The notes under the pieces: model-generated
What the model was told of the DNA's origin: nothing
Database searches by the model: none
Seen by the model: the letters and a program-made list of their open reading frames with translations, nothing else
DNA from: Siderastrea siderea
Lineage: Eukaryota > Cnidaria > Anthozoa > Scleractinia > Rhizangiidae
DNA: 64,000 nucleotides
Reading direction: 5' to 3'
NCBI GenBank assembly: GCA_964030785.1
Contig: OZ034968.1
Coordinates: 41,331,686-41,395,685, forward strand
Shown: positions 1 to 64,000 of the stretch, piece after piece
Position numbering within the stretch: position 1 is the first letter of the stretch
Layout: every line of letters begins with the position of its first letter
Made by a program: the position numbers and the translations under genes

Positions 1-254
1 TTGATGATTTTACTTTTACTTTGGCAAATATTAGCGTGTTTTTGTGTTTATTTGCACACTAAGTGCGACCGATAGCACACCTAGCATGACATCAAACACG
101 CTAAAAGAAACAAAAGAAGTAGTGTGCTAAACTTTTTCAAAACAAAACAAGTGTGTTCTTTTTGTTTTTCCAATTAATTTATGCGCATATCTGTGTTTTA
201 AAACACACTAAGCGTGTATGCAAGCGTATTGTGAGCGTGCTATCACCTTTAGCA

Positions 255-486
255 TCAAATCCTATGGAGGGTCACAGTTACTGGGATCAGATGTGAAAAT
301 ATTGAGGTTAAAATCTTGTAATTTATCTTGATATTAGAGCGTGATGGAATGGCACTTTTAAAAGGCTTTGTTGTAAGAGGTGTGTAGGTTATCACTTTCA
401 GCCTCTGGTCTTCTGGCAGAAAGGCAAATTTTCTCTCTTTCGGTGGAACAAGTACACCATCTCCTGTGATTTGAACCAAACTAAGT
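255..486 (-). other. Possible exon of the unidentified minus-strand gene
   Basis: An open frame of about 74 codons contains a well-mixed, protein-like stretch (VPPKERKFAFLPEDQRLK). A TTAG acceptor-like site lies just upstream on the minus strand. Its reading phase does not follow directly from the exon ending at 879, so an intermediate exon would be needed, or this is chance. No domain recognised. Confidence 0.22.
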
Positions 487-878
487 CAGATATAGACCTT
501 TTGAAATACTGGTATTTCTTCGCTTAAAAAATCTCTTTACTTTGAAAAAGAGTGGCAGTGAAGATTACATTTTATTCGAAAGTTTACTGAGAGAAATGTG
601 CTTGTGAATGTATTCAGGAACTATTGTAATGAACTCATAAATGTAAAAATTCACGTGCCTCAATGAGCTTTGACTGACCTTTGCTTTTCTGCAAGGTGGC
701 AGTGAATACGGTGTAGGACGGACCATTAAAATTTAACTGCATCTTTATGTTCCGGCCCAACCCAACCCTACGGGTTTGACAAACAAACACTGCCATGTAC
801 TATAATTGCTGATATGTAAGGATCACGGGTACTCTTCTGGTTTAGTATATGTAGTATTGCGCATTACATCCTAGTTAC

Positions 879-1526
879 CTTGCCATTCAGCCTGCCTGGG
901 TTGAATATTCCTGGCTTGTGGTAACTTTTCAAAATCTGCTCTTCTTCGTCAGAGATCAGATGATGAATTGTTTTGAAATCTGCAACACTGATCTTTATAC
1001 TATCGACCTCAAAATGAGCTCATCCAGATGAATGTGTCTACTGAGGTCCCACTGTCAGTCTACCTGACAAGATCACCATGTTGGCCTTAATAGCCTGAAT
1101 GTATTTCACATCTATGCGATTGATGTTGTAATGATTTATTCTCACTTATTGAGAATAAGGCTACAAGCATAACCCACCTTTTCTGTACGAAGGTACTTAT
1201 TCTTTTCCTCCTTTGTATGACTTCCAGGTCTTCAATTACAAGCAACTCTTTTCCCTGCAATGCTCGTTTTGCATCCTGGTAGAAATTCCATTTTCTTTCC
1301 ACGATTTTACTTCCACTACAGTACTTAAATGTTTGAATGGAGCGCTGTTCTAGGAACTTGATGTCCACCAATTTACCAGCTGGTTCAATGTCCACGATTC
1401 CGATTTTAAGCGAATTTATTGCATCGATTAGCCATGTACACTTTGACATTTCTTCTCCTTTAATCTTTAATTCCTGCAGAATGAAGGCAGAACTCCAAAT
1501 GAAGAGGCGGTGGTCACTTGGTTGTC
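879..1526 (-). CDS. Two linked exons of an unidentified host gene
   Basis: Exon 1178-1526 starts after a TATATAG acceptor and ends at a GTGGGT donor. Exon 879-987 starts after a GATCAG acceptor and ends at a GTAACT donor. The first exon leaves two bases of a codon and the second supplies one, so the frame runs on without a stop. The encoded segment (about 150 residues) is charged and globular-looking, with stretches such as LLVIEDLEVIQRRKRI and HHLISDEEEQILKSYHK. I recognise no domain. It probably belongs to the same transcript as the exons at 4.0-9.6 kb because strand and style agree, but the exons that would join them were not found. Confidence 0.5.
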
Positions 1527-4037
1527 CTATATACATCAACAGTCCAGTGGTTTGAAAAAAAAAAAACAATGAATAATGGGTAGGTACAAGAAAACTGTTG
1601 TTGGCCACCTTAAGAACTGCATAACTTTGGTCAGCAGCCTTACACTATTATATATTTTCAGCATCTATCTTTCAAGGAAAAGATACACATGGCTGCAATC
1701 CTTCGGATACTGGTTGTTGGAGACAAGATAGAACAATAACACGATGAGAGGACTTGTTTGTCCCCTTTTAACCTTAGTAAGAGTTCTTGCTCTCCACTGA
1801 TAAAGATGTCGTCTGTGGTTTGCACTTTGCCTTAGAAGACAATAAAAGGAGGCATTCCTTCCCTTGTTCTTTTTGCCACTTTCTTTGTATCACTGCCCTC
1901 CTAGAGAAAAACTCACCTTTGGCAAGTAAACTGGTTGTTTTGACTGGAACGGTGATTTACAATTTGAGCATGATGAATTTACTAGTCAGTGAAAATTAAT
2001 TTCTCAAGGAATATGTTATGGTTTTAGCTCCAAAGACGCTGAATTGAAGATAAAAAATTGCTCTACCAAAATGTCCAGTTTGATTTGGTGTAATTAAACA
2101 TTTTACAATGCAGGGTCCACCGTAAACAAATGTTCACTCGCTCATAGGCTAATTACACTCGTCCGCCGAAAGCTATCAATTAATGCTGTGCCATGAAAAT
2201 TAATATCCCAGCGAATATGTACTCTATCGATCTGAATGAAACGGAAAATTCAAATTAAAGAACTGCTCTATACGACTATTGAATTTATTTCTGAAGCCAG
2301 CATTGTAAGAAAATTTTTTTCTAGTGAATAAACTTAGTGCTTTGTTAGGTGCGCAGGAAATAATTCACAAGGGAATGCAGACATGGCTTTTCAGTGTACT
2401 GCAGACGAGAGAAAAAAGAACAATCATTTTACCAACATTATTTAGGCAATTAATAAAGACAAAGCCACATGACAAGAAGAAACAACAGCGCAAAGGGCAT
2501 GAAGAAAGTTTTAACTTACATATGTATGATGAATCTAAACATAAACGAATGAAGAACGCACTAAGCAAACGAAAGTTAGATAAAAAAGTATTTCACAACT
2601 TCAAATGCATTACCAAGAAGTGACTCACGAAAACTGGAAACTAGAACAGTTCTTCCTTTCTCTCACCTAAAATATTTTGGAACGGGGAGGGATAGAGAGA
2701 ACAGGGACTCAGTTATTAAGAGAGGTTCATATTACATGCTAAGCCATAGCAACCGATATATTTCGAGAGTTGTTTCATTTATTTTAGACCTTTTTCGTTG
2801 CATAAATTCGTAAAGATGGCGTGCCATACAAGTTTACTTCAAATGAACGAGACGAGTTAGCTAAAATAGCCTCACAAACTTAAGCTGATATATATACCAA
2901 ATGACGTAAGCACCGCACTGTACATGGTCACATGCAAGTTCACCACACTTCCCCATTTGCTGGAATCCAGTCATACAGTCATCCCCTTTAGCTCCTTTAC
3001 AGAAAAAGGCAACACACTATAGTCTTAGTTTCCATTTTTCATTTATTCAGTCCATGATCCTCTATCGTCTCCCCAGCACATTCCATAGTAAAGAAATAAC
3101 TCTTCTCAACGTGGTATGATTTTCTGGAAACCACTGGCACAAAGTTTTGTGACGTCATTTCCCTCATGCTGTCCACAAAACATTGGTTAAGCCATCAGGG
3201 CAGGGGCCCATCACCCTAATGGGCTAATGATCAGGGTCAATAAGTCACGAGGGGATTTAAGCTGATGATTTAAGCTCATTGATCAAATAAAGGTGATGGT
3301 CATTATTATTATTATTATTGTCATTTTAGGCTGAAACTGAAACTGAAACAAAAAATTAGTCGACAAAACACCAAAAACCGACCAAGGCCGACCAAAAATG
3401 AATGATCCAATCCACAATCCAAACGTCTGGACATAGTCCAGAATCTGGGCCAAAATTTTCATCCAAATTTGCTCCAGAAACAGCAACTGTTGGATCATTG
3501 CCATCACCTAAAGAACGAGATTATTTTACTACTGATTTATGTTATATTGGCCAAGCACTAACACATGGCTGATGTAAAAACATGCTGTTAATAAGATAAT
3601 CATGAACAAACTAAGCTACACAAAGAAAATCTCCGAAACACCTAATTTGACACAAGCTTCACCCAAGGGGCCCTTTGATGGTACTCCCTGAAACTTTAAT
3701 AATTATAGGAGACACATATGCACAATTTAGTACTCTTTTCCTTTTTTGTTTATCTTCGTTTCCCCAAGTTATGGTTGTTTTATTAAGCCTTGTTTGTAAT
3801 AAGGCGCCAGATGTATGCATCAGCATCAGAAGGGCAAAGGGAAGAGTGAGTAAAATCAAATTTTAAAACTCGGCAAAATATCGTCTGACTCACCATCTTT
3901 AGGTCTTTTTACATCGTTGGTCTAACACTACTTTCAAAGCATTTTAAATATTTCGTTTTTTTTGTGAAAAAGTAAACTAGTATGTAAGATGTTCTTCTTT
4001 GTGCAGTAAATCTCGATAGTTTTTTTTGGTAGGTTAC
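1527..4037. other. Intron-like sequence, no gene supported
   Basis: This stretch lies between the two exon groups of the minus-strand gene. Short open frames exist (for example minus 3381-3509 after a TTTAG acceptor, and 3659-3859) but they are too short to be significant and their phases do not connect to neighbouring exons. A short ATT microsatellite sits near 3302-3319, followed by a GAAACT hexamer run. Confidence 0.4.
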
Positions 4038-7000
4038 TTTTGGAAATTTGAAGGCAAGATTCCACGATCCAGAAGCACAACATAAAGTTTTAATAAATTC
4101 TCCTTTGAAAATTGCTCTGGGGGATAATCTATTTTGTGGAATCCCATCTCCAAAATGGTCTTTGCCCACTTGGTGTCCTTATTGGTGTTTATCGGTAACT
4201 TGAGGAGGCCTGTGGTATCATGCTGATGTGACAGCTTTCCATGCTCCCACGATGGCTTTCCTCATTCTGATTGGATAATATTGGAAATTTTTGGGGTGCT
4301 TTACTTCCAGTGCGCTGAAATGCAGCCAGGATATTTAGCAGTTCAGAAACACGCCACATAGAGACTTCTGGTTACATGGTCTTCAGAAAGGTATTATTTG
4401 TAATACGTGAAATATAGCACATCAAAAGTATGACTTCAAAATGTCCTTTAAGAACACCCGGAATTCTGATGGGTCAAAGTGACACATCAGAACCCCAGAC
4501 TGAAAAGAACTGTTTAGCCCCTCCAAAAACTTAGTGACACCTCCATTTATCACTTTGCTTGACCAGAAGAAGCACTTTCTGTAAAATATAAATTATTAAC
4601 TATTACTTTTTACTTTTATGTAGTTTTTGTTTGTTTTGATGTTTTCTTTATTTTTACCTTTATTCTGAAAAGCCCTTGAAGAACGAATAAAGTATGTTGG
4701 TAGATAGGAAGGTAGGTAGGTATGATACCTGTCTTTGCCAGTAATGGAGCACTTAACAAGACAGAGGAAGCCGCTGCGTTGTCGCCCAGCATTACGTGTT
4801 TCAGCGGAGTAAGCGAGAAACTTGCTTTCCCAAAGTACTTTCGATTTCTCTTGGCATCTTTCCCCATTACACCCATGGTTCTCTCGTTAATCACAAATTC
4901 TGGCTGGCTCATCTAAATGGAAAAAAACGTAGATTGCTCACGAATTATAATAACAATAATAATTACCTAACTTTATTTAATGAGCATTATGTGTAGTACA
5001 TTTTCCTGATCTGGGCTTTCAATATCTTCATTAGTCAAAAAGTTATGAGGTTAGACATTACCCTCCCTACTACCTTAAATACTTCTTATTTCTTTGGAGA
5101 GTGAATAACCCATACTGAAGTAGGCAATCCTTTTGCGATATGTGACTGTATTTCCATCGACTCATATCCACATGAAACATGTTGAGAAGGCTATGATTTT
5201 TATGATTGATATTTTTTATTCATATTTTGAAAAAACTTGCATTTTTGAAGGTGGGTACCTCAAAATTATTCACACATAAAATTAGTAGAACTACATGGCT
5301 GTGTGCAGCATTGGTTTATTTACAACTTAAAGATGTCAGGATTCGTAACTCGATTGATTCTTTTCAGTAATTCTTCTAACGGCAATTTGAGTTTTCTCGG
5401 AAACTTGGTAACCTAAATTACCGAGTCCAGTGACATAAATCACACATTGTTTTTCTATTCACAAGGATAGGACAAAATGGCTCAAAGTGGTACATTTTGC
5501 ATTACGCTGTTAATTCTATGTCGACTCCTTGTCTGGGTGGAAAAAAATCAATAATGATGCTCAAATTTGTCTTACTTTCCCTTGTTACGTGAAACAGTAA
5601 CACAAATGACAATTCCATATCATGTCTCCAACTCAATCTCAAGCGGGTCGTTCAAACAAAGTACTAAAACCAGCTTTCCTCTTTAGCTTTCAACTTTATT
5701 TTCTTTGTGGATAGCTGAAAGGTCTTGCTGGATTGGACTGGGGACTCGATCACACAAAGTATGTTTTTTTCTCGAACCACAGGAATTCTTATCCCTCTGG
5801 TCAAATAAAGCTTGCATTGGCCGTCTTTCTATTCCTTTGATGGTCGTAAATTTAACTCAAGCTTCCATTATCTTTTTCAATATTTCTTGTATCTTCACAG
5901 CGAACCACTTGCTATCTTATCTCATGGTAATCTTCCCCCAGAATGTATTCAGCCCTGACTTGGTAACGTTTTCTGGTGATACAATCTACCAACAACCCAT
6001 TTATTTTAATTTGGGTTTGGAAAAATAGCTACGTTCAAATAGAGAAATAGACAAAGTACGGTCGCCTTGCTCGAACTGAGGTCTGAATACGAAATAATCA
6101 GTTTTGGTATTTTTTATGGCCAATTTAGTGGCATTATGAAATGCGTCATTTACGTTACTGTTTAAGCCACCTGCCCATGGGAAGGTTCACCTCCCGGTTT
6201 CGATTCATAATACTTTCAGAGGTAAGTGTATCTTGTATTTGATATATTAAGCCCAATTGCCTATAAAGCCATCCTAATTGAAGAAGAAAGCACAAGTGCC
6301 TTACAACAGAACCTCTTTGAGTTCGACTTTGTCACGGTCAGTCCAAAGAGAAGGGATTCCCATTTAAACTTCGCTTTGTCTTACCACCTGATCAGACATT
6401 TGATACCATGTATAAAATTTGATATTTGCCGCCGGACATGTTCGATATTGAAACAATATTGAGGTAAAAAAATAACAAAGGTAATTAACGTTACTGTAAT
6501 GTTAATGATACTGACAAAACCTTGATTCTTTTCTCAGAAACTATTAACAAATGCAAAGTGAATTTTTGTAATCAAGGATCATGCCAATAATAAATTCAGC
6601 CAAACAATACGTTCCACTAATGGCATTTTTAACCTTTCATGGTAATTCTATGACATGGAAGCTTATAAAGATTTCATATAAAATCAAATTTCTTGGAAAT
6701 TGGCAATAAGATCTATTTTTTCCCACATGCAACAGCATTTGCACCTGTTTACTTGGAATAGCTGTTATGTGTGTTACACTTTTAGGGTGATAACAGCTAA
6801 CTTCAAAAAGATTCGGGGGGGGGGAGAGCCGAGTTATCTAAAGGACCACAGTTCCATGAAATATGATATTTAGAAATGGGCATGTGGTATGACGGTGAAA
6901 AACAAAACAAATTTGTAGCTGGCAATTTAGTCATTTTTGTCTTTGGTTTCATCCTGCATCTAACTTATCTCAACACAATAATTATTTTAAAAATGATAGA

Positions 7001-9628
7001 AGACTTCCAGGCAAAACATCCTACGTTTTGGTAATTTTTGCTAAAACCCTTGCGGGCATTCCTTTTTTTATGGAGGAGGGGATTGGATAGTGATGGAAAT
7101 TTTGGTAATTCAAGTGTAACATGATCCAGTCAAGCGTTCAACCAGAAGGTGTTCTCTCTGACCCAAACACAAGATTATAGTGAATTCTTTTTCAAAGATT
7201 GATGTAGGATATTATTTCCCAGAGCCCTTCAGTTGGGTTCAGTTTTTACTGCAAGTCTTTTTTTTTCCTCTGATCCCCTCTCAGTGTCTTCCTCGATTGA
7301 CAGAAGATATGCGATGTCCTCCTCCCCAAATTTTTGGGTAGAATTTGGTGCCATATCTGGGTTGAAGTTAGAGGCAGCCAAATATCTGAGGTACAGGGTT
7401 GCTTTTGAGGAAGGATCAGTACACTCCTTTAGCTCTTCCCTCGAGTACTTGAGTTCTCTGTTGCTTTCAAAGGGATTTGGTGAAAGTGGCCGGCATATGA
7501 CAGAAAGGAATGGATTTGACTGTTCTGGTGTCTAGTGATGGAACATTTAGATGGTGAATTATAAGCTCAAACATGTTGTGCACAAATATTGTGTAACTTG
7601 CTTTATCATATGACTGAGCAAATTGCTCCATTTTAATTGGCTGAGGGGAAGCAATTGAATAATTAATTATCGTTTGATGTCCCAAAGATCTTTGAAGGTC
7701 TCTGCAGATCTCCTGAAGACTCCTGAATATCAATAAGGCAATTCCGAAGAAATCTCACCGTAATGAGAAAGCTACACAGTATTTGCAGAAATTTCCAAAG
7801 ATTATAGGGAAATTTTTAAGGCACGAATACCATTCTGTTTTGGACATGTGAGAAATTTATAATAACACGATGCTTGGATAATTAATGATTACAAATACCA
7901 ACATCTGTGCCTACTTGAGTAAATTTTACTATTACTTCCCACAGTACTCGTGGTTTCCTTAGAAACACGTCTCTTTGTTTTATTCACGTTCCTGGCTGGT
8001 GATGGGTTGTCGATTTCTGCAAACAAAGCAATTTTATAGGAAGCACCAAAGATTACTTCCATTCTAGAGTATTCAAATTTGATGTTAATTCGATGTTAGT
8101 GTTTTGTAAACTCACACATCTGTTTGCACAGTATCCTGTAATAAAGACAGTCATTGATTGACTGACTGATTGATTGGTTGATCGATTGATCGATTGATTG
8201 ATAGCGTTGTGTCCCCTTGCAAATGAAGCTAGGAATTCCTAGAAATTCTAGCTTGGAAAAAATTCCTAGGAATTCCTAGGAATCTGAGAGAATTTAATAA
8301 AATCTGAGAAAAAAAATCGAGTTCCTAGGAATTTCTGGGAATTGCTGAGAATAGTTAATATTAGGATCTAATGCACATCAAATAACAAACAAACTTAAAG
8401 TTGATTGAGTATTAATTCCAAAATTTGTAAGGATTCTTCACAATCTTGTCATCCAGGCCACAAAATTCATGGTTTTGATTTAATGAAAGTTTTAAACGTA
8501 ATGTCTTTACTGTGAAACCTTAAAACCTTTTCTTGTGAATATATTTAGAGCATCTATTCACCACAGTTTCAGCACCCTGGAAACTAGCCTGGAGACTACA
8601 TCTTGTACTGACGCAGTGCAGCTGCGATTAAAATGACATCTCCACAAAGTTTGCAAGAGTCTTTTTACAACATATTGAATACTATGTTTTTTGGACGTAT
8701 GTACATGGCCTACGTGTATTTATTGTCCTCTGAAATTCACATCAGTGAATACATTTTCAAGAGTTGTCAACACAGTCAGTAACTGGAAGAAAATGTAATT
8801 ATTTTATTCTGAATTGCTACACCTAGAACCTCTTTGAAATAAAGTTTCATCAGTATTCACTTTAGTGAATCAGATGACATTGTCTTGATTTTTCTTTTTT
8901 CTCAGAGACAACTTACAATACATCTACAATTGCATTGTGTCTTGGTAGTTTTAGTAGTTATTAAAAGAGACTTAGCTTTAATACTCAGAGCAGGCTACTC
9001 TTGACTTGACACTGCAGTGCTCTGGCCATGAGTGTCACAGCTGATCATGAATTGAAAATATACCTAGTAGAGCAAAACAGAACATTGTGTGATTAAAATT
9101 CTGTTCTGTTCTTTCAATTCTCTAGAAAATGATCTCTATTATTGCTTTCAAATCAACGTTGTAAACTTAAGACATCAGTTGTCTTGTGTCCTTTTACAAG
9201 CTGCAGCTATGGAAACACTCTGAAGTGGAAAGGCACTGGAGAACATTTTATTTCATGTTTCATTTTAACTTTTCTATAAACTGCACAATTATGCCATAAC
9301 TGCTTCTTTAGTTAAATGAAGTCGCAAATTCAGCCTGCCTCAAGTGTTACTTAAGTTACATGTAAATATAGCTTCGAATTCAAGAAGACAGGAAAGAACA
9401 TGATCTTCTTACAATCGTTAATTTTGAAGCCAATCTTTCATTACAAATCATTTTCTTTTAAATTTACCTCCTTGAGGGTAGATATCCAAATTTTGTTGCC
9501 TTGAGGCATCCTTTAAGCTTGAAAGAATAGAAATCCAAGGAAACATGCGTTGAACATTTGTAACAGACTTGACATTTATGGTGCCGAAAAATTCAACCGT
9601 TTTCTCTGAGCCCGCAATGATAAGGCTG
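4038..9628 (-). CDS. Five phase-matched exons of an unidentified host gene
   Basis: Exons, in transcription order, are about 9468-9628, 7943-8016, 7250-7531, 4729-4912 and 4038-4209. Each junction has GT and AG dinucleotides and a compatible phase: 9468 leaves one base, 8016 supplies two; 7943 and 7531 meet on a codon boundary; 7250 and 4912 meet on a codon boundary; 4729 leaves one base, 4209 supplies two. The joined frame has no stop. The short second exon encodes a basic patch (NKTKRRVSK) that could be a nuclear localisation signal. The third is rich in acidic and polar residues (SIEEDTERGSEEKKR). The fifth contains AKTILEMGFHKIDYPPEQF. No catalytic motif or named domain is recognised, and the true 5' end is not visible because the first exon has no in-frame ATG. 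Introns are 1.4 to 2.3 kb in places, typical of an animal gene. Confidence 0.55.
4913..7249. other. Large intron-like stretch, nothing recognised
   Basis: It falls between two phase-compatible exons and is AT-rich with homopolymer tracts. The longest open frame (plus 5705-6028) has no splice context or protein-like composition that I can defend. A short G-run lies near 6816-6825. Confidence 0.4.
8152..8203. repeat. TGAT/CGAT tetranucleotide microsatellite
   Basis: Degenerate tandem GATT, GACT and GATC tetranucleotides, inside an intron of the minus-strand gene. Confidence 0.8.
8221..8345. repeat. Palindromic GGAATTCCTAGG minisatellite
   Basis: Repeated overlapping GGAATTCC and CCTAGG palindromes. 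The same motif recurs at 10975-11000 and more fully at 58380-58600, where it is attached to a dispersed repeat family, so this is probably a decayed member or fragment of that family. Confidence 0.7.
8346..9467. other. Intron-like sequence, nothing recognised
   Basis: AT-rich sequence between the first two exons of the minus-strand gene. No repeat, RNA gene or coding signal was recognised. Confidence 0.35.
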
Positions 9629-9684
9629 CTGACCAAAGCGGCTCATTCATTACCAGTCTCTCCCAACACATTCATGAATCCAAA

Positions 9685-9819
9685 ATGGCGGCTAGTCTGG
9701 ACTTGACTTTGTTCGCAGGGAAATCTGAGGATTTTGTTTCTGTACTTTTCTTTGAAATCAAACTAGAGAAATATTACAATAATATAACAGTAATTACTAT
9801 AAAGGTCTGTCTGACGTGA
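9685..9819 (+). other. Possible short ORF with an ATGGCGGC start
   Basis: A 44-codon frame starts at an AAAATGGCGGC context of the kind common at animal start codons. It points away from the minus-strand exon ending near 9628, so the spacer could hold a divergent promoter. There is no TATA box or splice evidence. It could equally be the first exon of a longer gene or chance. Confidence 0.18.
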
Positions 9820-10571
9820 TTGCTCCTAATTGAAGTTATATTTACAATTCTGTAATCCTTTCCCTGTTCATGAACTTTGTTTTGGTCTCAACTTGGGTTT
9901 ACAATTTCTGCTTATAAGCGTCTTTTTTCCATCTGCGAAACCTCGTGGGTTTTTTTCCTTTTAAACGGTTTTTTTGTCTCTAGGGACTAATTAGGTCCCA
10001 TTTTGGCATAAGGTGCAAAACAGCGGCTCCTCCCGGCTTCATTTTTCTTACTCACTTTAAGGATTGCATTCTGCCAAGGAGTCACTACTGAATCGTTTTT
10101 GGGACCTATGGAGCCTTAGAACAAATTTACCCCTGCAAAGGTTTGAAAACTAGGGATTTTAATTGTTAAATTGCTGAGTGACTGCATGATTATTTAATGT
10201 TAAGACAAATATGCAAGCAGTGCTGAACAGATATGATCATGTAAGATTAACAAGGTAAAGTAAAACTGACCATTCTTCGACAAATGATTTTTCCTGTTTT
10301 ATGGTTTATTCTTGCACAGACTAAGCATAACATTCCAAGAAGAAATTGAATCTGTATGCTTCTCTGAAAGTTTGAATATTTTGACAGATACATGTACTTT
10401 GTAGTAATAGCCATTTTCTGTTTCGATGGCTGTTTTGTTTTTCTCCAAACGACGAGATACTCGGTTTGAGAAAACTCCAAAGCAGTTAAGTGATCAGCAA
10501 ACTGTAGCTCTTGAAAGTTTCTACACTACAGCGACCACTCTTAACAACATTGTGCCCAAACCTTAAACACT
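9820..10571. other. Intergenic sequence, nothing recognised
   Basis: No coding frame, repeat or RNA gene was supported here. The minus ORF at 10247-10480 has no recognisable features. Confidence 0.35.
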
Positions 10572-10985
10572 TTAAGCTTTCGACATATCTTGTTTGTGAG
10601 TTATTCTCATTGTTTCACATTTAGCGGCGTTAAACTTCAACTGCCAGGTTTGGCACCATTCTCTAAGACGAAACAAGTCAAACTGTAGCACACCAGTATC
10701 ATCAGGAATGCTCTCTATCTCTCTATAGAGTTTAATGTCGTCTGCATACAATTTCACAATGGAGGAAACTCCACATTGTGAACAAGATACGACAAGATAC
10801 GTCAAGGTACATTGTGAAAAAGATGGGCCCTAAAATGGTTCCCTGAGGTACGCCTGATTTTACCTGAGTCCATGACGAATAACTACCGTGCAAAACAACT
10901 CGTTGCGGCCGACCAATTAAAAAGCTCTCAAACTATTTAAGAAGAGGGCCATCAATACCGTATCTTTCTAGGTCTTAGGAATTCC
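10572..10985 (-). pseudogene. LINE reverse transcriptase fragment
   Basis: The minus strand encodes the core of a non-LTR retrotransposon reverse transcriptase. The upstream part carries SGVPQGTILGPIFF (around 10825-10855) and the downstream part carries the catalytic LYADDIKLY (around 10735-10750), followed by LREWCQTWQLKFNAAKCE, the conserved segment after the YADD box in CR1/L2/Jockey-type elements. A stop lies near 10935 and the frame changes near 10800, where a short GATACG sequence is duplicated. Both the 5' part (endonuclease, RT start) and the 3' part are missing. It is a dead 5'- and 3'-truncated fragment with no promoter of its own. Confidence 0.88.
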
Positions 10986-11755
10986 TAGGAATTCCAAGCC
11001 TTATTAGATCTTATGAGCCAATGTCTGTAAAAATCGAGAATACAGTGTCAGTTGTGAAATTTTGAATTTATTCATATTTTGCCTAAATAACCCCTATAGG
11101 GAGTTATTTTCCAAAATACTATTCAAAGATCCTGAAGCGCTTGATTTTTTTGTAATCGGGGAAAGTTTAAAATACGCCATTTTAGCGTCCAGCTGCTGCC
11201 AAAAATAGAGTAAAATGACCCATTTTGTGATCGCTTGTGTAGATAAACCCGATAACATTTATCAATGCAGTTTGGGTATAGCTTGACACATCCCTTTCCC
11301 TTTCTGAAGCACCAAATTATTTAAGAAAAGCTGCTCATATTAAATGGGTTCTGGCCGTTACAAATACCCCATTTGTAGCACTTGAGAGCATGGGCGAATT
11401 TTAGCCAACTTTCACACGTAAAAAAGCCAACTGGTACATGCAATCTGAAGTCCAAACTAGAATAGACTTAAGTATATCCTTTCTATCATCTTGTGTTGAA
11501 ATGTCTGACACGGCCCGGTAAAATTGTCCCTTCAATAGCCAGAAAAGTGGAGTGCATTTTAGCATGGCGACCATTCGCGAAATAAACATGGTCCTTCCCC
11601 GCTTTGAACCAGACCTTCCTCAAGAACTAAAATCTGACGATAGAAACTGTTTTGGCAACACCCAACGCTTTGAAAATATTGTAGAAATTTTAAGTTCGCT
11701 TTTTATTTTGTCTGACAATGACAACTTTCAAGACAAGTTACAGACAAGGTCAAAG
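10975..11755 (+). repeat. Dispersed repeat family R1, copy 1
   Basis: About 780 bp that matches, in inverted orientation, the sequence at 57655-58410. Both copies keep the palindromic GGAATTCC segment at one end, a block containing TGCTGCCAAAAATAG-like sequence, and a segment that could be read as AAATAAACATGG followed by CCAGACCTTCCTCAAGAACT. No transposase is encoded. Probably a non-autonomous mobile element; the ends were not mapped to the base. Confidence 0.75.
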
Positions 11756-12775
11756 TAGGTGATGAAACATTGTTATGTAACTCGATGCTGCTAAGATCAG
11801 ATATAACAACCATTCCAAGTGACCTTATGTTCGAAAAAAACTGCTTCCTTCTTCCCACTTAAAGTTCTTTAGAGTTTCTAATATGTTGAAGTAACACTTG
11901 ACTTCCATCTTCGGGTGCAGAAACATTGCTGTGCTTCACTGCTGAACGCAACCCAGTTTAATGTTAATTGCATGACTTTGGCGAACGGTTTAACGAAAAC
12001 AACGCTGTTGAACAGCCGGTATTATTCAGGTTTGGAACAACGTCAAGATAGACCGCTTAAAGTGGAAAAAGAAATTAAATACATTTGCCTTATTTGTCAT
12101 GTTAACCATAGCCAGGCAGCGAGGTGAAAGAACGAGATTGTTGACAAACAATTGTACAATTCAACATCACTTTACATTTGACTTGACATGCCACCTGATG
12201 TTAATATTCAGGGAAACCGTGACAACATCTAAGGACGTACCTCTGTGATTTCAAACGGATTTGTCTCACTGTGATTCCAATGATCCTATTTTAAAGTGCA
12301 TTTGTTTCTGTTCCAACCAAACGATACTTAAAAGTACCTCTTTAGGAGACTGTGAAACTGACCCGTGTTGGACTGGTATTGATTGACGGTAGATCATTTC
12401 GTTCTCCCCAATTGTTGTTTTTTATTTTTATTTTGGGGGGGATGGGGTGGGGGTTGGACGAATGTCTTCGTTGATATAGGGCCGCCGTACGGAAAATGAA
12501 GGAAAGTTATGTACAATAAACTAAGGGGAAATGGGGTAAGCCTTCCTTTTAAAAAATATCACAGCTTAGAAGAATTGACCACCCATCCCCTCCCTTCTCA
12601 AAAATCACAGTCATCTCGTGAACTGTTCACTCCACTTTTATTTTCACTCGTACTAGATTCCAGATACTGAAATATATATTTGCCCGGATTTATCTTGCAT
12701 ATACAACCACGTCATTGTATGGTTCCGTTTACAAAAAAGATGACTAAGGGAACAAAAAGGTTATTTTGGGGCCTT
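11756..12775. other. Intergenic sequence, nothing recognised
   Basis: Only a short G-run near 12436-12460 stands out. The small frames at 11552-11758 (partly inside the repeat) and 11915-12127 show no protein features. Confidence 0.35.
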
Positions 12776-13653
12776 TTAGTTTAATGAGCAGGGACAACAC
12801 TCTACTAGTTCTTGAAGGAGGGCAATGTACGGTGCTTTTCTTCTAACTGCTGGGGTTGGCACTTCTAGCTCCAAGTTCTCACACAGGACCTGTAGCAGCC
12901 CCACCTTCAGTTTTTTCACCTCCTTGCTTTTCACCAATGTGCAGTGACGAGGGTACAAATTCTCTTGCTGTAGAGAAATTCACGTGATCTTCTGCAGCAA
13001 GCACATCTTGCTCTGTCAACTGCACTTGTTGCTGACGCAGTTTCGCTGCCAATCGTGAAAAGAATGAAGACACCTGCTGTGAAGACAAATTCATCCACAG
13101 TGAACAGTCTTTCCCCATCTGCGCCGCGAGCATGCCTCATTTCTTTTGCGACAACATCTGGGTCCAGCTTTCTCCCTGTGACCTGGCCGATGTTGAACTT
13201 TGCTTCAAGGTAGGTCTTCTTATGCTTGTTGAACCTTTCGGCCCTCTTGGCATCTTTTAATGCACAGCCCTCCTTATTGTGTGGGTCATAGTTACAAGAA
13301 CGATCCAAGAGAGGGACTTGAAGGGATGGAAGAAGGCCTACTCCCGCCTGGAGATAGGAGGCATACTGTTGTTTGGCAAGATCCATCATGGAGTGCCTCT
13401 CGGGAGACATTTCACAAGCCTCCAGAGAAAGGTGTCGCTCAAGTGCAGACGGCTGTTGGAAAACACAAACACAGCCCTCTTGCGGGCACGAATACAAGGC
13501 AGTACTTGAGGCAGGGGTTGCAAGAACTTGAGGTACATCAGTCGTGGCTGTGGTAGCACTGGCTAGTTTGGCGTACCTTCCGGACACGCATTTAAAGTCA
13601 CTGTCTGAAAACGGAGCAGAGATCCAGCTGTAGTTAACATCTGTGATTAACAT
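12776..13653 (-). pseudogene. C2H2-type protein fragment, frameshifted
   Basis: The minus frame from 13653 contains one C2H2-like finger (CPQEGCVCVFQQPSALERH, then a terminal Cys instead of the second His), followed by ERHSMMDLAKQQYASYL and a conserved-looking KRAERFNKHKKTYLEAKF segment. Near 13095 the sensible frame moves to the one containing SSQQVSSFFSRLAAKLRQQQ, and near 12950 it moves again to the frame containing KEVKKLKVGLLQVLCENLEL and ending at 12776. Two frameshifts make it a pseudogene fragment, probably the C-terminal half of a protein. It resembles a family I recall as multi-copy and uncharacterised in cnidarian genomes; this recollection is unverified. The pseudogene at 44151-45125 may be the N-terminal half of a related protein. 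Confidence 0.7.
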
Positions 13654-13782
13654 AAAATTAAAAAACGCTTAAGGCCGTGGAAAATGTGTAAAATACAATA
13701 TTAGATAATGAATACAACAATACCATTGTTTCACGACATTTCCACTCGTACAACATATACAACTTATGGTGACGCACCATTT

Positions 13783-14252
13783 GAAGGGCCCGGTGGAAAA
13801 AGGGCTTAAGTGACGATTTGAGGTTAAAATCGAAATTGCTCCTATTTAGCTGAACATTGGCACACAGGCTGGTTTTCATGTGAGGAACGCCGTAGCGCAC
13901 TTATTTCTTGACCTGAGATCTAAAATTTGAAGAATTAGCGTATTACTTTTGCTTAAAACTGACACAAAGAAAACAACAGGACCGTGGATTCTAGGTTGAA
14001 TTCCTTTGTTTTAGTTCAGGCAGAGAACAAAGAAATCTTTTACGCATCACTTGAGCGAGTTCAGTTCAACAACACTTTTCACGCAAAGGTAATATGCTAA
14101 TTCTTCAAATTTTAGATCTCAGGTCAAGAAATAAGTGCGCAACGGCGTTCCTCACATGAAAACCAGCCTGTGTGCCAATGTTCAGCTAAATAGGAGCAAT
14201 TTCGATTTTAACCTCAAATCGTCACTTACGCCCTTTTTCCACCGGGCCCTTC
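13783..14252 (+). mobile_element. Foldback element, copy 1 (~470 bp)
   Basis: It begins GAAGGGCCCGGTGG and ends with the inverse, CCACCGGGCCCTTC. The two arms are about 170 bp each and pair almost perfectly, around an internal loop of about 130 bp. There is no coding capacity. A near-identical copy lies at 27507-27977 in the same orientation, judged by the asymmetric loop. The sequence ATTT flanks the outer side of this copy and the outer side of copy 2. It may be a MITE or a subterminal structure of a larger element. Confidence 0.85.
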
Positions 14253-14304
14253 AGTTGTCTGGCAAGTTTAATGTTGTTTGCGTTACATGATCGAGTTTTG
14301 ATTG

Positions 14305-16184
14305 CTTCCGCTTTAGATGTCTGCGTTGTACTGGGACTAGTGTTTAAAAGTGAAGAGACTGGGTTCCATCGTCCTTCTTCCCTTTATCACCAAATAACTC
14401 ACAGTTAAGACTGACCTTGGGGTTAACATTCACGTGTAATGGCAAGCTTAATTAGGGTTAAATTCGAGCTAGGGTTTTTTTGTGTTAAGGGTTAAATTTG
14501 AGCTAGGGGTTACGGATTGCTTAGGGTTAAATTTTTCCTAGGGTTATGGTGTGTTAAGGGTTAAATTTGACCTAGGGTTACGGTGCGCTTAGGGTTAAAT
14601 TTTTGCTAGGGTTACGGTGTGCTTAGGGTTAAATTTGACCTAGCATTACTGTGCGCTTAGGGTTAAATTTCTCCTAGGGTTACGGTATGCTTAGGGTTAA
14701 ATTTTACTTATGGTTCATGTGTGCTTAGGGTTATTAAGTTTGCTTAGGGTTAAGGTTTGCTTAAAGACCCAGATGACTTAGGGTTCAAAGTTTCTTGGAC
14801 AACCACATAATAAAATAATTTGTGACAGCGAGAGTACAAACAAGGAGTAAACATAAAGAAATTTCATGGTAATGATTGCTTATATTAGCAAAAAGCCTTA
14901 CAATGCTTGCTTCATTCAGGAAATACCGGTAGTTATAACAGTTAACAACAAAAAGTGTTGCAGAAAAAAAAAAAGGAATCTACGATAGGAAAGAATGTAG
15001 ATCTTAAAAACAAGTTGATTCCCATTTAATATTGCTCGCTGAAATAAAGTCTAATGCATGAATTTCTTACACAATGGAATGTATAGCAGAAATTAAAACG
15101 TGTGAAAGCAAGGAAGATAAGATAAAATCTTTCGCGCTACAATGCGCTGACATGTCACAATGTAAACAGAGTAGAGATACCTCAGAAGACAAGGAATCAA
15201 CAAATAATTGTTGTGATATAACGAGGCCCCATGAAACAAAACATTGTTCGATCACTTTTCAAATACAAACAGCTAAAATAATAACCAATATGTTTCATAA
15301 GCAAAGTGAGATGAGTACAGTACGGCCTTTGTTTGGTTCGCACGCGACAAAACGAAGCGAAATTCTAAAACCACAGCAAAGCATGAAAGAAATATGTGAA
15401 GGTTCTACTCACGATTCTGGCGAATACAGTTTTTGTCCATCTTCCTAGTTGCATTCCCAACTCTGTAGTAGATACTTATGCGAGTAATTGATTTGCTGAC
15501 CGTCCGCTAGAATATTTCTCACAGAACGTTTTTGTCTGCAAAGTCCCTGTGTAAACTGTTATGGAAACAACATAGATATCAGAATAGTTCATTTTTCTCG
15601 ATGAGCAGCTTGCAATTCTTGTTTTCTACAATGTTATCCCGCTTTTATCAGTCTGCAATAGCTTGTTTCTCGTGAAGAGACGTATCCAGTTGGCAGGTTG
15701 TCAAAGATTAAACTTTCTTTTCCTTGCAATGCATTCTGGGAAATTTGTAACCACTTTGAGCGGGAAAGATATACGGCCTAGCCATAGCAATACAAAATAT
15801 AAGTCTCCAGCAAGGAAAAAATCTTCGCCCAAAACTTTGTATGCCGTTGCTTTTAATGCCGAAACTCACAGAATTGTACCTTGTTCCCTGCTGGAGACTC
15901 TTCACGATGTACAAAGCTGGGCTTTCTGTTATGCCCTAAGCTCGGTTAAAGCGCCCAATTGAGCCTTCCTGGGCTTCATGATGCCCCAGGCACTTTGCAA
16001 ACCGTGGAAACAAACTTTCCTGCTAGAAATTTGGCTCTTGCATGGCAATTCTACTTCGCTTTTTGCAGGAGCTTCAATCGAACGTCCGTACTCGTATCGA
16101 ATCATTCGAAAGAAGGACGATGGAACCCAGTCTCTTCACTTTCAAACACTAGTCCCAGTACATTGCAGACATCTAAAACGGAGG
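14305..16184. mobile_element. Nested ~1.9 kb element with ~75 bp inverted ends
   Basis: The left end (14305-14380) reads CTTTAGATGTCTGCG onward and matches in inverted orientation the right end (16108-16184, ...CGCAGACATCTAAA-like). The element interrupts sequence that is contiguous in the inverted partner at 27440-27506, which acts as an empty-site reference. It contains the 34 bp minisatellite and small frames (15074-15448, 15663-15962, 15978-16343) without recognisable domains, so I regard it as non-autonomous. The exact target duplication is unclear because the target also contains a CCTCCG-like sequence. Confidence 0.7.
14450..14770 (+). repeat. 34 bp minisatellite with TTAGGG cores
   Basis: Nine or so units spaced 34 bp (starts near 14521, 14555, 14589 and 14623). 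Each carries CTTAGGGTTAAATTT and a second CTAGGGTTACGGT half. TTAGGG is the usual cnidarian telomere repeat, but the two halves have diverged and the period is not 6, so this is an interstitial minisatellite rather than a telomere. Confidence 0.85.
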
Positions 16185-16364
16185 CACAGGGAGCAGAGGA
16201 ATTGTAGTAGAAATATCAATAAAAACGTCTTACCTCTTAACATTGCATTCTTGTGTTTATTAGCGTTGTTAAAACCTCATTTGCAAACCAAATATAAGCA
16301 TTCATTTGCGATCGATCGAACCGAACGGCCATTACTTGAATAGCGTCGACCGCTGCTTGCTGGG
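16185..16364 (+). repeat. Left 180 bp block of a large inverted repeat
   Basis: Nearly identical, inverted, to 27268-27447. The inverted identity continues outward (after skipping the nested element) through 14253-14304 against 27448-27506, up to the foldback elements. The blocks bracket the P-like element but lie outside its 29 bp terminal repeats, separated by unmatched spacers of about 120 bp (left) and 245 bp (right). Confidence 0.85.
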
Positions 16365-16375
16365 ACCGTGTATTC

Positions 16376-16434
16376 CGTTGGACGAAGTCCAACGTATGGG
16401 AAAGCGAAGCTTTCCGAACGAGGCACGAAGTGCC
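16376..16434 (+). other. Three C(GAA)G triloop hairpins at 23 bp spacing
   Basis: Three perfect stem-loops follow one another: stem CGTTGGAC with loop GAA (16376-16394), stem GGAAAGC with loop GAA (16399-16415) and stem GGCAC with loop GAA (16422-16434). Start-to-start spacing is exactly 23 bp both times. Each loop is closed as C-GAA-G, the geometry known to give unusually stable DNA mini-hairpins. The stems differ in sequence while structure and spacing are kept. The cluster sits between the 180 bp block and the left terminal repeat of the P-like element. Confidence 0.85.
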
Positions 16435-16484
16435 GAGAAGAAAAAATGACAAGGGATGAAACATAGTACCACGTGACTCGTCGG

Positions 16485-16513
16485 ATGTGAACCGCGACAT
16501 ACTGGTGACGGAA
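16485..16513 (+). repeat. Left terminal inverted repeat of the P-like element
   Basis: 29 bp with two mismatches to the reversed right end. The core ACATACTGGTGACGGAA is identical on both sides. The similarity continues loosely as a TACGTCA-like motif. Confidence 0.75.
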
Positions 16514-16604
16514 GTGACGTACTATGTTCGGAAGTTCAGCCAACCGTTACTAATCCGAAGTTCAAAACAACAGCTGATTTCAAGAGCTTGGAGGGAGATT
16601 TGAA

Positions 16605-17568
16605 ATGAAACGCGTTTTCTCCAGTGGGGAAAATCTTCCGCAGCGAAAAAAATATAAAGCGGAAGATCGTGGAAAGAAATCTGTAGTCGTGCAATGGTAC
16701 GTTATATTTCTAAGTCAAAAATTCATTATTCTGCGATTTATTTTCATCGATCGATCGATCGATCAATCGATCGTTTGGTAAAAGTGTGCTTAATTTCCTT
16801 TGCAGGCTTTTACACAACTACAAAATTTCTGGGGATAGTTTTCTACCAGGAAAGAAAATTTTTGACGATTACGTTAATAACTGCACCGAGAAAGAAAATT
16901 ATCTACTGCAAGAGATTGAAGTAGGTAGGATTCTGAAGGAGGTGTTTCTTGAAATCAGACGAGTGCAGCGACGAGTTAAAGGAGTAAGAACATGGACGTA
17001 TACACTGTCTAAAATTCAAACTGTTGAAAGAAACGAGAACACATGTTCCATTCCTACCACTGATAGCAGTAGTCAAGCCGCAGATGCAATCACATGGGAG
17101 AATTTACCAATTGTTATCTCGGAATTTGGGTGGCAGTTAGTATGTACAACTGACGACTTCCATGAATGGATTAAGCTCGGGTCGCAGGACTTGTGCGATG
17201 GAAACAGAGTATTGTACGAAGTTAAAATTTTTAAAAATTGGGATTTCACAGTTCATGTAAACAACAAAAAGGTTTCAAGAGAGACACTGGGAATTCAAAA
17301 TTTAAATCCATGCCAGCAACTCGTTCGCTATCTTTTTGATATTTTGAACAAGTGTACTTTATGTAAAGGCTTTCAAGTTCCTTCCAAAAGGATAACCAAG
17401 GACGTTTGTGGTAACATGACAGGAAGAACTGAAGAATGGTGCAGTCGAGAAGATGACACAGTAGTGCTTCAACATCGGTCCACGAAATGCTCGGTGTTAC
17501 TTCCGAACGATTTCAAACGAACGACTAGACGCTACTGTGAGAACTGTGTAAAGCTAAAGAAGAGCTAA
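16605..17568 (+). CDS. Cys-rich accessory protein of the P-like element
   Basis: Two exons, 16605-16696 and 16806-17568, are joined by a GTACGT donor and a TTTGCAG acceptor. The split codon becomes TGG (Trp) and the frame stays open, giving about 284 residues. The N-terminus is basic (LPQRKKYKAEDRGKK). The middle has a predicted globular domain (VISEFGWQLVCTTDDF). The C-terminal ~70 residues carry paired cysteines (CTLCKGF ... CENCVKLKK) with further Cys between, which suggests zinc binding. This is not the C2CH spacing of a THAP domain. It lies only 25 bp upstream of the transposase start and in a different frame, so it could be a separate protein or a lost N-terminal module. The intron holds a GATC microsatellite (16748-16772). 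No named family is recognised. Confidence 0.7.
16748..16772. repeat. GATC microsatellite
   Basis: Tandem ATCG units inside the first intron of the Cys-rich gene. A similar GATC run occurs at 42860-42880. Confidence 0.8.
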
Positions 17569-17593
17569 TACAAATTTGGTCCCTGAAGTAGAC

Positions 17594-17997
17594 ATGGAAA
17601 AGTCACAACCTTCAGCCAAAAAAAGGGACAGTTACATGAGTGAAAATGAATTAAGAGAGAAACTTAATCATGAAAGAACAAGACGAATAAATGCCGAGAG
17701 GAGGGAAAATTATTTAAGGGATAAAATAAATCAAGAGATGAAGAACTTTGACGAAGAAGACCACAAAGATTTCTCTTACATGTTCCAAAGAATAAATAAA
17801 GGGTCAGTCAGTGAGGACATGAAGATATTTTGGGAAGAGCAAGAGAAGGCATTGCATGCCAAGAGTCCCAGAGGCTACAGATGGCATCCAAAGTATGTTT
17901 AAACTTAAACCATGTATTGCTTTTAACTACAATACAGTAGCAATATTTATAATAAAGTATGGACAACAAATAACAACAGCAGCAACAATTAATGCAG

Positions 17998-18029
<32 letters not shown>

Positions 18030-21000
18030 ACAATGACGACACAAATTAATGAAATGAGCAAGTTTTAGATCAGGGGAGAGGTGATAAGAACCTTTATCAA
18101 CTTATTGGCAATTGGAGAAAACAAAACATTTTCTCTTTGTTCATCCTCCATAAACTTTGACTTATGGTATTGTAATCTTCTCTCTCCTTAGGATAATTAG
18201 AATGTGCTTATCAATATGGAACAGAAGTCCAGAGGCCTACAAAGTGTTGCGAGAATGTGGCATGGTAGTTCTTCCTTCTGGTAGGCATCTCCAGAATTAC
18301 AAAAGCTCCTGTTCTCAAAACCCCGGCTTAAATGAATCTGTGGGGAAATGGATGGCACAAGAGGCAAAGAAAAGAAATATAGGCCTTGAAGGAAGGGAAG
18401 GTGGAATCATTCTTGATGAAATGGCTATACAGGTATACTTGTATAAATAAAAATAAAATAAATCACTTTATTTAAGTGTCAGAGTATTAGCAATTGCTAA
18501 TTGGCAACACTGTAAATAAGGAAACAGATATCGTAAATCAACAGAAGCTTAATTAAATTTTCCCTGGTAGGAGGCTGACCAGTTGGCTATTAACAAAGTG
18601 TGGAGGAGTTGAATTTGGGGCCACCAAAGACAAATCCATCTAGTGCCAGGGAGGGGGATTGAAAGCTGGGACCTCTGGATTCTGGGTTCAGCACCCTACC
18701 ACTAGGCAACATTTACCCACTTGTATAAACATTTTATTTCATTTTTTGATATCAATTCAAAGAAACTCTTAGAAGTGAAATTTACAATACAGCTATTGTT
18801 TTCAATTTAACAAACAAAAGCTGCACTTTTAAATTACAATTGCTAAAGGTTTATTGAATTGACCATTGGCTAGAACACTTTACAACTGATTAAACACATA
18901 AAGCCATTTTTTTTGTATTTGTTGTTAAATAGGAGGAACTGCAGATGAAATCAGTGAATGGAGTATGGAAACTAATTGGGCTTGTTTCTTTGGGGGAGGA
19001 CTACAATTGCATGCAAAGAATTATGACAGGTTAGTATTTAAAGTACTTTACCTGTTCATTAGAAACAAATAAATAATTTAATAAATAAATATGTATAAAA
19101 AGAGCATTCAAAATGTCATTCTTCACTAACACTGAGTTTTATTCTTAATGTAATAAATTATAGAGACAAAAAAGAAAGATAGGAAATAGACCACCTATTT
19201 ACTAATAAGTAAATGTAATCAAAGGTGGGTAACTTAACACAATGCCCGGTTACTTGCTACAACAAAAGTACTTAATTATTTATTTCACTTTAATTTATTT
19301 TTTTTAGGAAAAGAGACCATTGAGGTAGCTACACATGTCCTCCAATTTGTGTTCCTGGGAAACAATGGTTTTCGCTTCCCATTTGCACACTTTCCCACCA
19401 CAGAAGTTGATCCATCTACATTATATACTCAATTTTGGAAAGCAGTGGGCTGGCTAAGGCGATATGGTTTCCAGACTAACTTTTGTTGCTGTGATGGTGG
19501 AGAAGCAAACAGAAGCTTCATCAAAATGCATTTTAAAGGGAAAGACCCTGTCAAGGAGAAGTTCACTACAATCAATCCTTACACAAGAAAGCCAATGGTG
19601 TTTCTACTTGATCCTTCTGTAAGTTTACCATAATTTTTTTCTAAATCTTTCCAAGAGGCCCTGTTATTTTTCAAGGGGAAGGGAAGGTAGGGGGTGGGGG
19701 GGGGGGGGGTGGGGTTTAAGAATCGTAATCCTGAGTCAATTCTTGCAATAATCAATGTCCCATTTTTTGGTAAAAAGCAAATAAATAATTTCAAAATATA
19801 CAATGTAGAAACCAGTAATAATCATTTCTTGTAACATTAAAAAGTGCAGTTACTAAGTGACCATAACATTAATGAAATGCACAATTGTAGGAATAGTTCA
19901 TTAAGTTTTAACATTTGCACTGGATTTTTATTCAAATTAAATCATCAATAAATTACTGATAATGACAATTAAAGATAAAGTATTGAAGCCAGTGGACTCT
20001 GCCCATCAGATCAAAATAACCAATAACAGGCCATAATTTCAAAGTGCAAAACAAACAATACATAATTTTTAAATTAATTAGCCAAATAATATGAATGTTT
20101 TCTCTAAATTAGCACAACATTAAGAAGCTGCGAAACAATCTCGAGAAGAGTCGACCTGGGGGAGTACGACTACTGTCATTTGGTGACAAGACGATCCAGT
20201 GGAAACATCTGTACCAAGCTTACAAATGGGACCAGAGTACCAATTCATTGAAAATTCATGAACGACTCTCTGAGGAGCATTTCAGTCTTGGTTATGCAAG
20301 TAGAATGAGGAATCATCTTGCCGAGGAAGTTCTTTCAAAGAAAATGTTATACCTTCTACAGGTACATATTAGATTTTTAAAAACTACATAACAATTGATG
20401 CCCACTTTAGGAATCTCGTTCATTTTCAGGAATTTCATGAACAATATCCCACAGGGGTTTCATATAGGACAAAACTCAATAATAACCTGAAGCACAAACA
20501 CCATACCCAAGGAGGATTATTGGAAATTCCAAGTAGATGGACAGAATACACCATATTCGTATTATCGGTATTGGACTGGAACTAGCTTGCAAATGGAGGC
20601 TCATGCGGGGGAATATCATTAAAAACAGCTTCATGTCATTTGCATTTGAAAAGATTACCTGCATGAGCCTCCATAATTTGCAAGCTAGTTCCAGTCCAAT
20701 ACCAAGAATACGAAAAAGGTCTATTGAAAAGATAGAATTTTTTAGGAAATATGAGTACAAGTGAACCTAAACTGAAATTTCCTAGGGGGGGGGGAGGGTT
20801 CAAGGCCAACCCCCCCCCGGGAGAGTATGGACATTTGCAACAACACCAAAAAATAATACTGATACTGTACCTATGTATTTTTTACTCTCACTGTCAGGCT
20901 TACAAGAAAAATTGTTCACAGACACAAGGCCATGAAGCTACATATCTAGACAAGACAATAGAATTTATTGACATGACCAGCAAAATAGTCAATATTTTTG

Positions 21001-21449
21001 ATGACCGAAGACCTGTAAGCAGTTTGGATGATCATCGCTTAGCTACCAATCGCGAAGTTCTTGATTATCTAAACAGATGGGAGAAAGATGCTGAGGCACA
21101 TACAGAATTAAGTAAAGCCGAGAGAGCAAAGAGACTTTTGTCCGACAAACTTCGATTTGATCTCTCTTCGATGATAATTGGTTTTCGTGAAGTGTGTAGA
21201 ATTGCCTTTGAGCATTTTCCTGGATCCACCATATCGCCATTTCGAACAAACAGTGACTTAGTGGAAAACATCTTTTGCCAGGAACGTGGACACAATGGAC
21301 AGAATTCCAATCCAACCTATGCACAATATGGCCCAACCATGAACAGTATTGTCCTTGGACAGACAACTACAACAACAAGCAGTAACACTGGATCTGTAGA
21401 GAATTTGTGTTTCTTTAAAAATGGAACATTTAGGTCTAAAAAGATGTAG
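17594..21449 (+). CDS. P-element-type transposase (six exons)
   Basis: Exons are 17594-17892, 18192-18432, 18933-19029, 19308-19618, 20113-20361 and 20898-21449. All five junctions have GT/AG sites and matching phases, giving about 582 residues without a stop. Residues 1-100 form a charged, probably coiled region followed by GYRWHPK. The conserved first catalytic Asp lies in ILDEMAIQ (D175) and the second in LLDPSHNIKKLRNNL (D314), the DPxH box shared by Drosophila P transposase and THAP9. The C-terminal module SDLVENIFCQERGHNGQ followed by NPT gives the probable third acidic residue (E522). Between them lies the insertion domain expected in this family. It acts in the nucleus on the element's inverted repeats. 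Unlike most family members it has no visible THAP DNA-binding domain in this ORF. Length is shorter than Drosophila P (751) because of that missing N-terminus. Introns contain a SINE, a hairpin element and G-runs. Confidence 0.88.
17998..18029. repeat. ATG trinucleotide microsatellite
   Basis: About ten tandem GAT units in the first transposase intron. Confidence 0.9.
18575..18712 (-). repeat. Probable tRNA-derived SINE in a transposase intron
   Basis: Read on the minus strand, it starts TTGCCTAGTGGTAGGGTGC, which fits an RNA polymerase III A box. About 35 bp later comes GCTTTCAATCC, a weakened B box (consensus GGTTCGAATCC). The rest is unrelated to a tRNA, as in SINE bodies. The tail and target duplication were not resolved. 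Confidence 0.5.
19690..19713. repeat. G-run in a transposase intron
   Basis: Near-continuous guanines interrupted by single T residues, possibly G-quadruplex forming. Another pair, GGGGGGGGG and CCCCCCCCC, lies at 20787-20818. Confidence 0.8.
20558..20712. repeat. Small hairpin element in a transposase intron
   Basis: Arms of about 50 bp (20558-20606 and 20661-20712) are inverted copies of each other, sharing GGTATTGGACTGGAACTAGC and GAGGCTCATGC, around a ~54 bp loop. It looks like a very small foldback or MITE insertion and does not disrupt the splice sites. Confidence 0.8.
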
Positions 21450-22213
21450 AGTCCTAACAAAAAGGGCATCCCAGGCCATGAAACAAGGTCCTATTGTTGA
21501 GGTGCCTTCCATTTTTCCTGTCATGGCTTATGGGGGATTGTGGGTATTTACACAAAGATTTTTAAAATTTATTTATTAACAATTGGCTGATTTACCTGTA
21601 TCAAAACATGCCTGCACTCATCTCGGAATGCAGACGTTGAGCCTATATTCACCACAGGGTCAGTGAAAATTATACTTACAGGTACCAGTATTACCAGTAC
21701 GTAGCTAACCTTCAATTTTTGGAGTTATTAAGACTTAACGAAAATTTCCCCTTGTTCTGGATTGCATTATGGAATACCTCTAAAAAGCGTTAAAGATACA
21801 TTCAAAAGATATAGCTTGAGAACTTAACATTTATACACGTCATTAACACTTCTCAGGAGCATGAAGTTGTCAATAACAGTAATGACGAGCCAATGTCACC
21901 AACAACACTTTGCTTGCCCTGGTGCATTTTTCATATGAGATGTTTTAAAGTATACCATGTATAATGGTTCACCTCTTATATGCTTTGATTCCATGATCTT
22001 CAATCAGTGTAAGTTTCAGGACATCATGTTCCCTGATCGACTAATTTTCAGGATAAATTTATTAAACAAAGTGCTAAGAGCATTCCGGGTGGCATTGGCT
22101 CTTACTAAACTTCAATGTGCATTTCTAGAAATACTTTGAAGGACTTCATTATAAACCCCTTACACAAAAAAACTTAATTATTGTGCTATGTTACTCAATG
22201 TAGGACATGATAA
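21450..22213. other. Spacer between convergent genes of the P-like element
   Basis: About 760 bp separating the transposase stop from the end of the minus-strand SAP-like gene. It presumably holds both 3' UTRs. No gene is supported. Confidence 0.4.
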
Positions 22214-23671
22214 TCAATTGTGTTTTTCATGCCATGTGATTATGGCCTTTAAAGTGGTCTTAAATTGAACTGATCTTTCATAAGCTCTTGCCATTGCTTC
22301 ATTGGCATGCTGATCTCCACGAAGAATCTCCTCTTCGTTTCTGGATGGCTTGAACCGTTTCCTTATAGGCTCATGACTTGCTCCTGAAGATAATCGTGCC
22401 GCCTGTAAAGGAGCTTCAGTGCCAACCACAGCCTCTGCTAAGTAAAAACAATGACACATTTAAGATTATATTATTTTATGATGTGAGCAATATTTTTCAC
22501 AGAATGTAAATTTTAAGGGCTTTTTAAGAGTTGATGTTCATGAAGTATATATATCATTATTTTTTAATTAATGTTTATTTTAACATGCTAACATGTACCT
22601 TGCAATGGGTCAGATGTTATGTTCCCCTGGATATTTGACGTGCTTGCAACTGGTTCGTTCACTACCTGCTGACTCACTGCAACTGAAATTTTTTTTCCAA
22701 ATGTAATTAATACATGTAAATAGTACAATAAATAGAGTAACTGTTGTTTCCATCACTAACAAAACCAACCTTGCAATGTTGTGCTCTCTCTCTGGACACT
22801 GGCCTCTGTAGTGATGATTCTGGCATTTTCTTCCTGATGACTCACTGCACCTGCACAAGAAGTGTCAACACATGGCAAATAAAGAAAGAAAAGTTTACTC
22901 ATTTGGGCAGGGAATCTTTTGGGAGTTTAATATACTTCACCCTGTACATTGTGTAAAACAAATCAAAAGGTGTCTCATTCTTAGACATAGAGAAGATGGG
23001 TGTAAATAAGGTTTCGAGGATTCATACACGTGTATCAATATTTATAATAATTACATTGTAATAAATGCATTTGCAATTTATTTAGACTTTTTTTGTTCAG
23101 GAACTTTTATTAATAAACTGACCTTCCAGGATTCTCTCATTTTTTATGTTCGATATCCCAAAACTCTTTCCATTTTCCACTTCTGCTTTCCATTAATTTT
23201 TCTCCTGACTATCTCATTTCCAAATAATTGTTATCCCAAATGTCCTCTATTTTTTATTTTATTTTTATTGTTTTACCCCTCTTTCAGAAAAACACAAATT
23301 CATGCAAATACTGTTTCCATTATTTTATAACGAAGCAGCTCAGAACCCATCCGACTAAAATGATCATTCAATAATTTATTTCTGAATTGGATTGATGTCT
23401 TACCTGAACTTCCTGGCTGTGTAGCATCCCTCAATGCAGCAGGATTGGGCACATCACCTGAAGCTTGGATTTTGGTAGTCAACTTTTCTGAAAGTCTAGC
23501 CTTAGACTCACTTCGTTTAAATGCAAGACCATATCCTTTGCACAGTAGTTGAAGTTCATCTTTGGAGTACACTGTACTCTGAAAGATCAATGGCTGCTCA
23601 GTAATCATTGCTTGTAAGCGAATGTGCGATTCCTTTAGATTAGTTGAAGAGTCACTACGAATTGATGTCAT
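22214..23671 (-). CDS. SAP-like accessory protein of the P-like element
   Basis: Four exons, 23404-23671, 22770-22850, 22599-22682 and 22214-22434, all joined in phase 1, give about 217 residues. The ATG at 23671 lies 18 nt after the stop of the upstream ORF on the same strand. Residues around 35-65 read YSKDELQLLCKGYGL then KRSESKARLSEKL, which fits the helix-turn-helix pattern of SAP-type DNA-binding motifs (D/E-L, basic residues, L-x-x-K-L). Exons 2 and 3 are 27 and 28 codons, both bounded by phase 1 introns and similar to each other (AVSHQ... and AVSQQ... ending LQG), so one is a duplicate of the other. The last exon has a basic segment (IRKRFKPSRNEEE). A nuclear, DNA-binding role is inferred. 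It is transcribed towards the transposase. Confidence 0.65.
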
Positions 23672-23688
23672 GGTGACTTTGCTGGAAA

Positions 23689-24654
23689 TCAAGTCTTTTT
23701 CTTTTTTTCAACAACCTTTTTACGGTGGGCCTCTGTTTTCTGTAATTTGTAATCTCGCCTGAAGTCTCGAAGAAATTCACCAACACCCATTTTCACGTAT
23801 CTGTTGATCACGTCGTCATACAGCTGGGCAATTAAATCAGCATCACACAAGGACTCGTCACAGTTTTCATTTTCTCGCTGAGAAAATAGAGCTTTCCACT
23901 TGTGTTTCGGTTGCTGATTGTCCAGCATCCTAGCAAGTGTGATGCTCACTAAATCTTCTTTGTTAGTTGCCAGACTCTGGTTGTTCAGCAAGTTTACTCT
24001 CCCTTGCTCTAACTCAAGACTCCATTCAAACATCTGATCTGTGATGTGGACAAGTCTTCCTTTCTCATATGTCCATGAGAAAGTCACATTCAAAGTATCC
24101 TGGTACTTTGATTCTTCTTTTGCCATGCCACTTGACCAAATCAATTGTTCGAGAAGTTCTTTTTTGGCATAGGCTTCTTTTGCTTTCTTCCGTACTCCAG
24201 GATCTGACGAGCGAATGTTGCTCTTGAAGTACTCTTTGCATCGATGCCTTTCTTTGGCAATAGCCCAGGCACCACAATACCTAACTTTTCCTTTCCCTTC
24301 AGCTGACATATTTTGGACATCAATGTTACAAGCTTCATTACTTAAAGTTGGGAATTGTTGTCCAACTACAGATTTCAAAACAATTGAATTCAGGTTGTAA
24401 ATCAATTCTGTCAAAGCATGGTAATGACATTCAGAGAACATGGAGACAGGAATGTTAATTAACATGACAAATTCCTTTTCCAGGGCATCAGAGACCAGCA
24501 AAGAGTGTAAGTCACTAAAGTGGCATGTGAAATCCTTGCGTTTCACTTTCCTGGTTGGATTTTCTGAGACTTGCTGTCTTATCAGTGAAAATATTCTATT
24601 CCACTGCACACTGACAAAAACTTTAGTTGACTGAAGTAATTCTGGTTCACACAA
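23689..24654 (-). CDS. Uncharacterised ORF, probably the helicase C-terminal extension
   Basis: About 321 codons with no ATG at the upstream end; the frame simply opens where the helicase frame closes and overlaps it by 72 bp in a shifted frame. The sense of the sequence suggests one protein interrupted by a single-base frameshift near 24660. It contains no motif I know. It is rich in Lys and Glu, ends in a basic tail (HRKKVVEKKKK), and has a leucine-rich segment near residue 100. An alternative is a separate protein reached by splicing or by programmed frameshifting. Confidence 0.6.
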   Translation of the reverse strand: MCEPELLQSTKVFVSVQWNRIFSLIRQQVSENPTRKVKRKDFTCHFSDLHSLLVSDALEKEFVMLINIPVSMFSECHYHALTELIYNLNSIVLKSVVGQQFPTLSNEACNIDVQNMSAEGKGKVRYCGAWAIAKERHRCKEYFKSNIRSSDPGVRKKAKEAYAKKELLEQLIWSSGMAKEESKYQDTLNVTFSWTYEKGRLVHITDQMFEWSLELEQGRVNLLNNQSLATNKEDLVSITLARMLDNQQPKHKWKALFSQRENENCDESLCDADLIAQLYDDVINRYVKMGVGEFLRDFRRDYKLQKTEAHRKKVVEKKKKT

Positions 24655-26703
24655 TAGGGAAAAATGGCATTGACATTGGCCACTAATTCTTGTGCATGTA
24701 GTTCCTCTTTTTTAATTGACAGTGTTCGCAGAAAAGTGCCATAATCAAAGTCAACAGGAATTTTGTGGAATTCCTCTGATTCTGACATCTGTGATAACAG
24801 ACTGTCTAAGTCTATTACATCTTCTTCAGCCTGAGCAACATTAGAATCAAGAAATGTTTGGACAATTGCATCAATTTCATCAAAGTTCTCTTCACACAAT
24901 GGTTCATCATCAAAATCAAATTCTTCCTCTGTGGAAGATGACAGTGATGTCAGCTGACAGCATTTCTTTCCTGGTTGTGTAGTAGCATTTGTCACATTAT
25001 CAAGAAAATTCAACACTTCTGGTGCTGCAGGAATCAGCCTATTCTTGTTGAAACCAATCACTCGCAGGTGATCCTTTGATTTTACTCTTGATATGGCCAC
25101 ATACAAATGTCCTGGAGCAAATTCTCGTCCACAATGTACTTCAACTGCTTCTAGTGTTTGCCCTTGGGCCTTGTGTACTGTCATTGCCCACCCCAATTTT
25201 AAGGGAATCTGAGTACGTGTTCCAACCAACTTGTGAGTTTCAATTCTGTCATACACAGACCAGGTCACCCTTTCAACCACAACACTCTCAGTACCATCGC
25301 TTGTAGTGACCACTGGCAATCCATTCAAAAACGATGCCACAGTTCCTTGTACACCATTCTTGATGCGATCATTTATGTTGTAGATGAACATAACTTTCGC
25401 TCCAACTTTAAGAATCAATTTTTCATTTGCCACTAACTCTCTGTCGAACAATTTCTTTTCTCCGATGTCATATGCTTGAAATACCACCTCTTGACCTGGC
25501 AGGCTGTCCAACGTGCACATGTTGGAATAGTCGACATCCTCATTAAGGGGAAAAACCTTTGGAATGAAGTCAAGCTGTAATTCAGCTGGATCCAGTGGTC
25601 TACTGAGGGTTTTAATTAAGTTCAAAGATTGATCACTGCAGCGACCTACAGAAATGTCTTTGAGGAGGTTGACAAGTTCATTGTCATCTTTTGCACGGAA
25701 ACAATCCTCCAGAATCACTTGATGAGGGAATACAAAATGCCATAATTCACTCTGAAAAGCATACTTTCCCTCATCAATTGCACTTGGCACTGGAGGCAAT
25801 TGCAGGAAGTCTCCAAATGCCACCACTTGCAAACCCCCAAACATATAATTGGAATTCCGAATGTTTTGTGCAATATAGTTAATAGTTTCAAATGTCCTTT
25901 TGCTTAACATGGAAATTTCATCGATAAACAGAATTTCAGTCAATCTCCATCGGTTGCTGCATTCCTGATTGGCCAACACATTGCGTAAGAGCTGTTGTTT
26001 GGTTCCTCTACAATGTCCAATTCCAGCAAATGAATGGATCGTGCAGGCAGGGATCTCGCCATAAAGGGTACAGGCAATGCCTGTAGTACATGTGCAGGCA
26101 AACTTCTTATTCTTCCAATTGAGGACATCCAGAATATGTTTTGCAACATATGTCTTACCACAACCGGCAATACCACCAAAATAAACATTGTGCCCTCCTT
26201 GAACTAAATTGAAAATCAGCTGTTGCTGTTCACTTAAAGTACATGTATCAAACCTGTGAAGATACAGGAAGTGTATATTTTAGTTTGCAACAAGGGAACA
26301 TAAGAATATTTACAAAGAGAATACAGTACTAATAGGCAGTTTGTTTGTAAAAGGCATCCACGGTCCTCCACAATGCATGTGCCATCATATACCGGTCAAA
26401 TCGAAGCTTTACCATCCCTGTTGGGCAACACCCCGTGCATTTGAATTTTAATACAGTGACAGTTCGTCATTAATACCTTTCCATCGATATTCATTTGCAA
26501 TGATATGCATTAATTAGCCATGTTTTTGTTCCCACTTTATGAAAAACAGAAGAAAAATCACCATTACAGAACTCTGAAGCAGTTATCCAATCTTACATAA
26601 AGAGTAAGTTAGACACTTCAAACACTTTCCAGAATCAACAAGCACGAAAGTATAATAAAAAAGTTGAAGAAACTTCTCACCTTTCGTCAGACCTTCCCTG
26701 CAT
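24582..26703 (-). CDS. PIF1-family DNA helicase of the P-like element
   Basis: A 23 bp first exon (26681-26703, MQGRSDE) is spliced to 24582-26253; the split codon is Arg and the frame gives about 564 residues. SEQQQLIF precedes Walker A GGIAGCGKT (residues about 34-42). Motif II is FIDEISML (D119, E120), motif III is GDFLQLPP, then comes the family box KLGWAMTVHKAQGQTL and motif VI YVAISRVKSKDHL. These are the hallmarks of superfamily 1B PIF1 helicases, which unwind DNA 5' to 3' using ATP. The core is complete and all catalytic residues are present. After residue ~430 comes an acidic Ser-rich linker (SSSTEEEFDFDDEP). The frame closes at 24582, where the next ORF takes over. Helitron helicases are also PIF1-like, but no Rep/HUH domain is seen here. 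Confidence 0.92.
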
Positions 26704-26994
26704 GGCCACCACGCGTTGATTCGAACAAGACTCTCTTTTAAACAAAACGCCTACAATATCACCAAGCAACGCCGAAGCTTCACATTTTCTTGAGATAGAA
26801 GAATCCAAATTGATAGGAGATAAAATAATCCGATAACTATTTCCGATTTGAACTAACAACGGCAAAGAAGGCAATCGAAATAACCCGCGAAGAGAAGCAC
26901 GTTTTCGCGGAAAACGCTTGCTTTGCTCATGCTCAAAACAATAAAATCACTCGAATGGCTTCCGGTCATGCGCATGACACAATACATGACGTAT

Positions 26995-27023
26995 TTCCGT
27001 CACCAGTATGTAGCGGTGCACAT
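26995..27023 (-). repeat. Right terminal inverted repeat of the P-like element
   Basis: Inverted partner of 16485-16513 with two mismatches in 29. It lies about 290 bp upstream of the helicase start, so the helicase promoter must be within or close to it. Confidence 0.75.
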
Positions 27024-27267
27024 AGTACGAAAAGCCAACTTTCAACGCGAAATGAGCGATCGGCATAATCTCATATAAAGAATCTTTTCATCATAATGGT
27101 TTAGGTAGCTTAAAGATTACTTAAACACAAAACCGCATGCAAAGACTCGGGCTCATTTGATAAATATGAAGCGAGTTATTGGGGAACGAAAATTCGACCG
27201 AAATCTGTTTCTTCCCTTGCCTCTATTCTTACTGCTGTGGTACCTTTGGCGCCCACAGTCCGTTGGA
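27024..27267. other. Spacer outside the right terminal repeat
   Basis: About 245 bp with no match to the corresponding left spacer. It contains CGTTGGAC, the same octamer as the first hairpin stem on the left, but without the paired arm. Confidence 0.4.
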
Positions 27268-27506
27268 CCCAGCAAGCAGCGGTCGACGCTATTCAAGTAA
27301 TGGCGGTTCGGTTCGATCGATCGCAAATGAATGCTTATATTTGGTTTGCAAATGAGGTTTTAACAACGCTAATAAACACAAGAATGCAATGTTAAGAGGT
27401 AAGACGTTTTTATTGATATTTCTACTACAATTCCTCTGCTCCCTGTGACGGAGGTAATAAAAACCCGATCCTGTAACGCAAACAAAATTAAACTTGCCAG
27501 ACAACT
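27268..27506 (-). repeat. Right block of the large inverted repeat
   Basis: Bases 27268-27447 mirror 16185-16364, and 27448-27506 mirror 14253-14304. Here the two parts are contiguous, showing the state before the nested 1.9 kb element entered the left copy. Confidence 0.85.
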
Positions 27507-27977
27507 GAAGGGCCCGGTGGAAAAAGGGCGTAAGTGATGATTTGAGGTTAAAATCGAAATTGCTCCTATTTAGCTGAACATTGGCACACAGGCTGGTTTT
27601 CATGTGAGGAATGCCGTAGCGCACTTATTTCTTGACCTGAGATCTAAAATTTGAAGAATTAGCGTATTACTTTTGCTTAAAACTGACACAAAGAAAACAA
27701 CAGGACCGCGGATTCTAGGTTGAATTCCTTTGTTTTAGTTCAGGCAGAGAACAAAAGAAATCTTTCACGCATCACTTGAGCGAGTTCAGTTCAACAACAC
27801 TTTTCACGCAAAAGTAATACGCTAATTCTTCAAATTTTAGATCTCAGGTCAAGAAATAAGTGCGCAACGGCGTTCCTCACATGAAAACCAGCCTGTGTGC
27901 CAATGTTCAGCTAAATAGGAGCAATTTCGATTTTAACCTCAAATCGTCACTTACGCTCTTTTTCCACCGGGCCCTTC
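27507..27977 (+). mobile_element. Foldback element, copy 2 (~470 bp)
   Basis: Same ends, arms and loop as 13783-14252 with only scattered substitutions. The loop reads in the same direction as copy 1, although the flanks on the inner sides of the two copies are inverted relative to each other. ATTT follows its outer end. Confidence 0.85.
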
Positions 27978-27979
27978 AT

Positions 27980-28034
<55 letters not shown>
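27978..28034. repeat. AAT trinucleotide microsatellite
   Basis: About 18 tandem TAA units directly abutting the foldback element. Confidence 0.95.
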
Positions 28035-28234
28035 TAACAGTTTTTATACACGCATTTCGCAGAGACTCAATGCATTTACAAGATAAAAATATTAAAACCT
28101 AAATTACAACCTTCAAATTAACCGGTTAACGTCCGTGCTGGCCTGAGCCGGCCTTGATTTTGTGCGTGTTCGCTTTTGGCCCCAGCCTCCCCTAGAAAGG
28201 CTTTTTTGGTCCCCTTTTGTCCTAGTTGTCTTTG

Positions 28235-28280
28235 GGAATGTTCAACCAATCAGAATCCACCAACTGCGCATATATTTGAA
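28235..28280 (+). promoter_or_regulatory. Possible promoter with CCAAT and TATA-like boxes
   Basis: AACCAATCAG at 28244-28253 is followed about 20 bp later by CATATATTT (28269-28277). Both are well placed relative to ATG codons at 28347 and 28474. Only the motifs support this. Confidence 0.3.
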
Positions 28281-28346
28281 GGCTTGAGGGGGTCCTAGAA
28301 GGGAAGACTTTTTGTCACTCTCCAAGAAGATCACACTTCACTCAAA

Positions 28347-28619
28347 ATGGCTGCCGTGCTCTTCACGCGTGAATTTTCAAGATGGCAATATCTCGCTCTC
28401 GGAAGGAAGGATTACCTTTTGAAACTTAAAAATCGAAAGAAGAAGCTCTAAGGAACACTCGACAAGTTAAGCGATGGAATTTAGAGCTTTTAGAGCGAAG
28501 AAAACATCTTTCGAGGACGAACAGCTGTTTTGTCAAAGCGAAGGACAATCTTGCATCGCAAGAGATTTTTCGAACTGCGGACTTTCTGGGAAATGCTCAA
28601 GCACTTCTACGAGTCTACG
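28347..28619 (+). other. Small ORF and possible first exon after the promoter-like block
   Basis: A 34-codon ORF (28347-28451, CAAAATGGCTGCC context, basic end LKLKNRKKK) is followed by a second ATG at 28474 opening 48 codons up to a GTAAAG donor at 28620. The second looks like a first coding exon with several Cys, but no downstream exon was identified and the LINE and YR elements follow. Function unknown. Confidence 0.25.
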
Positions 28620-28639
28620 GTAAAGTAAATTACACATTT

Positions 28640-29324
28640 GATTGTAAATGTTTACCGAAATAACTTCTTAATTGAAGAATTCTTTGTATTTCTTAAAGTT
28701 TTCGTAAAAGTTTTGAAAAACGTGCACAGTTCGCATCAGTAAATGCTCTTCAAAATAACTTGCACATCGAGTGAAATCGCTTGCGCGTAGCTTCCCTCGA
28801 AGAAAGAATTGAATGCGTTTGGTTTTCAGAAACGAATAAAGGCGTGTATTAATAAATGTGTTATTTAGAAAAGCTTACTGTCTCCTCTTCTGCGAATCTT
28901 CGTTCATGAAATTTCCAAAAATAGTAATCTGACCTAAACACACAAATCCTCTGTTGTGGTTTGATTTCACGCGCGAGACAACATGTGAATCTGTTGCGTA
29001 AATTTTCAAAATTTTGACTTCGACTGTATTTTTGGCTAATTCTTAATTGACAATTGGTGTATTTTATTCGAAAGTTAGAAATTCTAACTATTCTAGATCA
29101 AGTGAGTGTTGTGTTTTCGAGCCTATAAATTGTCGTTTCGTACTGCATATGGGGTTGTTTATTACCAACTGCTAATTTATCGAATCGATCAAAAAACACG
29201 CGGCCGGTAATGAGTTAAAAAAAGTGCTTGACTACTAATAACAATGGATAAAATATAAAAAAGCTAACTACTAATTACAATGGATGAAATATAAAATCAG
29301 TGAACTAGCTAAAAATAACTTAAT
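28640..29324. other. Intergenic sequence; end contains a LINE 3' tail
   Basis: No gene is seen up to about 29215. Bases 29220-29320 carry two ~35 bp units (ACTACTAATAACAATGGATA and a variant) just beyond the LINE stop codon, consistent with the short tandem 3' end of a CR1/L2-like element. Confidence 0.45.
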
Positions 29325-29635
29325 TTAAAAAGATGTCTTTAAAAGCCTTTTAAAGGCAGAGACTGACTGTGCATTCCTTATCATTAGAGGCAGCGTGTTC
29401 CAAAGTCTTGGAGCGGTGATCGAAAAGGCCCGATTGCCATATGTTGAAGTGGTCGATCTAGGAACTGCGAGCAAGCCTTGCGAAGTGGAACGTAAACTGC
29501 GTGATGGTACATGATGATTCACAAGATCTTCAATATAAGGTGGAGTATATCCATTCACAGTCTTATATGTAACCAGCAAGATCATATTTCGACGTGTAAC
29601 CAGTTGAACTTGTCGCCAGATTAAGATCATTGTGG
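29325..29635 (-). pseudogene. LINE ORF2 C-terminal fragment
   Basis: About 100 codons ending at a natural stop. It has the features found after the reverse transcriptase domain in CR1/L2-type elements: YKTVNGYTPPYIEDL, SRSLRSTSQGLL, VPRS, AFSITAPRLWNTLP and SAFKRLLKTSF. It is 5'-truncated at about 29635 where unrelated G-rich sequence begins, the usual outcome of incomplete reverse transcription. It is not the same copy as 10572-10985, which covers a different region of the protein. Confidence 0.85.
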
Positions 29636-29727
29636 TGGGGTGGGGTGGGCGTGTTTTACCCGATTCTATAAATAGTATTAGGGTCGACTGTCGTTAGACT
29701 TGCTACAGGATGCTGCTTATTTCTTGG

Positions 29728-29861
29728 TTAACAACTGCATCACAAAATGGAGGTTGGGTGCCTGCAATATCCAGGAGCTTCCACTATTGGCAGCCAGCTC
29801 CTAGATGGAGACTGCTCCCATGGCTGGCAAATCCTGGCAAGCCAGCCATGAGCCCCCACGC
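29728..29861 (-). repeat. Split direct repeat A1 of the YR element
   Basis: 134 bp starting TTAACAACTGCATCAC, apparently identical to A2. Confidence 0.9.
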
Positions 29862-29928
29862 AGTAGGGAGGGCAGGCACCCGTCACACTGCGTAAACAGT
29901 GGAAAGAGGGAGGGAAATGGGGGGGGGG

Positions 29929-30118
29929 GGGAAAGCCTTGAAGACGAGGTCCCATGAACTGCCACGCTAATAAACACGCTAATGCCCGAGAACGCTACGG
30001 CACACTTCAGTCGAAGAGCACATGGGATCTGGCGCATGCCCATGTATGAAACGCCGCTGACTCCAAACAACACTGGCGCTCTTTGTTGTTAACTCCGTTA
30101 AATTGCATTTAACTGCAT
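29929..30118 (-). repeat. Split direct repeat B1 of the YR element
   Basis: 190 bp apparently identical to 34443-34632, ending ATTTAACTGCAT and abutting A2. Confidence 0.9.
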
Positions 30119-30252
30119 TTAACAACTGCATCACAAAATGGAGGTTGGGTGCCTGCAATATCCAGGAGCTTCCACTATTGGCAGCCAGCTCCTAGATGGA
30201 GACTGCTCCCATGGCTGGCAAATCCTGGCAAGCCAGCCATGAGCCCCCACGC
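30119..30252 (-). repeat. Split direct repeat A2 of the YR element
   Basis: 134 bp directly adjoining B1. Circular intermediates of such elements bring these repeats together for integration (known for the group). Confidence 0.9.
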
Positions 30253-30398
30253 CAAGCCGGAGGACCTCCGAGCAGCGCGCTAGCAAGCTCGGAGAAGAGA
30301 GGGGCTCATGGATGGGGAAGCCAGAGCCCCGAGAAAACGCCCAAATCCGGAGGCACCCATTAACAGGCAAATAAGTGACAAATGAAATACCATACCTG

Positions 30399-31316
30399 TT
30401 AGGCAAGTCTTTCAGCTACTGAAAGGATGGTTTCCACAGGTGTGCGCACATATAACAAGTAAGCATCGCTCGACCAGCGACCCATCGTCTTAATGAGATG
30501 GTCAGGAACACCTCTCTGAGCAGCAGTTGTTGCGGCTCCAATCCTAAAACTATGCCCTGAAAACTTTCCAGGAATACCTGCTGCCTGTAGAGTGGTTTGA
30601 AGAAACGAGGAAAGCTGCGATCTAGAAAGAGGGGAGCCATCCTGGTACATAAAGAGAGGTCCGAAGCCCGGCCCACGAAGATGAAGGTAGTTTGTTAATG
30701 CAGTCACAGGACAAAGAGGCAAGGAACCACGGCCAAGATAGATGAAACAACCCTGCCTGAAAGGGTCAGTCTTTGAGCACTTGATTAACACTCTGAAGCT
30801 TTGGGGATTTGTGGAGGAGTCTACTTGAAGATCTGCTGCGGTCAAATGCACAGTTGGATCAAAGGTACCATTCGTTGTAAATTCGCCAGCTCTAAGAAAC
30901 CCAAAGAAGCCGAGACAGCAGGCTGCCCATAGCATGACATTGTCAGGGATAGTAAATTCTAAAGACTTGTGCAAGACAGACATAAGGTCAGCTGTCACTG
31001 GCTGGCGCTGAGGGAGATTTGAGCCCTGGTGTCGTTTGATCCCCCTTAAGAGACGCTGAAGTTGAAGACGATTGACAATTGGGTCCGCAAAGCCATAGTC
31101 AATATGTAAAGAACGGACTGCAGACAAATATACTTTAATGGAAGAATGGTGAAGACGATCAGCCAAATGGGTACAAAAACGCATGAGAGTTTGTTCACTG
31201 GCTGGTAAAAGGGGCTGACTTGGCTCGATGGGAGTATCCTGACTACAAAATTCTAAAAATTGACGTTGAGCAGAAGCATAAACTTGGCGAGTAGAAGGTG
31301 CAAGGCCATTGGTCAA
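30399..31316 (-). CDS. Tyrosine recombinase of the YR retroelement
   Basis: 305 residues. The N-terminal part (about 1-110) has the core-binding helices with VKVYLSAVRSLH-like content. The catalytic domain shows the Arg in GFLRAGEF, a Lys in KCSKTDPF, the H-x-x-R box in GHSFRIGAA, Trp in GRWSSDAY and the downstream Tyr nucleophile near YVRTP. All key residues are present and there are no stops. It replaces the integrase of LTR elements and joins a circular DNA copy to the target. It follows the RT gene by about 20 bp in the same direction, so both are probably translated from one transcript. Confidence 0.93.
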   Translation of the reverse strand: MTNGLAPSTRQVYASAQRQFLEFCSQDTPIEPSQPLLPASEQTLMRFCTHLADRLHHSSIKVYLSAVRSLHIDYGFADPIVNRLQLQRLLRGIKRHQGSNLPQRQPVTADLMSVLHKSLEFTIPDNVMLWAACCLGFFGFLRAGEFTTNGTFDPTVHLTAADLQVDSSTNPQSFRVLIKCSKTDPFRQGCFIYLGRGSLPLCPVTALTNYLHLRGPGFGPLFMYQDGSPLSRSQLSSFLQTTLQAAGIPGKFSGHSFRIGAATTAAQRGVPDHLIKTMGRWSSDAYLLYVRTPVETILSVAERLA

Positions 31317-31336
31317 GTAGAACTGGCATTTATCTG

Positions 31337-33427
31337 TTAAATTACGGGCAGCTGAGCCAGCAGCGTTGACGGAATTGGAGTTGCCCCAGGAGCTGCGTGA
31401 GGAGCAAGATGATGGAAACGCTGAAAATCAAAACGAGATAAGGCATCAGCAATGGAGTTGTCTTTACCCGGTGTATGAGAAGCAGTAAAGGCAAAGGAAT
31501 GTCGGGCTGCCACAAGTGACAAGTGACGGAGAAGAACCATCATGTTTGGATCCTTCGTGGTGCCGGAACGCAAAACATTAACAACCGCCATGTTGTCTGA
31601 GCAGAACTCAACTCGTTTTGAAGCCCATCGGTGGCCCCATAAGGAAGCAGCGATAACGACGGGAAACAACTCTTTGTAGGCAATTGACAAGGTATGCTGA
31701 ACAGCTGACCATTCACCCACAAACCATTCATGATCAAAGATTGCACCATAACCCCGAGCACCCGCAGCATCTGAGGAAACGTAAAAATCAGGTAGGGACG
31801 CCCACTGTGGGGAGAGCAGGAAACTGAGACCATCCCAAGAATGGAAAAATTCTCGCCACCAGCGAAGGTCTAAGCGAAAGTCTTGGTTGATCCTAATCGG
31901 GTGGTCATCACGTCGAAAGGCTGACAACAAATTAATCATACGTCGCAAGAAGGTACGCCCCTGAGGAACTACTTTACATGCATGTTGGAGATTGCCAATG
32001 AGAGATTCCAGCTCCTTCCTTGTGCAATGACGTTTGATGGACCAGGATTCAAGAAGAGCAGCAATACGATCAAACTTATCACGTGGCAGACGGGCCTGAA
32101 GTGAAAGAGAATCGAGCTCAATACCGAGCACAGTTAAACAAGTGCATGGCCCCTCCAGTTTGTTTGGGTGAAGAGGAATACCCCACTCTTTAAACAGCTT
32201 AACACAAGTAGCAATATTGTTCTGGCAGATGGGTGAGTTAGGAGGGCCCAACGTATGGAAGTCATCCAGGTAGTGTAATAGGAAATTCACATTATAATTG
32301 TGTTTGAGGATCCACTCAAGCATATCTGCAATGGAGGAGAAGATGAATGGAGCCGAGCGTAGTCCAAATGGAAGCGCCATATCAATAAAATATTTTCCGC
32401 GCCACTTCATTCCAAGCAAGTAACGATCATCAGAATGGACGGGGACATTACGATAAGCACTTTCCACATCAAACTTTGCCATCAGTGATCCTCTACCGTG
32501 AAGCATGATCCCATCGATGACATCATCAACCTTCATGTACTGCGCTGAAAAGGGTTCTTTTGGAATGCCGTCATTGACACTATGGCCTAAAGGACTAGAC
32601 AAATCCAAGATAAGCCGCCATTTTCCAGGCTGGTACTTCTTTGGGATAATGCCAAATCGACTCACATGGAGGTTTGGGATAGGTGCTATAGCGAAGGGGC
32701 CAGCAACACGGCCTTTGTCGAGTTCCGTGAGGAGATACTGGTCGATGACTGAAGGCTGAAGGGATGCTGAAGGCATATTTTTATTTTCCGATTTTAAAGA
32801 TACAGCCAGAGGATCAAAACCAAGATGAAAACCATTTGTGAGACCTGAAATCACATAATCCACTTGCGTTTGGTCGGGGTAAGAACCCAGTTCATGCTGA
32901 AGTTTTTCCACATCTATGGGGGTTACTCTGGATGGGGGGACCAGGTCTTGCTGCGAAGTGCCCAAAATGGACAACGAACAAGAGGGCAAAGGATGGGGTG
33001 CCATTGCAGAGGGCATGCTACTACCAAGAACATCTTGTGGTGTAGGAACAACAACATTAACAGGAACGGGAACCAAACAACTTGAAGAGGAAACTGAACG
33101 TGAAGAATGTACACTATTTACAAATGGTTTGGATCCCCTTTCAACGCCGCTGACGTTTGCTTTGGGATGGGGGAGTTGACTGGGAGCGCCGATAGGAAGA
33201 GGTTGAGGCCCGAAAGGGACAGTTGACGCGTGGATGATCACCTTCACATTTCTCACAGCGATGGCGGTACCGGCATTGACCAAAGGTCCAGCGACAGGCA
33301 CCATCATTCCAAGAACGGCAAAAGGTGGATGAACTGGCAATCGACGCTGAAGCTGGGGATGAAGTGGATGGCTGCTGGCTTGACTGAGGATGGGGTGATG
33401 CAAGAGTATGGAAGTTGTACAAATCAT
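31337..33427 (-). CDS. Reverse transcriptase-RNase H of the YR retroelement
   Basis: Up to 696 codons. The reverse transcriptase domain (about residues 240-430) includes FDVESAYRNVPV, the LPFGLRSAPFIF box and the catalytic YLDDFHTLG. RNase H follows (about 540-680) with VSSDAAGARGYGA, YKELFPVV, FCSDNMAVV and HTPGKDNSIADALSR, supplying its D-E-D-D residues. The open frame begins inside gag and overlaps it by about 290 bp in another frame, so it may be expressed by frameshifting or re-initiation and the real start may be later. Copies the element RNA to DNA, probably in the cytoplasm or nucleus. Confidence 0.93.
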   Translation of the reverse strand: MICTTSILLHHPILSQASSHPLHPQLQRRLPVHPPFAVLGMMVPVAGPLVNAGTAIAVRNVKVIIHASTVPFGPQPLPIGAPSQLPHPKANVSGVERGSKPFVNSVHSSRSVSSSSCLVPVPVNVVVPTPQDVLGSSMPSAMAPHPLPSCSLSILGTSQQDLVPPSRVTPIDVEKLQHELGSYPDQTQVDYVISGLTNGFHLGFDPLAVSLKSENKNMPSASLQPSVIDQYLLTELDKGRVAGPFAIAPIPNLHVSRFGIIPKKYQPGKWRLILDLSSPLGHSVNDGIPKEPFSAQYMKVDDVIDGIMLHGRGSLMAKFDVESAYRNVPVHSDDRYLLGMKWRGKYFIDMALPFGLRSAPFIFSSIADMLEWILKHNYNVNFLLHYLDDFHTLGPPNSPICQNNIATCVKLFKEWGIPLHPNKLEGPCTCLTVLGIELDSLSLQARLPRDKFDRIAALLESWSIKRHCTRKELESLIGNLQHACKVVPQGRTFLRRMINLLSAFRRDDHPIRINQDFRLDLRWWREFFHSWDGLSFLLSPQWASLPDFYVSSDAAGARGYGAIFDHEWFVGEWSAVQHTLSIAYKELFPVVIAASLWGHRWASKRVEFCSDNMAVVNVLRSGTTKDPNMMVLLRHLSLVAARHSFAFTASHTPGKDNSIADALSRFDFQRFHHLAPHAAPGATPIPSTLLAQLPVI

Positions 33428-34361
33428 GGTTCATGCGAGACCAGTCCACCAAACCTGCTGCAGCTGCGTCCTTGCGGAATGCAATATCGTAATGGAGCCA
33501 AGCCTTCCCAGGGAACTGGCGTGATGTCTTAAGAATTAGCAGCTTGTATTGTGTCATGTCCTGCCATCTGGAAGGATGAGCACAGCAGAAGATCCAAGAG
33601 TACACGGTGAATGCCTCAACCCATGTCATGATATCAGTGATCTCTTGCACCCTTTTCTTGGAAGAACTCACAAGAAGTTTGCCATCAAAGCACGTTTGGG
33701 GCTCTGTCTCCTGGGCTTTTAAGTTCTTGGCTAGCAGGTCAGCAAGATCAACAAATTGGCCCGACCTAATTTTTGTCACCAACTTCTCAGGGATAGGGGA
33801 GTAACCGGGGCCAACAACAAACGGCCTATTCAGGGACGTTGAGGTAGATGCACTTGTGGAATTAGGACCAAAGGAGAACAATGGCGTAAAAGACTGGCTC
33901 GAAGATGGCAATCCATTCGCGGCACCACGGGAACCAAACACGGATGGCGAAGATAACGAAGAATTGCCTAACGTGCAATAAGTTGAGATAAATGGAGGAA
34001 CGACCAAATTACCTGAGGACTGGCCCGCGGAAGAAGGCAGTGGTTGGTTAATAACAGCAGAACCGGATGACGTTGTGCCCGACGACGTTGTGTCCGATGC
34101 CGCGTATCCCGCCGCCGAAGAACTCGATGAGTGACTTTGTAAAGCCGCCAAAATACGAGGTAACGTATCCCCCAAGGCTTGAGAAAACGCTCGACTGAGG
34201 TCTTGTTGAGAGAGGATGACGGAGGGCGGAGTGGTCACCGGATTCGAATTAATGGGAGGACTTGCGGCTGAAGAGGGAGGATCGGCTGAGGAAGAAGGCT
34301 GATTTGAATCCAACATGGCGGCCGCACTGTTGTTTGTTCCACGCCTGGTACGATGTGCCAT
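33141..34361 (-). CDS. Gag-like protein of the YR retroelement
   Basis: About 406 residues from the ATG at 34361; the open frame extends upstream to 34469, but the first part there is hydrophobic and lies in the repeat. The N-terminal third is low-complexity Ser/Pro/Ala. The middle (WVEAFTVYSWIFCCAHPSRW) matches the conserved core of DIRS-group gag proteins. The C-terminus has a CCCH-like finger (CRWTFGQCRYRH) and a CCHC knuckle (CEKCEGDHPRVNC) followed by a basic tail, consistent with nucleic-acid binding in particles. Confidence 0.85.
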   Translation of the reverse strand: MAHRTRRGTNNSAAAMLDSNQPSSSADPPSSAASPPINSNPVTTPPSVILSQQDLSRAFSQALGDTLPRILAALQSHSSSSSAAGYAASDTTSSGTTSSGSAVINQPLPSSAGQSSGNLVVPPFISTYCTLGNSSLSSPSVFGSRGAANGLPSSSQSFTPLFSFGPNSTSASTSTSLNRPFVVGPGYSPIPEKLVTKIRSGQFVDLADLLAKNLKAQETEPQTCFDGKLLVSSSKKRVQEITDIMTWVEAFTVYSWIFCCAHPSRWQDMTQYKLLILKTSRQFPGKAWLHYDIAFRKDAAAAGLVDWSRMNHDLYNFHTLASPHPQSSQQPSTSSPASASIASSSTFCRSWNDGACRWTFGQCRYRHRCEKCEGDHPRVNCPFRASTSSYRRSQSTPPSQSKRQRR

Positions 34362-34442
34362 ACAAACGAAAGAAACAACCGTAAGATTCGAAACGACGAA
34401 CGAAAAACAAATGATGCACACGCTACTCAGGATAAGGACAAA

Positions 34443-34632
34443 GGGAAAGCCTTGAAGACGAGGTCCCATGAACTGCCACGCTAATAAACACGCTAATGCC
34501 CGAGAACGCTACGGCACACTTCAGTCGAAGAGCACATGGGATCTGGCGCATGCCCATGTATGAAACGCCGCTGACTCCAAACAACACTGGCGCTCTTTGT
34601 TGTTAACTCCGTTAAATTGCATTTAACTGCAT
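34443..34632 (-). repeat. Split direct repeat B2 (5' end of the YR element)
   Basis: 190 bp at the upstream end of the element, apparently identical to B1. It presumably carries the promoter. Confidence 0.9.
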
Positions 34633-34807
34633 GGAAAAAAGAGATGTTTAGCTGGTGATTGCAAAACGTGCTGTGTATAGGTGCCTGCGTAGCGTCATGA
34701 TCGATGTTCAGATGATTGTAGAACTCGTGCACGAAAATTTGCGTATGTTGCGCTTGATGTGATGAGAGAACAATGAGCGTCGCTTGTTCAGCTAAACCAG
34801 CCGCCAT
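34633..34807 (-). other. Possible host exon cut by the YR insertion
   Basis: A frame opens at ATGGCGGCTGG (34807), preceded by a CACGTG box, and runs 58 codons (MAAGLAEQATLIVLSS...) straight into the end of the retroelement. On the far side of the element the frame cannot be followed with confidence. It may be a first exon interrupted by the insertion. Confidence 0.25.
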
Positions 34808-35345
34808 TTTGTTTTACCCACGTGGATCGCGTGTGTGTCCGTCATAGTCAGAACCAGCGACTTGGAGGAAGTCTAGGCTGTCGTATGCGACTTTTGTAAC
34901 GCGCTGTTCTCGTCAGGGAAAATCGTAAACTAAGCAAGTCATACGATTATGACTGGTGTAGGGTTTTAAAATATGTTTCAAAATTCCGCAAATGATTGCA
35001 GATATTTTTCTTTACTGTGCGAAGATGTTGTCCGTCTGATTAAGACGACACGATTCGTGTTGCAGTCATCGCATACAACAGTTGTAAGCAAAAATCGTAC
35101 CGTAAAAATCGGACCATAAAGTCCAGTGAAGCAATCTCATAAATATTTGTCAACAGTTGTCAAACAGTTGGCTAGCCGAAGTGCGAGATCGTGACAGTAA
35201 AAGGCGGCATGAGTTTAGGGAATTTTACGACTGGATTGACTCAACAATTAACTGCTTTACTTTGAGTAATCCAGTATTAACGTGCCCCTACTTTTCATCA
35301 ACTGACCCACTTCGTGTGACTTTTAGTTGAGAACCTATTTGTGAG
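34808..35345. other. Intergenic sequence, nothing recognised
   Basis: Sequence between the YR element and the BEL/Pao LTR, with no supported feature. Confidence 0.35.
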
Positions 35346-36257
35346 TGTAATTCACTAGGACAGAATGCCCAACCAAAAATCCAATTAAATCACATGGGGT
35401 AGAGCAGTGTGTGACATAAACGAACTCGACAAGAAATTCTGATTACGACGATAACAGAGTTTAATTGACAGAGTTCAATGTTCCATACAAGTTCAATTGA
35501 GAGCGATACTAAAATGCGGATTGATTCAAACCACGTGCTAGTGCTGTTGAAACGTTTGCCGTAAACCGTATGCCGGTTCGAACTGAAATACAATAGCGAA
35601 AATAGAGCTAATGTGACTAATACATCTAAGCATACAAGCTAAACAATATGTGAAGAAATTATAGATAACATTCGCAATAATGTCCGAATGTAGAAACGTA
35701 ACATAATCTGTGCATATTAATGTTATAGAAAGCTAACAAGTGATAAAGCCTTATATGAAGGCTAATTGTGGATAGTAGCTTATGACGAATTAACCCTATA
35801 ATAAGATAAAACCTAGCCTAGTGAGATAGTTTCTTAAAGTCTCGAGCATGATATGCCAACTTACCAACTCAATATAAACGATATAGAGGCTATCCTGATA
35901 GTCGAGAAAAACAAAACTTAACAAAAACGGATAACAAAGAAAAACTAAGAATTTAGCCAAAAAATAAGGAATAGATTACTCACTTTGGTTTGCACACACA
36001 CTGCACTAGACTTGATAGAGTAGATGAATACCAGTGTAGAGAGAAACTATGGCCCAATGCCGAGTAGAAGTTAACGCGTGAAGTCTACACTAGAACTGAT
36101 CTAACTCAGAAATCCTTACGCATACATCTAACCAAAAACACGTGCGCGAAACCTGTTGTTATGACGATTTTTTATATCGGACATAGCGGCCGAGGTAAAA
36201 GTAAAAGTAAGTTCCTGTGGTAAGAAATGAGGTAAACATCACGTTTCAAAACCAACA
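35346..36257 (-). repeat. 3' LTR of the BEL/Pao element
   Basis: Plus-strand ends are TGTAATTCAC and AACCAACA, so it has TG...CA termini. The first 366 bp match 42102-42466 with about a dozen substitutions. Confidence 0.88.
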
Positions 36258-36432
36258 TTCCGGCCCCTTAAAGGTGGTACTGCAGATAGCCTTTACAAGG
36301 AGAAAGAAAGAGGGGTTTGAAACATGAGGTTGACTATGATTAATATTATTAATTGATTACGTATTGTCCAATAGAGTTCTGTAATCCACTGATACTAATG
36401 GATTGTCAGTGTTCATTTTTTTCTTCGTTACT

Positions 36433-39184
36433 TTAGATAGTGGCAGCCTCCAACAACACAATCTTGTCGATTGGTCGTACGAGCTCAGATGTACTGGTTT
36501 TCAGCTTGACAGAACGTACCAGGCCGTCTCTGTGGTTGGTATACACCTCCTGTATCCGACCGAGTGGCCATGAGTTGCGGGGCTTGTTGTCGTCAAGGAC
36601 CAACACAACGTCGCCCACTGCAAAGTTCCTCTGCTCCTTGTGCCATTTCTGTCGTTGCTGCAGTGACGGGAGATACTCTCGAACCCATTGCTTCCAGAAT
36701 GCGTCTGCAAGGTACTGTACTTGATGCCATCTCCGGTTGAAATAGTTATCATGTTTGGTAAAGTTTCCGGGTGGAACTTTAGGACCTGTGCGAAGCAGCA
36801 GCAGGTGGTTGGGTGTCAGAGGTTCTGCATCACGTGGGTCATCTGACAGCTTTGTGATTGGTCTTCCATTGATTATGGCCTCCACCTCACACATCAGGAT
36901 GTCGAGGCCTTCGTCGTCTAGTACTTGCTCTTTCATAAGTGCTTTCATGACTTTTCGAACCGTTCGTATGCAACTTTCCCACACTCCGCCATGGTGAGAG
37001 CCGGCAGTTGGGTTGAACGTCCACTTGATATCCCTTTGAACGAGATAGTCGTGAATCTGAGATTGATTCCATTCGTTAACTACTTCTCTTAGTTCACGCT
37101 CTCCTTTCACAAAGTTCCCACCGTTGTCGGATCGCATCTCCTCGGGTTGACCTCTCCTTGCAATGAATCTGCGCAACGCATGGATAAAGGACTCCGTGTC
37201 CAATGACGATACCACCTCTATGTGGACGGCACGGAGGGCTAGACAGGTGAATATCACGCCGTACTGTTTGACTTTGGTCATTCTGCGTCGCACTTCAAAC
37301 GGTCCGAAGCAGTCCACGCCTGCGTAGGTGAACGGTGGTTTTGAAGGCGTTATTCTGTCTTCGGGTACATTCGCCATTTTTTGTTCTGCCGTTGGCGCCT
37401 GACGTTTACGGCAGCTAAAACACTCGTTCAGAATGCTTCTAACTGTAGATCTTCCATTTATTATCCAGTATTTCTGCCTAGTGAGAGACAGGGTGTACTC
37501 CAGGCCTGAATGTCCAGAGATTAGGTGGTAGTACTGAATAATAAGCTTGACCACATGGTGTTTCTTTGGAAGGATAACCGGATGCATTGCACGTTGTTGA
37601 TTGGCGCTCGCAGATGACCACCAACTCGTATCAGACCTTGAGACAGGATTGGGTCAAGCTTGAAAATATTGCTGGATTTCTTTACCATGTTTTGTCTGCT
37701 AGAAGTTGCGTGCTGGTCTTCTTCCTTGAGACAGTCGTGCTCCTCCTTGAAGCATCGGCTCTGAACGTGCTTGAGGATTTCGACTTCAGCATAGTTCAGC
37801 TCCTCAGTGGTGATGGGCACGCTTGTGCTGGATGACGTGTTTTAACTGATTCTTCTGTCCTTCGTTTCTTGCTCAGACAGGAGAGGTTTGACTTGTAATG
37901 GAGTATCCATGCTACTATTCTTTTGAGTTGGGTCCAGGATGAGAACCGCTTAATGATGTCTGAAATGGGATCTCGAGCAGAGGCTTCGTTAGTACATGCA
38001 ACCGACTCTTTCTTGACTTCTGGATCATCTTCAGGAATGGTAGTGTTCATGTCGGCAGGTCGTTGTGGCCATGTCTCTTTAGACTGAGTCAGGAATTCGG
38101 GGCCATGTATCCAGCGTTGGAGAGAGTCTGCTGACACGCCTCTTGAAGCATCATCTGCTGGGTTGCATTGAGTGTTCACGTATCTCCACTGAGAGGGAGA
38201 AGATGCATCGTGTATCGTTGCAACCCGATTGGCAACGAAAGTCTGATAACGCCTGTCCTGATTTTCCAAATAGCGCAGGACACAAGTACTGTCTCCAAAA
38301 GAATGATTGATTGATCGGTAGACTTAACTCCCCTCGGGAAATTTTCTCTAGTCTTGTTGCTACAACGGCTGCTGAAAGGTCCATTCGGGGAATTGTAACT
38401 GGCTTGATTGGAGCAAGTCTGGACTTCCCCATGACGAACGAACAATTGACGTTTCCATCGTGATCTGTGATCCTGAGGTATGTGACGGCTCCATATGCCT
38501 GCTGTGACGCGTCAGAGAAGTGGTGAAGCTGGCATGACGCGATCTCACCGAGGTCAGGTGACTTGAAGCAACGCTCAATTGTGAGTTGCTCTAGTTCGGG
38601 AAGCTCTTGTACCCAAGCTTGCCAGCGTTGCAGATACTCGTCTGGAATCTTGTCATCCCAGCCATACTTGTTACGGCAAAGGTCTTGTAAGATCAGTTTC
38701 GCGTTGAGAATAAACGGAGCGGCGAATCCCAGGGGGTCGTACACTGAGCTGACAATGGACAATATGCCTCTTCTCGTAGCCGGTCTGTCCTTGATAATGA
38801 TGCTGAAGCCAAACTGATTGGAGGCTACGTTCCATTGTACGCCGAGAGCTCGCTCCACTGGTAACTTGTCGAAGTCGAGGGTTTAACTTGAGCTGCTCAT
38901 TCTGACTCTGGCAAAGACTCGATGACTTTCTTTGAATTTGACAGCCACTTCGTGAGCTTGAACCCACCTCTCGCTAAGAGCTCGCGCAGTCGACTTGCGA
39001 GTCGGATGGCGTTATCCTCTGATTCGACTGATTTGAGGTAGTCGTCGATGTAGAAATTGCGTTTCACAGTTTCGATGGTTTGGGGGTCGAAACCTCCTAT
39101 GTTGTCTTCTGCTGTTCTTTTCAGTGCGAAGTTCGCGCAGCTTGTGGAAGACTGATGGATGAGTGGCTCCTTTAGCAGTCGCAT
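36433..39184 (-). pseudogene. BEL/Pao pol remnant (RT, RNase H, integrase)
   Basis: The readable blocks, in element order, are 39184-38897 (RT palm with NFYIDDYL), 38858-38151 (Pao-type region, SSVYDPLGFAAPFILNAK, then RNase H with HHFSDASQQAYGAV), 38269-37796, 37820-37521 and 37587-36433 (integrase). The integrase has an HHCC-type zinc region (HLISGHSG ... CFSCRK), the DDE core (GVDCFGPF, RSDNGGNF, GVWESC) and the C-terminal DUF5641-like domain. Frame changes occur near 38870, 38200, 37800 and 37560. The RT lacks its first half: the sequence passes from the pre-RT segment directly to SCANFALKRTAEDN. No active product is possible. Confidence 0.9.
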
Positions 39185-39226
39185 TTTCAGCTGAAGAAGT
39201 CGGCGCTCTGTTAATGTTCTGTTGTT

Positions 39227-41119
39227 CTATAGGCGTGGTGGGTAGAACTTCCAGGGTAGAGCCATTTCGTAGTGGCCGTTTTGAAGTTTAACTGTTTCTT
39301 TCATGATGTGTAGAGCCTTCCGGTCGTTCAGCGACATAGACGTTTTTGATTCGTAGGTGGAGACGTTGAACTCTTGATTGCAGAAATCTTGAAATTGTTC
39401 ATCAAGGGTCTTGTTTCTCTGAACAAAGTTCACAGTTGGTACTTTGGCTGTGGTTGATCTGCCCAGTGGGCCATTAAGAACCCAACCTAAAACTGTCAGA
39501 GTAGCAAAGGGACTGCCATCCTCGCTTGGTCTCATTTCCTTAGGTTGTAGAGCTTCTGGCACGTCGCTACCGATTAGAAGACCGATCTCAGCATCTATGT
39601 GTGCGAGTTTTACTCCCTTGAGATATGGCCAGCGGTCGACATCCTCTTCTTTAGCGATAGGTTCAGAAGGAATAGGCAGACTTGATCTCGAGTAGACCAT
39701 TGGTAGCTGTACTTTATTGCTCTCGTTTAGATCAGAGGCTTCCAAACTGACTAAGGAGCATTCAATTGGCTCACTTTCGCCTTGCAGGGTTGTGAGTGAC
39801 AGCTTCGTTCTTGTTCCTTTGAAGTTAAGCTTCTCCAGAAGGCTTTCAGTGCAGAATAACGTGTTTGAACCAGAGTCGAGAAATGCGTAGGTCTCTACCA
39901 CCTTGCGCTGACCTTTAGCCTTGACCCGGACTGGAACGATAGCCAGCCCAGTGACGGGAGTGCTCGCTGTAGAGTAATTGGACTTGATGTAGCCATTACT
40001 GGCTGAGTTTAGACTAACGGGCGATGACTCAACGCTTGTGTCTAGTTCCCCATTTGGCGTTGCAGTGACGGCTGAAGCGGTGGAAGCACCTGTACTGCTT
40101 CTGGGATGAAGGAAAGTCGAATGTTTGCCAGTGCAGCCTTTGACCCTGGAGAAACTTTCCTTAGGGCAGTCTCGAATGAAATGGCCAGGATTCAGACAGT
40201 TGCTGCAGAGTTTCTTTTCATCCACGAAGCCTTGCCTTTCCTGTAGGGACTTTTTCCTAAACTTCTCGGACCGTGGCAGCCAATGTTTGCCATTGCACAT
40301 GGTGCAAGTGGGGCCTTTGTGCGGAAGTTCAGGAGGCTGCATTTTCCCTTGAGTAGAAAATCCCTTTCCTCTATTACGTGATCTTCGTGGCAGCTTGGTT
40401 GTTGGTGGTTTGGTGACCCTTTCGTTTGTGACCCTTCCAAAGATAGGATGAGTGGCTGCTCTCGGCTTGGCAACCACAAAGGCCATGATGTCCTTAATGG
40501 TAACATCCCTTTGCTCCCTTTCTACGATTCTGTCTACGGTGTCTCTCCATTTTAGTCGGAAACCGTATGGAAGACTTTCAATTACCTTCTTTAAATTGTC
40601 AGGATTATCCAGTTTGTTGAGATACCCTATGTCAGTAAGGGTTTTAATGCAGCTAGTAAGCTGTATCGAGAATTGCTCAAGTGCTGTCCCATCGTCGGCC
40701 TTGATTTGGGGACCTTCTACGAGACGCTTCACTTGGGCAGCAGCAGGTTTGTATCCCTGTCCGTACCTTTCCTTTAACAATCTCTTAGCTTCGACGTATC
40801 CCTCTTGTTCACGCATGGTGAGGCAGCTCTTCATGAGTTCCTGCACAGAACCAGAGGTATATTGGACCAAGCAGTAGAGGTGAGTGCTTGGACTTAGAGT
40901 TTTTCGTTCTACCAGATGCTCAAAGGCACACACAAAGTCACAGTAGTCAATGGGGTCCCCGCTAAAGACCTGCAAACTGGGCTGTGGTAAGGTTAGTGCT
41001 GACACACCTTGTTGTTGCTGCTCAAGGAGTCGCTGCAGGGCTTGGCTTTGACGATCCTGAGCTTCCATCAAAAATTGCAACGAGTCGTTTTTCCAACAGT
41101 TGAACCCCCATGGCGCCAT
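39227..41119 (-). pseudogene. BEL/Pao gag-protease remnant
   Basis: About 630 codons open. It has a DUF1759-like gag segment (FSGDPIDYCDFVCAFEHLV), a zinc knuckle (CSNCLNPGHFIRDC) and a retroviral-type protease with the active-site triad in AFLDSGSNTLFC (DUF1758-like). It ends PWKFYPPRL at 39227, where the reading frame into reverse transcriptase is lost. The 5' end overlaps the upstream gag frame by ~50 bp, indicating a frameshift at about 41070-41119. Confidence 0.88.
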
Positions 41120-41943
41120 TCAGGTGTTTCGGGGACCAAAGGGTACTCTGAATTTCTTTCCAACGGCTTAGGGGTAGACTTGATGGGCTTGCGCTTGGAT
41201 GCTTCTGGGTCTGGAAGATTGATTGTATCCCTTTCTAGCGGCATAAAGGCATCTTTCATTTGTCGGGGTAGCTGATTTGACTGATTGAGCTGTTCCATTT
41301 TATGTTGGCGAAGACCTGATCTCCCTGCTTTGCTCGCTTCTTCCTCTTCGTAAACCTTTCTCTTGGCCTCAATTTCTATTTCGGCTTGAAGCTCCACTTC
41401 CGCCCTTTTCTGTTGGAGCTTAAGTTTTTCGAGCTGGAGCTGATGTAAGCTTTGGAGCATGGCGGCCCTTGCTTCTAGTGCTGCCTTTCTCGCGGCAGAT
41501 CTAGCCTTCGAACTGGCTGAGCTCCTAGATACACTGACTGCAGAACGCGGGTGGTAAGGCGTGCGTGACTCGACGCTGCTTATCGAATCTTCGGGGTGAA
41601 CGTTATCGTTTTGGTCCGCCAATGAGCTTGGAGGTTTCTGACGCGTGATCCACAAACTAATTTCCTTCTCAAGTTCCGTTACTATTTCTAATACCGAGTT
41701 GTAATAGCGCGTGGATTCTTCTTGCTCGGCTTCGTTTTTAATCAGGCTATGATAAGCCTCGTGGACGATCTGAAACTCCTTCAAAACTTCCATTAATTCC
41801 TTGTGGACGTCCTTTAGAGCGTCAATGTTTTCGTATGCCGCCATTAACTCATTTAGTTTGTTGACCTTATCCGACACGTGCGCTTCGGTGGAAGTGCGGA
41901 TCTCTGTAAATTGGTCAATTAGTTGCTCTTTTCCGGAAGCCAT
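41068..41943 (-). pseudogene. BEL/Pao gag N-terminal part
   Basis: An ATG at 41943 opens 291 codons. It is rich in heptad-type helices (LEKLKLQQKRAEVELQAEIE), the coiled-coil N-terminal gag region of BEL elements. It runs out of frame near 41070 just before the sequence that continues in the next ORF. The primer-binding region lies between this start and the LTR at 42102. Confidence 0.85.
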
Positions 41944-42101
41944 TATGATCTGTTAATCCTCTTTTAATCCGATATCTTGCGGTCGACACTAAAGACAGTT
42001 GGCTTGAGAAAGCAATAACTGACAGATTACGGAATGCAGATGTTACTTGACGTGTAGTAGATTCTTCGAATTGCTTCACGGTGCACCAAATTCGAACAAA
42101 A

Positions 42102-42466
42102 TGTAATTCACAAGGACAGAATGCCAAACCAAAAATCCAAGTAAATCACATGGGGTAGAGCAGTGCGTGACATAAACGAAATCGACAAGAAATTCTGATT
42201 ACGACGATAACAGAGTTTAATTGACAGAGTTCAATGTTCCATACAAGTTCAGTTGAGAGCGATACTAAGATGCGGATTGATTCAAACCACGTGCTAGTGC
42301 TGTTGAAACGTTTGCCGTAAACCGTATGCCGGTTCGAACTGAAATACAATAGCGAAAATAGAACTAACGTGACTAATACATCTAAGCAAACAAGCTAAAC
42401 AATATATGAAGAAATTATAGATAACATTTGCAATAATGTCCGAATGTAGAAACGTAACATAATCTG
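42102..42466 (-). repeat. Truncated 5' LTR of the BEL/Pao element
   Basis: Only the part next to the coding region remains (365 of about 912 bp). The U3 side, with the promoter, is missing; unrelated sequence begins at about 42467. Confidence 0.88.
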
Positions 42467-42774
42467 CACTTTTTCGCAACGCACCTGTGTCGTGCTATTG
42501 AAGAAAAAATATTTGGTGGAAACGATTGTGTGTGACTGCGCCGTCACTGGCTTCTGCAAAATGAATTTCTTTTTCTTCTGTGGAAAAAAATAGGTTGACA
42601 CGAACTTTAAAGGGCCAGTGTCCCCCAAAGTGCTTTGCGCGCTTGTATTTTTGTTTTGAAATAGCTTTTAGCATTTGGCTGGCACGTTTGCTGGACTATT
42701 CGCAAATTATACCATGCCGCAATGGCCTTCTAACGAGCTTATATGTACAGTAGTAGCCTCTGAAAATAGAAATA

Positions 42775-43100
42775 TCTTCATCACTAGATGATACTGGAGA
42801 AAACAACTCTAGCTCTGACTTTGTAGTCAACGCGTAAGGCGCTATCATGGCACCCGATCGATTGATCGATCGATCGATCTTGATGTACTTCAAACCAGAG
42901 AAGCCACTTCCACTCAGTATAAAAACAAATAGTAAGAATATTGACGTCTTCATCGCTAGATGTCACTGGAGAAAACCAATCAAGATCTGACTTTTCAATG
43001 AATGCGTATACATGGATTTATTACGGTCCGATCGATGGATCGCGCGATCGATCGCATCGACCAATGTCGATGGATGCAAAAGCCACTTACACTCTTTGTA
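42775..43100. repeat. Two-copy ~170 bp tandem duplication with GATC runs
   Basis: Units at about 42775-42930 and 42950-43100 share TCTTCATC(A/G)CTAGATG, ACTGGAGAAAAC, a GATCGATCGATC stretch and GAAGCCACTT...AAAAATAAA. The copies are diverged, so the duplication is old. Confidence 0.7.
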
Positions 43101-43624
43101 AAAATAAAACATAAACAGGCAGTACACAAGGAATAATTAAGCAAAGCAGCACGAGCTCATGACCATAAGCATTATTTTGGAGCAGGCCCGTGGCTACTGT
43201 TATTTTGTAGTAAATTACACATGTTCTGTTTTCATCCAACAACGAATTTAGTACTATTTCAGCAAACGCAGTGCAGGTACTATTGCTGAAACCCGTAGAT
43301 GTTTTTTTTCCTCCGCTACTGATACACGAACTCCTTCAGCCCTACAACTTTGGCAAAGCCCGGAAGACTCGGCGTTTGCCTCGGCTTTCCTGAATCCTTC
43401 GAAGCATCCAATTTAAAGATCTTCTTCTCCACCGCGCAAACACTACAGAATTCGGAAATATACAACGAAATCGATACGACGACACTTAAATGTCAACTCG
43501 AAATTCACACCAGTGCTTCCGGATCGCTAACAGCAGCGATGGAAGAAGATACAAATCAGACTTCACAACAATCAAGAAAATGGCGGATTTTTCATATATG
43601 AAAATTGTACCTGGACGCACTTAC
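43101..43624. other. Intergenic sequence, nothing firm
   Basis: A plus ORF (43350-43601, 83 codons) exists but has no splice or domain support. Confidence 0.35.
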
Positions 43625-43741
43625 CTGGCTCTTTAAGTTGATTGTTTGCTTGTCCTGAAAGCAGTAAAGCCCGCCATCCGAATTTGTACCACATGATGTG
43701 TTAACTGGTGGGTCATAGTTATCTATATCATTTGTGGACGT
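43625..43741 (-). CDS. Isolated 39-codon exon of an unidentified gene
   Basis: 117 bp bounded by a strong polypyrimidine TTGCAG acceptor and a consensus CAG|GTAAGT donor, and open in one frame with codon-boundary (0-0) phases. The peptide includes NYDPPVNTSCGTNSDGG and YCFQDKQ, with two Cys, so an extracellular or small disulfide domain is possible. No flanking exon was identified. Confidence 0.45.
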
Positions 43742-44150
43742 CTGCAACCGCAGAAAAATTTCTATATAATTTAATTTTCTTACTTTTAAACTGCAGTCAT
43801 TAGCTGGAAATGTTAAACAGAGAGAGATGGTGAACACTGTTTATTGCATGTATGCAAAATTGAAACAAAACAGCATCTAACAAACTGACACGGCTTTTCT
43901 TCATTTCGCCTAAAAACTGATTAATAGAATGGTAATGAAAACTCACCTACTGTAATTTTCAAAGGGTATTAAAGCATGTTCTGAACGTAGCCGTAAGCCG
44001 TAGCCGTAAATATAACACAGTATTGCCGTCTCAAAAATTCTGAGTCGGTTTATATCATTTGAGTTAGGCAGTAAAAGAAGAACAAACCTTATAGTCTCCC
44101 TTTAGGTATAGTTTGCCAGCTTTCAGGGAATCTTGCATCATAGTTGCCCA

Positions 44151-45125
44151 TTATGTTCCATCAGCTCTCGCTAGCAAACTTTCCTGAACAATCGTTCCTA
44201 GTTCATCGAATGCCCGTGCTCCCTCTGCTGCAAAGTAGTCTAGTGACTTTCGAACAGATGCGCTGCACTCCGTTAGAATTCTCAGCATTGTTCTGCGACT
44301 CATTGGTTTGAAATTACACTCAACACAATACTGAGTGTACTGTGTCACTATCCGTTCTGGGATCATCATATGGAGGACGTTTGGTACGGTGACGATCGCT
44401 CCAGACGAGAGCTGTAAATGTTTCTCCCCAAATGGTAGATCCTGCACTAGGTGGGGACCGGTAATGAAACTGAGGAAGTGATCCAGCTGTTTGAGGTCTA
44501 TTCTGATTCTCGGTGCTTTCTTGTTTGGTACTGGAGCGCTGCGCCCATACTGCACGCGGTGAAGGTTTGCCATGGTGTACCGGTACTGCGTTAAGCCAGG
44601 TATAAACTCGGAAATGACGCTGAAACTAGGCACTTCAGCCATGACGGAAAGCACCTGTCGCCGTGTGTCCCAGCTGGCTGAATTCTTATAGGCCTCCACT
44701 AGTGCTTCCAAGTATGCCCTCTCTGATGGGAGGTGCACCTGAGGGACACCTAGCTACTGGTTGACAATATTGGAAGACTGCAGTGCTTTCCACAGATGAG
44801 GCACGTTTACAGGTGAGGTGACCTTAACAACTGTGAAGACAATCTCACTTGTTCTTTGGACATAGCGCTTTCTGGTACGTTCACTCGCTTTATCCCAGTC
44901 AAGTCAAGGCTTTCCGAGGGACTGAATCTGGCACTGGTTTAGGAAAACGTTGAAAGTTTCATGCCGACTGGAAGAAGCCGCTGCAGCTCCCTTTCCATCC
45001 CCAGGCGATGATGCAGTGCTGCCTGTCTCGGGGAAAAGAACATAGCTCTTGTTGGCCATCTTTAACTGCCCTAAACCTTCTGCCAGCTGTTCGCCTGAGG
45101 CACTTTCTTCGTCAGCGTCGGCCTG
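44151..45125 (-). pseudogene. Uncharacterised multi-copy protein, two in-frame stops
   Basis: One reading frame continues from about 45125 to the stop at 44151, broken only by TGA at 44906-44904 and TAG at 44756-44754. The upstream part is acidic and contains MANKSYVLFPETG. The middle has KASERTRKRYVQRTSEIVF. The open 195-codon end contains WDTRRQVLSVMAEV, IPGLTQYRYTMANLH, DLPFGEKHLQLSSG and SRRTMLRILTECSASVRKSL. I recall such proteins as an expanded uncharacterised family in corals and sponges (unverified). Nonsense codons without frameshifts fit a fairly recent or intronless copy. Confidence 0.7.
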
Positions 45126-45786
45126 GATTTACATGGACGGAAGTAAAAGTAGATTTCAGTGAAGCTCTTATTTGATTGCACTAATCCAAATGCATAGACA
45201 CCAAAACCTCAAAGTGACTGATAAGTTAAAAAAAAACTTTCAATTTGCACAGCTGTAATAGCCGAGCTCCAGCGTGCGAAACGCGCCAGCGGAGCACCAT
45301 GGTTAATAAAATCTGGTAACCTATCGATGCGAACACTGTTTGGTTCTGACCTCAGCGTACTTCTATCCCTACAGACTCTGGGGAGGGGGGAGTCCTAAGG
45401 CAACCCAACAGGGGGAGGGAGGAGAATTCCGTCTTTTCTTGGCGGGAAATCACACGCTGCTCTTGCATGACCATCGTCGCTTTTGAAAAAAAGGTTTCTT
45501 TAAAAGATTAAGCTTATTTAGCAAGACGATTGTACGACAGTGTTGAAGTTTTAACCTTGAGAAAAAATATCTAATATCTAGAAAAAGTTCAAAACAATGC
45601 TCAATGTTCTTTTTGGTGGAAGGAGAAAAGTTTAAGTTGCCAGGAAATTTGCCTATGAAGACTGTTGTGTTCTGCTGCAAACTTGGTTGGCACATCGCTT
45701 GAGTTTGCAGAATTTGGCAGCGGTCCTGACGCCAAAAAAGCAGAGCTGTTTTTTTCTGTCCACAGCAATAGTTTTTTGTGGTGTCC
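45126..45786. other. Intergenic sequence, possibly part of an adjacent TA element
   Basis: Bases leftward of 45812 begin with the same 25 bp end as the element to the right, so this may be the remains of a second element whose far end is not found. No gene is supported. Confidence 0.35.
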
Positions 45787-45840
45787 ACTTGCATTACTTT
45801 TGCACAATACTGTACAGTATTGTGCAAAAGTAATGCAAGT
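45787..45840. repeat. Perfect 54 bp palindrome centred on TA
   Basis: ACTTGCATTACTTTTGCACA and its inverse meet at CTGTACAG with no spacer. The half-site recurs at 52844-52870 as the right end of the element starting here. It is therefore two abutting inverted transposon ends sharing one TA target. Confidence 0.95.
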
Positions 45841-46388
45841 CAATTTCGACGAATTTCCTGGCTTTTCCCGGCTTGTCGACGAGATTTCGCTCACCGCGAA
45901 ATTGCGGCGATCGTGACACCTTTTGTTTCATTCCGCACAAAAGTTCGCGCGATAATTCGCGATGCTCGATCTTTCGAAGCGAACTTTCGAGCAATAATTC
46001 GCGCCGCTCGAAATTTCGCGGCGATTTTTCGAGCGAATTTTCATTTTGTCTGTCAATTCCCCAGCATTTCTGGGCAATGTTTTGCTACATTCGAAATTCG
46101 ACTTGATATAAACCATCTCTGTGGTGCGGTTGTGCGCGTAAAAAGCAGCTGTGATCCGTCTGCGTATGCAGTCTCTCGATCAACTGAACCAATTTTAGGT
46201 AATTGCTGTGTCAAACTTACCTGGTTATTCTCCAAAGAAAGCCCTACTGTTTACTATACTTGAATCCAAAAGCGTTGTAGCTCTAATATGTTCCGTATTT
46301 AAAACTAGTGATACTTGTCAACGCGCGAACGAATGATATTTATTTAGTAAACATTAGCCACGCATCAGTCGCCTTTTGTTTTGCAAGC

Positions 46389-46544
46389 TGTGGCGTATTT
46401 GGACGTTAACGTATCGTGAAACAGGTAAAGGAACAGCTAAACGAACCAAACAATATTTATTCAACTAGAACTCACATGGCTGACTCCGCAAGCACATGGT
46501 ACGTGAAAACGAGGTTGCCTCTTGAACGAGGCAAATACATCACA
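46389..46544 (-). repeat. 3' LTR of the gypsy element
   Basis: 156 bp with TGTGG...TCACA ends on the plus strand. Confidence 0.93.
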
Positions 46545-46745
46545 TCTCCCCCTTTCTAGGTGATACCCAAAAAAACTAATGTGAACAACGGGCTCTGAAA
46601 CTTGGCTCCAGTGTCTAGTACTATAACTACACGGAGACTGAAAACCTTAGTAACAGTAAGTCAGTGCCTAGATTTGGCAGTTCAAACTCATTTCCTGGCA
46701 GCCTTTATACGCAACTGAAATAAAACAAATGTAATGTTCAGTGTT

Positions 46746-49700
46746 CTAGATTCGTACTGTCTCAATTAGTCTGTCCGGCGCCTTGTGCACTCTACTAGAC
46801 CGACGAAGTGGAGTCTGGCCCACTTCGGAGGATCGGGTATCGACTGTAGGCGACTTCTCCGCAACAGAAACAGATTCTTCCTTTTCAGATGGTACTTGAG
46901 TACCGACTTGCACTGGATCCATAACTGGGATGCCTGATGGTACTTGTGGTGGTAATGGAACATCTGTACCAAGAGGGATGTGTGAAGGATGATCCCAAGC
47001 ACTGTCCTGTGGTTCCCTTGTGACGTTTGGCTGAGGAACTGCGCTGTCCATACTATCTCGTCTTATGTGATCCAGGTGTCGTTTCCAAACTCGCCCATCG
47101 TCAAGCACTACCACATACGATTTCGGTCCGCTACGCTCCGCTACAGAACCTGGCCACCACATGTTCTCTCTCCTAAGATCTTTTACCAAAATTCTGTCAC
47201 CTGGGTAGAACTCTCTAAATTTAACGTGCACATCGTGTGCAGCTTTCTGTTTTGCCTGCGAATCCATGACTTTCTCCCCCGTACTTGGACGAAGAAGAGT
47301 TAACCGCGTTCGCAACTCACGTCCGAGGAACAGACTAGCTGGGGTTCTTCCAGTGGTAGGATGCTTGGTTGACCGGTATGACAGCAAGAAGTTGCCAATA
47401 CGTTGCTGAACCGACAGCTTGCTGCCCTTGCAGGCTTCATGTGGTTCTTGAAGGACTGAACCATCCGTTCGGCTAAACCGTTGCTTGCCGCATGATAGGG
47501 AGCTACTCGTATGTGTTTAACACCGTTCATCTTTAAGAAACGTGCGAATTCTTCACTGCGAAATTGCGGTCCATTGTCGCTAACACAGTGAACTGGCAAT
47601 CCGTATTTCGCAAACAATTCTCGTAAGATGGTGATCGTTGCCTTAGCTGATGTGTTTCGTGCCATAAAGAAGATCTCTGGCCAGCGGGAATGCGCATCAA
47701 CGATAATGAGATAATGCCCGTTTTCATCTTCGGCGTAATCGACATGAACTCGATGCCAGGGGTTACTTGGCCACATCCACGGCGCTAGTGGTGCTACAGC
47801 TGGTGGTTTCCTAACCTGCTGACAACTAGCACAGTTTCTCACAGTTTGCTCAATTTCTAGATCAACATTCGGCCACCATAGGTAACTGCGTGCTAACTCT
47901 TTCATCCGGACAATGCCTGGGTGACCCGTGTGCAATTCTTCCAGCATATCTTCCTGATAGCGGGTAGGGATGATAACTCGTAACCCCCATAATAGACAAT
48001 CTTGCTCAACTGACAATTCAAATCGACGATTGAAAAAGGGTTTCAGGCGTAGATCTTCAACATGTTGTGGCCACCCGTGCCTGACAAATTCCAACACCTT
48101 TGATAGGACAGGGTCTACTCGCGTTGCGTGACTTATCTCCTTATGCGTGATGGGTAGCGAGTCTATCAGTCGTTCTTCAACCTTGAAAATAGCATTCTCG
48201 CCACTTAGCGTTGATGGCAGGGGTAATCGTGATAATGCGTCAGCAACTGCGTTTTCCTTTGAAGGAATAAATCTGATGCTGTAGTCAAATGCTGACAGAA
48301 TGATAGCCCAACGCTGTAGACGCATGGCTGCCAAGGAAGGGATGGCTGTCTTGGGGCCAAAGATTCGCTCTAGAGGCTTGTGGTCCGTCAGGATTGTAAA
48401 GTGTCGACCATATAGGTATAAATGAAACCGCTTCAGCCCGAACATAATAGCCGATGCTTCCTTATCAATTTGACCGTAGCGTTTCTCGTGTTCATTCAAC
48501 GTTCGTGACGCATAGGCAATAGGGCATCGTGTGCCATTGGGATACACGTGCATGATGACAGCACCCAATCCGTATGGTGAGGTGTCCACTGATAACTCCA
48601 CTGGAAGGCTGGGGTTGTAATGTGCAAGCACAGTCTCTGAAGATAGCGCTAGTTTCACGTCACTGAAGGCTTGTTTGCACTTTGGCGTCCAATTCCACGG
48701 TTTGTTTCCCAGAAGCTCGTACAGGGGGTGAGCGAGGGTTGACAGCCTTGGAATGAAATTAGTCAGTGCTGCTAACATTCCAAGGAAGGAGCGTAATTCC
48801 ATCAAGTTTCGAGGAGTGGGGGCCTCTTTTATGGCCTTAACCTTTTCATCAGTTGGTTGAAGTCCCCTTTCTGAGAAACGCAATCCGAAGTATATCACGG
48901 ATGGTGCCATGAACACGCACTTCGGAAGTTTGACTCTCAAACCAAACTTAAGGAATTGTTTGAAAACCGCTTCCAAATTCTTCAGATGCTCATCGTCGTT
49001 AGTGCCTCCCACCAGCAGATCATCCATGATCACGCATGTTCCGTCAAGTCCCGCAAGCACTTGCTCAATAAAGCGCTGCCAAATAGCTGGACTGGATGAA
49101 ATTCCGAATGGCAAACGTGTGTATCGGAAAAGACCTTTGTGGGTGTTGATCGTACACAGTTTTTGTGACTCCTCGTCCAAAACCAGTTGCTGATATGCAC
49201 TTCTCAGATCAATTTTCGTGAATTTCTTCCATGCTGACACCTTTCCCCGAATCTCCTCCAATGTCGGGATGGGGAACTGCTCTGTCTGGATTGCTGGATT
49301 AACCATGCCTTTATAATCACCACAAATACGCACTGATCCGTCGGTCTTGGGAACACAAACAATAGGTGTAGCCCAATCGCTCACTTCTACAGGCTTGAGA
49401 ACACCCTCGCTTTCCATGCGCTTAAGTTCCTCCTCAACGGCAGAACGTAGTGCGTAGGGTACTGGGCGTGCGCGTTGAAATACTGGCGTTGCATTTTCTT
49501 TCAGGTGAAGTTTTGCTGTGACACCCTTAACAGTTCCTAGCTCAGGCTTGAATTTCTCAGCGTACTGTTCCTTGAGGCGCTCGATCCGTACATCCTCATT
49601 CTGCTTAACCGAGAACTGACCGTTTGGAGGTGTAAAGAGATTTCTCCAGTCGAGACGAATTTTTGTCATCCAGGATCTTCCGAGCAATGGAGGGGCGTGT

Positions 49701-49924
49701 CGCTCCGCGTGCACAACAAGTAATGGTAGCGTTGCGTGTTGGTCGTTGTGCTCTACATCAACCAGGATCTGTCCTGCAATGTCCAGCGGTGTGCCCGCAT
49801 AGGCGTGAAACGATCTTTCCACCGGCCTTAGTGCCAGGTATTTGAAATACCGTTCGTAATCTGCATAGCTGAGGATAGATGCGGCTGCTCCAGTGTCCAC
49901 TTCCATCTGAAATTCAACATCTTC
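46746..49924 (-). pseudogene. Gypsy pol with frameshifts
   Basis: The main frame (49906-47300, 868 codons) starts at the protease (DTGAAAS). RT shows KIDLRSAYQQ, LPFGISSSP and VIMDDLLVGG (residues about 292-301), where the usual aromatic before x-DD is Ile. RNase H has DTSPYGLGAV and TDHKPLE. Integrase has an HHCC region (HTGHPGI ... CASC), then VDYA, SDNGPQF and NGLAERM for the DDE triad. Near 47430 a single-base change moves the sense to the frame 47387-46746, which holds the integrase C-terminus (MWWPGSV) and ends in a basic tail. A second break lies at about 49925, between the gag side and the protease. No functional polyprotein is possible without these breaks being bypassed. Confidence 0.92.
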
Positions 49925-50001
49925 AATTTAATTCGAACAGGAACTTTGACTGCAGGAGCCGAAATTCCTGAGTTCCGTGACTCAGTATGGTGTACGCCAT
50001 C

Positions 50002-50907
50002 CTAACTGAAAATCGAGCCGAAAAATTCATCTTCGGTTTCCTCTGACACTTCTGCTTCTGAATCCTGATCAGCGTGACGGACGTGTTGTTTTCTCTCCGC
50101 CTTCTGGCGTGGTGACTTCGTGTTGCAACACTCCGACTGCAAGTGACCCATTTTATGACAACGAAAACACTCTGAATCCTTGTATTTGCAGTTGTCCGAA
50201 GAATGGTTGGTAAATCCACAGCGAAAACATCGTTGCTTAACCCCCGTTGGCTGGGTTTGTTTGTCATTTTTGCCGTGACGTCGATCCGGCGCTGAAGTGC
50301 GATTGCGTGACGACAAATTGTCGCGTTTGACCTTGTTTACGCTTGCCGAAGGATTCTCGCTCTGAGAAATTGAACCAAGGTCACGGACATCTTTTTGCGC
50401 TGTTTCTTGGGCAATTGCAGTATCCACTGCCTCCTGAAATGTGAAGTTTGTCGACAGTAACTTCCGTTTAATTTGCTCCGAACGAAGACCACAGATAAAG
50501 CGATCACGCAGACTATCGTTCAACTGTTCGTTTGTGAATTCACATGTTCCCACAAGACGTTTTAACTCTCTGACAAAATCGATAATGGATTGCCCCGGTC
50601 GCTGGCTAGCAGAATGGAACCTGTATCTTTCCGCGACTTTTAAGCGAGTAGGCTTGTAATGACTGCGAAGTAGCGTTGCTAGCTGGTCAAAAGTCTTCGT
50701 GTTTGGGGCGTCCGGGTAGGATAAATCTTTCAACACTCGATAAACATTACTGCCAATGGATGTTAGAAGAATCGCTCTTCGTTTTGCAGCAGTTTCCGTC
50801 TCGCTCTTAATATCGTAAGCAATGAAATATTCTTGCAAACGCTCGAGGTAGCTTTCAATATCCTCCGAGTCTGGGTTGAAACCATCGAACGGTGGTCTGC
50901 CCGCCAT
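50002..50907 (-). CDS. Gypsy gag, open
   Basis: 301 residues from ATG 50907. The capsid-like region includes FDGFNPDSEDIESYLERL and the retrotransposon-gag core (RPGQSIIDFVRELKRL). Two adjacent CCHC knuckles follow (CFRCGFTNHSSDNC and CFRCHKMGHLQSEC), then an acidic C-terminus. The frame is intact although pol is broken. A packaging and RNA-binding role is known for the family. Confidence 0.9.
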   Translation of the reverse strand: MAGRPPFDGFNPDSEDIESYLERLQEYFIAYDIKSETETAAKRRAILLTSIGSNVYRVLKDLSYPDAPNTKTFDQLATLLRSHYKPTRLKVAERYRFHSASQRPGQSIIDFVRELKRLVGTCEFTNEQLNDSLRDRFICGLRSEQIKRKLLSTNFTFQEAVDTAIAQETAQKDVRDLGSISQSENPSASVNKVKRDNLSSRNRTSAPDRRHGKNDKQTQPTGVKQRCFRCGFTNHSSDNCKYKDSECFRCHKMGHLQSECCNTKSPRQKAERKQHVRHADQDSEAEVSEETEDEFFGSIFS

Positions 50908-51031
50908 AGCACTCGCTCCGTTTCGTGTTTCAGGCGTTTGACTAGTCGTCGTTCGCTCAACAGCTGTATTCGTCGATAAATTTCCGCTTTCCGTCGTTGG
51001 CTGGCCGTTTTCCAGTTTACCTCGTCGCCAC

Positions 51032-51187
51032 TGTGGCGTATTTGGACGTTAACGTATCGTGAAACAGGTAAAGGAACAGCGAAACGAACCAAACAATATT
51101 TATTCAACTAGAACTCACATGGCTGACTCTGCGAGCACATGGTACGTGAAAACGAGGTTGCCTCTTGAACGAGGCAAATACATCACA
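51032..51187 (-). repeat. 5' LTR of the gypsy element
   Basis: 156 bp with 3 differences from the 3' LTR. In element sense a TGGCGACGAGG primer-binding-like sequence follows immediately. Confidence 0.93.
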
Positions 51188-51192
51188 CAAGC

Positions 51193-51560
51193 GTCACGGC
51201 AAACTTTTAAAAAGTCATAACTCCGGTTTTAAAAGCCCTATAAAGATGATTGAAACAGGAAAACACTCCGCATTTAGAGGCACAATTTGTAATAAGGATT
51301 ACACGATGCGTCGAGTATTTCTCGGGACCGTATTGCGAGCAAATGACATCTTTTTTAGTAAACATTAGCCGCTAGTGAGCGCGTCAGTAACGCTTTTGTT
51401 TTGCAATCGTCAAAAAGTCATAACTCCGCTTTTAAAAGGCCCAAAAAGATGATTGAAACCAGAAAATACTCTACATTAAAAGGTCCGATTTGTAATAGAG
51501 ATTACAACGATGCTGCGAGTATTTCTTGGTACTTTACTGCAAACGAATTCGATTTTTTTT
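51193..51560. repeat. Degenerate ~200 bp tandem repeat in the TA element
   Basis: Two units share AAAAAGTCATAACTCCG, AAGATGATTGAAAC and GCGAGTATTTCT. Part of a further unit (TTTAGTAAACATTAGCC, TTTTGTTTTGCAA) lies left of the gypsy insertion at 46340-46388, which shows where the element was split. Confidence 0.75.
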
Positions 51561-52870
51561 CTTCACAAGTGTGCAAGCATGGCGCTTAGTTGAGAAGGAA
51601 TATTAATATCCGAAAACTTTGAATAGGAAGCAACGAAATGTTTGAAAAAATATTTGCATTCATTACGCTGAAGTCGATATCGCATTAATCTTCGCAGAAA
51701 ACGAAAAAACACCCGAAGAAAACTCTGTGATCTAAAAGGTAATTCGAGACGTCAACTGAGACACGTATTTATACACCATATGCAAATTTTACATGATTCA
51801 TTCTGTAACGCAATGAATAGATCTCAAAGCCATCAAGACAGCAAACTGCTTTCTCAGCTGTGTTGAAAAGCGATGGTGTTGCTTAAAATATATTTCTATG
51901 CTTCGAGTATTCCTGTTTTGCTGGGAAATTAAAGTGGTAAAGAGGCAAAGACCATCAGGCAGTCGGGCGTGACATCATGCACGTGGTTTTGATGAACTTG
52001 TAATGCAAGTCTTGTTTTGTCTTGCCTGTCAAAGAAGAGTTCGCGTTTTCAATGTCGATGTAAGGGCAAGGAAACGTTTATATTCGTAGAAAACATGGAT
52101 ATCTCCGTTCTATCAAGTTTAAACTATATCAGAACACTGATGTGGGTTTGCAAAATGCGTGGATAGCCGAAACGCGAACGAAACTTGATTCTGCATGTTA
52201 AGCAATTGTCTCGTGTTTACGATTAAATCGTCGTCCTTGGATAAGTCGTTTGTGATGAGTTTACTTACATTTGTAAGCTACGTAACTGCACAAAACTAGA
52301 GTGTTTTGCCTTCGTTTTCAGAACAAATTGAGTTCGCAGTCTTAGAAAGCTCTTAAAGGTAAGTTCTTTGTAGAGTGTATTCTATGCGTCGAATCAACAT
52401 CGGTATCCGAACTGGCGGTTTCAAACCGTTCACTAAATTGACATTCATGTACAGCTGTAGACTTGAGGTCTTGCAATTGCCTGGGTCTTTTAAATTTTAT
52501 TTCACCCTCTCGAAGGTTAATAAGTCAATAGTACCGCCACAGCCACTGATTTCAAAACAGTAAAACTCATTTCATTTTTTTGGCAATCTTGACGGGGCGT
52601 AGATCGCGAAGAAAACTGCACGAACGCTGGTGTCGCCGTTCAAGGCTCAGCGAAATTTCTTGAACTGGCTACCGAAATTATGCTCATGATCTCGAATTTC
52701 GTTGACGTCCCGAAAAATCGCCGTATTATCGCGCTTTGTTTAAGCGAAATTTCGCTCGAAACGCCCCGAATTTATGCTCGAACTTTGGAGCGAACTTTCG
52801 CTGGAAAGTTCGTGAGAACAAAGAACGAAATTCGTGCATTTCGCTTGCATTACTTTTGCACAATACTGTA

Positions 52871-53939
52871 CCTGGAAGGTAAGCCAGAGCCTCATTTTCA
52901 TTCTGGCCACAATCGCAATCTTTGCCTTGTATTTTGCCCCGGAATTTCTCCTCAGTTTTTGCTACACGTTCAAATGCTTGGAATATGGTTGCCCTGTATG
53001 TTCACGATCTATTTTGCGATCCGTTAAAACAAAATTTTAATTTTGTTTCGTTGCATACTGCATGGACGTAAAAGGCACCCGAAGTTTAATTTTGGATAGA
53101 GGACCATTATGCTGAGTACTCTGGGGGTATTAATTCATACATGCTGGCTTTCCCTATAGAGGTTAAATTAACACCATAAATATCAAGTAGATGTAGTCTG
53201 CAATTCTGTGCTTGAGCCATATATACATTCATTGCTTTACTTCATGATTAATAACAAGGATAAAGTTGCCACTAAACGGCAAATTAAATTTCTCTGCTAA
53301 AAGAAAAACGTGATATATATACATATGAGAGCCACCTGGAAGAAGCAGCTTAGTAGTGCGTTAAACGTAGGTAGACTGTGCGCTCTTTAGCCCACAATGG
53401 CCCTTGGAGCCTGCCAAGCCATGAACAGCTATCGCTGATGGGACAGTGCACCATGTCTTGTTGTACTGCCAACTTGTACCAAACGAGCTCCAATGACGGG
53501 GGCACACCGTCATAGACAAATGACATTCTTGAACCTCAAAAATACCTGAAAAAAATCATGAGGTGAATTTTTTCTCGTTTTAAAATAAAAATAAATGACA
53601 CACGTGGTGCGTGAGGATGCTGTCATTGCTCGTGTTTCTTGTTTGCTATATTCGTAACGTTGGAACGTTTGTGAAATGTTGGTCGTTAGTAACGCCATGA
53701 ACTATTTCTATGCTACCGGTGACAGAAATATTCCGGTACACTCTGTAAATAAATGGATGAGAAATGCATGTTATTTTACAAGGAGTAAAAATAAAAGTAG
53801 CAATAAGAGTGAATCAAGCACACAGAGCAAGATTTTTATAGCTTCTCGAGGTACCTACAGGAAAGGCTGTTGACTGATTAGGGTTTTCTGTGGTAAAAAA
53901 AGAGCTTGATACAGCATGCAAGGTGTTTGCAAAGCGTAA
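52871..53939. other. Intergenic sequence, nothing recognised
   Basis: Short frames only. No repeat or RNA gene recognised. Confidence 0.35.
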
Positions 53940-54525
53940 TTCTCTAACGTGATGCACGAGAATGTAGCTCGAGAGACGCTCGGGGAGAGACGTTTACGAA
54001 GCATAAGACCACAGTGAGATACAGGAGCATGTAACACAAAAGACGTTCAGGAAGCGTTAGAACATAGCGTGATGTACAAGGGTGTTATACGAAAGACGGT
54101 TGGTGAAGCCTAACACCATAGCGCAATACACGAGTGGGTAACTGAGAGACAATTGCGAAGCGTAAGAATATTGTTCACTGTTATTGTAAACTGGGTGTGC
54201 TCATGACACCTTATACATTTTATGTTTGTCATATGCACGAGCGTGTAACACGAGAGACGTTTAGCCTGCGAATACAGCCACCTCTCATCCCTCATGGCCA
54301 CTAGGAGGAGTTATACTACAGCGCAATACACGAACGTGTAGACTGAGAGACTTTTGCAAATCGTAAGACCATGGCGTGATGTTCGAGAGACGTTCGTGAA
54401 GCGTAAACTATAGGGATATACACGAGCGTGTGGCACTAGAGACGTTCGCGAAGTGTGAGATCATAGTGCGATATATGGACGTGTTGCACGAGAGAAGTTC
54501 GCGGAGAGTGAGACCATAGCTCCTG
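53940..54525. repeat. ~54 bp minisatellite
   Basis: About nine diverged units containing ACCATAGCG, TACACGAGCGTG, GAGAGACGTT and CGAAGCGTAAG. The array is broken by unrelated sequence at about 54165-54235. Confidence 0.8.
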
Positions 54526-56484
54526 TCTCGGCCTTTGTCCTCGCTCAGGCTTACATATCACACTTTGCATCTGTGCATTAAACTTTAGAAACTTGTGCCA
54601 AAGCGCGTTTCTGTCCCTATCGTTTGGCTTTTGCATTACATGCAAACCTTAACCCTCTCGCCTTTCACGCTCAGAAGGACTAATTTTTGTTTAAAAAGAA
54701 AAACCACAAGAGTAAATTTTCTTGTTTCTTGTTTCCCCTTGGGAGGTTGAGCGATTGTTTCCAACTTCCAGTCCCCTCCCCACACACACCACATGCATAC
54801 CTGCTAGATTTGTGGTGCAAACCATGACAGTGTCTACATCCTAACTAAGGTCTGGAGTATAGAATGTGAGACACCTTAGCTGCTGGAGCAAGTAGAAATT
54901 TTGATTCGCTGTCCACCCCATCATTGTCTTTCACTTTACAAAATGTCAGATGGCCGATGATGTCCTTTGTACACTGGCTGATTGTCATACATTCCACGTT
55001 TGCTGGATTCTCTGAGCTGGGGCCGCATACACCACCGACCAAGGTGAATAGGCACACGAGGCCATGAGCGTGCAAACAAAAGCTGTTGGGACAAGCCGAC
55101 AAAAAAATTTCCTTCCGGACCTTTTCTCAGAGAGAACAAACTGGACCGTGCAATGCGATAGAGCAACTAAAGCAACCAGGGTTCTTCTGCAAGTAGTGAC
55201 TTTCGCAAGTGATGCAAGATTGTTGTGATACCATTGTGAATCATGCTACAGCCTTTGTTTCATTTAGTTCGGTGTTCCATATTAGGAGAAGTAACCCGGA
55301 GTCAGATCATCACGAGGATTTGGTGCAAATAGAGTGGTGAGATTGAAATTTATTTGTTTTTGTTACGAAATTTTGTAGCAGTTGTTTTCAGCTGATTTTG
55401 AAATTGTTTCATAAGCTTTCATAATTGTGACCACTCCCCGTTAACATATAGGTTTTTTTCTTAATGTCGATTTATGTCACTGACAGTTTGATTTTACTAG
55501 CGTGCATATGGTTTAAGTTCCTCTTAGCTATAATATTGTTGAAACATTGTGGGGTTTATTTCTACCTCTGAACTGAATACTTTATACATTGTACATAGGC
55601 CACGAATGTAATCGCTATGGCATTTGTTTACTCTGTACGTCAGTATGTTTTGGCATTTGGAGAGAGATTTTTTACAGTTCTTAAACTCCTGGCCAAAACA
55701 AATTTCAAATAAAGGTAAATAGGGACGTTAGAGGGTTCTTGTATATTTTTGACACTAAAACTAAAAGGCGAACTAAAAAGCAATTATAAGTCGCATGGAA
55801 GTGTTACAGCAGGGCCAGGGAAATACCTCAGTTGGGGTTAAATTACACAATATTTCACACCTAATCAGCGTCTCCTGTTTATCGATAACACATTTAATCA
55901 AACGAAATTCTAACTTTGCGCAAAAAGAATTAGCTCATCAAGAATTTAAGCAATAAATCATTTGCAGATTTCAGCTCTTGATAATTTGTAAAGGGCGTAT
56001 TCGTACCATGTTTGGCCAGGTGGGAAAGCTACACGTTTGTTTCTACGGCGCCAAATTCACTTCACGATTCTGACTTCCCATGGGACTCTTATTTCTGACT
56101 ACCTTAGCAATTTTCTTAACATATACAGTATTTGATTTTTTTCCCTCAAAATCTGAGCGGTTAACTTTCCACTGTTTTTTAATTGAATAATATCAGCAGT
56201 GCGACAGCGTTGTTTTTGTTTTACAATAACCTTTGTTGGAAATCACGCAGTTATTTGCTCTTTATAACGTAACAAATTTTTGCTGAGCATTGAAGCACAG
56301 CAATAGTTCTGCACCTGAAGTGGCCATTTGTTACTTCAATGTGGTAGTAAAAAATTTAAAGGAGAAAGAAAAAAGTGTTCTTTTCCCAACATATATTTTA
56401 AAAAAGGTCAGTTGGAATGGTTGTATTATATCTGATCAGCATCGATTTACATGACTGTGTCATCACCTTCTTGTCTGAAACTTA
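54526..56484. other. Intergenic sequence, nothing recognised
   Basis: Overlapping minus ORFs at 54845-55166 have ordinary length and no domain. The rest is AT-rich without features. Confidence 0.35.
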
Positions 56485-57645
56485 CCGTATTTACCCGTGT
56501 ATAATGCGCACTTTTTTTCGCCTAAAATAGCCTCAAAAATACGTATGCATATTATACACGGAATTCTTTTGTTTGGAGTCGTGTGCTTAATTACCGTAAA
56601 AACAAAGAAACTAAATGGTCTTAAACATCACTAGTCTTTAATTGAAGACTAAGAGAGGAAAACTTTGCCAAAAGTTGCAAACAAACACGGCGTTGTTATT
56701 GCTGCTCAAGAGAAAGGCAAGGATCGACAAGGTTTGGCATGCACGGCGCGGTGGACTGGAGCGACGAAGAAGCCTGCTTGTTTTTGACTCGTTTGAAGCT
56801 CACGTGACCGACAGGGTGAAAAGAGCACTCGAACGCGAAAACACGAACTTGGCTGTAATTCCCGGCGGTTTGACCTCAATCCTACAGCTGTTAGACGTTT
56901 CTTTAAATAAACCATTCAAAGGTGGAGTGAGGAAAAGGTGGATGGAGTGGATGGCGAATGGAATTCACGAATTTACTGCAACCGGCTGCCAAAAGAAGCC
57001 CTCGGAAGAACTGATTTGTTCGTGGATTGCGGACGCATGGCGTGAAATTCCGACAGACATGATCGAGTCTTCATTTCTCAAATGCGGAATTACAAACCGT
57101 CTTGATGGATCAGAAGATCATCTTGTTTACGAAACCAACGATGAACTTGTAGATGATGACACTTTTGTGAGAGAAATGTTTATGTCTGACTCCGAGTCAG
57201 AGTCAGAGTTTGAAAGATTCGATCTTTAATTCATTCTTCGAATGCGCAGTTGAACACTGAACTTTAGCAGAACTGTGAGTACGTTCTCATTGAAGTTATG
57301 TTATCTAAGACAAGGAACGCCACACAGACTGTAAATATTGAGTTTTCTAAACAAGAAAGGGACTTATAGTTATGACAACTGTTGTTTAACTAGGTAAATT
57401 TGCCTTTACTTTTGTTACTGTTACGGGAGCTTTGTAAACCTTCGTGATATTTCGCTTTAAGAAGTGCCGGTAGTCATTTGTTGTAAATACCATTATCTTG
57501 AAAATAATTAAACCCATTTCATACTATTTTGTTTGTTTGTTCACTGGACTTCCTCTTTCCTTTTGTTTATTTTTTTTCCGAAATCATAGTCCAAAAATAG
57601 GGTGCGTATTATACATGGGCGCGCATTATACACGGGTAAATACGG
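56485..57645 (+). mobile_element. Internally deleted pogo/Tigger-like element
   Basis: Inverted ends CCGTATTTACCCGTGTATAA lie at both termini, each flanked by TA (56483-56484 and 57646-57647). At 1.16 kb it contains only the C-terminal part of a pogo-type transposase. The right end also holds a second, imperfect copy of the GCGCATTATACA motif inside the repeat. Confidence 0.88.
56642..57229 (+). pseudogene. Pogo-type DDE transposase, C-terminal part
   Basis: The open frame has no ATG at its start. It contains SLLVFDSFEAHVTDRVKRAL (the second catalytic Asp region of DDE_1 transposases), NLAVIPGGLTSILQLLDVS, LNKPFKGGVRKRWMEWM and an acidic end with a SESESE run. The helix-turn-helix domains and first catalytic Asp are absent, so this copy cannot transpose itself. 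The deletion joint is near 56690-56740. Confidence 0.85.
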
Positions 57646-57654
57646 TATGTGGAA

Positions 57655-58410
57655 GGTTATCACTCTCGACATAAAAATAAAAAGGCAAACTTATATTTCT
57701 ACAATATTTTAAAAGCGCTGGGAATTGTGAAAACAGTTTTCGTTGTCAGTATTTAGTTCTTGAGGAAGGTCTGGTTCGAAGTGGGAAAGGTCCATGTTTA
57801 TTTCGCTAATGGTCACTGTGCAAAAATGCACTCCACTTTTCTGGCTCTCGACAGGACACTTTTGCCGGGCCGCATTAGAAATTTAAACACAAAATAAGAG
57901 AAAGAATGTACTTTAAGTCTATTCTAGTTTGGACTTCAGATTACATGTACCAGTGGGCTTTTTAATGTGTGAAAGTTGGCTAAAATTCGCCCATGCTCTC
58001 AAGTGCTACAAATGGGGTATTTGTAACGGCCAAAAACAATTTAATATCAGCAGCTTTTCCAAAATAATTTAGTGCTTCAGAAAGGGGAAGGGATGTGTTA
58101 TGCTATACCCAAACTGCATTGATAGATGCGGGTTTATCTACACGAGCGATCACAAAATGCATCATTTTTCTCTATTTTTGCAGCGGCTGGAGGCTAAAAT
58201 GCATATTTTAAACTTTCCCCGATTTGGAAAAATCAAGCGCTTCAGGATCTTTGAATAGTATTTTGGAAAACAACTCACTATAGGGGTTATTTAGGCAAAA
58301 TATGAAGAAATTTGAAATTTCACGACTGACACCGTATTCTCGATTTTTACAGACATTGGCTCTTATAAGATCCATTCCCAGAAATTCCCAAGAATTCCAA
58401 GCTTCTTAAA
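57655..58410 (-). repeat. Dispersed repeat family R1, copy 2 (inverted)
   Basis: Matches 10975-11755 in inverted orientation over most of its length with moderate divergence. The pogo element ends 10 bp away, so it may have inserted at the edge of this repeat. Confidence 0.75.
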
Positions 58411-58600
58411 TAGTACCTAATTTGCGTAGCTTGGAATTCCCAGGAATTCCTAGGAATTCCAAGCCTACACAGCGCTTATATCTTTCATTCCCAGAAATTC
58501 CCAGGAATTCCAAGCTTTCTTACTCACAGCTTATTTGCATAGTTAGGAATTTTTGGGAATTCTTAGGAATTCCTAGGAATTCCCAGAAAGCTGGTAATCC
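58380..58600. repeat. GGAATTCC minisatellite of family R1
   Basis: Four clusters of GGAATTCCTAGGAATTCC and CCCAGAAATTCCC separated by AGCTTTCTTA-like and TTTGCATAGCTT-like spacers. Strongly palindromic. The plus ORF over it (repeating IPRNS) is an artefact of the repeat. Confidence 0.85.
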
Positions 58601-59459
58601 ATTTCGCAAGGGTCTATCTGTACGTACCTGTTACCACAGTGTCTGGCAACTGATCATGTTGTCTCAGGTTTTCTTGGAATGAAATAACTGCTATAAAAGA
58701 ATGATCGTTAGGCATTAAATGCACACATATGGTCTATATTCTAAAAAGTCCAACAAAATTTCCATGGCTTCTGACGAGAAATCGCATGTTTAACAAAAAT
58801 GTCTGCAGTCCCGATACTGCATACAAAAACAGCATTCCTGAAGTGGTGAAATTGCGACATGTCAAACCAGCAAAGTAATCACTAATGAACAAAAATATCC
58901 TATAAGAAACGGTGTGGAAGTAGTTTTCACTTGGTGCAGATAACGTACATGATTCCTGGCTTATGACATATCTTTGGTACAGTTGAGGAAGCAAGTTTAT
59001 TTCTCTCATAATGAATGAAAGACATTGATCCTCCTCAATCATCTCCATATGCACAAAGGAATATCTATCAAAATACAAATTAATTTTATGCACGACGTAG
59101 TCAGATTATAATGAGTTAACAACATCATTTCACTTCACCATTTGGTGGTCTAACTGTATTGTGAATGTGTAGTTTTGGGAGTTCTGAGCTCGTAAACACC
59201 ACTTGAATAATGATATACTATGTCAATAGGGGAAATGGGTAAATTTGCACTCACCTGGTAGCTTTTGCCAGCTTCCAGCTTAAATTTTTAAGGTTCTACT
59301 TTTGCAAAATATCCAAGGAAAACTGTTTTGCGGTCTTAGGAGTACCTAAGAACTTAAGGGACAAATACTTCATTATTACTGATCGTTACTTCATTATTAC
59401 TTCATTATTACTGATCGTTGAATTGGAGGCCACTAAAAATAAAAAAATAAAAAATTTGA
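58601..59459. other. Intergenic sequence, short tandem repeat only
   Basis: A short TTCATTATTACTGATCGT repeat occurs at 59370-59420. The minus ORF 58734-59093 has no recognisable features. Confidence 0.35.
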
Positions 59460-59697
59460 AGTGGGAATTAGCAGTGGCACGTCCACGTGGTGACTCTTCA
59501 TCCACTGTTTCCGGATCGAATTGGAATTTACAAATGTTGGTTTTTGAGGAGAGGGGAAAACCGAAGTACCCGGAGGAAAACCTCTCGGAGCAAGGACGAG
59601 AACCAACAACAAACTCAACCCACATATGACACCAGGACCGGGAGTCGAACCCGTGCCACAATGGTGGGAGGCGAGTGCACCATCCCTGGCCACTAGA
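59460..59697 (-). repeat. tRNA-derived SINE
   Basis: On the minus strand it contains a perfect RNA polymerase III B box, GGTTCGACTCC (59641-59651), preceded by CACTCGCCTCCCACCA. The A box region is shortened. The body has CCGGGTACTTCGGTTTTCC and continues to the AT-rich tail near 59440. It is probably a 5'-damaged copy, so no longer transcribed. Confidence 0.7.
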
Positions 59698-59699
59698 GG

Positions 59700-60185
59700 A
59701 ACTAATTCACCATTTGCAGACAAAGATTCTAAAAATCTGTCGTGGTCTTCATCGCTAATGATTTTAATTTTGTTAATTTCCATCTTGCGTGATGCCATGC
59801 TGGCAAGAAAACCAATTGCTCTGGACTTCTTTTCGGACAAGGGGCACTCATCATAATGGCTTTTTTGAGTGCGTACTGAGTACTTCATCAGAGTCGCCAA
59901 TGACTGATGAAGGGTACAGTCAGCGCTCTCCGGTGAAGATAAAAAGTAGTCTGTTACACATTCGCAAAGGTCGTTTGTTGTTAACTTCACGAAAAAGTGT
60001 TTTTTGAAAGGTGGTGATATGTGATTGGAATAAGATGCGTCAGTAACAGCAATCCCGTTTTGCTCACGGAGAAATAATTGTGCGCATTGCCCATGAGAAG
60101 TTTTGGCCTGAATGTTTGATGGTATGATTGTAGAAGGAATGTTCAAAAAGAGGAAGCTCTGTTTACTCAGTGCTGTTAGGCCCAT
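59700..60185 (-). other. Open frame of unknown nature next to the SINE
   Basis: About 160 codons are open here and the frame continues through the SINE to 59433. The non-SINE part includes KKSRAIGFLASMASRKMEI and IISDEDHDRFLESLSANGEL, which look protein-like. No domain recognised and no start or splice site is secure. Confidence 0.3.
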
Positions 60186-60553
60186 AAGTGATGTTAATCT
60201 TGTAATTACTCGGCAAAATCACAGGATCATCTTCGTTAAAGGAAATAAAATTTTGGTCTCTGCTTTCCTCGGGACTTTGGCTAGAGTATATTCTAAGCAA
60301 CACATATTCCTTCATGTTCCTGGGATTCGCTGAACAATACATCAAGACAAAGCATAAGTTCATGCAACACCTTGCTTGATCCATGCCAGCAAGCTCATCA
60401 GTTCTGTTCAAAGTTCTAAAATCTTTGGATACACGACTTCTCTGTCTGTGGTTTTTTTGTCAGATGAACCAAACGTTGCTTTTTGGCTGCAGTTCCAAGT
60501 TGTCTCTGAATGCTGCGTAGCTTTTCTGTTGAGGTGGCAAGCAGATCTGTCAA

Positions 60554-61508
60554 TTATTTGCGAGACAAATAAATGATCTGCGTGACGCAGACAAAGGAAG
60601 TCATTTGCAAATTTGCAGAGGGCTCTGAGACAATACACTAGGAAAGAGAATTATGCATCTAATGAGATTTGTGTATATTTGAAAGCTTTAAAAGAAAGAA
60701 ATAGATTATTAATAGATAGATAGTAAACATCTACAATTTATTTTAGATGAGCATAACTTAGCTTCTCGCACTGCAGTTATAGTTAAAAGAGCCGTTGTCG
60801 GAAATATTTCATTCTAGAATTTTGGTATAGTTATGATTAGCCGGAAAACAATGACTGTAGCAGATTATTATTAAAGAAATTGGGTTTTCGACTTTGACAT
60901 TGAAATACCTTCACCATTGTTGACAGGATTTTTAACAATCAATTGAGTTTGTATCATTCCATCTGGTGGTCGTTCTTTGGTCGTTGCTTTTAGGGTTGCA
61001 AATGCTATAAAAAAGGACCCAATGACAAGCTCTTTGAAGTCAGGTAACAAGTGCTTGGTTGGCAGTGAAAATGTTTTGACCGCTTTTCCGTATTTCTTTT
61101 TACTCCACAGTGATCAGTATTAGGAAACCACTGTGTGCAGAACAAGGTGGAAGACACGAGCAGACAGACTGTTTTATTAAGTAAACATGCCATTAACCGT
61201 TTAAGTTAGACTTTTAATTGTGATACCAATTCAGGCAAATTTATTTGTACTATTTACTTTTAATTACTTTAAATGGTGATACGGTAAGCCCTTTTGCTGG
61301 ATGCAAGAGTACTAGTGGTATGGTTTTTGGTATCGTACAACTTGACTCAGCCGCAGTTAATAGTCATGTACATAGTCATGTATTTCATCTACGAGTTTTC
61401 TGAACTAGAAATAGAACCCAAAATAAACGGTTTCAGACCTTTGTACTGACCAATTTAATGCAACATTGAAAAAAAATTCTTACCGCGTGTCTTCTTTTCC
61501 TCGTCCAT
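60554..61508 (-). CDS. Candidate three-exon small gene, unidentified
   Basis: The ATG at 61508 (MDEEKKTR) ends at a consensus GTAAGA donor (exon 61484-61508). The second exon 60915-61004 lies between a TTATAG acceptor and a GTGAAG donor, and both junctions are in phase. The third begins at 60624 after a GTCTCAG acceptor and reaches a TAA at 60554, giving about 61 residues in all. Beyond that stop the same frame stays protein-like (EKLRSIQRQLGTAAKKQRL, a likely coiled coil) down to about 60430. The gene may therefore be longer and decayed, or use another acceptor. No family recognised. Confidence 0.4.
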
Positions 61509-61904
61509 GATGACACGAAAACTTTGTCCCAGTCTTCCGCTCCGTTAAGAAAATGTTAGGGGAGGGGGGTAGGAGGGGTGGTCAAAGTCGAACGTGAGGA
61601 GTCGACCAGCACCTCATTGAACATCTCACATGATTGGCCATAAGAACAATAAGATAAGGGCACAAACAATGCCCCTATCCCTGAAGACAATGAGCAATAT
61701 TGTTTTAGAATGCCTCTGAAATTAGAGGTTCACAAGAGGTACTGGACTACTCAACGTGAGAAGTGAGAATTCGCAACCTGATTTTCGCACTTCAGAAATC
61801 GACATTCGATTTCGACTTTTCATGTTGAAAATTGACTTTTTAAAGCGACTTCTTAGTTCGTAAATCGACTTTTGATTTTTGAGTTTGACTTTTCACTTTG
61901 CAGA

Positions 61905-62035
61905 TCTGTACAGCGCCGCAAATGATCCCGAGACCGCAAATGATCCCCGACCGCAAATGATCCCCAAATAGGACCGCAAATGATGATCCCAGAACCGCAA
62001 GTGATCCCCACTGCGGACCGCAAATGATCCCGCTA
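61905..62035. repeat. GACCGCAAATGATCCC minisatellite
   Basis: Seven or so ~15-17 bp units (GACCGCAAATGATCC) begin right after GATCTGTACAGCGCC. Inverted partner at 63484-63650. Confidence 0.9.
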
Positions 62036-63320
62036 AATAATAGGAATAGAGTGGATAACAGAACGGCGATGACATTGTAAAGGCGTGGACTCTGGAATGG
62101 CGTGGACAGAGGCATGGTGATGTCTACGGAATAATGTGGATACTGGAGCTTTTGTCTTTATTATTCCTCAAAGCACGTCTTAGCCCCATAAATCATGACT
62201 TAGATATTTTATTTCGAGGCCAAAAAAAAAAAATAAATAAATAAATAAAATATTACTAGGTAATGTAGTCCTACAAATTCGCAATTGTTTTTGTACCTTT
62301 GGCTTAGCATGCAGGTTGTAAATATACCTGGTTTAATTTGTGTATTTTCTTTACGATCTTTTAACAGAATAACAGAATGCTTTCTTATACATGTACAAGT
62401 AGTACGAGCGCTAGTCACGAGAAAATTTACAACCGCTCATGTTAACTGATTTTACCAGCCAGCTACAAATATATATATTTCTTTATCTCGAGCGGGTTAA
62501 CTTTTCCTTTCTAGAGCAATGCTCAGTGGAAAAATCAATGGGTTCACTTCAACACTCAAATTTACAATATAGAATACTTAAGATTTCTCAGGTGGGTATA
62601 ACCAGCTGGATGCAACAAGTTATGCACATTTGACAGGTTGCGCGACAACTCAAATCGTTACCTATAAAAGGCATCGGCTGCCAAGGATAACACCGGCGGG
62701 ATTTCCGCCACGCACAAAAGACAAGATCCAAACCTAGCTCGATTTTCTTATCACTTTCATTTTCAGGTCTTTGTCCCCTCCACCAGCATTAACGCCAACA
62801 AAAAACGCCAATGAAAGGATGAGAGTATTCAAATTGGAGACCAGTTTAGCAATTTCTACAAGCGCGATCGCAAGCGAACAGGAGACTGCCTTAATACATG
62901 GTCTAGTGACCTTCTCACACATTGTTTAGTGACCTTTGATTTCAAAGCCAGACGACAATTACCGTGCCCTGGAAACCCGTGGCTTTCTCGACTGTCGCGG
63001 TCTCGGTCGACCATCGGTCGGTCATCCATGCGATCTGTGTATACATGTGAATTTAAAGGAGCTACGTCACGGATAACGCAACTTGAAAAAGCTGGCAAGT
63101 TTTTTCAAGTTTGTCATTCGTACTCCGTCTTAATCTCCCTCAGTCGTAACCATCCTTGTTTAGTTTTGGTTAATTATTACTTCTTTGGTGTTTTTCTAAC
63201 TTAGGAAACTATTATTTTGAGGTTTCCGTTAATGAGAAAATAATTTTGTCAGATCAGAAAAATGAATGAAAACGCCGTGACATAGTTCCTTTAAAATATA
63301 TATTTTAAACATAATCATGT
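62036..63320. other. Intergenic sequence between two inverted arrays
   Basis: It contains a TAAA run (62234-62251). A minus ORF at 62734-62922 (62 codons, ATG start) has one hydrophobic stretch (TLILSLAFFVGVNAGG), but nothing else supports it. Confidence 0.35.
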
Positions 63321-63483
63321 TTGCTTTCTATGCCACTGTGGTCTAGAGCCTTTAAAATGTTTTATTTCACTGATCTCGATAAACAACAGTTTTTTCTGTT
63401 TTTTGATTTATTTTGGTCAGTACTTTCACCTTCCGGTATTTTCACCTTCACTGAAACTCCACGCCATTCCAATTTTTTTTCAG

Positions 63484-63650
63484 CGGGATCATTTGCGGTC
63501 CGCTGTGGGGTTCATTTGTGGTCCTGGGATCATTTGCGGTCCGCAATGGGGATCACTTGCAGTTCTGGGATCATTTGCGGTCCAATTTGGGGATCATTTG
63601 CGGTCGGGGATCATTTGCGGTCTCGGGATCATTTGCGGCGCTGTACAGAT
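63484..63650. repeat. GGGATCATTTGCGGTC minisatellite, inverted partner
   Basis: Eight or so units in the opposite orientation to 61905-62035, ending in GGCGCTGTACAGATC, the exact inverse of the boundary at the other array. Both outer boundaries continue into GACTTTTGATTTT-like sequence. Confidence 0.9.
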
Positions 63651-63739
63651 CGACTTTTGATTTTGTGTTTTTGACTTTTGATGGCCACTGTCGGCCACCG
63701 TAGGTTCCTGAGTTTTCAAAGTTTTAGAAATCGAATGTA

Positions 63740-63925
63740 AATTTTTGAAAGGAAGAAAGAATTAGTTCGAAATATCGGGAGTTTCGAAAAATCGAGCATT
63801 CGAAAAATCGGGGGTAAAATTACAGTGTTTGACTGTAGCAAATCCAAGGGAAACGACTTTTGGTTCGAAGAATCGGGAGTTTCGAATAATCGAATATTCG
63901 AAAAATCGGGATTCCACTGTAAAAA
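63740..63925. repeat. TCGAAAAATCGGGAGTTTCG repeat
   Basis: Two ~110 bp units built from TCGGGAGTTTCGAA, ATCGA and ATTCGAAAAATCGGG, ending near TTCCACTGTA. Confidence 0.75.
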
Positions 63926-64000
63926 CAGAGTCCTTCTGTCTCAGGCCCTAATGCGTGATAGGTTCCCTCGGAAATTTGATGTTCAAACTTCATATGAGCC

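Follow-up and report, generated by a model that had tools for sequence, protein, structure and literature searches.

The Drosophila P element, vertebrate THAP9 and zebrafish Pdre2 carry a THAP domain as the DNA-binding part of a transposase that is their sole gene. According to the accessible parts of published descriptions, canonical P elements and Pdre2 have terminal inverted repeats (TIRs) of 31 bp (13 bp in Pdre2) and an 8-bp target duplication, the P element being 2.9 kb long. The Galileo elements of Drosophila, which also belong to the P superfamily, make a 7-bp target duplication, and Helitrons encode a rolling-circle Rep fused to a PIF1-type helicase and have neither TIR nor target duplication. 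As far as the available portions of the two papers go, Galileo has TIRs of 0.5-1.2 kb and THAP as its DNA-binding domain (PMC3688188), and RepHel is the Helitron protein (PMC6431247).

Here we describe a complete transposon of 11,263 bp, at 16185-27447 of a 64,000-nt stretch of the genome of the coral Siderastrea siderea (the "window"), which is probably a cut-and-paste DNA transposon with two genes, belonging to the P superfamily and encoding an RFX-P transposase and, as part of its transposition cycle, a PIF1 helicase. It differs from the P element, THAP9 and Pdre2 in having RFX instead of THAP and a second gene, and, to judge from those partial accounts, in the length of its TIRs (183-683 bp in this and related families, against 31 or 13 bp), in its target duplication (7 bp against 8 bp in the P element) and in its size (11 kb against 2.9 kb). 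Long TIRs are shared with Galileo (183 bp here, 658-683 bp in other families), which has THAP where this element has RFX and for which no helicase is named in the part of the source available. With Helitrons the element shares a PIF1-type helicase, which is free-standing here and accompanied by TIRs, a 7-bp duplication and a DDE transposase.

Extent of the element and its copies

The sequence-only reading had placed the ends of the element at 16485 and 27023, on a pair of 29-bp inverted repeats. These repeats are real (score 23, with no value above 14 among 200 dinucleotide shuffles) but they are subterminal, since the copies found elsewhere in the genome are almost identical beyond them as well and similarity stops only at 16185 and 27447, the outer limits of a 183-bp TIR (Table 1); the element thus runs 300 and 424 bp further out than had been supposed. 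In all eight of the other left flanks, similarity starts at 16183-16185. Two further repeat pairs were considered in other roles. The 9-bp direct repeat ACATAGTAC at 16461-16469 and 27020-27028 was rejected as a target duplication because the copies place it inside the element, and the outer repeats at 16185-16367 and 27265-27447 were rejected as a flanking foldback element because the copies identify them as the TIR. An empty site, which the earlier reading had proposed to look for, occurs within the same window at 14219-14379, where the joined flanks of the element align without a gap (150/161 identical).

Table 1. Features of the transposon and its surroundings, in window coordinates
Feature	Positions	Strand	Details
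Empty site	14219-14379	-	related copy of the invaded repeat, insertion absent; 150/161 identical
Left target duplication	16178-16184	.	ACGGAGG, 7 bp; identical bases at 27448-27454
Left TIR	16185-16367	+	183 bp, starts CACAGGGAGCAGAGG; 99% complementary to 27265-27447
Left subterminal inverted repeat	16484-16513	+	29-bp repeat of the earlier reading; repeat pair, shuffles, genome scan
Transposase, N-terminal part	16605-17568	+	exons 16605-16696, 16806-17568; RFX winged helix (predicted) and Cys-rich domain
Transposase core	17594-21449	+	exons 17594-17892, 18192-18432, 18933-19029, 19308-19618, 20113-20361, 20898-21449; catalytic D175, D275, E522
Helicase protein, SAP-like C-terminal part	23300-23692	-	further exons possible down to ~22,217
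Helicase protein, middle domain	23692-24654	-	no known family; unidentified ORF of the earlier reading
PIF1 helicase domain	24585-26255	-	PF05970, 1.1e-28; short first exon predicted at 26680-26703
Right subterminal inverted repeat	26995-27024	-	repeat pair, genome scan
Right TIR	27265-27447	-	183 bp; partner of left TIR, copy comparison, flanking duplication
Right target duplication	27448-27454	.	ACGGAGG, 7 bp

A genome scan found seven copies at unrelated loci, the window included, that carry both genes between both subterminal repeats, the PIF1 helicase gene being present in 7/7 of these two-ended copies. The proposal of a multi-gene P-like transposon with its own PIF1 helicase is thereby borne out, as is the co-occurrence of both genes between the same 29-bp repeats that it had named as a check. 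Every one of the six copies that keep both outer ends has a target duplication (five exact over 7 bp, one matching at 6/7). Copies of the window family differ by less than 0.8%, which makes it a family of sufficiently recent origin for study. One sister, C5:4354455, does have the transposase without the helicase, the kind of copy that the earlier reading had counted against itself, but this sister is only partial and has been rearranged, and it lacks a matching target duplication. It is these ends, duplications, empty site and several young copies, together with the domain make-up and conserved catalytic residues described below, on which the identification as a transposon is based.

An RFX-P transposase and a PIF1 helicase fusion

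The spliced P-type transposase recognized earlier has a core of 582 aa in six exons with GT-AG borders, matching the Pfam families TNP-like RNase H N (5.7e-10) and TNP-like GBD (3.2e-9), and its RNase H core is interrupted by the GTP-binding-type insertion that is a feature of the P superfamily. It has the D, D, E residues of the superfamily plus the [C/D](2)H signature. D175 and E522 had been correctly picked out as catalytic, but D314, which had been added to them, lies in the signature and corresponds to Drosophila D339; D275 is the second of the two catalytic Asp residues. A weak pairwise alignment to the Drosophila P transposase (E 0.21) suggests that the GTP-contacting D528 and S409 are kept and D444 is not. 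What had been taken for a separate Cys-rich protein belongs to the transposase: the two form a single protein in relatives, and the Cys-rich part and the first exon of the core are in one frame in 6/6 sister copies. This part holds an RFX DNA-binding domain (Pfam, 4.4e-8) that resembles those of RFX1 and RFX5 in sequence and in predicted winged-helix fold, here as the N-terminus of a transposase, and the order of the whole protein is RFX winged helix, Cys-rich domain, coiled-coil stretch and P-type RNase H core. THAP was absent from the Pfam matches of the window proteins, and it is not one of the 10 families listed across 59 relatives; as predicted from sequence, the RFX winged helix occupies the position that THAP has in P transposases. 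RFX X-box motifs were tried as markers of the ends and rejected, as they are not enriched there and 2-mismatch matches are scattered over the whole element. As for DNA binding and chemistry, we infer that the terminal and subterminal repeats are most likely the binding sites of the transposase, which would excise and reinsert the element with a 7-bp duplication.

Convergent to the transposase, as had been noted, is a PIF1 helicase, which has the PF05970 core (1.1e-28; 100.8 bits, the cut-off being 25.9) together with the helicase motifs. The "helicase", "unidentified ORF" and "SAP-like gene" of the sequence-only reading are not separate genes: the PIF1 domain, the middle domain and the SAP-like part are joined in a single chain in a relative with 98% identity and in further relatives (the SAP-like part being fused to the helicase protein in relatives P0121, P0126 and P0128), and they share one frame in 3/6 sister copies and not in the other 3/6. 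For the middle domain, which is conserved, nothing convincing came from Pfam and PDB sequence searches, and the SAP-like label is to be read as a weak match only (SAP_new25, E 0.038, under the Pfam cut-off). Instead of five genes, the element therefore has two convergent ones, which in the window copy are split by three frame interruptions: near 17,560 in the transposase, ahead of the core, and near 24,650 (middle domain) and 23,700 (SAP-like part) in the helicase protein. Because of these interruptions and the three sisters that lack an intact helicase frame, it may be that many copies rely on others, or that single jumps can do without the helicase.

Helitrons are driven by a helicase of the PIF1 type, and the Helitron Helraiser is a weak PDB match (1.2e-4) for the C-terminal helicase motif region, so that the locus might have been two separate elements, nested or adjacent, namely a P element and a Helitron or similar PIF1 element. 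This is extremely improbable, and for the window family the copies and the empty site rule a nested Helitron out. The Pfam matches of the window helicase include no Rep family, and full-length relatives of 930-999 aa start near helicase motif I; the helicase is not enclosed by long repeats of its own; and one TIR pair and one duplication are common to both genes in several copies and families.

Linkage of the two genes in other families and hosts

Genome-wide, the helicase middle domain lies within 15 kb of 36/54 P-transposase loci, and in 36/36 of these the two genes are convergent; in searches that score part of the candidates only, 18/54 transposase loci had no middle domain nearby and 23/59 middle-domain loci had no detected transposase. 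Sixteen of the 18 transposase loci without helicase form one branch at 30-35% identity, which evidently does without it. In two divergent families, with helicases only 28-30% identical, the ends are of the CACAGG type, the TIRs measure 683 and 658 bp and 7-bp duplications flank the element (4/4 copies). The pairing of the transposase and helicase genes is therefore a repeated one. Relatives of both proteins also occur in the hemichordate Ptychodera, with coral-Ptychodera identities of 52% for the transposase and 33-35% for the helicase. Linkage there is visible solely in matches of contig size (48,197,526 and 53,098,162 bases), which we rejected as proof of gene linkage: the matches are in Ptychodera only and the contigs are of chromosome scale, making this weak alone. 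In viral and prokaryote collections, relatives of the transposase and helicase were not found; a profile of the C-terminal part of the helicase did hit 11 viral loci, where the match covers no more than query residues 1-37 to 1-40, a generic helicase motif.

These data bear on whether the helicase, after a single capture, has been carried along as a passenger with a use unrelated to transposition (e.g., in general repair or in opposing silencing by the host). Transposons often capture host genes, and the helicase frames are interrupted in 3/6 sister copies. Against this, the pairing and the convergent order are kept, with the helicase frames still open, across families only 28-30% identical in the helicase, and both proteins are present in a hemichordate. 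A neutral gene would have decayed over such divergence, which disfavours a neutral passenger, and we regard the passenger explanation as decidedly unlikely.

A proposed place for the helicase in the transposition cycle

With the helicase taken as part of the transposition cycle, its place in that cycle can be proposed. The RFX-P transposase would bind the terminal and subterminal repeats, cut the element out and insert it elsewhere with a 7-bp target duplication; the excision gap would be recopied from the sister chromatid, with D-loop migration that a helicase of the PIF1 type could power; and the donor site would regain the element, such that copy number would rise. A helicase role in copying or repairing DNA around excision is plausible, if short of probable. 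In the P element, a textbook case of cut-and-paste transposition, host pathways repair the donor break. One account counts the Drosophila homologue of the Bloom helicase among the proteins involved (PMC7776569). The same account describes an unusual 17-nt stagger in the cut made by P transposase (PMC7776569), and the helicase might instead act in the chemistry of transposition, by unwinding the staggered or frayed ends, pairing the ends over long repeats, or dismantling the strand-transfer complex; TIRs of 183-683 bp could also form hairpins that a helicase could resolve. We consider this unlikely: canonical P elements and Pdre2 manage without a helicase of their own, as far as their partial descriptions tell, and 16 transposase loci of another branch in the same genome have none nearby.

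Neither a P element that carries PIF1 or RFX nor a transposase with RFX at its N-terminus was found in a literature search that had most subscription papers and Repbase outside its reach. The family may already have been deposited in a repeat library as P-type, its helicase annotated but undiscussed in print. Coral repeat libraries exist, and the relatives of the transposase include proteins named "Transposable element P transposase"; the literature search, however, turned up no such P element, and we think prior deposition somewhat unlikely.

A broader proposal, which we put forward tentatively, is that RFX-P/PIF1 elements may be an old and separate P-type branch in animals (at least cnidarians and hemichordates) with its own repair motor, in which the PIF1 fusion would drive recopying into the gap, with gain of copies, and RFX would take over from THAP in binding the ends. 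The module with which P transposases bind DNA appears to be exchangeable, a predicted RFX winged helix here taking the position of THAP, and a P-type family that brings its own PIF1 helicase allows a direct test, within a single mobile element, of how excision is linked to repair.

Ends, target site and copies of the element

The sequence-only reading had placed the ends of the element at a pair of 29-bp inverted repeats (16485-27023). This inverted repeat is real: it scores 23, and 200 dinucleotide shuffles of 16300-27200, with the arms required to lie 9 kb or more from each other, never exceeded 14, but it is subterminal, for sister copies are nearly identical to the window far outside it. 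Likeness to the window starts at 16183-16185 in all eight left flanks and stops at 27447-27456 in six of seven right flanks (the seventh, that of C14, already at ~27228), where the partial copies C5:4354455 and, among the left flanks alone, C3:71091031 are included in the counts; from these borders, the ends of the element are 183-bp terminal inverted repeats (TIRs). The 7-bp duplication just outside the TIRs is exact in five of six two-ended copies (window, C2, C5, C7, C12) and agrees at six of seven bases in the C4 copy, C14 and C3:71091031 not being scorable, and the partial copy C5:4354455 has no 7-bp duplication at its ends. The joined window flanks align without gaps to 14379-14219 (150 of 161 identical), and 14219-14379 is an unoccupied copy of the repeat that received the element; since the transposon lies inside the second copy of this repeat, the first is an empty site. 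An empty site, by which the sequence-only reading had wanted the ends and the target duplication defined, is therefore present in the window itself.

The window corresponds to C3:41331686-41395685 of the 831-Mb assembly, whose source, judged by its nearest named relatives, is probably an anthozoan. Scanning this genome for the subterminal repeat (30 bp, at most three mismatches) gave 33 matches (9 left-type, 7 right-type and 17 of variant types) versus none in the reversed-sequence control. Left and right repeats are paired at seven loci (C2, C3, i.e., the window, C4, C5, C7, C12 and C14), with a spacing of 10.5-10.7 kb at five of them and of 8.4-8.5 kb at the two that are shortened, and transposase exons, PIF1 and the middle domain are present at all seven, so that the enclosure of both genes by one repeat pair recurs outside the window. 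Over alignments that start 218-244 bp inside the left end, the window copy differs from its six sisters by 0.61-0.76% mismatches. Precise ends, target duplication, empty site and recent copies show this to be a mobile element.

Of the 17 variant matches, found at loci such as L073-L077, most read GATGTGGACCGTAACATACTGGTGACGGAA. At five variant loci that were read, likeness to the element extends mainly over ~90-120 bp around the repeat (84-87%), as expected of non-autonomous relatives.

Features of the window and of two divergent families in the same genome
Feature	Position	Strand	Size, repeats and matches	Ends
Repeat with hairpin, first copy	13782-14379		177-180-nt hairpin	
Repeat with hairpin, second copy, split by the transposon	16101-16184 + 27448-27981			
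Palindromic stretch in last transposase intron, perhaps a small nested element	20545-20725		50-nt arms 90% complementary, 81-nt loop	
Tandem array	14438-14744		34-bp unit	
Dispersed inverted repeat pair	11012-11709 / 57674-58365		82-94% alike, ~46 kb apart	
Reverse transcriptase (RT) ORF adjoining tyrosine-recombinase ORF, which we take to be a DIRS-type element from its looks	29728-34639	minus	split direct repeats 29728-29861/30119-30252 and 29929-30125/34443-34639	
Pao/BEL-type retrotransposon	35346-42401	minus	300-nt direct repeats 97% alike, enclosing Peptidase_A17, DUF1759, integrase and DUF5641 matches	
Gypsy-type retrotransposon	46388-51187	minus	157-nt direct repeats 98% alike, enclosing gag, RT, RNase H and integrase matches	
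Family 3	C5:5.42 Mb, C10:39.86 Mb		13.4-13.7 kb, TIR 658 bp	CACAGGACACCC / CATAGGAAGCCC
Family 4	C10:23.42 Mb, C11:19.25 Mb		~9.5 kb, TIR 683 bp	CACAGGCAGACC

Gene content

Comparison of the predicted proteins indicates that five supposed genes are really two. The spliced P-element-type transposase recognized earlier stands: its plus-strand core (582 aa) is spliced from six exons with GT-AG borders and matches the Pfam domains TNP-like RNase H N (5.7e-10) and TNP-like GBD (3.2e-9). The Cys-rich protein, which had been read as separate, holds an unexpected RFX DNA-binding domain (Pfam 4.4e-8, 34.1 bits, cut-off 27) and also matches the solved RFX1 domain (E 0.0019). Among the best 120 of 132 database matches to the core, which come from Oculina, Porites, Ptychodera, Branchiostoma, molluscs and metagenome contigs, 59 are at least 700 aa long and 14 align with the Cys-rich protein ahead of the core (E up to 1e-3). 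Likeness to the Ptychodera relative P0002 crosses the Cys-rich/core junction (VPEV), cysteines 211, 255, 268 and 271 (numbering of relative P0003) are at least 90% conserved in 59 aligned relatives, and the RFX part shares one frame with the first core exon in all six sister copies. Against such a fusion, Oculina P0001 (569 aa), which is the closest relative, starts only at the core.

The PIF1 helicase is likewise confirmed, on the minus strand and with a short first exon predicted (Pfam PIF1 1.1e-28), but the unidentified ORF and SAP-like gene listed beside it are joined to it in relatives. P0121 (882 aa), 98% identical, has PIF1, the unidentified ORF (the middle domain) and the SAP-like part in one chain, an order repeated in P0126 (993 aa), P0128 (999 aa), Ptychodera P0142 (930 aa) and Glandiceps P0144 (936 aa). 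Three of the six sister copies carry all three parts in one frame of 896-994 aa, and the frame is interrupted in the remaining three. From the single-chain relatives of both proteins, the window copy carries three frame interruptions (near 17,560, 24,650 and 23,700), real or assembly-derived, of which the genome holds uninterrupted counterparts (RFX part and first core exon in six of six sisters, helicase in three of six). Two middle-domain relatives, P0188 (Ruditapes philippinarum) and P0148, have a C-terminal PHD finger match in place of the SAP-like tail.

Association of the two genes

The transposase search of this genome yielded 83 pieces at 54 loci, both lower bounds, since scoring covered 75 of the 389 candidates from a first look. 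Among 150 scored PIF1 pieces, one or more lie within 15 kb of 31 of the 54 loci (0.29 expected by chance), convergently in 30 of 31. A middle-domain probe (85 pieces, 59 loci) fell within 15 kb of 36 of the 54, always convergently (36/36), leaving 23 domain loci with no transposase found nearby and 18 transposase loci without the domain. Sixteen of these 18 (e.g., C8:53694060-53695223) are 30-35% identical to the window transposase, 11 of them with single frames of 673-686 aa, and they evidently form a second, helicase-free branch of P-type elements in this genome.

Two copies each were read of families 3 and 4, and all four have exact 7-bp duplications (CTCAAAT, GTTAAAC, TTACTGC, CACTGAT); in family 2 (two copies) the right end is CACAGG and the left end passes into an AT repeat. 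The helicase frames of families 2, 3 and 4 (811-832 aa) are 28-30% identical to P0126. In families 3 and 4, the frames for the N-terminal part of the transposase align at 25-36% with the same part of relatives and gave no Pfam RFX match, so that RFX is shown only for the window family and near relatives. Both proteins also occur in another animal, Ptychodera flava, and the two helicases found there both lie on contigs equal in length to contigs with a family transposase. The two genes have been kept together over deep divergence.

Place among P elements and proposed working

The structure of the element is well supported, and its transposase core places it in the P superfamily. It is not a canonical P element, from which it differs in lacking THAP, in the size of its target duplication, in the length of its TIRs and in the number of its genes; Galileo has long TIRs in common with it but a THAP domain (PMC3688188). 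Our literature search, which covered search listings and passages of PMC7776569, PMC10983969, PMC8230255, PMC3688188, PMC6431247 and PMC10027918, found no such P-type element with PIF1 or RFX.

In the working we propose, the RFX part would bind the repeats, the transposase core would cut and join as that of the P element does, and the PIF1 protein would serve transposition. The helicase may act in strand processing or complex disassembly; donor-gap repair by copying is favored over these, because P elements gain copies in this way and PIF1 enzymes are able to drive D-loop migration, and such repair would most likely be the role of the helicase.
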